Positions 1-47,041 of a stretch of DNA of 47,041 nt are shown piece by piece (the first letter of the stretch is position 1; each line of letters opens with the position of its first letter). Under the pieces are notes generated by a model. That model worked only from the letters and a program-made list of their open reading frames with translations. It was not told the DNA's origin and did no database searches. Where the stretch lies: positions 1 through 47,041 of the forward strand of contig JAKSYS010000506.1 of NCBI GenBank assembly GCA_022925895.1, given 5' to 3'. The position numbers and the translations under genes are program-made. The stretch is from Fragilaria crotonensis (lineage: Eukaryota > Bacillariophyta > Fragilariophyceae > Fragilariales > Fragilariaceae).

Positions 1-704
1 ATCGCGGCCGCAGGTCGCGATAGTTACGCGACGAAACCCTAAAAGTATCGCAACTATCGTCGTGGATTTCAACGGAAGTTCTTTACCAACGAAGCGTAAC
101 CCGAGTGAACTGCGTGCGTTCTAAAGTGCCGAAGCCCACCTGACAACGTTGTGTTTGATGACTCGACAACCAACAAACAATGAAATACAGTCGTCGAGTA
201 CTTGTACATACGAGCACGCTTCTGAAACCTTTGCGCTGCCCTTTCGAACAGATATGACATACACGACGATCACATTGTGTTCGTTCTTCTACAGTACTAC
301 CTGTACCTTGCGTGTACATAGTAGGCACAAGTGTAAGTACAACCCTATCGAAATCACTTTGCAGTCATTTGAACATCTGCAGTTGTGCAGTACTAACACT
401 ACCTCACTCCGCATCTAATCTTTGCACTGTCCATTGAACAGTTACATATGCATACACAAGCACAAGCTTGTTTGAAAATCTGTGTGAAGCCCTTTGAACA
501 TTGTTGTTGCACAGTACTCGGAGTACTCTGCTTCTGAAATCTTCATACTGGCCTTGAACTTCTGCCATAGTACTACAATCTTTACGACATCCTTCAGCAT
601 ATTTTGTGCGACTACAAACAGGCTTACCAGAGTTATTGGTGCATGGTCAATAACATTCAGTGCCATCGTATTTTAATTTGGCTTGCAACAACCGATATTT
701 GAAC
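1..704. repeat. Upstream region with diverged ~60-bp tandem repeats
   Basis: No gene is supported here. From about 215 to 640 a degenerate unit recurs roughly every 55-65 bases: a TCTGAAATCTTTGCA-like part, then CCTTTGAACA, then GCACAGTACT. Recognisable copies begin near 220, 350, 412, 476 and 533. The array ends close to the recombinase start at 705, so it may hold the promoter or 5' UTR, or recombinase binding sites; that is inference. The first 60 bases also contain a small inverted repeat (CGATAGTT / AACTATCG). Confidence 0.45.
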
Positions 705-3176
705 ATGGCAGAAGAGAATTCAAGAAAGAAACAGAAACTGGGAAGTGTGCTTGATGGCCTTGCCCCAGCGACGCATGCCGGGAGAGATGCTGCTATCATC
801 ATGTTCGACAAATTCATGGAAAAGCAAGGGGAGCCAAAATTTGATGAGCTTGGCCCCAACGATGCCCTCGGTGACAATCTTAAGGTAGTCCTTGTCAACT
901 TTGCAGAAGGATTGTTAGGTGACCCACCTACAAAGGGTTGCACCGGCGAGGGAGGGGAATACACTGGCAGCACCCTGATTAAATATTTCAATGCATTCAA
1001 AAATTGTCTGATCAAAAAGTTTCCGGAGAAACGCGGCATGTTGAATGACCAGGCATGGGTAAAGGAAGTTGAAAAAAATCTCCCGAGGCTGCTTAGCAAA
1101 AAAATTCACAAGGGCACCCAAGAGGACAGTGTTATTAGCAAAGTGATTCCACTCTTCCGGAAGACTAGTAAGAGAAATAGTGTGTACCTGCACCCATGTT
1201 CAGACATGATGGAACCTCTCGAAGTTGACCTTGTTGGAATTTGCAGTGGATTAATGAATTCCAATATCCGTGGCTCACAGGAGAAGAAACTGCAATACAA
1301 TATCACCCACAGCTCTGTTGGGCGAGGTGGTGAAATAAAATTCATCAACTACGATAAAATGTACTGGGAACCATTCTTCCAAGTAACGGTTGCCAAATGG
1401 TTTCAAATGAAACAGGTTACCAGTGTTCCAACTTCCTGGTGCGTAGATTTTGAGTATGCTGAAACGTGTATCCCAACTTCATTCGCGTGTTTTTGGATGG
1501 TCGAAAATGGTCTAGCCCGGAGTGGCAACCCATATGAAATTCGAAGATCATCGGAAAGTCGCGCTGCATCATACGTCTTTCAATCGCTCCAGAACCTGAA
1601 TGATGGCTACACTTCGCAGCTTTCCAACAAACTAAAAACATTTGTTCCAGAGGAGCTGAAGAGCATGATCACAATGAAGTCATTGCGCATTGGTGCCAGT
1701 ACAGAGCTGGCAGCAAACCGAGGTGTTCAATTTGATGAAAAGATTGCACGAGGTGGATGGTCAACTGGTACAAGTCAAGACCACTACACGTGGATCCTGC
1801 TGTGCAACATCTTGTCTCCCATGCTTGCATTGGCCGGCTACCCTGATCCAACAATTACGCCAGTGGCACCTACGCTTGATGCCATTGGGAAAGATGGCCT
1901 CGAAAAGATTGATGATTTCATATGTGCTCTGTACATAGTTCACGTGCCTCACTTCTTTAAGAAGGGAAAACTACGTCCTATGTTGGAGGTTGCAACTGCA
2001 TCTGTCATCATGCATTTCACCCATTTTCTTGCAAAGTATGGACGAACAAACACAGTCGTCGACAAGATGATAAAATCCATTGTGAGAGTTGGCCTCGCTA
2101 CCTATGATGATGATGCGGTTGTGCTTCTTTCCGCTTGGTCATCCAAGGTTAAGGAAGACTTCTATAGCCGTGTAACTACTGTGAATGAGTCATCCTCCGA
2201 GATTTTGAATCTGATCCGTACGCTTCAGGCAAACAATTCTCGCCAGTTTATGGATATGCGCGAAACAGTGTCAACAATGTTGCGACAAAATTCAAAATTG
2301 ACTGAGGAGATTACTTTGTTGAAGGAACAGTTAGTGCATAGCCGACAACGGGAGACTCAGCGAGATCAGCAATCAACTATTGTGGCAAATGAGATCACAG
2401 AAATTAAAATCCTTTTGCAAGCCCTTGTTCCTGGCAAAATAGGGTCCCCTCGAAGTCCAACTGAGCTCATCCTATCACCAGCATTGTTGCAGCATTTGGA
2501 CCCTGACTCACCAATCATCCTCAAAGTTGTTGCAGATGAAGGTAATGTGGCGGAGAACAATGCCCAACCTTCAAAGGCAAAAGGTCAGACAAACTTATTT
2601 GCTACGCTTAGATATGGCAAAGCTGCAGAGGAGCAAGCCTCTGATGCATATTTTAAGAACAAGCTTGTGAGCGATGTGCTGATGGACTTGTTTGACAATG
2701 GCAAGCTCAAGAATTTATGCAAGATGCCACTGTCAAGGCTGAAATGCAAGTTTGTTCCTACAAAGAATTCAACTATCTACATGGCTGCACTTGATCTTGT
2801 TGAAGCTCTGTTGATGTATGAAGATTGCCAATTTCTGATCAATGCTAGCAACTGCAGCCCTGTCACACCTGAAACTCGCCATAAGCTTTCTGCGATGTTT
2901 CTCAATCTTGACTATTGGGTTCGTAAGGCTTGTTCATCTCTCCTGAATGTGAAGCTGACAGGTGCTAGAAAGGCCTATCTTTATGGAACTGGGAATGTGG
3001 TTAAAAAGCCGGGTACTTGGAACCTGGTGAAAAGTTTTATTCCTGCCTGGACTGATGCAATGCTTGGTGAACCTAACATAGCACCAGATAATGCAGTGAT
3101 GACTTTTCGCGAATGGGTCAATGACAAACAAGCTGCAACAGTTGATGCCAAGCCCAGCTCCTTACCACAAAAATAA
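705..3176 (+). CDS. Crypton-like tyrosine recombinase (YR) protein
   Basis: A single uninterrupted 823-residue frame. The start is taken at the first ATG (705, MAEENSRKK); the frame is open slightly upstream but has no earlier ATG. The tyrosine recombinase signature is clear. R207 sits in GRGGE, the Arg-I box. K325-S-L-R328 stands at the HxxR position, W352 at the His/Trp position, and Y361 is the candidate nucleophile. The spacing of 24 and 9 residues is nearly that of Cre-type enzymes (23 and 9). Residues ~497-575 look like a coiled coil. The ~200-residue C-terminal region (RLKCKFVP, KKPGTWNLVKSF) is unrecognised and could bind DNA. YR proteins of this form occur in Crypton elements and their domesticated relatives and cut, exchange and rejoin DNA through a 3'-phosphotyrosine. 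No terminal repeats were found, so mobile versus domesticated is undecided. Confidence 0.8.
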   Translation: MAEENSRKKQKLGSVLDGLAPATHAGRDAAIIMFDKFMEKQGEPKFDELGPNDALGDNLKVVLVNFAEGLLGDPPTKGCTGEGGEYTGSTLIKYFNAFKNCLIKKFPEKRGMLNDQAWVKEVEKNLPRLLSKKIHKGTQEDSVISKVIPLFRKTSKRNSVYLHPCSDMMEPLEVDLVGICSGLMNSNIRGSQEKKLQYNITHSSVGRGGEIKFINYDKMYWEPFFQVTVAKWFQMKQVTSVPTSWCVDFEYAETCIPTSFACFWMVENGLARSGNPYEIRRSSESRAASYVFQSLQNLNDGYTSQLSNKLKTFVPEELKSMITMKSLRIGASTELAANRGVQFDEKIARGGWSTGTSQDHYTWILLCNILSPMLALAGYPDPTITPVAPTLDAIGKDGLEKIDDFICALYIVHVPHFFKKGKLRPMLEVATASVIMHFTHFLAKYGRTNTVVDKMIKSIVRVGLATYDDDAVVLLSAWSSKVKEDFYSRVTTVNESSSEILNLIRTLQANNSRQFMDMRETVSTMLRQNSKLTEEITLLKEQLVHSRQRETQRDQQSTIVANEITEIKILLQALVPGKIGSPRSPTELILSPALLQHLDPDSPIILKVVADEGNVAENNAQPSKAKGQTNLFATLRYGKAAEEQASDAYFKNKLVSDVLMDLFDNGKLKNLCKMPLSRLKCKFVPTKNSTIYMAALDLVEALLMYEDCQFLINASNCSPVTPETRHKLSAMFLNLDYWVRKACSSLLNVKLTGARKAYLYGTGNVVKKPGTWNLVKSFIPAWTDAMLGEPNIAPDNAVMTFREWVNDKQAATVDAKPSSLPQK

Positions 3177-4995
3177 ATACTTGAACTTACTTAAACTTTC
3201 TTTACATTATATCAGAGCTATGTCTCAAGGACCGCGGTCTACCCTGCCTCCATAGTTTGAGATCCAGATGAACCTTTGATTTCATCAACATCATTTGAGA
3301 CCGGTCAACAAGCATTTAAAAGGAACCATCCACTAGCAACAAGGTCAGGAAGAAGATTCTCTGGATTCAACTGAACCCTTTGGAAGACTTCTCACTTCTC
3401 AGATCACATCCAAAGTTGACAATTACTATCTGTCCCAGAAAATCACCAAAAATCTCCCCATTACTACAAGAAACCAGAAAACTACATCAATGGATCCATC
3501 TATTGCCCAGCACAACATTTAACATACATCACTACAATCAACCCTTTCTTGTGTTTTGATTTGTTATAATTGCCTGCACCTATGTGACAAATCTGTATGC
3601 AAAATTATTGTGCCAGTTATTGGGATAGGAGTATCTCACCTTGCAAAATTCACAGAATTGACCAGAAGGTGCGACGTTCTTTTAGTTGACTCTCACTCAG
3701 CCTGCTTTTTGACAATGGCCAGCAATCAGCACCAGAAACTCCAGCCATAATGTGAGAAGCCCATTGCCTTGTCAGCACATTTGATTTTAAAGCAGTGCAC
3801 CTTTGTGACAAGCATACATTCTTCTTTCTTTGTCTGGTGCTAAAGCTGCCCCACCTTCATCAGCAGTTATGATCACAATTAGCACATTAAGCTTTTCATT
3901 CAATGTTGCTCTGACCACAGGATCAGCAAAAAGTGAAAGTGATGATACTCTTCACACTCAGTGTGGTGACTTCCATATCTCTGTCACCATCAGGATGAGC
4001 TGCAACCCTTGCCAATCAGGATAAGTCCAAAGCATTCTTCTGACCCTGGAAGATGCAGCCACAATAGCTACTGCCAAACCTGGCCCTCACAAGCTGGGCT
4101 GATGCCCCATCCGGCCCTCACCACAAGCTGCTTTGTTTACCAGAACCAGTTCTGGTGAGATTTTTACAGATGCATAGATGTCTTTGGTTCAAGCTTTCTC
4201 AAGAATGGCACAAGATTTAATGGATATGCCACATCAGCCAGGCGGGTACTGCTCCTCCTTCTGACATGTATGGACAATATGCTGAATTTCTGAATCATAA
4301 TGGGAATAGGAACAAAATTCATGGCAAGGCTGCACAAAGTGAATGCAACCTGCTGGTTGACAACAAGGTTAAACTAACCAGCCTTTCCATTGCTATGGTG
4401 GCCTGCACAAAGTAAAGTGTACGATGAGATTACTGTCTTACCGGCCAAGGCAACAACTGTTGAAAAAATGACTATCTGGCACAACAGCTCCAGCTTGATC
4501 ATCATTAATCCTGAATTGAGGCAATGTCAGTTCATTGCTGCATGGTACTAGATGTCAATACAAGTGCAAATGATGATTACACTTGGTGCTGCCAATGACA
4601 AGCTCTGCTCCTATTCGTGAGCTGAACTGGAGGAGTCAATGCATCCTTGCAACGCACAAACAAATCAAATTAAAACATGAGTGCAACAAAGCAGTATAAA
4701 ACTTAAGGCTTATTGATTGAATGAAGTGTGTGCAAGAAGAATCAAAGGACATAAATGAATGGGCAGTTTGCACTAACCTCTGAGATGCAACTCAGGCTAA
4801 GGCAATGGCAATCACTGACAAGAAGAAGCGAGAGACTGATCTTATCTTGGAGAATGAAAAGAAAAGGAGATCAACTCATGATGCAAAGAATGATTGGTTG
4901 CTGGATGAGTGGTTGCACATGGTGTTCATGGTGACCTCGTAGCAGCATACGCAGCCACCTCCACCGCGTTGGTTGTTACATGAAGAAGGGGGGGT
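3177..4995. other. Long stretch without a supported gene
   Basis: All six frames are broken by frequent stops. The base composition resembles the recombinase gene rather than the AT-rich spacers further on, so part may be 3' UTR or old coding relic. One short coding-like stretch (about 4790-4942, plus) reads as a highly charged helix with KKKRETD and ENEKKRRS and ends in TAG. It has no recognisable family and no clear partner exons. Confidence 0.4.
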
Positions 4996-4997
4996 TG

Positions 4998-5369
<372 letters not shown>

Positions 5370-7080
5370 AAGAGGCAGAAGACGACTGACCCACCACATA
5401 TCTGATTCGAACCGGGCACAACCAAGGCCAGAGTGAGGAACACAACCAAATCCGCAGGAAACCCCTCCCAAAACGCACGAGTGACCGACAGAGGCGCGCA
5501 CCCACAAGGAACCGTGGGAACAACAACAGAGACCCCTGTGACAATGACCGGCCCGACCAGGCTAGGAACGACAAGCTCCTGGACCCAAGCCAATCCCCAC
5601 GTAACAATCCGAGCCCTCTCCCAACGCTGTCCTGCAACCATGCACAGTAAGGGGGCAAGGAAACCAACAGCATCCCCAACCGGGGGCGCAACACCGGAAA
5701 TCGCGACCGCCTACCAATGCCAGGAACAACCGGAGAGAAAACCCCCTCGCGCAAGCACCTGCGCATCACATTTGGAGGGTCCGCCAACCTGCTGACTTGG
5801 TGCATGGTATCGTCGGAGATGGTGACCGACCTCGCTAATGAGATCTGTCAGTGGCTGCAAGGACTGGGACCCAACCACATAGCACAGCCTGGCACATCCG
5901 CTGAGTCCAGTATGGCGCTACAAGAACAACCAAACCATCCTGTTGGCCCAAGCATACTACCTGAAGGCGGTTATAGTGCCCCCAATCCTCAGGGGGAAAG
6001 TGGACTGATAAATTGACGATCTCATCCACGTCTTCTGGGACCCGCCGAGTAATATTGAACGACTCCCCCATGCAGTACCGCTAGCCGTGCATGTCACCAG
6101 CTGTCCCCACCCGCCGGAATCCAGGGAACCACTCCCACGACGAGTCATATTGTCCTGCCCAAACTTGAAGCAGAAGGGGTACCCACACCCAAGCTCTTGC
6201 AAGGGATGATCAGCCTATCTGAGGCAGAATTGCCCCACCTCAAAGACTCCCACTTTGCCATCATAAGCGAAATCGCAATCGTAGGATTTTTCGACGCCAT
6301 GCGATCGTGCGAGGCAACCACAACCCCATTGCCCGGGCGAACCAAAATCATCGCCACCAACGGAGTCGTCGTGTTCCGAAACTCCCAAACCAGATCGTCC
6401 CTCATGACGACGACGACCCGAAGCTCGCACAAGCTGAACTAGTCACCATCACGTTCCGGAACCAAAAGAACAGGGCCAAGGATGATGACAAACAAACCCA
6501 TAATCCTGTGATGTGCCCGGTACTGTGACTGGTGGCTGGCATCCATCAACTGCCAGACGCGCCACCTACCACAACCATAAACACAACGCTGGCCGGAACC
6601 CAAACTGTTCTTCTGCCCAGCAAATTACTGATCCATCACCTATGAACCCCGTGCAAACTCCTGGTGGGAGGAGCGGACACATTCGGATACGACCCACCGG
6701 ACATCAGAACAAAGTCCTTACGGTCGGGAGCGGCAATGGGATTATTCCTCATGGACCACTCAGCTACAAAGAGTATGCTGCTCGGACGGTGGTTGTCTGA
6801 TGCATTTGAACTACATTAGACCTCAGGTGCTCAAGTGCTGGACTACTAGTAAGCTTAGCAGCGATATGATCCACCACAACTCCTTCCTCGAAGTCACCGT
6901 CCCGCGATGCAACTCAAAGGACGCCCCACGAACTCGACGCCCCCATTCCACGGCCTCCAAAAAGCCTACACCTGCACCACTAAAACCAGGAGCTGTGACT
7001 TCAATGGCTGGACACATAAATCTGGGGGATTTGGTGAGCAGGGACCTCACTACCGGTCTTGGTTTCTGCAAAACCCACTA
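5370..7080. other. C-rich degenerate region, possible retroelement gag relic
   Basis: No intact gene. Composition changes sharply after the microsatellite: the plus strand becomes rich in C and A, and conceptual frames are rich in Pro, Asn, Arg and Thr. One frame (about 5400-5640) is Arg/Asn/Pro-rich like a nucleocapsid tail. Other coding-like fragments lie at 5717-6016 and 6176-6442 (LSEAELPHLKDSHF). They are in different frames with many stops, so an old retroelement is possible but not shown. Confidence 0.3.
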
Positions 7081-7430
7081 GCTCTCGAGCTACTACTCTA
7101 CGAGTACGTGAAAACAATTAGCTACTACTAGCTACTAGCCCATCGGGACAAAAAACCCCTAGAGAAAGGCGGTACTACTGTAGCTAGTAGTAGACTTGTT
7201 TCGACGCACAACGCGGGACAATTAGCGTCAATTAAGTACTTGTGCTAGTACAGGAGGACTGGCGTACGGGAGTACTCTCTAGTTAGAACGAGGTGCACGC
7301 GAGTAAACCGAAAACGCCGAGCTCTCCGAACTCCGAGTTCCTCGGGTACCTCCGATGTAATCGAGGTAGTCGAGCGATAGTTTTTCATTTAGTCGAAGTA
7401 GTCGAGCGATACTTTCGTAAATTATATCAT
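7081..7430. other. Intergenic, rich in CTA/TAG motifs
   Basis: No gene. 7085-7200 is dense in ACTAG and CTACT words, and 7320-7410 contains a near-duplicate of GTAGTCGAGCGATA. The duplicated upstream block of the ankyrin-kinase genes begins just after. Confidence 0.35.
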
Positions 7431-7658
7431 AAAAATGAAACAAATACGGTTAATCGTGGTATGTGATGAGAAAAATTCGGATCTCGTGGTCTTGTGAATC
7501 TGTGAAGAAGTCATCCCAGCTGAAATCTCTCAAACGCGCGTCCATTGCTCACATGGTCATTTGTGCCGCCATTTGGCACTTTTTGCAGACCAGCATTGCA
7601 GCTCAAACACAGGACATCTGTAAGAATTAGAGAAGCTGCCTACCGGTAGTACTCCACT
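7430..7658 (+). promoter_or_regulatory. Duplicated upstream region of ankyrin-kinase copy 1
   Basis: This block is clearly homologous to 11185-11404 ahead of copy 2, and its left part to 19745-19797. Conserved words include GATGAGAAAAATTCG, GAAGTCATCCCAGCTGAAAT and GACCAGCATTGCAG. It ends with the palindrome CTACCGGTAG (7640-7649), 9 bases before the family ATG. Conservation between paralogs shows that the promoter or 5' UTR was duplicated with the gene. A regulatory role is inferred. Confidence 0.55.
7640..7649. promoter_or_regulatory. Palindrome CTACCGGTAG upstream of copy 1
   Basis: A perfect 10-base palindrome just ahead of the copy 1 start. The same 10-mer is at 11386-11395 (copy 2), 10601-10610 and 15368-15377. 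A dimeric factor site is possible; function is inferred. Confidence 0.4.
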
Positions 7659-7668
7659 ATGACTCTTG

Positions 7669-9515
7669 ATGAAGAATTTGATTGGTAGTGCCAAATATGG
7701 ATATCTCGACAAGGTTCCTAACCTCTTGCGAAGAGGGGCAAACGTGAATGCCAAGGATGATGATGGCAACACAGCTCTTCACTATGCTGCTATGAGTCAT
7801 GATGTTCGGTTGCAAGATTTGGAAGAAGTCGTTCGTGCTTTATTGAATCACAATGGAGTGGATGTGAATATCAAGAATGATCGAGGCAACACAGCTCTAG
7901 ATGTGGCTTTCTATTGTGAAAATTTCGAAGTTGCAGGTCTCTTGAAAGAACACACGGATCGTGAGAAGCATAGCAAGGAGAACGAGCAGAATCCCCACAA
8001 GAGACCTGAAGTTGAAGCGCACGCATCGGAAGAGAAGCGCCCATCCAGCACTGATGAGGCGTTTGGAAAAGGACCAAACGCTGCTTGTTCACGTGATGAA
8101 TACAACCTCCGCTGATCCTGTTGAACTCTCATTGGAGTACATTGAGCGATGCATCAAGAAGGACCACGACGGCAAACTGATGAAACTTGGATCGGGTGCC
8201 TATGGTGATGTTTTCTTGGCGGAAGATTGTCGCCTGCCAAAGAAGTTCGCAGTGAAAATGATTAATCCTACTAAACTTGATCAGGATACCATTGAGGACA
8301 TACGCAAAAGCTTTCAGACGGAACTGTCGGCAAGTTCCGATAGAGTCTTGTCATTATTCAGCGGCAGCGATGATCAATTTTCATGACCTCGGACAGTTCC
8401 TTATGGCGCATTTCGTTTATTGTACACAGACTCTCACGACATTCCGGCATCCTAACATTATTGTCTTGTATGGGTACAGTTTAAATGCCAACAGTACGCA
8501 GCAGTGCTTGGTGTATGAATATGCCGCAAATGGCTCCCTCGCTGACTTCTTCACTGACGAGGGCAACAGAGCCCGCCTGCCTGCAGATATGCGATTGTCC
8601 ATTATGTTCGAATTGACAAGAGCGGTTCACTTCTTACGCACTGGTGGGTGCAAGGTGGCAGGTAATGGTTGGAAAGTGTTTCATCGCGACATAAAGAGCG
8701 CCAACATCTGTTTGGCGGCCGATTTCACCCCTCGGCTGATTGATTGCGGACTGGCCAAATTTGTACGTGACGACAACTACAGTGGTATTCCGGGGGCTGT
8801 CACACTGAAGAGCACAAGTCGAGATGGCACATTCGGAACCCCTGGATACATGTGTCCAGAGTATAGCAGGAAGAAGTCTGAGGGCACTCCCTGTCCTTAC
8901 ATCGCCGCCTATGACGTGTTTTCTCTTGGCGTCGTCTTGGTTGAGCTTATTTTGGGATGCTTGAATGGAGGGCATTCAACTAGAACTAGAAATGGAATGC
9001 AATTCGAGAATGCGTTTCGTCGATATGTCAAGGATGATAGTGATCGGCTGATTGTCGATGGATTGGAAAAGCTCATGCGTGATGCCGATCCCACCATCAT
9101 CTGGAATGCAGGGACTCTTGACCTAGTTTGTAAGGCTGCTATTCAGTGCATGGCTCCCTTCTCTGACGAAAAGTTGAGCACCGGTGACCTGCTCGATAAG
9201 CTCAGAGAGACAATCGGTTTGAAAAGAGATACACGCGTTTGGTATCCTGCCGCTGTGCATTCAGTAGATAGTGGCCCACACTGTGATATTTGCAACGATT
9301 ATTGTGCGGATTTAAAGTGCAGCGAGGGGCACGCCCTGTGTACAAGCTGTGTCGAGGAAAATCTGTTGCAGCACCTCTCTGACGGGGGCCGACTTTTGTG
9401 CCTGATCAACGGGTGCTCAAGCCAACCATTCAAAGACAACGAACTTGTCAAGTACATTTCTGTCGAATTATACAATCCACGTTTCAATGCCTGCGAGCAA
9501 ATTCATTTTGCTTGA
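7669..9515 (+). pseudogene. Ankyrin / protein kinase / RING-like protein, copy 1 (frameshifted, GC-AG intron)
   Basis: Paralog of the gene at 11433. The N-terminal part (7669-~8062) holds about three ankyrin repeats (NTALHYAAMS, VRALLNHNGVDVNIK). An extra T near 8063 (GCGTTTGG; copy 2 has CCGTTGG) moves the reading into the next frame, which carries the kinase glycine loop GSGAYGDVF and the lysine in FAVKMIN. A 100-nt intron (8330-8429) separates this from the main kinase part: HRDIKSANICLA, LIDCGLAK (DCG replaces DFG), GTPGYMCPE. A RING-like cluster follows (CDICNDYC, CSEGHALCTSC), then an early stop at 9515, so the ~250-residue C-terminal domain of copy 2 is missing. The ancestral ATG at 7659 is also out of frame because of an extra T. 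Either a decaying copy or an indel error; decay is favoured by the lost C-terminus. Confidence 0.75.
8330..8429 (+). other. GC-AG spliceosomal intron in copy 1
   Basis: The donor is TCG|GCAAGT and the acceptor TACACAG|ACT. Removing these 100 bases joins QTELS to TLTTFRHPN in frame, as in copy 2 (12363-12463). The donor has C where copy 2 has T, a minor but functional donor class in eukaryotes. Confidence 0.8.
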
Positions 9516-10186
9516 TCGGATTCCAACTTCGAAATGATCAAGGCCTACGTCATGGACACTTATCACTGCAGTTAAACAATGTGATCGAGCTTCACAATTA
9601 ATGAAGGTCTACGTCGGGCACCCACATTACTGCGTTCCAACACTCTGGTTTGAATGCTTTTGGAATTCAAGTTTTCGGTCGCTCCATTGAATCATCATCA
9701 CTTTGCAAGGATGAAGGCAAGGCCTGCCATCGTCAGAGGCACTCAGCATTCCAACAGTAGGATTCGAGGTTTTGCAAATGGATCAAGGCCTACGTTGGAC
9801 GTATCACTACTTGCGAGCGAGCAGAAACGATTTCGCACATTTTGTGCCTATTGTACATATCAAATTGGTGGATGAGTTTGTGTGACCACCCGGTTGGAAC
9901 GGCAAGGCGGGAAAATATGGAAATCTTGCTGCGTGGAGAAAGAGCTATACCATCAAAAGCATCACCTCGATATCTGTCGGTGAGCTTCAAGGTAACGCCA
10001 TTCTCAATACGGGATACTGGTCCTACAGATATTTCTCTTTCCGAGCATGATTTTTTTACGCCCTCATCAGGTCACGCCTTCTGTGCACTGGCGCAGAGGA
10101 TCATAGTGGTGCACAAGTGGACAGCAGACCTTGCGTTGGCGTGACAGATCAGCCGTCCGAGATGAGCCATCAGCCATCCGTCAGTC
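9516..10186. other. Degenerate spacer with imperfect ~90-bp repeats
   Basis: No intact gene. A motif near ATCAAGGCCTACGTCATGGA followed by a CACTACTTGCG-like end recurs around 9536, 9600, 9710 and 9778, suggesting old tandem duplication. Short coding-like stretches exist but are broken. Confidence 0.35.
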
Positions 10187-10530
10187 ATGTCTCAGCCAAC
10201 ATTTTTGATTTCGATCGACGCTTCGCCTTGTTTCGTTTCTGACAAATCTACGAATTATGAGTCATACGGTCATACGCCTTCTCTTGATTCGCAATGGATT
10301 GAGAACGTCAGAGATGTTCTTAATCTCGACGATGTTCTTGAGCTCTTTCGCAAGGGAGGAGAATTTGAATGCCACGAATGCCGTAATACAGCTCTCATCT
10401 GTACGAGCTGTAATGGCTATTTGGAGGCGGTTCTCGTGCTTTATTGATTGAAGACAGGGTGCACGTGAATGTGAAAGGTGAATACGACAACACTGCTCGT
10501 AGTAGTGCCCTTCGATATACACGCTTTACA
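10187..10530 (+). pseudogene. Ankyrin-repeat relic
   Basis: The stretch 10300-10500 matches the ankyrin part of the neighbouring family but is spread over two frames. VLELFRKG and NTALICTSCNGYLEAV are in one frame, NLNATNAV in another, and VHVNVKGEYDNTA follows a stop. These are the usual family words (LLRRGANVNA, NTALI.AS..GHLEVV, VDVN.K). It is a short, frameshifted remnant with no kinase part. Confidence 0.6.
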
Positions 10531-10600
10531 TATTATTTATATTTAGCATGTATTGTTGGTTGCAACGAGATGACGACAACAATATGATCCGCAGGCGCTA

Positions 10601-10610
10601 CTACCGGTAG
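10601..10610. promoter_or_regulatory. Palindrome CTACCGGTAG, free copy
   Basis: Same 10-mer as upstream of copies 1 and 2, here just ahead of a 35-bp tandem duplication and the upstream block of copy 2. Confidence 0.3.
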
Positions 10611-10620
10611 TATAAACTTA

Positions 10621-10690
10621 ACAACACAAAGCACCGAATACATACTCGAATCGCAACAACACAAAGCACCGAATACATACTCGAATCGCT
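10621..10690. repeat. Perfect 35-bp tandem duplication
   Basis: Two identical adjacent 35-base units (10621-10655 and 10656-10690), each starting AACAACACAAAGCACCGAAT. Their identity indicates a recent event. Confidence 0.95.
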
Positions 10691-10701
10691 CGCAAATCTT
10701 A

Positions 10702-11404
10702 TTGGACTTCTTGTCATTTCATTCTGCGCTGACATTGTTTTCAATTCCGCATCCCAGCCTTTTGGAAACAATGACATTGTAACGCACCAACATCGCTATT
10801 TGCTGTTGGAGAAAAGGAGTGCCTGCTCGATTTGTTGTCTATGTCATACAATGGCGAAAGTGCATGTAATTGATAGCTTTGGCTAGCCCCCCCCGTTCTT
10901 CGTACTCGCACCAGAAGAACTGTTTGCTGTTATGGAGTTCTCCTTTGGAACGCTGTCTCAATCGCCGTCACCGTCGCCGTCAATCTCATCGTTCTTACTC
11001 ATTACTCATTACAGGCACACATCGGTTTAGTTGTCAGTTCAGCAGCGTGCATACACGATACACGCACATACTGCATACGTAAATGTATATACTCATACTC
11101 GTATGATACACGGTAGAACGAGTATGTGCATGTACTGTTGTAGCCTTGTTGCATGTTGCATGCGCTTCCATATACATAAAAAGAAACAAATACGGATAAT
11201 CGTGATATGTGATGAGAAAAATTCGCATCTCTTGGTGTCTTGTGAATCTGTGAAGAAGTCATCCCAGCTGAAATCTCTCAATCGCGTGCATTTCTCTCCT
11301 GGCCATTTGTGCCACCATTTGGCGCTATTTGCAGACCAGCATTGCAGTTCAAACACAGCACATTTGTAAGAATTAGAGAAGTTGCCTACCGGTAGTACTC
11401 CACT
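10702..11404 (+). promoter_or_regulatory. Duplicated upstream block of copy 2
   Basis: The left part (10705-11150) is homologous to 19326-19740; shared words include CATTTCATTCTGCGCTG, ATGGAGTTCTCCTTTGGAAC and TTTAGTTGTCAGTTCAGC. The right part (11185-11404) is homologous to 7430-7658. It ends in CTACCGGTAG (11386-11395), so it is the full-length reference for the family's upstream region. Confidence 0.6.
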
Positions 11405-11432
11405 ATGACTCTTGATGAAGAATTGAGAGATA

Positions 11433-14197
11433 ATGCGAAAGAGGGGAAATCTCGACAAGGTTCGTGACCTCTTGCGAAGAGGAGCAAACGTGAATGCCAA
11501 AAATGTACATGGCGATACAGCTCTCATAGAGGCCAGCCAGAGCGGCCATTTGGAAGTGGTTCGTGCTTTATTGGAGCACAACGGAGTGGATGTTAATATC
11601 CAGACTAATTATGGCAGCACAGCTCTCACCTGGGCAAGCCAGAAGGGTCATTTGGAAGTGGTTCGTGCTTTATTAATGCACAACGGAGTGGATGTGAATT
11701 TCCAGAATAAGTATGGCATGACAGCTCTTATCTATGCAAGCTATTATGGCCATTTGGAAGTGGTTTGTGCTTTATTGAATCATGATGGAGTAGATGTGAA
11801 TACCAAGAATATGTCTGGCGATACAGCTCTCATCTGGGCAAGCTTTAATGGCCATTTGGAAGTGGTTCGTGCTTTATTGGATCACGAAGGGGTGGATGTG
11901 AATAGCAAGGAAAGTAATGGCAAAACAGCTCTTGACATTGCTCGCGAGAAGACCAACGATGCTGTTGCACGTCTCTTGGAGGAACACATGGAACGTGAGA
12001 AGCTTCGCAAGGAGAACGAGCGAAACCCCCGCAAGAAACATACAACTGAAACGCCAGCATCGGAAGAGAAGCGCCCTTCCAGCACTGATGTGCCGTTGGA
12101 TAACGACCAAGAGCTCCTTCTTCACGTGATGAATACAAGCTCCGCTGATCCTGCGGAACTGTCCTTGGAGTACATCAAGCGATGCATCAAGAAGGACTCT
12201 GACGACAAACCGATCATACTTGGATCGGGTGGCTATGGTGATGTTTTCTTGGCGGAAGATAGTCGTCTTCGCAAGAAATTCGCAGTGAAAATGATTAATC
12301 CTACTAAACATGATCAGGATACCATCGAGGACATACGCACAAGCTTTCAGACGGAACTGTCGGTAAGTTTTGTATTGAGTGAAACACGACACAGCAGCGT
12401 CAATCATATCTTTTCACGAAAACGGACACCTTCTCACTGCGCATTTCGTTTAATATAAAACAGACTTTAAAGCGATTCAGGCATCCCAACATTATTGTCT
12501 TGTACGGCTACAGTTTAAATCCCAGCAGTACGCAGCAGTGCTTGGTGTATGAATACGTCGCAAATGGCTCGCTCGCTGACTTCCTTCATCACCACGGCAA
12601 GACAGCCCGCCTGTCTGCAAATATTCGCTTGTCGATCATGTTCGAATTGACGAGAGCGGTTCACTTCTTACACACGGGTGGGTGCAAGGTGGTAGGCAAG
12701 GGATGGGAAGTATTTCATCGCGATATCAAGAGTGCCAACATTTGTCTGGCGGAAGATTTTACCCCCCGGCTGATTGATTGTGGACTGGCCAAATTTGTAC
12801 GTGATTCGAACGCTACTCCGGGGGCTGTCACGCTGAAGAGCACAAATCGAAACGGCACGTTTGGAACCCCTGGATACATGTGCCCAGAGTACAGCAGGAA
12901 GAAGGGTGCAGGGCATCCATGTCCCTATATCGCAGCCTACGATGTATATTCCATTGGTGTTGTCATGGTTGAGCTAGTTTTGGGCTCCTTGACGGGAGGG
13001 CAATCGACGCAAAATGACTCTCAATTCCTTGACGTGTATGAGAAGTATGTCATGAACGACCATCATCAGCGGATTGACGATGGATGTGGAAAGCTCAAGC
13101 TTGATGCTGATCGCACCATCATCTGGAATCCGGTCTCTCTAGAACTAGTTTGCAAGGCTGCTATACAGTGCATGGATCCTGTCTCTGGAAAAAGGTTGCG
13201 CACGAAGGACCTCCTAGGAGAGCTGAACCGTGCCATTCAGATAAACGCCGGTCTAAGGAGTTCCGAGCCGGAGGGTGCAGCTGGTGGCGGCTGCCTCTGT
13301 GATGTATGCAATCTAAATTGCGCCAGTATGAAATGTAGCGAGGGTCACGCACTGTGCTCCAGCTGTATCGAGAAATCTCTTTTGAATGCCCCCCCTCCTG
13401 GCATTGGCAGATGCCCACTCATGTGCCTGATCAATGAGTGCTCTGTCGTTTTGCAAGATGAGGATCTTTGTCGAAACATAAATGTTGGGTTATTCATCAA
13501 GTACATTTTGAATCGAGAAATTGACAGTCCTGCATCCACGTCGAATGACAATGACATTCCTGAATTGCTGAAGAACTTGAAAATTAGTGTCGACGAAATC
13601 CATGCAGGACAGAAGGGCATCAAAAAGGTTGTGGATGACAGCCATGCATGGCAGAAGAAGTTGGCAACAGGACTGAACTGGGCATTGGGAGCGTTGTCGT
13701 TGCTCACTGCGAACGAATTTAAGGAGTGTCCGAATCTTGTTCTGATGACCCCAAGCTCGTTTGAAGAGAAGGACTGGAGTAATCCCAAGAATTGGGTCGA
13801 GTGGGTTGGGAACCAACAGTTCAGGGTGGTGTTCGTCTGTTTCCACTCCCATCAACCAGGCCATGAAGCCTTTGAGATCTCGGTGACACGAGAATGGATC
13901 GTCAAGGCTGCACCATGGCTCCTAAGGTGTCTCCAGTTGTTGACGTGGAGCGCCAAAGTCAACAAAATTCCATTGCCAATCCCAATCCCAAGTTCTTCGG
14001 TTTTGGATCAATGCAAAAGATTGAAGGAATTTTACGATTCGTTGAAAGAAGAAGGAACGCAGGGTCCAATGACGACTTTGGAGGGTGATGCATTCAAAGT
14101 GATTGCAGAGAGAAGGCCAAGGCCAAGGATAATCGATTGCAGTGGGACGGTCCCATGGTTCCTGTTCTCGATGAGAACGGAGCGCCAATTTGGGTGA
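11433..14197 (+). CDS. Ankyrin / protein kinase / RING-like protein, copy 2 (best copy)
   Basis: Two exons, 11433-12362 and 12464-14197, give 887 residues. Residues ~5-180 are five to six ankyrin repeats (GHLEVVRALL, GVDVN). The kinase starts near residue 262 with GSGGYGDVF and the lysine in FAVKMIN. The catalytic loop is HRDIKSANICLA (~395), the metal-binding motif is DCG instead of DFG (LIDCGLAK), and GTPGYMCPE ends the activation loop. Then comes a RING-like cluster (CDVCNLNC, CSEGHALCSSC; ~590-640) and a conserved unnamed C-terminal domain. A likely signalling Ser/Thr-type kinase with possible E3 ligase function. The ancestral ATG at 11405 (MTLDEEL) is cut off by an extra A at ~11446, so the internal ATG is used here. 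Near 14105-14113 a repeated AG moves the frame: the better C-terminus (LQWDGPMVPVLDENG) reads on to TGA 14251-14253. Confidence 0.8.
12363..12463 (+). other. GT-AG intron in copy 2
   Basis: The donor is TCG|GTAAGT, the acceptor AAAACAG|ACT, length 101. Splicing joins the two frames exactly and restores TELS-TLKRFRHPN, the kinase alpha-C to beta-4 region. The position is the same as in copy 1. Confidence 0.9.
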
Positions 14198-14253
14198 AAG
14201 GTGAATACAAGGGATTCTACCAGGTATCGTCTTCGGGATTGGTTGAAATTTGA

Positions 14254-15672
14254 CCATGAGAACCAGTTGTTGAGAAACCCACCGACTCCCTTCTGAGTTT
14301 TGAAGCCAAAAGACACGCAAACGTCATCACTCCAGTCAACGCATGTGCCAGTTTTTAGTATGAGTAGTAGTATGTTCATCGATTTCCAACACAGTCCCTT
14401 CTCAAGTTCAGCAATGCAAAAAAACAACATATTCTGCTGGTAGAATTATTCAATCACATGATCGGGGTGAGTCGCTACCGCTCTACCGGTACCTTGGGTG
14501 ACAAGAAGTACTGAGTAATTGCTGTTTGCTGCACTGGAGTGATTGTGGCAATGCTATTTGGTGTTCGAGACAAGGCTGTGACATCAAAGATAACACAGGA
14601 TTGCTACAGTACCGACATATTGATGTGCACGGCAGGATTCTCCGTACAACCGGTTCGTACGATTCTACGATCACGGGGTTTCGACTGTACAGTACGTGCT
14701 ACATCGGTCAGAGAATGAATGCACAACACAGAGTAAACCCATGACATCATGGCGCACAATTCCCTTACACGGTCGCAACGCGGTGCCAGGCGCGGCATCT
14801 TCCACCTGTTTGGATTCGTGACAACGATGGTTGGACTGTAATAAACACTTGAACACCCGTCAAGGCATAATTGGATCGAATGGCCAGCAAGACTTGGAAG
14901 TGTCAAGTCACGTTCCGTCAGACAAGTCCCACTTGTTCTTTACCACAACTGCTTGGTTGTTCCATGTCACTTGTAGCGACGAAGCCTCTCTCATTTCGCA
15001 TGTCGCATGTACTATATATGCATATAATACCGGTTGACGTGACACGTAACTCAGGATCGAGATCCTTCGACACGAATCATTGAAATTGGCACATTATGGA
15101 ATCCATGATTTGTCTTTTTGCCAACAATGCACCACCAACTAGGGAAGGCAGCAATGGATCATGGGCCGCTCCGCTACAAAGTTGTACAAAAAATGCCATT
15201 CTATTTGCCTGAAAAAGGTCAAAGTTGACCGTGCGGGGGGTCTCAACGTGGAGATGCAGCATTGCTTTGGATCAGAAGTAGCTATTGGAAGTAGAGCAGG
15301 TTTGTCATTGGTCGGTTATTGACATTGACATTCATTGGCTGTTGTACGAGGAAGTTGTTCGGGAGATCTACCGGTAGACAATTTGATTTATAGTCAAGGG
15401 GGTTCTTCATATGACGGGCTGCGTTATCCATAATGACAAACGTTGTTTCTGGTGACAAGCTACCACATGGGTGATTTCATCGTCACTAGACTTCATCATT
15501 AAATCTTCCCTCGCATGGCCGATTCCTTTGTGTTACAGATACACAGACATTCCTCGCGACGAGGATAATGAATGAGCACGTGACGGTTTCAACAATTCTC
15601 GGCAAGAGATTTGGAACGACAAGCACATGTTTGCTCGACCTGTGATCCCAATCTGTCAGTGCCTACAGAGAA
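14254..15672. other. Intergenic region, no gene seen
   Basis: No convincing frame. It contains a CTACCGGTA variant near 14485 and the palindrome CTACCGGTAG at 15368-15377. A weak coding-like stretch around 15195-15310 has no recognisable family. Confidence 0.4.
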
Positions 15673-17100
15673 TCAAACTCCCTTCATCCAATCTGCGCCT
15701 TTGCGTCTACTTCTCTCTTCTGCCTCGCGGCGACGCAAACAAACCTTGGTGTATTCGTCCAGACATTGTGCAATCTCATACATCTCACTCTTGCGGGCGA
15801 CATCAAGCGCAGTTGACCCTTCATTATTCTTTAACGTCACATCGACAGCGACATTGTCGTATTTCAACAACTTCGAGACAGCGTCAAATCTGCATTGGCG
15901 ACACGCCCACATCAGGAATGTGTAACCAATTTCACCTTGAACATTCACATCCACTGCCCGATTTTGCAGCAACTCGCCAACAACATCCCAATACTCATAT
16001 TTGATCGCCCATAACAAGGCGGTGCGACCATCACGATTTCTGGCGTTCACGTCCACCTTACACCAAGATAGGTCATGCCAATAAGCTTAGCGGATATCCA
16101 TCAAGTAACGGGCGTAGCCATTCAGGCTTCTAGCGTTCACGTTCACCATGTCGAGGTCCAGCAACTGGCGAACAACGCTCAAATGGCCCTTAACGCAGGC
16201 GATGATGACGCTTGTGTAGTTGTAATCATCACTGGCATTCACATCGATCTTGTCGTGTTTTAGCAGCTCACGAACAACATCGCAGTGGCCATTCCTGCAT
16301 GAGTAACTGAGGGCTGTTTGTCCCCATCCAACTCTCGCATTGTTGTCCACCTTCTCGTGTTTTAGAATATCCCAAACAATATCCAAACGGTCTGCTTGAA
16401 ACGCGTTAATGAGGGGTGTTTGCCCCCATACATCTCTCACATTCACATCCACCAAATCGTGTTTCAGTAACTCGCACAAAGCACCCCAACAGTTATTTTT
16501 GCAGGCAACAATGAGGGCATCGGAGCGAATGTTGCCAATGCTGTGACCGGCATATTCCTTGCCGTGTTTCATCAACTCATGAAAGATATCCAAAGTAGAA
16601 CCTACCCTTGGGGCATCGTGGTAACATCTTCTGCTTTGAACTACAACCGTTTGACACATCATCATTTCGCGAACTACATCCAAGTGGCCATAATAGCATG
16701 CCCACTCAAGGGCATTCCAACCAAATAAGCCTGACGCATCGACATACACCTTGTCCTCTTGCAACAATGCACAAACCATATGCGAATGACCGAGTACACT
16801 TGCCAGTGTAAGGGCTGTGTCGCCATTTTTATTACTTGCATTGACATCCAAATCTATGTGTCTCAACAATTGACAAACGACATCACCATGCCCCCTATGA
16901 GCTACTAGCCACGAGAAAAAGGGCGGTGCTGCCATTTTCGTTCCTGGCATGGACATCCACCCTTGTCGTGATTCAGCAATTCACGAACAACATCACACTG
17001 GCCCTCTGAGCTTGCCGTTATGACGCCTGTGTTGCCATATTCATCTCTTGCATTCAGATCCAACTCTTTCATTGTTCAGCAACTCGCGCAGTTCATCCAA
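15673..17100 (-). pseudogene. Ankyrin-repeat protein, reverse strand, broken
   Basis: About ten ankyrin repeats read on the minus strand from ~17000 to 15673 (DVVRELLKHDKIDVNA, GQTALSYSCRNGHCD, STALDVARKSEMYEIAQ). The main frame 16956-16090 ends at a TAA (16087-16089). The same frame continues with KVDVNARNRDGRTALLWA to 15673, but the joining repeat is about four residues short and contains the stop. Upstream of 16956 further repeat fragments appear in shifted frames (VDVHARNENGSTAL). No kinase or RING part follows. The repeats are more diverged from copies 1-3 than those are from each other, so this is an older, separate member. Confidence 0.7.
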
Positions 17101-17655
17101 GCGGACCATTGCGGCTGGCATCCATGAAAGCTTTGCTTTCATTTCGACTTTGAAGGTGCGAACTTGTCACGCTGCTCATTAACGAATTTAAGGTAGGATA
17201 CCATGATCAAGAGACAACGCTGTTTCTCTATTGAAGAATTCATGGGCGTTGCGATGTCAAGGTATAAGAATGTGGTGCTGTGGCGATTCGTTGTGAACTA
17301 CAAGTAAAGCGGTAGACCCAAAAAACACGTCAGACAAAAGGATTCTGGTGTAAACGAGTATCCTTGGAGTCGATTGAATCATATTGTCAATCAAGATGAC
17401 ATCTGCAGTTGTCGATCAAACTTGTCGTACCAGTACTCCTAGCTAGTACAAGTACTGGTTGTAACTCACACCTCACTCATACCACAGCGCAAAGCGGAAT
17501 ACTGGGAACAGACACTGAAACCAATTCCTTTTCGAACTCAAGCCCGAACGTCCATTCTTTCATGAGCATTGGGCACTTGTGCCGACTATATTGGTAAACA
17601 ACACACCTTGCGTTTGCGTGACAGCATCAGCTATCAGTCACGCTCAACCAACAGT
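17100..17655. other. Intergenic region upstream of copy 3
   Basis: No gene seen. It separates the reverse-strand ankyrin pseudogene from the plus-strand copy 3. The duplicated upstream block found before copies 1 and 2 is not recognisable here. Confidence 0.4.
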
Positions 17656-18756
17656 ATGAGCCATAATCTTGATTCAGCATTGATTCGGTATGCCAAAGAT
17701 GGTAATGTCGACAAGGTTCGTGACCTCTTGCATAGAGGTGCTAATGGGAACGACAAAGCACTAGATGAAGATGGCCATGACTGGACAGCTCTAATGTGGG
17801 CTAGCGATTAGGGCCATTTGGAAGTGGTTTGTGTTCTCTTGAATCACGCAGAGGTGGGTGTGAATATCAAAGGTGCATACGGCCTCACAGCTCTCGCGCG
17901 TGCAAGCAGGATTGGAAATTCGGAAGTGGTTCGTGCTTTATTGAATCGCAATGGGGTGGATGTGAATATCAAGGATATGTTTGGCAACACAGCTTTAATA
18001 CATGCAAGCTTTAGTGGCCATTTGGAAGTGGAAAGTGTTTCATCGCGATATCAAGAGTGCCAACATTTGTCTGGCGGTAGATTTCACCCCCGGACTGATT
18101 GATTGTGGGCTGGCCAAAAATTTGTACCAGATGACAAATCCAGCGCTACTCCGGGGTCGTCCACAGGCACTTTACAGAGCACAACTGGCGGGTTTGTATT
18201 TGGAACTCCTGGGTACATGTGCCCAGTGTATGTCAAGAAGCAGGGTGCAGGGCATCCACGACCCAATATGGCAGCCTATGATGTGTATTCCATTGGCATT
18301 GTCTTGGTTGAGCTAATATTGGGATGTTTGAATGGAGTGCAATCGACGAGAAATGACTCTCTATTTCTTGATGTGTTTGAGAATTACGTCCAGGGTGAGC
18401 GTTCACATCACCGGATTGTCGATGGATGGGACAAGCTTAAGCGTGATGCAGATCCCATCATAGTGTGGAATCCAGGCGCTCTTGAAATTGCATGTAAGGC
18501 TGCTATTCGGTGCATGGATCCTTTTCCTGAAGAACGGTTGAGCACGGAGAATCTCCTCGATACGCTGAGCGATGCAATCGTTTTGAATACCAACGCAGGC
18601 ATTTAGCGTCCGGATGCGGCGAGTGGTGATATTTGCAACACCAATCGTACAGAGATAACGTACAGTGGCGAAGGTCACGCGCTGTGTACGGTTTGCATCC
18701 TGGACAAACTTGGTCATGACAACGGAAGCCAACTTTCGTGTCGTCCTCAAGGCTAG
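17656..18756 (+). pseudogene. Ankyrin / kinase / RING-like protein, copy 3 (deleted and frameshifted)
   Basis: It starts MSHNLDSALIRYAKDG and keeps three to four ankyrin repeats. It has an in-frame TAG at 17808-17810 (WASD* GHLEVV). At 18025-18040 the ankyrin repeat runs directly into the kinase catalytic loop (KVFHRDIKSANICLA): the rest of the ankyrin region, the linker, the glycine loop, the intron and the N-lobe are gone. Extra A's at ~18113-18119 shift the frame again; the C-lobe then reads FGTPGYMCPVYVKKQG and on to a TAG at 18604-18606. A RING remnant (GEGHALCTVC) follows in another frame to 18756. It cannot encode an active kinase. LIDCGLAK is retained, so DCG predates the duplication. 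Confidence 0.85.
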
Positions 18757-19325
18757 GCAGTACTCGTAATAATCGCAACCGTAGTCGCAGTGTCATTGCA
18801 CTCTTTGGGTATTCCGTTGCAGTGTAGTCGGCATCCACCTCTCGATAGCTTCAACCCAGAACTCAGCATTCCGCTTCCAAGATTGTGACTTCTTCCTGAA
18901 AAGAAATATAAAGGCTCGGCAATAGCGTTTTCTCAACGAAAGGCAAGGTGGAAGTGTATGTATCAAGTCTCAATACCCCCTCGCTCATGACTAAAAAGTA
19001 CCAGCAACTTGCACTCCAGTAGCTCTTTGTTGGAGTTTGACGGCAGCATCCACAGTGAATAACACGAGCATGACTGTGGAGATACATGCATCCCATATAC
19101 GCTCCGATAAAACACACTCGGAGTGAAACTGCTGGGTCGAAAGTGCGCGAGCACATATCAAAGGAATTGGGTTTTGATCTGTGGAGGCACGGCGTGGTTT
19201 CGTTTTCGGGGTGGTGCTCGCGCGTCGTGTTCACAAAGTTGTGGCTCGGTCGCAATCGTTGCTTGTTAAGTATCGCATTACGCTGTGGCACGTCGTGTTT
19301 ACAAGTCATATCTGTGTTCCGTTGA
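18757..19325. other. Intergenic, with a dispersed repeat
   Basis: No gene. The stretch 19181-19310 resembles 44336-44460 (GGCACGGC.TGG, GTTTTCGGG.TGG, CTCGCGCG, TTGTGGCTCG), so a dispersed repeat is likely. Function unknown. Confidence 0.35.
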
Positions 19326-19804
19326 CTTTTTGCCATTTCATTCTGCGCTGGTGTTGTTTTCAATTCCGCTTTCCAGCCTTTGGAAACAATGACATTGTAG
19401 CGCACCGACAGCTCTTATTTGGTGTTGGAGAATAGGGGTCCCTGCCGACCTGATTCGTTGTCTGTCTCATACAATGGCGAATGTGCATGTAGTTGTTAGC
19501 TTTGGCTTGCCCCGTTCCTCCTACTCGCACCAAAAGAACTGATTGCTGTTATGGAGTTCTCCTTTGGAACACTGTCTCCTCGCCGTCGCCGTCGCCGTCA
19601 ATCTCATGGTAATTACTCGTTACAGGTACACATAAGTTTAGTTGTCAGTTCAGCGGCGTGCATACACCAACGTATCATACGCGTATGATACACCGTAGTA
19701 CGAGTAGGTGCATGTACTGTTGTTGCCTTGTTGCATTATTGTACTGTACACGGTTAATCATGATGATGAGAAAAATTCGGATCTCTTGGTCTTGTGAGGC
19801 AGAG
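19326..19804 (+). repeat. Third copy of the ankyrin-kinase upstream block
   Basis: Homologous to 10705-11235 over most of its length, ending with GATGAGAAAAATTCGGATCTC and TTGGTCTTGTGA as in copy 1. No ankyrin-kinase gene follows, because the copia element begins at 19809. The sequence right of the element (27761 onward) does not resume the homology. Confidence 0.65.
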
Positions 19805-19808
19805 TCCG

Positions 19809-19972
19809 TGAGTAAAAACAGTCGTACAGAACATGGGAAACATGCGATAGCGTAACATCGTAAAAGGTATTATAACAGGAGAGCAAGCACACAAGCCTAC
19901 TTATCGCCGTGTACCAGTACACCGTTGGACTGTTACAGTGCTACTGGTTCGCAATACGGATACATTAAATCA
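19809..19972 (-). repeat. Copia 3' LTR (164 bp)
   Basis: TG...CA ends; matches 27597-27760 base for base by eye. On the sense strand the adjacent interior bases are CGAGGGGAC, a short polypurine tract fitting plus-strand priming. Confidence 0.93.
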
Positions 19973-20126
19973 GTCCCCTCGAGCTAATGGGGTCGGGAAC
20001 CGTCGGGCACATTAGGTCGTCGTCTAATGATTGCGATACTGGTCTTTTGTCACAGTGATATTTAGCTGCCATCATAGGGCAAGCAAGGGAACCCTAGTAA
20101 CCTTCAAACCTCATTGAGGGGGAGTA

Positions 20127-23100
20127 TCAACTGTGATCATTCAGGTCGTACAGGATCAGGCCTACTAGATGGTCACGCTTCTGACCACCGGGTATGATCT
20201 TGGTACAAATGTCGGCGGGGTTATCATGTGTTGATATATGTCCCGTCAAGCACTCGCCCATTGCCACTGCCTCGCGCATGGCATGATAACAAACGGCGTT
20301 GGACTTTTTCTTTAGCGTCGACTCCGGTCGTTGAGTGTTGTGGATGACGGACATATTGTCACCATAGATGTATGACGGGCCGGACAATAAGACACCCATC
20401 ATGCGTAGTTTGTAGCGGATGCCACGAAGGGTTTCCATCCCTTGTTTCATGGCCACGAACTCGGCTCCAAAAACACTTGTCTCAATCGTGGACTGTTTCT
20501 TTGAAAACCAAGTAATCGGCGCGAGGTTCATGTATATTAGGAACCCGGTTCGAGATCGCCTCGTTCGCTGATCCCCAGCATGGTCCGAGTCAACAAAGAG
20601 GCGTAAATCCACCTCCTTGCCTCTCGGTTCGGGTGCATTAGGTGGTATGGCCTCAATTACGTTACCGTAGTACTGTTTCCAATCACACTCCTTAAAAACC
20701 GTCATATCAATGTCGGGATATGTTGGGTCGAACACAATTCTCGCATTGTGTTTCTTTTCAAGGTACCCGAACAAATGGAATACGGCCTCCAGATGTCCCT
20801 CACGCGGCATGGCGAGGTACGATGCGAGTTCCGAAACTTCAGTTATAATGTCAATACGGCTCAGTTCCACGCACCATCGTAGAACGCCAATTTGCGACTG
20901 ATAAAAAGTTGACTGCGATGCGTCGAGCATGGGTGTTACATCTAGTTCCGGCGAGTAGTTTAGCGGGAACGGTCCCTTTGCTTGTTTCAACCATTGCCGC
21001 GTCGGGTAATGCTTCTTGTGATATGCCTTTACATTGGTCACGGCAGCCTGTACATACTTGCTGGAACTCATCGCCCACGCACAGACGCCGTTCGGTAGCC
21101 TTGTCAGACGGAGTTTTGCCCCAAGATAGTACTCTGGGTCACGTATTGATCCCGGCTTAGTCTTGAAGAAGTGGTCGATCTCATTCAAAGCGCGGATGCT
21201 ATCATGATGGACCATAAGTATGTCATCAACATACAGTAGGCAATAGGCATAATACTTATACCCATCATCGCCACGGATTTCGGGCTTCATCCATACGTCA
21301 GGGTCAGCGATGCAGGACGACCAGCCCAGGTGGCGCATACAGTCTGCTAGGTGATTCCGAAAGGAGGCACCCGCAGACTTCAAACCATACAAAGCGCGTA
21401 CGATGATCGCCATTTTTTCAGCGTCCCGTCCAAACTCGGGTCCAAGCCTGCACCAAATCTTCTCACCAACAGGAGCCGTGAGGTATGCATTTTCAATATC
21501 GGCAGTTTTAACCTCGAGATCGTTAAGGGCGGCGAGTGTCAAGGCTATGCGTACAGACTCCCTAGACACGACGCTGGCATACGTCACGAACGCTGGCGGT
21601 GACTCAGTCATGTGTCCACCGGCAACCAGCCTTGCCTTTCGTTGGAAATCTTCCATCTTGATGTCAAACACAAGATGACACTTGATCTCTTGGAAAGTAG
21701 GTGGCGGGAGCGTTCCGTCTTCTAGCACCTCAAAAGCGACCTGTACCTTTGCCATTTCCTTGCGGATTGCGTCTTGCCAAAGAGTATTGCCGTTTTCACG
21801 GTCAATCCTGAGGCAATCTTCAAATCTTTTCGGCACCTCGATGCCGAATTTGTGTGTACGTTTGTGATAACGCGCATTTACGGCCGCGATGATTCGATTA
21901 CGCCGTCGCAGCGTATACGGTACCCACCATGCAAAGGCTGGTTCGCCGTCAATCCCATGTGCTATGGCGTAGTCGGCCACTTCCACCGGGTTTGATTCTT
22001 TTAAATCGGCGAGTCGCTCCCACGATGTCGTTCCATCTTTCCATTCCACGCAAAGCTTCCAGCCCTTTGTGGTTTTGCGTATATGGCGGTTGGAACCACG
22101 CTGGACGTACATGTCGGCGCGTTCAAGTGCAGAATCATCTTTCCGGTGATCAACGATTCCCTCCAGCAAGATGAATTGATTCCCCTCAGTATCGCACATG
22201 GCGTACATGCTCTGGGCAATCACATTTGCCGCAAGTTCCGCTGTCTGGCCGTCAGAGAACACAACGTCAAACGTCCGTGTATCAAGTATCGGATTTACGT
22301 TGGCCTTCCCAGTGAGTTTTCCGTCGGCCTTTCGTTTGCGACCTTGGACTTTTGCACTGAGCATCTTGTCCCCGATTGGAAGTGTAACCTCCGCCCCCAC
22401 ATATTGGTCGTATGTATCTACGTCGACTTCATCATCGGCGTCCGGGGCTGGGGACATTTCACTATCATCATCATCACCATACCGTTCGTATGTAGGTGTA
22501 TCGAGATCCTCAAGTTCAGGGTCGTTAATAAAATCCTCATACTTAAAACCTTCACCGAGGGCAGAGTTAATCTTTTCAGTGAAGAGTTGACGTTTCACCT
22601 TCATGGTTTCGTCTGCAATTTCGTCAGGTGTTAACGCTCGTACGGTAGACCTATATACGACCTGGCCGTTCTGCTTTAGGACCTTGCGAGTCATCGCAGG
22701 CCCAATATCTATAGCAGGACCGAGATCGCGTCCAAGCACCATTGTATCGTCCGGATACGTGACTGACGTGTCACGGAATAAAACCCACTCGTACCACTTG
22801 AATAGTGCGAATGGTGATATGTCGGCGGTCTCACCGCTGACGATAGTTTCTGGTACCTGGCCGTCAAGACGGTAGATATCATGCGCGGTGTGGGATCTGA
22901 TATACGCTTCACGCTCGAGGCAGTCATCCCAGAGACGCTTCGGCGCAGCAGATCTAACCATCTGTCGACCGACGCCTTTCTTTAATTCGCGGATTGCAGC
23001 TTCCGCGGCGTTTGACCACGGAGTGTGCGGTTCCGTTTGTCGTACTCGTACACCAACTTCTCGACATTTTCTCCGAAAAAGGCCCATAGTCTGTTCCCTC

Positions 23101-24209
23101 GCACCATCCATGATGATAGTGTTTGGGACGCCTTCCCGCTGGAAGAGTAATGACAAGCCTTCGTGTGCCAGGGACTTCTTCGACATTGGAAAAGCCCGGC
23201 ACCAGCCTTCCGGCGTAGCAAATATTTGAGCATACTTGTTATTTCGGCGTGATGCCGTGTTTGATATCAATGTGTCGGTGAAGCAGTCTACGGGTAGACG
23301 CCTGTATCGTAACTGCCTATCGTTCGTCCTGAAACGTCTAGACAAGGTTGGGTGGAGAACTGTCCGGACTCCTCGCTGCGTTGTCACGTCAACCGTTCGT
23401 TTGGCAGTTTGTAGGTCGATACCCCAATTACGTGCAAGAGTGTGTGCCTCAAATTGCTTACCGGGGACGGAGGGTCGGATCCCTGCCAGTGTGACGCTAA
23501 GTGTGCGGGAAAAAGAAAGCACATCGAGTGTCGGTGTCGTTTGTTGTAAAGACAATGTCGGACCGTCATAAACAACGGTTGAAAACATGTTGGAGACCGC
23601 ACAAAGGCGGCGCAACGGAGGCGGGGCGCCTATACGGTCCCCTGTCTGCGACATGTATTTCAACAATGTCTCCTCTTGCTGTGCGAAAGAAGTATCAAAA
23701 GGGTCGTACACTGGCTCATCACTCGTTAAGGAGAAGTGAGGTAGTGACTCGTACTCCACAAGGGTGGGCTTGCGGGTCGGGAACGAAGACGTGACGCCAT
23801 GTAAGGAGAGCGGGATCACATACGGTTGATCGGAACCGTCAAAAGGGATTGCGATCGAATGGGTCAAGTCGGTAAGTTGGTCAGTTAAGAAACGAGGGCA
23901 ATCGTTTACAATAACGTCATTCAACCGAACTTGCATAGTCGATAGCAAATTGTGACTGATGTTGGGGAGGTATATTGCTTGATGGACAAGCAGAATTACC
24001 GTCTCACCAGTCACAGGGTTGTCGTATGCTAGTGCACCTGTGACTGTCCGCATGTCCTTATCAACAGGACCGTCAGGGTTGTAACCCGTCACGTTGACTG
24101 GACGATCATAGTCGTGGACAATCAGCGCGTTGCTGCCTACGGCACACTGGTCGGCGTGTGAATCCAAATCAGTTCTACTTTCGTTAGAAATCGAGACTGA
24201 GATGTCCAT
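20127..24209 (-). CDS. pol: Copia pol polyprotein (protease, integrase, chromo-like, RT, RNase H)
   Basis: A 1360-residue uninterrupted frame from ATG 24209. The aspartic protease active site is LDSHAD near residue 15. The integrase core has D in VDCFTD (~307), D in IMDGARE (~366) and E in NAAEAAIRELK (~403). A segment at ~705-755 (GWKLCVEWKDGTTSWE) resembles a chromodomain, unusual for copia elements. The RT carries YVDDIL (~994). The RNase H region has DSDHAGD, AEFVAMK and YGDNMSV (~1208-1285) and ends NPADICTK. It should process the polyprotein, copy the RNA and insert the cDNA. Upstream it is preceded in the same frame by a short open stretch ending in TGA (24249-24251). No key residue appears lost, so it may be active. 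Confidence 0.93.
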   Translation of the reverse strand: MDISVSISNESRTDLDSHADQCAVGSNALIVHDYDRPVNVTGYNPDGPVDKDMRTVTGALAYDNPVTGETVILLVHQAIYLPNISHNLLSTMQVRLNDVIVNDCPRFLTDQLTDLTHSIAIPFDGSDQPYVIPLSLHGVTSSFPTRKPTLVEYESLPHFSLTSDEPVYDPFDTSFAQQEETLLKYMSQTGDRIGAPPPLRRLCAVSNMFSTVVYDGPTLSLQQTTPTLDVLSFSRTLSVTLAGIRPSVPGKQFEAHTLARNWGIDLQTAKRTVDVTTQRGVRTVLHPTLSRRFRTNDRQLRYRRLPVDCFTDTLISNTASRRNNKYAQIFATPEGWCRAFPMSKKSLAHEGLSLLFQREGVPNTIIMDGAREQTMGLFRRKCREVGVRVRQTEPHTPWSNAAEAAIRELKKGVGRQMVRSAAPKRLWDDCLEREAYIRSHTAHDIYRLDGQVPETIVSGETADISPFALFKWYEWVLFRDTSVTYPDDTMVLGRDLGPAIDIGPAMTRKVLKQNGQVVYRSTVRALTPDEIADETMKVKRQLFTEKINSALGEGFKYEDFINDPELEDLDTPTYERYGDDDDSEMSPAPDADDEVDVDTYDQYVGAEVTLPIGDKMLSAKVQGRKRKADGKLTGKANVNPILDTRTFDVVFSDGQTAELAANVIAQSMYAMCDTEGNQFILLEGIVDHRKDDSALERADMYVQRGSNRHIRKTTKGWKLCVEWKDGTTSWERLADLKESNPVEVADYAIAHGIDGEPAFAWWVPYTLRRRNRIIAAVNARYHKRTHKFGIEVPKRFEDCLRIDRENGNTLWQDAIRKEMAKVQVAFEVLEDGTLPPPTFQEIKCHLVFDIKMEDFQRKARLVAGGHMTESPPAFVTYASVVSRESVRIALTLAALNDLEVKTADIENAYLTAPVGEKIWCRLGPEFGRDAEKMAIIVRALYGLKSAGASFRNHLADCMRHLGWSSCIADPDVWMKPEIRGDDGYKYYAYCLLYVDDILMVHHDSIRALNEIDHFFKTKPGSIRDPEYYLGAKLRLTRLPNGVCAWAMSSSKYVQAAVTNVKAYHKKHYPTRQWLKQAKGPFPLNYSPELDVTPMLDASQSTFYQSQIGVLRWCVELSRIDIITEVSELASYLAMPREGHLEAVFHLFGYLEKKHNARIVFDPTYPDIDMTVFKECDWKQYYGNVIEAIPPNAPEPRGKEVDLRLFVDSDHAGDQRTRRSRTGFLIYMNLAPITWFSKKQSTIETSVFGAEFVAMKQGMETLRGIRYKLRMMGVLLSGPSYIYGDNMSVIHNTQRPESTLKKKSNAVCYHAMREAVAMGECLTGHISTHDNPADICTKIIPGGQKRDHLVGLILYDLNDHS

Positions 24210-24251
24210 TGAACCTAATGACCGGAAAACCGCAAGAGACGCCGCCAGTCA

Positions 24252-24458
24252 CTTGGAGTCATCGGTTGTGGACTTCTTCTGACGAGTGAGAGCGGAGTTG
24301 GTGCGATTTGCACCGACTTTTGCCTTTTTCGTTGGCGTTTCCTCCACGGAGGACACGGAATTGCTGGAGCCAGCCGTGTGATTATCGTCAACTCCAGTCT
24401 TGCTCATCTGCATCACAAGGTGGTTTTTGGTGACTTGAAAAAAATAAATTGAGTTCAA
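24252..24458 (-). CDS. Short lysine-rich frame before pol (possible linker exon)
   Basis: A frame in phase with pol, ending in TGA at 24249-24251, with basic segments (TPTKKAKVG) that could act as nuclear localisation signals. From MSKTGVDDN (24407) it is 52 codons. It may be the 3' exon of a gag-pol transcript, or a stand-alone leftover. The stop is followed by CTG, and the frame stays open from there to the pol ATG. Confidence 0.4.
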
Positions 24459-25653
24459 AATATATTGATAGTGAACGGGGACTATTCACCAAATAAAACT
24501 ATAATCAACATTTATGTTGATTATTCATCGTTTATTTTAGTATGACGTTTTAAAATAATTACATACATCACTTGTTTTGTTGAGTTAGATCACCGTGTGT
24601 ATTGTGTCTACAATGTTTAAATTGATAACTATGACAATGTGAAATTCATAACAAGCTTAAAACTCTGAGTACATACACACTAATTTTAAATGTATCACGT
24701 ACATCATATTTTTTGTTGATTTATATCACCATGTAGATTGAGTGGCTGACATGTAAATTGAATACTACAACAATTTCCATTCAAAACTAGCATTAAACTC
24801 TGAGTTCACACACACAACTCTGATCGAATCAAGTTTGAAACCAGATTGTTGCTCCACCTCTTCTCCCTCATCCGAAGTCCACAATACACCACCAATGACA
24901 GCAACATTCTTTCTGGCTCAACCCTTATGGTGCCAGAAGCAAGTCAATCCTTGTTGCCTCCATCTGCATTGTGATGACAGTTGCAGTGTCCTCATTCTCC
25001 GAACAAGGACACCACAATTCTCGAATGTTGGTGCTTTTGCCATTAGAGGATTGAGGTGTCGTTGTTTTCTTGATCAGTCTTGTCGTTGTTGCTGTTGTGT
25101 GTGTTACACATACATTTTTGTGATTTGAATCCAGTTCGAGCATCCGCATTTTGAATTCCTGTAGCGATGTACAGAAGTCCTACGAGCACAACCTCTGGTA
25201 ATTTTTGTTACAATTTCAAACCGGACAGAGCTGGAAGAGTAAATTTTTAAATTCCAGCCATTCACCGGACATTCTTATCCTTTTAAGTAAGAAATGACTT
25301 TTTATGGTGATATGAAAACACCAAGTCAACCTCTTGGAAAAACGGTTGCTACTGCAGAAACAAATTTATGTTTTTGTTGACTCCAGTAGAAATGAATTTA
25401 TGGAATCCACCGTGGGTTGACTCCCAAAGAAATAAACTTATTGGATCCACCGATTTTGTTTACTTCTCAAAAATTAAATTTGTAATAGTTTTATAAGTCA
25501 TCGATTCTATCACCAACTCAAAAGAACCATTACATTTAATACGTTAACATCTTAATATAAAAAATAAATACGTAGATATCACTTTTTAATGTTGAAAATG
25601 ACCATAATCATAACTATAAACAGTCATTATTGACTACAAGTAGATCAACTCAC
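24408..25653 (-). other. AT-rich spacer between gag and pol, candidate intron
   Basis: 1246 bases, much more AT-rich than gag or pol. It begins AAA|GTGAGT, a strong donor that overlaps the last gag codons, and ends GATGCAG|ATG, a phase-matched acceptor that would put gag in frame with the short pre-pol exon. It contains two diverged ~125-bp tandem units (about 24556-24680 and 24687-24814). Splicing is predicted, not shown. The pyrimidine tract next to this acceptor is weak; a stronger one precedes CAAG at ~24434, out of frame. Confidence 0.4.
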
Positions 25654-27303
25654 TTTATGCCATGTTGTGATGTGTTTCGCCAATTGGGAAACTTGGCGAT
25701 TCATGACCTTCCTGAGATTCTTGATCACCTCGGCCTTCGCCTTATTGCCGTCGGTCCTGACTTTGCTGTCCTTCGCGCCAGGTTTATGGCCCCGCTTGAG
25801 GCGCTTGGAAGCGAGCTCCTTCTTCTGATCAGCAGAGAGCGCGGCGTATTCGTCCTTGGTGTAATAGCGGTCCTCAATCGCACCGGCCTTGCGCTTTCCG
25901 CCACTTGTCTTTAGTTCCGAAATGTTGACAGTGTTATTGGGCCGGGTCTTGGTTGTTTGGCGTATATAATCTTGATACAAGGTTACACAGCCGTCAAAAT
26001 CAAGTCGCAGCCTTTCGTCTGACATGATTCGTGTCTTGACTGCGTCAAACTTATCGGTTTTGATGCCATCAAGTAGGTAGCGTACCTTGGATCGTGGATC
26101 TATCCCCGTGTAACCGTGTTCCACCAGTCCCTCCATAATCGAGTGCTGTTGCTTGTGGACATTGACGTACTTCTCGAAATCCCAACGGCGTTGCTCACCA
26201 TTGTAGACGGTTGACTTTAACTTGTCTTCGGCCATCGCGGCCATGTTGTCGACATTGTTAGGTCCAAGATAATGCAAGTAAAGACTGTTGTAAGCCATGC
26301 GACCATCACGAGTTTTCTGCGCCGGTTTGACATATGTCCAACAGGACAGGTCACGTGTAATTCGAGAGATGATTTCCCATACCTTTTCGCGGTTTATAAT
26401 GTAGGTGGGATCCAGAGTTCGCACCCCTGCAGTGTTGACGACATAATGAGGCACCCCTGCAGTGTTGACGACATAATGAGGCGCCCTTGCAATCATCTGA
26501 TCCTGAATAGTTGGATAAGTCAGGTCGGCATCGTCGGGCACTTCAATGTCTTTACGAGTGACGTAGGCAAGTGGGATTTTGCGTTCCCCCAGAACCGAAC
26601 GGAGGTATTCGTCGATCGCCTCCATCGTCTTTGGCCAATCTTTGGCGTTGATCGTTGGGAAATCCTCTGGCTTCTTGTATGAAGCCTCGAACTCTCGGAG
26701 TTCACGAAGTTCTCGGATCGCATCGAGGGTGACGTCGGGGGCATTAACAGTCTTGCTGATTCGAGCTTGATGACGCAAATAGAAGGCAAGCAGCTTTAGG
26801 TGGCCTTCAGCTCGTTGGTTGACATTCACGCCAGGGTTTGGTATGTTAACGGCACCTCCAACGGCGCCTCCCGGTGGGGCAGGAATCAGTCCCCCAGGCC
26901 GGCGGATTACCTTAATGAGGCTTTCGATCTCATCGTCGCTAAGCAGCCTTATTTCTTCAAGGGTGTCCAAACCCTGTTCTTCAACAAGGGCTTGAGCGGC
27001 AGCTTCAGTAAAACCAATGCGGGTCATGACCGCGCGCATTACCGCATTGTTCATGTTGACACCAGGGATAGCAGCGCCACGAAAGAGTGAGGACAACGCC
27101 GGTCGTTGACCCAGCAGAGGTACTGATTTCCCCAGTCCGTTGATCCGTTTTAGCCGTTCAACGGTGATCAAATTAAGCTTAGCGTCGGTTGTGCCAGGAA
27201 ATATTGAAATTCGGTATATATAAATATATGTCCTGGTGTCCAGCACTAAGCTGCACCTAACGGTTGTGGTGCGAGTCGAATTCGTCCACGATGGTATGGA
27301 CAT
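25645..27303 (-). CDS. gag: Copia gag protein
   Basis: A 552-residue intact frame. The first ATG is at 27303, but the N-terminal ~35 residues are encoded by a TATATATA-rich stretch (TYIYIYRIS), so the true start may be lower, for example MNNAVMRAV near 27054. That part (RIGFTEAAAQALVEEQGLD) looks like a small helical SAM-like domain. Then come a Pro/Gly hinge (PAPPGGAVGGAV), a helical capsid-like region and a basic C-terminus (KRLKRGHKPGAKDSK). No CCHC zinc knuckle is visible. A perfect 30-bp duplication (26421-26480) repeats ten residues. Position before pol in an LTR element and lack of enzyme motifs support gag. Confidence 0.8.
   Translation of the reverse strand: MSIPSWTNSTRTTTVRCSLVLDTRTYIYIYRISIFPGTTDAKLNLITVERLKRINGLGKSVPLLGQRPALSSLFRGAAIPGVNMNNAVMRAVMTRIGFTEAAAQALVEEQGLDTLEEIRLLSDDEIESLIKVIRRPGGLIPAPPGGAVGGAVNIPNPGVNVNQRAEGHLKLLAFYLRHQARISKTVNAPDVTLDAIRELRELREFEASYKKPEDFPTINAKDWPKTMEAIDEYLRSVLGERKIPLAYVTRKDIEVPDDADLTYPTIQDQMIARAPHYVVNTAGVPHYVVNTAGVRTLDPTYIINREKVWEIISRITRDLSCWTYVKPAQKTRDGRMAYNSLYLHYLGPNNVDNMAAMAEDKLKSTVYNGEQRRWDFEKYVNVHKQQHSIMEGLVEHGYTGIDPRSKVRYLLDGIKTDKFDAVKTRIMSDERLRLDFDGCVTLYQDYIRQTTKTRPNNTVNISELKTSGGKRKAGAIEDRYYTKDEYAALSADQKKELASKRLKRGHKPGAKDSKVRTDGNKAKAEVIKNLRKVMNRQVSQLAKHITTWHKVS
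26421..26480. repeat. 30-bp tandem duplication inside gag
   Basis: Two identical adjacent 30-base units, in frame, so gag gains the ten-residue repeat PHYVVNTAGV. The copies are identical, implying a recent change. Confidence 0.95.
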
Positions 27304-27569
27304 GGGTCAAGGCGCCCCTTGGGCCCCATCGAGGTTGCCAGATTCGGTTTGACATTCAGGTGTATCGGGATGCAGAGACCACCGGATACCCTCCCAGGCT
27401 ACATGCTCCATCAATCATGTTTGAGTTCACTGGAAGTGGGCAGTTCGAAGCATACCTAGGCATAATAATGGTCGAACAGCAGAACAACGTGACTTGAGAG
27501 TATGCGGATCCCTCATCCTGGGATGATCTACAAACCACGGAATAACGAAAAGGCATGGCGTCAATGCCC

Positions 27570-27596
27570 GTCCCAGAGCGATTGGGTCTGATAAAC
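27570..27596 (-). other. Copia primer-binding site
   Basis: On the sense strand directly after the 5' LTR the sequence is GTTTATCAGACCC. It partly matches the initiator tRNA-Met complement common in copia elements (TGGTATCAGAGC). The match is imperfect, so the primer identity is tentative. Confidence 0.5.
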
Positions 27597-27760
27597 TGAG
27601 TAAAAACAGTCGTACAGAACATGGGAAACATGCGATAGCGTAACATCGTAAAAGGTATTATAACAGGAGAGCAAGCACACAAGCCTACTTATCGCCGTGT
27701 ACCAGTACACCGTTGGACTGTTACAGTGCTACTGGTTCGCAATACGGATACATTAAATCA
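27597..27760 (-). repeat. Copia 5' LTR (164 bp)
   Basis: Same sequence as 19809-19972, followed on the right by TCCG (27761-27764). The sense strand contains TTATAATACC, a possible TATA element. Confidence 0.93.
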
Positions 27761-27966
27761 TCCGGACAACAAAACTTCGTACGAAGTTCCAAGGGCACAT
27801 AACCAGATAATTTCAGCTTCGATTTTCTTGACCCCGAGTGTCGTCCGGACAAGAAATTTTAGTTCGAAGTGTCCAAGTTCTGAACTCCCAAGTTTCCGAC
27901 GAAGGTCGAAGGTGAGTACAATATGTACAGCAGCTTTACATACAGAGTACCACGTACAGTACCTGG
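27761..27966. other. Short spacer between the copia element and transposon A
   Basis: No gene. It contains two related words starting GTCCGGACAA.AAA (about 27758 and 27848) and the palindrome CTTCGTACGAAG. It is the right flank of the copia insertion. Confidence 0.4.
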
Positions 27967-27968
27967 TA

Positions 27969-30900
27969 CAGCAGGTTTCATGCTAGACCGTCCTGGCGTA
28001 CCCCCACGCACAATTTATACTAAGTATACAAAGTCCCACAGTAAAATTCTGAAAGATTTTTTGCAATCGAACTCCCTCCTTGACGAGCGACGACGTATCA
28101 TAAAGAGCATCATTCCACATCTTCATCAGGACTTCTTCTTGCTTCATTTGCTTCCCTTAACTGAGAATTGACAAAGCCACGGTCAAAATCAAGGGCGCAT
28201 CGGTGTCCTTTAAAGGCTTTCATGAGCCTCTCAATCTCATTGTACAAAAGCTCTTGTTTTATATGAGTTGGAATGGCAGCGTGAGTACCAGCACCAGCTG
28301 AATTCGCTTCTTCAAGTTTCTGATCAAGATAGTGGTAAGTGCAAATATATGCACGCGCTCTTGCAGCGAACTTTTCTATTCTCACTCTGCTTAGAACATC
28401 CACAGGGCATGTGCATTCTCTTACAAGTTCTTTGAAGTTCTCTCGCCCTCGCTTTCGGGACACTGGAACTCGTCGGTAGAATGACTTCGCATGTGCCCAG
28501 CTGTATTCTATGCCTTCACCAGCAAGTTCAGCATGAAATTTTGGCGTCAGCTCAACACGAACTCCAAGTTGAGTGCCCAAATATTGGAGAGCAGTTTCCT
28601 CTGTCTTAAAATCCACACACTCCGCCATAAGATGCCGAAGGGAGTATTGTAAGTCGACATGTCCTGATGTTGGATCCTTGCGTCCGTCCAATGTATACCT
28701 CCCTAATGACCCTTCCAAAATCAACCCCCGCTCCCAAAGGACTTGCAGAAGGCCTTTAGGCTTTCCTTGCCACCCTGCGATGACTCCTTGCTTCTCTTCG
28801 AACACGTCGATGCCATGTCGCCTTGCAAATGTTTGTAACTCTTTCCTTGTGTAGCCCCGTTGTTCTGGCATCTCAACTCCAGCTTCGGACAGAGCTTTGA
28901 TTAAGAGCTTCTTTGACCGTTCAACTTGCCTGCTCGTCCCTGTTGCTGTATCATGTCTCTGAGCTTCTCTCTGATCATGGGAGAGGTACCATGGACCAGA
29001 ATCGTGTGGTTGGAAAACCATGGACTGAGTGTCGCCAACGTTTAGTTTTGGTGAGTGCGAGCCAAGGTAACCATCTGCTTGTAAAATCATTGTGTCTCTC
29101 ATCATTGGCTGTGCCCCTCCGAAGGTTCGGGGTCATGACATATGAAATGCACTCAGAGCTCCGCTTCGCTTGCGTGCGTGACCCTGACTATGATCAAACA
29201 AGAAGACAAAATCGTATTCAGAATATAGAACCTGCAAACAATCCACGACATCTTCGAATTGCAAGCTCATGTGATAACTGTTCCAATAACCCTCGTTGTT
29301 GGCTCCGATGTAGAGATACTTGACAAACGGCGATTCAGTTAACAGCGGTTTTTGGGTCGTCTTTAAAATCTCCATGGCAGCGTGAGTGTCAAGGTAAGTC
29401 TTGTGTGTTCCTCGCCTTTCATCATTGACCTTCGCTAACTCTTCCGCCGTCATCTCCCGTCCGAAGCCAAACTCTCTCGCAACGAAGGCAGAAAGCATAT
29501 CATAGCCGTCGCCATCGGACTTCGGGAGCAACGGGCGTTGCCCTTTTTGGTCCTGTCCATGTCTTGCTTCCAAGCAAGTACTGAGCGAAGACGCTCTCGT
29601 CTTGGCCAACTATCATCAAAGGCCGTGCCTGCAAGGAAACGCGAATGCTTTTTGTTGGTGTTATCTTGTCGGTGTTGTCGTGATCAGCAGTCCTCTCGTT
29701 CTTTCTTGTTGCTTGATTCCAGTAGTCAATATGGAATTCAATCCTGTCCTGGTTCCCGATAATATCATGATACAAATAACCGAATGTGAGATTAAGATTC
29801 ATTGCCTTTGCTTCATCAACCGATACTTGCACCCAGCGTTTACAGTAGGGCTCAAATTCTGTTAGATAACGTTTGCAGAATATTCGCCGATTGGCTACCA
29901 CATCATCACGTTCATGGCCGTCAACGTAAAAGCTCTTTTTCCTTGAATCGTAGTTAAAACCGAGACATCGCATCCACCGCCAAGTTGTCGTCAAACCTAC
30001 AGACTCCAGTCTGTGAGCATTTAAGAAGGAACGGATTGGTGTGTTGGCATCCTCATCTGGCAGTTCAGCACCCGCAGCATTGCCTGTAGTAGTGTCAGTA
30101 GTACTCGCTGGTGGTGTCACCACACCATTTTCTTCGCTCCGCCAAGTTCTTGCTAGCCTTGGAATCACTGATGTGACAAGGAAATCGTGAACTCGCTCTA
30201 TAGTTAGTGTTGCTAAGTTCTTGATGCCGAAGGAGACAATCTGGTCCTTGGCATCGGGAAACAGTTCGAGCAACCGCGGGAGTGGACGTTTTCCACATTG
30301 AACATACGGATTGGGGTGCGGAAAACCCTCAAATTGCCTGAACACCTTGTTCCAATTTGCAACGGTCTTGAAGAACGTTGCCTGACGGAGTCCAAGGCTA
30401 TTCAGAACCTTGCATGCCTGCTTACAACAATCATGCCATGTTATCTGATTCATGTTGGTCAACGCTATCTGGTACGCACAACAAAGGAAGGTCGCCCGTT
30501 GTCGAATCTCAAAAATCTCGACCTTGGTGCAGAAGTTGTTCTCGTCCCTGCCGATTAATATGTTTCTCCAGCCGTCCTCACAGTCATGCACAGATTGTAG
30601 CAGTCCTATCCGTCGCTTAACTGCCTCATGTGCAGTTTCGTTGCTGCATTGCCTCGCCTCGCCGCCATCGTTGTCGGTACTGACAGCTGGTGGTGGTGTC
30701 AAAGCTCTCGTTATCCTTGTTGGACGAAAGAGTCGACGTGCTTCAGGGCTATCAGGCCAGTATGACATTGGTACGACAGAATCCTCCTCCCTATGCTCTA
30801 ATCTTGGGCGTTTCTGTGGTGACGGCTGTTCGTTAATTGCTTCTGCACACACATCATCCAAATTGGTAGATTCAGTCGTGTCGACACGAGTTGCGAGAGT

Positions 30901-31550
30901 GATTGCTGGTCTCGCTCTTGTTGAAGGAATGATAAGGGCATTTGATGCCGTTTCCAGCACTCTTTCCTTCCAAGCCTTATTCAAGGGATACGGATAGCTT
31001 ACCTGCCTTGTTTCATTCGTCAAATAATAAAAGTGTTGATGATTGTAGTTGATTCTGAAGACTCCGCTCTGATTTGACCCGTCAAATCTTGACATGACGG
31101 ATCCGAATGTAGCGGCCTTGGACATTGCCGTATTAAACTTTCGAACGTCAATGACAATTGCGGGATCAATGTGTCCCGTTTTTTTAAGTGCTTCAACCCA
31201 TGTTGACGCAGGGAGCCAGCAGTTTGACAATCGAGGTCCGTACACAGGATCGGCGCGAATCAACATCACAGCATTCACAAAAATAGTGTAAATGCCTTGG
31301 TCAGCCATCTTGACTATCAACCCAACTTCGTCAGATCGACTCTAAAGTGTATTGAGAAGGCAATTGTCAGGGTTGGGTTGATAGATCAGAGTGCAATGTT
31401 GTGTTGAGCGGCATGAAATCTCATTGTGGAATGCCTTGCTTCCAACACGAGAATATTCTCATTTGATTACGTCATAACTAAAATTCTATTGGCTACACGT
31501 ATGTTTTGTACTGGGTGCTGCGCCAGGTTTCTTGGTGATGAAACCTGCTG
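27969..31550 (-). mobile_element. TA-target DNA transposon A, 3.58 kb
   Basis: Terminal inverted repeats CAGCAGGTTTCA at both ends, flanked by TA at 27967-27968 and 31551-31552. Subterminal similarity continues inside (A.CCTGGCG). It carries one degenerate transposase gene on the minus strand. TA duplication plus a DDE transposase places it in the broad IS630/Tc1/mariner group, but its length and its ~1000-residue transposase are far above the usual ~1.3-2.4 kb and ~340 residues. Confidence 0.85.
28110..31308 (-). pseudogene. Large DDE transposase of element A (two lesions)
   Basis: Start ATG at 31308 (MADQGIYTIF). The N-terminal ~500 residues contain a conserved unknown region and the block FYVDGHERDDVV. 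The DDE core follows: first Asp in VGQDESVF, second in FLFDHSQGHARK, third acidic in LTPKFHAELAGEGIEYSW, then RARAYICTYHYLD and GHRCALDFD. Between the second and third catalytic residues is a SAP-like stretch (TRKELQTFARRHGIDVF). There are two breaks: an extra A in the run at ~29551-29555 and an in-frame TGA at ~29130. The block order resembles a large DDE transposase family known from basidiomycete fungi (PKFHCELN.IE..W). It is the least damaged of the three copies here. Confidence 0.8.
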
Positions 31551-31564
31551 TACAGCAGGTTTCA
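31539..31564. repeat. Head-to-head junction of transposons A and B
   Basis: A perfect 26-base palindrome: the inverted repeat TGAAACCTGCTG of A, a single TA, and the inverted repeat CAGCAGGTTTCA of B. The two elements share one target dinucleotide. Confidence 0.9.
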
Positions 31565-34500
31565 TTTCCGATAAACCTGGCGCAGGAAACAGTATAAACT
31601 CTACGCGACTAGATTTTTGTTCTGCATGTGACGTCATATTTACAAGTAGTTGTCGTGTTAAAAGCGTGAGTTCCACCATGAGATTGCATGCCGCCGTTTG
31701 CCTTGTTCCCACTCCTTACAAAGTGCCTCACCCTGGCAATCCTCTCCAGAATACCCTCTAGAATTCAACAGAGTGATTGAGGCACTTTGCAATGGCCGAC
31801 AGTGGTCGAATAAACGCAATAATAGCAAGGGCTGTGACCGTTCTTTTGGATGACAGCCGATTTGGACCGAGATTGTCAAACTGTTGGCTCCCGGCCTCAA
31901 CGTGGGCAGAAGCTTTGGCCAAATCAGGGCACATTGATGCCTCCCTTGTTAGTACTGATGCTCGAAAATTTAACGTTGCCATGTCGAAGTCCAATTTATT
32001 TGGTGAATCGATGACACGTTTCGATGGCACCAATCAAACAGGAGTGTTCCGAGTGAAATATGCTCGGCAATATTTCTATTACTTTACTGAGAAAAATCGG
32101 CAAATTGAGTATCCATTTCCATTGAATAACACATGGAAGGATAGGGTCCTGCAAGCTGCGGCTAACGTGCTCGTAATTCCGTCAACTCGGGCAAGACCTG
32201 CAATATCCTCAACTGCTATTCTTCACGACAACGACAGTACTATCGAAGGCGATGAGTCACCAAACAAACGTCCAAGAATAGAAGAACGCACAACAACAAT
32301 GTCATATTGGCCTGATAGCCCAGAAGCCCGCCAAGTTTTCAGACCAAGAACTATGAGGACAATGAGGACTGCTGTTAGCAGTACTGGTCGTGATGAGGAT
32401 GGCAATACGATGACACTTTCTGGAGAAAGTGCGAAGGAAGCACTGGAGCGAAGGATCAAACTGCTACTGACGGTTCATGAGAAAGAAGATAGCTGGCGAA
32501 CTATAGTCATGGGAAGAGATGAAGAGAACTTTTGTACAAAGGCTGAGATATTTGAGATCCGACAGCGTGCTTTATTTCTCTGCTGTGCCTACCAATTGGC
32601 ACTCTCAAAAATGAACGATTGGACGTGGCATGACTGTTGCAGAGAGGCCTGCAATCGTTTAAATAGTCTAGGCCTTGTGCAGGCAACATTTTTCAAGACA
32701 ATCGCGAACTGGAACAAGGTTTTTAGGAAGTTCGAGTGCTTCCCACATCCCAACCCGTATGTACAATGTGGAAAGCGACCCTTGCCGCGACTCCTCGAAG
32801 TATTTCCAACTGCGAAGGACCAAATAATTGCATATGGAATCAAGAATCTAGCGACACTAACAATAGAAAGCGTCCACGATTTCATCCTTTCTTCTGTCAT
32901 TCCAAGGCTAACAGTACTGTGGGAGAAGGAGATGATGGTGCCAGCGGACGATTGCGACAATACATCCGAGCCAAGAAGTCGAGCGATTCATTCATTTCTT
33001 AAAACTCATCGGCTTGAATCAATGAGTTTGACTACCACTTGGCGATGGATGCGTTTGCTAGGATTCCAATACGACACGAGGAGGAAAAGTTTTTACGTTG
33101 ATGGTCACGAACGTGACGATGTTGTCGCGAGTCGTTCTACGTTTTGCAAGCGTTACCTAACAGAGTATGAACCATACTGTAATCGGTGGATTCGACTACC
33201 TTTGAGAGAGGCAACAACAATCAAGAATCTTAACGTTGCATTTGGCTATTCCTATTTTGACATTATTAGCAACGAGGAATGGATCGAGTTCCACGTCGAC
33301 TATTGGAAGAGTCGTATTATGGAGGAAAACGACCAAACAACAACCGCCAGCCATCAATGATATCCAGATTGAAGAAAAGAAAGCAACCACCAGCATTCGT
33401 GTATCAAGCGCAACGAGGCCGATCATGATCGTGGGGCAGGATGAGAGCGTCTTCGCGCAGTACCTTCTTGGAAGTAAGACTTGGGTAGGACCGAAAGGCC
33501 AACGCCCTCTCCTACCCAAATCGGAGGGCGATGGCTTTATGCTATCAGCCTTTGTGTCGAGAGAATTTGGATTCGGAAGAGACCTGTCGGCAGATGAGTT
33601 AGTAAAAATAAATGCAGCAAGGCGAGGAGGTGACAGGACTTACATTGATACTCAAGCTGCACTAGAAATTTTGAAGTCGACAAAGAAGCCCGTCTTGACG
33701 GAATCACCATTCGTAAAATACTTGTACATCGGAGCCAACAACGAGGGATATTGGAATAGCTACCATATGAGTCTACAGTTTGAGGACGTTGTCGATTGCC
33801 TGCAAGTCTTGTATCCTGAGTTCGATTTCGTGTTCCTGTTTGATCACAGTCAGGGACACGCTCGCAAAGACCTGGGGCACTTAATGCCTTTCAAATGTCG
33901 AAGACCTATGGTGGCGCGCAGGCAGTAATGAGAGACACGACAATAATGAGTAAAGACGGATACCTTGGGGAACACGTACCTCGATTGAATGTCGGTGACA
34001 CTCAGTCGTTCATTTTCCGCGCAGATGATTGTGGTCCATTTTATCTGTCACCAGAACAGAGAAAGAGCAACGACACGATCGACCAACTGGGAAATTCAAA
34101 CGTGTGGAGCGGTCAAAGAAGATGCTCATGAACGCCTTAAGTGATGCTGGAGTATCATTTCAGCAGCAACGGAGTTACACAAAGAAGGAGCTTCAAGATT
34201 TTGCAGGATCCGTGGCATTGATCTTTTCGAAGAAGAACAAATAATTGCGGGATGGCAGGGGCAACCGAAAGGCCTTCTGCAAGTCCTAAGGGAAAGAGGT
34301 CTTATTCCTGAACACTCGTTAGAAAAATATACACTTGATGGTCGAAAAGATCCAATCACAGGCGTTGTCGACTTACATTATTCGCTGAGAAATCTACTTG
34401 CCGAGTGCACCGATTTTAAGGAGGAAGAAACAGCACTACAATACTTGGGGACTCAACTTGGAGTTACAGTTCAGCTCACTCCAAAGTTTCACGCCGAGCT

Positions 34501-35066
34501 AGCGGGTGAGGGGATAGAGTACAGTTGGGCGCATGCAAAGGCATATTATCGTCGCGTTCCAGTCTCAAGAAAGCGAGGACGTGAAAACTTCAAAGATCTG
34601 GTAAAAGAATGCACCTCTCCTGCTAAGGTGTTAACAAAAGCCAGAATTGAGAAGTTTGCATCAAGAGCTCGCGCCTATATTTGCACTTACCATCATCTTG
34701 AGCAGGTGCAATCAGCACGAGCTGCCGCAGTTGCTGGTGTTGATCCAATCGCAGTTTTGCCAAAGAAGTGCTCCGTACACTGACATTGAGAGGGTCAGGA
34801 AGGCCTTCAAGTGTCACAGGTGTGCCCTTGACTTCGATAGTGGTTTCGTGAATTCGGAGCTCAAGGAAGAAGCAACAACAAGAGAGGAGGTGAATCAAGA
34901 CGATGATGATGAAGTGAATTCGGAGTAAGAATGAGTTTTATGATGAGCAGCGTGGAGGCAATCTGATTTCGGAAGGATCTTTCAGAATTTTACTTTAGGA
35001 AATTGTATGATGTGTAGAAATTGTACTAATCTGTACGCGAGGACGGTCAAGGGTGAAACCTGCTGT
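31553..35066 (+). mobile_element. TA-target DNA transposon B, 3.51 kb
   Basis: Same 12-base ends as A (CAGCAGGTTTCA at the left, its complement at 35055-35066), with TA at 31551-31552 and 35067-35068. Subterminal words are shared with A, for example ATCTTTCAGAATTTTAC before the 3' end. Its transposase gene is clearly related to that of A, so the two are members of one family that diverged before insertion. Confidence 0.85.
31792..34928 (+). pseudogene. Large DDE transposase of element B (many frameshifts)
   Basis: Starts MADSGRINAIIARAV at ATG 31792. The N-terminal region is intact to 33360, including FYVDGHERDDVV. A frameshift before ~33360 leads into the core: IVGQDESVF, then FLFDHSQGHARK. 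More shifts at ~33880, ~34070-34110, ~34205 and ~34760 break the rest, which still shows LTPKFHAELAGEGIEYSW and KCHRCALDFD. All three catalytic acidic positions remain visible but no single frame joins them. Lesions differ from those of A, so there is no shared recoding site. Dead as a source of transposase. Confidence 0.8.
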
Positions 35067-35068
35067 AC

Positions 35069-35182
35069 AGTTATGATTCAGCTGACCTTGGTTCTCTTGT
35101 GTACTGTAGTACTAGTACTAGTACCAGGTATTCCATAACTCTGGTTTGTGCGTTCGTCTACTAACGTTCTGGAGTACAAGTA
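35069..35182. other. Spacer between transposons B and D
   Basis: 114 bases without features apart from a GTACTAGTACTAGTACC stretch near 35107-35126. Confidence 0.4.
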
Positions 35183-36106
35183 CTCGCATAAACATAGTAT
35201 CTGGACGACCAAAATTACGAGAGTAGCTGGACGGATTTTGAAAACCACTCATTTCACCACATTCATGCACGAAGATTGTGCATTTCAGTAACTAGAGAAT
35301 TGTACTATACCCTCAAACATATGGGGTTACTGTAGCTTGTTTGTGGTGAGGTGGGACAGTTCAAAAGATGCGGCGAGTTAAAATTTTGGATTTTTTTGGG
35401 GAATGTAAAGTTTTGCTTCGTAATTTAATTGCACATTTTTGTATCATGTCAACAGATGCAAAGAACGACAGTAGTGCTTCTTTGACACTGTTAGTACTTG
35501 TTAGTATGCCGGTATTCTAATGTCCGGTCAAATTTGCAGTCACATAACTTACTTTTGCATTTCTGACGGCCACTGCAAAATCAACATGGTCAAAGTCAAT
35601 TTTGAACATTGAAGTGCGTCAACGTCGCAATATTTTAATCCTACGGCACTTTCCATATGTTTCATACAAAAAATTGCATGCTACTAATTTAATCGCATAC
35701 AAAGCAAGAGTTTCATTACGAACTTCGAAATTTTACTGCTGTCCATCTCAATGCCAATCCGAATGTATTTATTGCTGAATACATAAATTTCAAGATGGCA
35801 CAATTGTAGAATAGGCCCTTGTGATATATTTGTAACGTGAAAAAAAACTTGTTCCAACTTGACATTGTCAAAAGGGACTCAATTTGCCACACTAGTGACT
35901 GAAAGTCCAGGTACTATGTTAAAAAAAATCTCGAAAAATAAAATTAGACCACTCATAACTCCATCAATAGATATTGTATCACGGCTTTGAGTAGCTGAAA
36001 AGAAAGCCTTTCATGAGATCTACAATTTGGTGCCGTTAGAAGTTGTGTATGAAGTGTCCCTACACAACGAATAATTTTACTTGTCCAGGTACTATGTTTA
36101 TGCGAG
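35183..36106. mobile_element. Non-coding TIR element D (MITE-like), 0.92 kb
   Basis: Imperfect inverted repeats of about 37 bases at both ends, outermost CTCGCATAAACATAGTA, flanked by TA at 35181-35182 and 36107-36108. The interior is AT-rich with no coding frame. A third copy of the subterminal word CCAGGTACTATGTT lies inside at ~35909. Its ends differ from those of A, B and C, so its helper transposase is elsewhere. Confidence 0.65.
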
Positions 36107-36354
36107 TACTCCAGACTCCAGAGTACTCGGAGTACTCGGAGTGTACTCGTATGGTGTATGGTATTTTTTGCGGGTTATAGACGGGATTAGAGATTATGGC
36201 TGGGTGCAAGTTTTGTGAATTTAAGGTAGCCACCGTAGACACAGTATGCTATTTTTTTAATTCATGCCGACAGCCATTCTGTTTATCTCGTCGATCACCA
36301 CACTTCATTGTTGATGACCTTCACCAACACATATCTCACGTTCCGTTGCGTCTC

Positions 36355-36423
36355 CCGCGTGCACCGATAGCTCTATATCTTCGTAAAGAACACCATGAGC
36401 AGTTGCAGCATCGGTGCACGCGG
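36355..36423. repeat. Perfect 14-bp inverted repeat in the 5' part of element C
   Basis: CCGCGTGCACCGAT at 36355-36368 and its exact complement at 36410-36423, with a 41-base loop containing the first ATG. It could form a hairpin around the start, or be a transposase site. Confidence 0.6.
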
Positions 36424-39400
36424 CAAACATAATGCATCAACTTTTATCTTGACTTGCATGCGCAAGGTTTTCAGCGAGCACACTCTCCACAGGAGATGGT
36501 TACCAGCTGAACAGCTTCGAATGTATATGCACATGAAATATGAAATTGGCGAGGATATCAAGTTTACATTGAGTAAAATGATGAGAGCAATCGACAAGGT
36601 GCTTCCGCTGACGAGCTCGGTTCCAAATGTCGTCGAAATTCCAGGGGATCACAGCTTCAAGTTTTCCGACATACCTTCCAAAATCGGACAAGGAGATACT
36701 TTTTTGGGTGACGATAGATGTCGGAGAGGTTCCATCTTTCCCTTCGCAGCTAAATGCAACAGCATGGGAACAAGACTGTGTCTTGACTAGACTTTTAGCC
36801 GGTGGTCGCGAACAACCGTTGTGTATGACAAACTTGTGCGAGCCAGAACCAAAGCGACAGAAAGGCATGATGGAAGTGGAGTCTGACCCCGAATTGAGTG
36901 ACTCGAATACACTTCATCCCAGAGCGGCGTTTGCATTCTCAATAGAGAATCATGATTGGTGGGACTCGGGCGATGCACGTCGGCTCTTTGCACCAGTATC
37001 ACCGACCTCCACTTTACGCTACGATACTGATTGCCGTGTCAAGGACATTGTTCTGGAAAGGATTGAGCTACTGGAGTCGGTAAATCGAGCAGCAAGAAAC
37101 TGGAACCTCATCATCGACAAAAGTACGGGTAGTTCAAAAAGCCACTACTACTCGGAAGCTGATGTATTCTCCTTAAGGTATAGGAGCATGTACTTGGCTA
37201 TCGCATTGAAGCAATTTGTACTCAATGTCACTGGTGACATAAGCACCCAGTGGACATGGAAACGGTGCCTACAGTATGCAATTGAAGAAATGAATGATGT
37301 TGGGGTTGAGTTTTATTCTAGTTTTGCAACCCTGTCCCGCTGGCACAGGAAGCTTGCTCGTAACAGATACTATTTCTATAAAGCTCCAGAAGCAAAGAAT
37401 GTGTGTCCCCGTTTCTTTATTGACAATCCCGATGCGATGGAAGCATTCAAGAAGCACGGGGTTGAAAACATCAAGGACCTCAGGGTTGAGATGATGCTCG
37501 AGTATGTCCACTCGCAGTTGATTCCAAAGCTGATTGTGAGGAGGGACTGCGCTTTATTTGACGACAATGGTGATGATGTACAAGAAATTGCAGGACGACA
37601 AGAAGAAATAACTCCTACCACTAAAGACGAATTCTTACAATCCTACGGCCTCTCAACTTTAAGTATTACAACAATGGCAAGGTGGATGCATGCTTGCGGC
37701 TTCAGGTACAAGAAGCGCGAAGCATTACTTCGTGGACGGTCACGAGAGGCCAGAAACCATTGCGTACAGGCCAGTTTTACTAGAAAGTACCTTGATGACG
37801 AGGTACGAGCTCATCGTTGGCTCCAAATGACGTTGACCGAATCAAAGAGTTAGAATCAAATGGAAGCATTGCTCCTAATTGTGGTTACAACTATGTTGTC
37901 GATGGTGTTGACATGGTAGAATATCACATCGACACATCATACGCATTCGAAGAGCGACTTGGATTGCTCCCATTTGGAGGCAACCTCAGTGTTCGCAAGC
38001 CTACGGATTCTAAGACGGTAGTCTTTATCGGACAAGATGAAGCTATATTTAAACAATTTCTATTTCTTACTAAGATGTGGGTCGGCCCTAATGGTGGCGT
38101 CCTTTACTTCCAAAGGATGAAGGAAGTGGTACAATGATATCGGCATTCATATGCCGGGAGTATGGCCTCATCAGAGTGGTGCCACCAGAGACACTTGCAG
38201 AAGTAAATCGTCGACGAATTGGGCAAACATATGCTGATCCTGAGGCAGCGACTGAGATCCTTGGTAGTCCTGACAAGCGACCACTCATCAGACAAGTCTC
38301 CATTTCTCGTCCTTTTTGAGTACGGCGAGAATCGTGAAGGCTACTGGGCCTACAACAACATGGTCCTCCAGTTCGAGGATGCCGTCGACGTGCTCCAAGT
38401 CATGCACCCATCATACGATTTCGTCTTTTGTTCGACCATAGTGCCGGTCATGCGAAACAAAGACCGGATGGTCTAAATCAGTACAGGATGAATCGGTCCT
38501 TTGGAGGCAAGGCAGGTTCAATGCGTGACACTATCATTGCACAGGAGGAGGGTTACCTGGGAGCTTTTCCTCGAAGTTTACAGCCCGGAGATATCCAGTC
38601 TCTTGTATACAGCCAGTCCGACTCTGGTCCCTTCTGGATGTCAAGCACCCAAAAGAAAGCCGACACGACAAACAACTTGGAATTATGACAGATGTGCAGC
38701 TGAAGATACCGGAAATGATTGAGCAACTGAACGTAACTGCTGGTGTCTCTAATGCTTTGGGAAAAAGTATGAGACAGCTCAAAGACCTCTGTTTCCGACA
38801 CGGAATCCCGACGTTCAAGGCTGTGCTGAATTCTATCGAACGTAATCGATCGGGTTGGAGATCGAACTTAGAGGAAAGAATATCACTACGAAGGAAAGAA
38901 TAAAAGAGAGTTAGTTGAGTTATGTCAAAATAACAACATTGCGGTAACAAAGACAGTTGAAAAAATAAAGAAGGATGGGAGGGAAAAGCAAAAGGCTTAT
39001 TGCAAGTTCTCTGGGAACGAGGATTGATTGACGGTGCCAATGTAAAGCAGTACTCACTTACCGGGAGAAAAAATGACTTGGGGACGGTTGATGACAGCAC
39101 CAGCTTACGACAGATCATGGGCATGTGTCACGATTTCATGAATGAGGAGGGAATGTTGCAGCATATCGCAAAGACTCTCGGTGTCAAAGTTCTCTTGACA
39201 CCAAAATGTCATGCCGAACTTGCAGGCGTGGAGTATGTCTGGGCCTGCTCCAAAGGTGCATACAGGAACTTAAGCCTTCAAGCAAAGAAAGGTAAAGACA
39301 ATTTCAAAGCTAGCATTCGGTATTGCCTGTCGGAAGAGGTGATAACAAAAGTGAGAATCAGAAGATTTGCGAGACGAGCACGACAATATTTAATGGCATA

Positions 39401-39548
39401 TCATGCAATCGATACGTGCCAAGTTGATGATGAAACTCAACACGATTGCAAGACTCATGGTCCAGTGGCACTGACAAAGCTGATCGGTCAGTTTAAGACT
39501 CACCGTTGTGCCTTTGACTTTGACTTCAAGTATATCATGGAGGCATGA
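36395..39548 (+). pseudogene. Large DDE transposase of element C (many frameshifts)
   Basis: It begins in the frame of ATG 36395 or 36458 and crosses to the 36627 frame (QLNATAWEQDCV) near 36700. The block YFVDGHERPETI is visible only in an alternative frame at ~37725-37775. The DDE residues are IGQDEAIF (~38030), FDHSAGHAK (~38430) and CHAELAGVEYVW (~39210). The tail keeps RRARQYLMAYH and THRCAFDFD. At least seven frame changes make it inactive. Two SAP-like segments lie between the second and third catalytic residues (MRQLKDLCFRHGI and KRELVELCQNNNI), where A has one clear copy. Confidence 0.75.
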
Positions 39549-39757
39549 TGAGCAACAGCTGTGTTGATCTGTAATGATTTATGACATGCGAATGTAAAAT
39601 GTAAATTTCACTCATCGAAAGATATATATATTAAAATGCTTCATGTTTGTTTAGAACTATACTCCATGAGTACGCTTCAGTTAGTTGGGAACTAAATTTA
39701 TTTTGTACGAGCGCTACGGTGGCTACCCAAAATACTATTTATCTGCACCCAGCCATA

Positions 39758-40695
39758 GGCGGACACAAGAACCACGAACAAGCTGCTCAACAGAACTTTA
39801 CGCCCTCCAGAATTCTCGATTCCAGACGCTGTACGATTGTTCTGTATATATCCTACTATATTATAAATTAATTGTGTGCGTGTGTGCGTGTGTGCGTGTG
39901 TGCGTCTGTTACGGAGTATGACCACTCTGGGGTACTGGATCAAATGAATACTGTCTCATACTCGGAGTATATGTCATACATGCATACTGGAGTACTCCGT
40001 AAGCGATGTCGGTAAGATTTGCATATACGTAGTTGCGTCAGTGCGTGCGTCTGTTACGGAGTATGACCACTCTGGGGTACTGCACTACTTGCGTATAGTA
40101 CTGAACTGTACAAACAGTACACACAACCGTGCACAAACCATACCGTACACGTATTCCAAAAGTCCGACCAATTGGGAGGTACCCACTAGTTTTGTATATA
40201 TATATGTATAAAAAAGCTCACTGTAGGTCTAGTAAGTACTCTTTAATCTGTAAAATTAGTACAGTACCTGCTACAATTCAGCAGTATTGAATTGCGAGTA
40301 GAACGTAGGTCTCTATGATAGTATTGGGGAATAGACAAGGTCTGGGAATGAAAAGGAGCAAGCCTGCTTCTGGATGCTCGGACGCTGGGACTACACTGCA
40401 AATATGATGGCAAGAGTCGGAGAATGAAGGTAGGATGGTGCTGCGCTAGAGCCTACTGGCTACTGCTACGAAGAATGCACTTACATACTATTTGTTTTGT
40501 ATTTTGTACACGACTTACCACGCTCGTGTTGACGAGAAATCTTTCATGAAACCATCAGGCAACACGAATCAGGAATCAGGACTCTCGGCAGTCGGAACCA
40601 ATCTCGATCATGTGCTGTATTCGCGCAAAAAGGTTTCATTCATTTGATTCATTGTTATTGACCATAAATTGACCTTCTGGCAATAAAGTCAAGCC
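39758..40695. other. Repeat-rich spacer between element C and the ankyrin genes
   Basis: No gene. A TGTGCG microsatellite lies at ~39872-39905. A 37-bp direct repeat starting TGCGTCTGTTACGGAGTATG occurs at 39901-39937 and 40046-40082. Many short palindromes based on GAGTACTC and GTACT follow. Confidence 0.5.
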
Positions 40696-41111
40696 ATGAG
40701 ATTTTTCTTGTCGAAAACGAAGAAATCGTTGAGTGAGAATGATCAGAGTTTGATTAGAAATGCCTCTTATGGTGATCTCGAGGAGGTTCGTGACCTGTTA
40801 CGTGCAGGAGCCAATGTGAATGCTCAACGTGATGATGGTACAACGGCACTTTACATTGCGAGTCAAGTAGGCAGTGCAAATGTCGTCCGCGAGTTGCTCC
40901 AAAACGACAAGGTGGATGTGAACCTCCAACGTTCAGATGGTTCGACAGCCCTGTACATTGCGAGTAAAAGAACCATGAGGAGGTTGTCCGCTTGTTGCTC
41001 CAAAACAACAAGGTGGATGCGAATCTCAAATGTACCGATGGTTCAACAGCCCATCGAATGGCTTGTTCCAAGGGCCACATTGCTATTGCAAGTCTTTTGA
41101 GGTGCATTTAG
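40696..41111 (+). pseudogene. Short ankyrin-repeat protein, frameshifted
   Basis: ATG 40696 opens MRFFLSKTKKSLSEN and then ankyrin repeats (LEEVRDLLRAGANVNAQ, TTALYIASQVGSANVV, KVDVNLQRSDGSTALYIAS). Near 40965-40975 a two-base insertion (AAAAGAACC) shifts the frame. The next frame continues as EEVVRLLLQNNKVDANLK, GSTAHRMACSKGHIA and ends at TAG 41109-41111. Both frames end here within the same short span, so the original product was a four-repeat protein of about 138 residues. Confidence 0.65.
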
Positions 41112-41176
41112 AGTACCGTGGGCTCATCCAGCACTCTTTCAGTGATTATGCCATGATACCCGACGCATTTTGTTTG

Positions 41177-42250
41177 ATGGCGGGAATTCATGACTTGATT
41201 ACTCACGCTAAGAATGGCCGCCTTGACAACGTTCGTGACCTCTTGAAAACCGAAGCAAACGTGAATGCCGAAGATCTTAATGGCGACACCGCCCTGATTT
41301 GGGCCACCTTTAATGGCCATAAAGATGTGGCTCTTGAAATATTGAAACGAGACGACGTGGATCTGAATATCAAGAGTGTTGGTCGGACAGCCCTGATATG
41401 GGCATGCGAGAAGGGTCTTTCAGCTGTAGCGCTTGAGATCTTGAAACGAGACGATGCGGATGTTAACGCCAAGGATAGTGGCGGTCGAACAGCCCTTATC
41501 TGGGCTTGCAAAGAGGGGCTTTCAGATGTAGCTCGTGAGATCTTGAAACGAGACAATGCGGATGTGAATGCCAAAACTGAAGGAGGGACAGCCATTATCT
41601 GGGCTTGCAAGAAGGGCTTTACAGATGTAGCTTTTGACATCTTGAAACGCGACAATGTAGACGTGAATGCCATGGATAATGGTGGTCGGACAGCTCTTGC
41701 TTGGGCTTGCGTGAAGAGACTTTCAAATGTAGCACTTGAAATCCTGAAACAAGACAATGTGGATGTGAATGCCAAGGACAATGGTCGCCGGACAGCCCTT
41801 GTCTGGGCTTGCAAGATGGGCCTTACAGATATAGCTCTTGCTATCTTGAAACGAGACGATGTCGATGTGAATGCCAAGAACAGAATTGATATGACAGCCC
41901 TTTACATTGCAAGTCAAAATGGCCATGTGGATGTTGTCCGCGCAATTCTCAAGCACAGCAAGGTAAATGCAAATCTCCAAGGTACTGATGGTGCAACAGC
42001 ACTTGATGCTGGTCGTAAGTTGAACAAAGGTGATGCTGTGCGGCTTTTGCCGGAATACGTTGAACGTGAGAAAGCGATGAAAGAGCAGAAGCTTTTGGAG
42101 GATGCTGAACGTAAACAAGCTACGCAAGAGAGGCGCCGTCGACAAGAAATGTTGAATAGAATGCCAACAGGAAGCGGAGGTCATCATCGAGTGACACAGC
42201 ACGATTCCTGTTGTCGAAACCGTAGCAGCAACCTGAAGCCGAATGAGTAA
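41177..42250 (+). CDS. Ankyrin-repeat protein, intact
   Basis: A 357-residue frame from ATG 41177 (MAGIHDLITHAKNGRLDNV). The frame is open further upstream, but this ATG matches the family start just before the first repeat. About nine ankyrin repeats follow; repeats 2-7 are very alike (GRTALIWAC, ALEILKRDDVDVNAKD). The last part (LPEYVEREKAMKEQK) is homologous to the linker that precedes the kinase in copies 1 and 2, but here it runs into a short basic coiled-coil tail and stops. It thus looks like the family's N-terminal half without kinase. Ankyrin repeats bind proteins; the partner is unknown. Confidence 0.8.
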   Translation: MAGIHDLITHAKNGRLDNVRDLLKTEANVNAEDLNGDTALIWATFNGHKDVALEILKRDDVDLNIKSVGRTALIWACEKGLSAVALEILKRDDADVNAKDSGGRTALIWACKEGLSDVAREILKRDNADVNAKTEGGTAIIWACKKGFTDVAFDILKRDNVDVNAMDNGGRTALAWACVKRLSNVALEILKQDNVDVNAKDNGRRTALVWACKMGLTDIALAILKRDDVDVNAKNRIDMTALYIASQNGHVDVVRAILKHSKVNANLQGTDGATALDAGRKLNKGDAVRLLPEYVEREKAMKEQKLLEDAERKQATQERRRRQEMLNRMPTGSGGHHRVTQHDSCCRNRSSNLKPNE

Positions 42251-42505
42251 TCGCCAACGAGTAGGTCTTAAACATCACTGTGAATGACGGGGAACAATAT
42301 CTATTTGACCTGTCTTGACCTTGGCGATGGATGGGCTACTGTACCTCTGTATCTGCTCTATGTGACTCCCACAATTCTTCTAATTCAGCAGTTACGATTT
42401 AGCCACACTGGTAATCAAGTAATGGCAAACAGTTGTGCTGATCATTTCTGTACGGCAGAATGGTTCCAAACCGTGAGTAGGACTTATAGGAGTATGCCGC
42501 TATTA

Positions 42506-43227
42506 CTAAATTTGACATGAATATTCAACGCTGTCTCGCTCGCAACGGTCCACTGCGAGCACATTGGAAGCGACCAGTGTAATGATCCACATGATGATGT
42601 AGGCCAATGTCGCAATCAGCAAAGGAGAGCGAAGATGAAACCCATGACGTTGCCTTCCATTCCGCATGTGGACCATACATACATATTGAGAAGTCCAGGA
42701 ATCGCCCAAAGGCAGGAGACGATGCTGACGTAGTGGTTGTAGAATATTTCAGCATCAAACGTGCATTTGGTCGAGCATGCGCGTGTGAGTAACGTGACTT
42801 GAAGCCAAATCCAAAAAACGAAAAGCGGGAAGGTGATCAACACGTAGAGTGCAGGGTTGAGCCATGACACATTGTCACCAAGTCTTTTGATCGATGTGAT
42901 ACCCAAGATTTTCTTGCCGTCTTGCTCAGACTCATTGTTCATCATGGTAAACATGTAGAGGAAGAATACGATGGGATTACCGAGGTAGACGATACTACCT
43001 CCGATGATGGACCGAACCGGCTGTTGTTTTGCTATTTCGATGAGATCATCCATGGGGGCGAATATGGGAGGTGGTGTGGCCTGAGATCGTTGTCGCAAAG
43101 GAAAAGATTGTAGGAACACCTTGCTCGTTTGTGTTTTCAACGCTACGACACCAGGTGAGTCGTGGGCCGCTTTCTGTGTCGTGCAGGGAAGAACGGATCC
43201 GCTTTGAAAAAAAAAACGTGACGCCAT
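42506..43227 (-). pseudogene. Multi-pass membrane protein, frameshifted near its C-terminus
   Basis: The main frame (43227-42616) has an N-terminal hydrophilic part and three membrane segments: GGSIVYLGNPIVFFLYMF, LYVLITFPLFVFWIWLQ and SIVSCLWAIPGLLNMY. It ends at TGA. An adjacent frame over 42640-42506 encodes a fourth strongly hydrophobic segment (LIATLAYIIMWIITLVASN) and a short tail, so a single-base shift near 42620-42640 likely splits a four-segment protein. The start may be the ATG at 43227, preceding a run of ten T's, or MDDLIEIAKQQ near 43053. No family recognised. Confidence 0.55.
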
Positions 43228-43524
43228 AGGTGAGGTCTGAGGTCCTACTACTATATATGTTGTGGAGGATCTTTTTTATACACATTGTACAAGATGCTGC
43301 TACTGTACTCATCGGAATCTTGAACATCATTTTGGAACAGGGATTTCTTTTCCACAACAGGCGTCACCTGCGTACCTTTGTTCGAAGGAGGATGGTTTTT
43401 GAAGTATGACAGTATGACACATATATAGGTCTACTCTAGAGTGCAGCCGACAGAAATGTTCTATGATCCGTTATGAGGCCGATTCAGTACATCGACGTTT
43501 CGGTGACACTGATCCACACTACAG
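43228..43524. other. Upstream region of the membrane-protein gene
   Basis: No gene. It contains TACTATATATG near 43249-43259, a possible TATA element upstream of the minus-strand gene; this is weak evidence. Confidence 0.3.
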
Positions 43525-43698
43525 CACACAACACACAACACACAACACACAACACACAACACACAACACACAACACACAACACACAACACACAACACACA
43601 ACACACAACACACAACACACAACACACAACACACAACACACAACACACAACACACAACACACAACACACAACACACAACACACAACACACAACACACA
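43525..43698. repeat. 7-bp minisatellite (ACACAAC)n, about 25 units
   Basis: An almost perfect tandem array of a 7-base unit. Every frame stays open because 7 is not a multiple of 3, giving artificial HNTQHTT or CVVCCVL repeats. Confidence 0.97.
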
Positions 43699-45354
43699 GC
43701 ACAGGACGACTCCCATTGCTCAAAATGTTCCTTACCGATCTCGTCGTTTCAACAAGCGACCCTCGCTTGGGAACTTGCCACAGACTCACATTTGGTAATG
43801 ACATGACAGTTGGATGCCAAGATTGGTGATGAAAACGGATCCAGAAGCAGAACAGAATTGCACGTGGCGATCTCTACGAAAATGATTGTAAAATGACGAT
43901 GAGCCCAGCCCATCGGAAGCAAAGTTGATGGATTGTCAGTTTCTACTATGATCCTTTTCATCGAGAGGAACTTGCTGCATGGGTCTCCTCCAGCGCACTG
44001 TCACACCAGTCATTGGGAACGGCCTTCGGCAGCGTCAACAGAACGTAATGACGTCCCAAATTGTCATTCACAAATCTCTGATTCAGTTCAATTCATCCCA
44101 AATCCACTCATGGACTCATCTCGCAGAAGGCCCTCTTACACGGTCCATTTGACAAAATTCACGACATTTAACCACGATTGATGGATCTGATGGTCAGCAG
44201 CGAATCAGCCGCACAAACATGTGCATGAGTGCATGAGTCGTATTCTCTCATGTGTTGGAACAGCAAGCATCGAAGGATGATCACCAAATTCTTGTTGTCC
44301 TTGACCCTTTCTAGGTGGGACGTAGATGTTGCCAGGTGTGAAGGCACGGCTTGGAATTGTTTTCGGGATGGCTCTCGCGCGCTGCGATCACAACATCGTG
44401 GTTTCATTGCAGTCCGCTAGTGTGAATCCTCGCTCGTTGTGGCTCGTTGTGTTCACAATCATATGTATAAATATATGACTGTACCAACAGCAACATTTAC
44501 ATGTTAACGGAGACAGAAGCAGAAGGTGGAGTACCCTCTGTGTCACTCGCAGTCGAACATTTGACCGGGGATGCCATGGTCACTGGACAATACGGAATAG
44601 GTCGAGTGTCAATTACAAGGGTACATATATTTTAGAGGGTGGACAACGTGTACCAGAGTTCATGTTCGATGTCTCGGTAAAATCGTCCTTCCGTCATCGG
44701 TGCCATCACGCACACCGAAAATCGCTCACAACGAGAACATCAGTAACAACAACACCACAATTGAACCATGACAACAGCAACATCAACCCCTACACCAGTC
44801 CTTGACTCTCCTATGGTGTCCTTCATCAAATGGAAATGATATGGGCTGAAAACCCCATTAAGCTCCAGCTTGCTCGTCTGGGTGGTGGCGTCATCCTCAG
44901 CATTGTTGACAGAGTGTGTGTTGGCGTGCAACATACGTCTCGCACGCTTACACGCTGGTCGTACGAGAGATTTGACCGGATTGAACGGATCAACTTCAAT
45001 TTGGAGATGGATATTCAATTGTCACACTCCAAATGGCCGTGCTCGAACCTGATGACATTAACAAGTCGCCTTGCAAAAATGAAGATGTGAAGAAAGGTTA
45101 ACAAGCTCTCCCAGCAGGAGTATCAAGATTCTTGTCGGGGGATCATCGCCGCCAGCGAAGCCTCGGAAACGAATTTCAAACTGAACCAGGAGTACTACAC
45201 AGTACTACATGGCCATGAAGTACCTCGACAAGATGCAAAGATGCCTATGTGATTCGTTGCAGGGACCAAGGGCTTGTCGGGACGAGATTGTGGAGTTGCG
45301 CGAGGAACGGAGTCAAAGGCATTGACATAAGGATGAGCTTCAAGGAGAAAGGCG
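43699..45354. other. Long stretch without an intact gene
   Basis: No convincing gene. 44336-44460 resembles the dispersed repeat at 19181-19310. On the plus strand, coding-like fragments occur at 44768-44836 (MTTATSTPTPVLDSP), 44830-45090 (YERFDRIERINFNLEMD) and 45209-45330 (MAMKYLDKMQRCL). They are in different frames and may be remnants of one plus-strand gene. Confidence 0.3.
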
Positions 45355-46931
45355 TTATTTGTTGGGATCAACTACAATACCCTCGCTTTTGTGGAGATTC
45401 TGTAGACTTTCCTCATTCTTCATCTTGGCGGCTTTCTTCTTGGTGCTTTTTGATGATGCCTCCAATTCAACACGTAATGGTAACTTGGTCGTGTTCTTTG
45501 CCTGTCTTCCCGTATAAAGTTCTTTGAATCTCCGGGAAATCATGCCTGCCCATGCATGGATTGTTTTTTTTGTCAGGGCCGTGTACAGTGACTGCAGGGT
45601 GTTAGTGCTTGTGTTTTCTCTCCTCTCATTACTGTAACTTGTTTCGCAACACGACCAAAAGATGCGTTTCAATTTTTCAGAATGGAGCACATCAGAAACA
45701 AGGTCCTCAATAGCCCGGTTGCCTTTTTGAAGCACTGTTTCAATGGTCAACTTCTTCACCATGGTCATCAGGCTTCTTCCGAAACCTATAAAGTTTGTTG
45801 CCACCAGTGTGAGACCGCCTTTATTCATGACTTCATTGGCAATGGGGTAGCAATTCTTCATATAGAGTTCATCGTTGATCACCTCATGGTGAAATACCGA
45901 CATTTTCCAGTAAATCAAGGCCATCCTTGTTGTCGCATTGTTCGTTTTCCAGTTTTCGCTTTAGCGAGAAATGGACCAGCCAGAAACGCTGAACTTGACT
46001 CATAATCACGTCTTGGGAATTGTCCACGGTGTTGGTGGCATTTGATTGACGGGATGATGCAATAGCTTCTCTTTCAATTTTTTTTTCTGACAACCTTGCA
46101 GACATTGCGTCGTACACCCATTCCAACAAGATATCGGACAAGCATTGGATCAAAAGACATACCGGTGCATCCTTCAGTCTCAGACAGGTCGGCAGCTTAT
46201 CGATCACAATTTTCCATGCTACATGATTCCTCTCCTTCATCATTTTATACAGTCGGTGGTGGTAAGAAGAGAGAACATGCTTCCGATTGAAAGCAGATGC
46301 TTCGTATAAGTTCTGAAAAAGTATTAACAGGATGCATGAACAAGCTGAGTTGAAGTTCATTTCGTCGTCTCCTTCCAGGCTGTACAGCGATTTGTACCAA
46401 CTCTCGTTGACAGTAAAGATTGAAGCCTTTGCCGTGGCAACAAAGTCCTTTTCGTTCCCTAGCAGCAGACCTAGAAAGCCTTTCATGCCTAGCCTCTGTT
46501 TTGCGTTGCCCACTAAGATGTCGTGAAGACGCCGGTATCAGGCGAGAGACATGAAGAATCGATTCCTTCAAATATGTTCTCCACTTGATAAGAAGTTGTT
46601 GCCGCGTTGGCATTGATCTCATTCTAGCCTTCAGAAAGTCCGAGAAAATTTGGTTTCTCTCTGCATCTCTCCTGCTCAGCAAATCGAAAGTGTTTCATCC
46701 ACATCAGGAATGTCCTCGCTGGAATAAGCAGGCTTGTCAAATGTTTTCACCACAGCAATAGCTCAGTCGCCTTATTTTCGTCTCCATGAAAAGCGAGAGC
46801 AATAGGGTCTTGTAGTCCATGAACATGGACCAGGCTCTTCCACGCGTTTCCAACTCCTTTACTCTGCAGAATTCTTCGCAGGCATGACCACGCACCAGAT
46901 GATTCTGGAACCTCTGTCTCAATTTTCTCAC
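45355..46931 (-). pseudogene. Unrecognised protein, broken into several frames
   Basis: Minus-strand coding-like frames follow each other with small overlaps: 46931-46737, 46682-~46520 (FLKARMRSMPTRQQLL), 46513-45884 (SWYKSLYSLEGDDEMNFN, KMMKERNHVAWKIVIDKL) and 45924-45355 (GLTLVATNFIGFGRSLMTM). Each transition can be explained by a one-base indel; no splice signals were found there. The C-terminus is lysine-rich (KSTKKKAAKMKNEE). I recognise no domain. The protein would be at least ~500 residues and may continue beyond the window. Decayed gene or assembly indels. Confidence 0.5.
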
Positions 46932-47041
46932 AATAGTGTCAGGCGTTGTTACTATTTCAGATTGAGGAGTGGGAGGTAAAAGAGTCTCGCGGTGCTAGTG
47001 GCGAGTCGGGCTAGTAGCGCACAGCACCAGTAAAGGTTGGT
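46932..47041. other. Window edge
   Basis: No feature. It could hold the 5' part of the minus-strand broken gene at 45355-46931. Confidence 0.3.

Follow-up and report, generated by a model that had tools for sequence, protein, structure and literature searches.

Among the systems closest to the locus described here, the Tc1/mariner group is characterized in PMC8533490 by a D2-E spacing of the DD34-41 type. The same account describes Sailor (DD82E), an IS630-Tc1-mariner (ITm) element whose D2-E spacer is lengthened and which is reported in stramenopiles as well; its spacers range from 78 to 111, its transposases from 323 to 676 residues, and its target duplications are mostly TATA (PMC8533490). 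IS30, as portrayed in PMC9333248, inserts next to its own inverted repeats and leaves the ends abutting across a 2-bp gap, and one of its natural hot spots is called nearly palindromic. Bari1 of Drosophila melanogaster is described as a Tc1-like element that occurs in end-to-end tandem arrays (PMC4877112), and MarorTcMar-18 of Marasmius oreades as a mariner-type element of 3,972 bp (PMC9674265).

The window analysed here, a stretch of 47,041 bp from Fragilaria crotonensis, contains two complete, abutting cut-and-paste transposons, A and B, that share a single TA. We consider it quite probable that they arrived by two separate insertions, the second into a TA already duplicated by the first, and that they belong to a TA-target family whose DDE transposase is very large. 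A third element, C, lies to the right of B, flanked by TA at 36195-36196 and 39756-39757. The layout is as follows.

27967-27968, no strand: outer TA, left of A, with a single-TA empty site in contig C526
27969-31550, minus strand: element A, 3582 bp, two ends present (CAGCAGGTTTCA), gene on the minus strand; C389, C68, C647 and C766 hold full-length relatives whose ends are the same
27969-27998, plus strand: 3' terminal inverted repeat of A, bipartite, CAGCAGGTTTCAT and then CCTGGCG
31521-31550, minus strand: 5' terminal inverted repeat of A, bipartite
31538-31565, no strand: 28-bp perfect palindrome where the 5' ends of A and B meet, its inner 26 bp matched nowhere else in the genome
31551-31552, no strand: single TA common to A and B
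31553-35065, plus strand: element B, 3513 bp, two ends present (CAGCAGGTTTCA), gene on the plus strand; five other full-length copies
35066-35067, no strand: outer TA, right of B
36197-39755, plus strand: element C, 3559 bp, a third representative of the broad family to which A and B belong, gene in several frames, bipartite ends TGGCTGGGTGCA and GGTAGCCACCGTAG

An earlier sequence-only reading had described two elements of roughly 3.5 kb with four identical 12-base ends and one TA between them, and the measured lengths and end positions bear this out. CAGCAGGTTTCA matches the window exactly four times, at 27969-27980 (plus), 31539-31550 (minus), 31553-31564 (plus) and 35054-35065 (minus), and TA borders these ends at 27967-27968, 31551-31552 and 35066-35067. 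When up to two mismatches are allowed, the window yields seven matches against a shuffle mean of 5.8, which is no excess, so the evidence lies in the exact, paired placement of the ends. In both elements the ends are bipartite, with 12-13 identical bases followed at a fixed distance by a CCTGGCG-like block. Because A and B both begin with CAGCAGGTTTCAT, their junction is a perfect palindrome, as the sequence-only reading had it, though of 28 bp rather than the 26 bp given there. With the gene of A on the minus strand and that of B on the plus strand, the 5' ends face the common TA, which makes the arrangement head to head. The two elements are 66.5% identical over aligned bases and thus belong to separate subfamilies; they are not two copies of a single element.

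The genome (62.1 Mb in 881 contigs, the window being contig C455) was searched for complete elements, and other copies end at the same bases as A and B. The closest full-length relative of A (C389) is 99.3% identical by substitutions and has the same ends, as do three further full-length relatives at about 87.5% by substitutions (C68, C647, C766). For B there are five other full-length copies (C254, C158, C556, C453, C596), at 99.4-99.9% by substitutions, and among all six the identity by substitutions is 99.3-99.9%. Copies of the A-like and of the B-like type are also seen alone with their own TA flanks. The 14-mer TACAGCAGGTTTCA has 44 exact genomic matches and, with one mismatch allowed, 91, compared with 47 for a reversed control. 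Paired ends were read at 18 insertion sites, each with TA outside both ends; since the TA is part of the search word, the test of TA duplication rests on empty sites. The sites in C137 and C346 have common flanks; counted as alleles of a single site, they bring the total to 17.

For the empty-site test, the joined flanks of 13 insertions were each searched in the genome as one query. Unoccupied places that match across the junction were found for five of the 13 (the C526, C453, C268, C647 and C431 insertions); element limits lying outside the CAGCAGGTTTCA/TA boundaries, which the sequence-only reading had said would count against it, are therefore not upheld. The joined flanks of the C526 element match C227 over 202 bp at 100%, an identity that means one TA at the empty site. 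Those of the C453 element match C18, C77, C209 and C111 at 97-99%, those of the C268 element match C299, C586, C677, C107 and others, and those of the C647 element match C437 and C312 at 92%, and others, in each case in repeats. Finally, the joined flanks of the C431 element match C526 at 82%, and likewise the window's own positions 35179-35328, a segment that, read letter by letter, has a single TA and a junction without a gap. The A-B segment gives a partial match, and for the remaining seven of the 13 no junction-spanning place is among the matches listed. Taken together, the paired-TA sites and the empty sites display insertion at TA with TA duplication, a feature of IS630-Tc1-mariner elements.

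Empty sites with one TA, which the earlier reading had suggested looking for, exist not only for these other insertions: C526 holds an empty A-B site that reads GTACCTGG-TA-CAGTTATG. Agreement with B's right flank extends over 111 bp at 100%, C526 carries a 98% match to a piece of element C, and the window from 39760 to 47041 matches it at 99% in two blocks; the parts compared, namely this flank, the C piece and the last stretch, stand in the same order as on the window's right side. On the left, the window and C526 diverge 8 bp from A's TA, so that a clean empty site is present to the right of the TA but extends no more than 8 bp to its left. On that side, the window at 14.0-19.8 kb finds only a 77% match in C526, and none for 24.3-27.96 kb is among the matches listed. 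The cause of this divergence may be a rearrangement of earlier date, or a switch of the contig between B copies.

The insertion sites share a sequence preference. GTAC is found at eight of the 17 sites, compared with 9.9% of window TAs (n = 2085, p = 1e-4), and at 7/16 when the A-B site is left out (p = 5e-4). RTAY (purine-TA-pyrimidine) accounts for 14/17 sites against 35% of window TAs (p = 9e-5), or 13/16 without the A-B site, and among 42 ends the base before the TA is a purine in 37 cases, 23 of them G. As each element has C for its first base and G for its last, an insertion at GTAC would leave GTAC at both edges, and a resident copy would thereby offer preferred targets. With A as the earlier arrival, the right edge of A would have read CTG-TA-CAG, a palindromic target.

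We propose that the family inserts at TA and duplicates it, and that one element, more likely B, entered a TA already duplicated by the other, which would give TA-A-TA-B-TA. The sequence-only reading had likewise suggested that one member inserted at the TA flanking the other, and the matching ends elsewhere, the one-TA empty sites, the solo copies of each type and the GTAC preference argue for such separate insertions. Both elements appear to be young, and B is perhaps, tentatively, the younger. B has one private substitution relative to the five other B copies; A has five derived substitutions against 17 in C389, with four of undecided side. Simple uniform arithmetic gives 0.0008 expected abutting pairs for 22 elements and 0.04 for 150. 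These values are far below one, and site preference alone may therefore not explain the event; either a rare event was picked out by the scan, or the edges are favoured beyond their sequence.

The latter idea can be carried further, with a transposase that itself favours end-to-end insertion in the manner of IS30. This is compatible with two separate insertions and would add a mechanism to them; we regard it as unlikely. In its favour, the preferred GTAC is restored at the element edges, far less than one pair would be expected from uniform insertion, and a search for C-type-end junctions yields one candidate second palindrome of C-like ends, centred on TA, at three mismatches (C346:36768-36793). 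However, the arms of this candidate have about ten bases in common with C's ends and the second block of those ends is absent, the genome has one A/B-type junction only, and CTG-TA-CAG on both sides is seen at 0/17 sites. Elements that insert at GTAC and regenerate it at their edges might provide a self-renewing target that regularly yields head-to-head and tandem arrays, an IS30-like behavior in a eukaryote, though we find this quite doubtful. The sequence-only reading had also allowed that the pair moves as a composite, that is, that A and B went in together as a single block of 7.1 kb by means of the outer ends. The outer ends and the outer TA pair are intact, and a one-step insertion equally predicts the C526 empty site with one TA, but the inner 26-mer of the A-B palindrome occurs at one place only in the 62-Mb genome with up to three mismatches, and elsewhere B is present in five more full-length copies and A in one close copy, each of them alone and flanked by TA. 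With the junction found once and each type occurring alone, the composite is not supported, and we consider it very improbable.

The assembly also has to be weighed. In five cases (C254, C556, C596, C766, C843) a contig stops no more than 10 bp from the edge of an element, which indicates that the assembler had trouble at these repeats, and a mis-join inside one of the six near-identical B copies could have linked B to its right flank. In that case the A-B junction would be real and the right flank would come from another B insertion, as the near-identity of the B copies and the divergence from C526 so close to the TA would allow. Against this, the 8 bp left of A (GTACCTGG) agree with the C526 empty site, and GTACCTGGTA is uncommon, with one occurrence in the window (both strands) and 21 in 294 kb of partly redundant loci. 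Moreover, when the 116-bp C526 site is used as the query, the matches listed include only C526 and C83, a paralogue of the empty region that spans the same 116 bp at 84%, and neither joins that left flank to B; a partial artefact of this kind is improbable in our judgment. Divergence within 8 bp of A's TA would also suit a rearrangement, for example an inversion or a recombination between the ends of two nearby copies, in place of transposition into TA. We judge this extremely improbable, given that A and B have such low identity, that each has both of its ends, and that an exact TA between exact ends is the product of transposition. Two separate insertions remain the preferred reading, under which the A-B pair shows that a TA-target element can insert precisely at the edge of another with both left undamaged, and the GTAC recreated by every insertion provides a testable explanation of the abutting pair.

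The transposase frames of A and B are both split over several frames, and the catalytic motifs are distributed over the following parts.

29500-31320, minus strand: A transposase, N-terminal part to the first catalytic D (GQDES), frame broken thereafter
29133-29609, minus strand: A transposase, part with the second D (FDHSQGH)
28110-29105, minus strand: A transposase, region between D2 and E, with a SAP-like match that is weak (E 0.035), and the E motif
31777-33360, plus strand: B transposase, N-terminal part
33236-33928, plus strand: B transposase, part with catalytic D1 and D2, family-like over about 33356-33868
34145-34780, plus strand: B transposase, part with the E motif (HAELAGEGIEY)

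The proposal of transposases of about 1000 residues holds for the family, in which two relatives have single stop-free frames of 1072 and 1077 codons and the predicted size is about 1,050-1,070 residues. The frame breaks of the A and B copies look like assembly indel error, decay or both. Copies that are 2-8 substitutions apart differ by 8-18 gap events, and in the B set 37/56 single-row indel columns have a same-base run within 12 columns, compared with 31% of gap-free columns. Three relatives with long open frames place D1 and D2 132-133 residues apart and D2 and E 225-227 (D-132-D-226-E), well beyond the 34-41 of the Tc1/mariner superfamily proper.

Homology searches against Pfam, NCBIfam and PDB return nothing above threshold. 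No model of Pfam or NCBIfam (three proteins tried) scores above cut-off for the family transposases, and PDB sequence searches give no match above threshold. The sole recurrent weak Pfam match is SAP_new25, seen in 8/18 members with a best E of 0.0021 and lying between D2 and E wherever its placement was seen; in a check for the helix-turn-helix DNA-binding region that precedes the DDE domain in ITm transposases, HTH_33 appears in element C only, at a below-cut-off E of 0.014. Pfam DDE_3 (PF13358) has no match in this genome, the control having matched in 3/14 genomes. With hhalign and a five-sequence IS630/Tc1 profile, the D1 region scores 25.1 (E 0.0038, probability about 9%, equalled or exceeded by 2/200 column shuffles), and for the E region the score is 23.9 (E 0.0036, probability about 9%, equalled or exceeded by 0/200), both regions aligning in register with the IS630/Tc1 catalytic D1 and E motifs. 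The whole 18-row profile reaches a probability of 2.5%, and AlphaFold models of window pieces are too poor for use as evidence. Given the TA duplication and the weak in-register matches, the transposase most likely represents a divergent IS630/Tc1 (ITm) branch, although this is not proven.

The family is well represented in the genome. A search with the last 195-residue piece of element C, which itself has 98% matches in C12 and C526, gives at least 150 scored places of 530 candidates, A and B included, a count in which some elements appear as two pieces. At least 16 of these places lie in open frames above 1,000 codons. Near-identical copies suggest that the family has probably been active recently. 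A large family of this kind (at least 150 scored matches in 62 Mb) with no Pfam, NCBIfam or PDB match above threshold is likely to be missed by annotation that relies on Pfam/NCBIfam-type models.

Compared with known systems, the elements resemble ITm members in their TA target and TA duplication, in the D, D, E order of the motifs, and in their D1 and E regions, which match the five-sequence IS630/Tc1 set weakly but in register. Inverted ends that begin with CAG are a feature of Tc1, and those of A and B start in the same way. The spacing differs. A Deinococcus IS630 protein (D53, D131, E167) has 77 residues between D1 and D2 and 35 between D2 and E, whereas the present family has 132-133 and 225-227 in a frame of about 1,070 codons; the weak SAP-like match in 8/18 members and a genome without a DDE_3 match are further differences from ITm. 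Sailor is similar as an ITm-type element with a lengthened D2-E spacer, but at about 226 residues and about 1,070 codons the present family lies beyond the values described for it, and duplicates TA, with TATA at 5/42 ends. The enzyme falls outside both Tc1/mariner and Sailor as those are described in PMC8533490. MarorTcMar-18 is comparable in size alone. The A-B arrangement works like that described for IS30, with abutted ends and a 2-bp spacer; IS30 is, however, a bacterial copy-out-paste-in element, the A-B edge insertion is inferred from one junction, and we do not claim kinship. Bari1, as described, is likewise a Tc1-like element that abuts itself end to end, but there one element is joined right end to left end through junctions that are without two terminal bases, whereas A and B are two different elements, placed head to head with their ends intact.

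Similarity between the window and C526, the contig that carries an empty A-B site with one TA, ends at 27958-27959, 8 bp left of the TA of element A; right of the A-B site, the compared parts of the two contigs match at 98-100%. The features that flank the pair within the window are as follows:

19809-27760, minus strand: Copia-type LTR retrotransposon with paired LTRs
35179-35328, minus strand: copy (82%) of the repeat that received the C431 element insertion
36197-39755, plus strand: element C, third member of the same broad family as A and B, with TA on both flanks

The LTRs of the Copia-type element (19809-19972 and 27597-27760) are identical, each spanning 164 bp, and TCCG borders the element at its two outer edges. 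The right LTR ends 208 bp to the left of A. On the other side of the pair, the repeat copy provides a readable empty site for the C431 element within the window itself.

Element C lies 1.1 kb from B in the window and has bipartite ends, TGGCTGGGTGCA ... GGTAGCCACCGTAG, which differ from those of A and B. Its transposase gene is split among several frames; for the final coding piece of this gene, matches at 98% occur in C12 and in C526. Open frames at 40687-42250 resemble ankyrin repeats by eye, and self-similar repeats also occupy ~7.4-13.4 kb and 17.7-19.7 kb.

Similar ends were found on other contigs:

L076, C218:378205-378645: short element of 440-460 bp, ends TACAGCTGGTTTCA
L077, C363:12610-13070: short element, likewise of 440-460 bp, ends TACAGCTGGTTTCA
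L080, C346:36711-36850: 22-bp palindrome TACCCAGCCATATGGCTGGGTA with TA at its centre

The ends of L076 and L077 are one base away from those of A and B, and L077 starts 421 bp away from the 1077-codon frame. Both may be non-autonomous relatives. The arms of the L080 palindrome are ends resembling those of element C, an arrangement that could represent a second abutting pair of elements.
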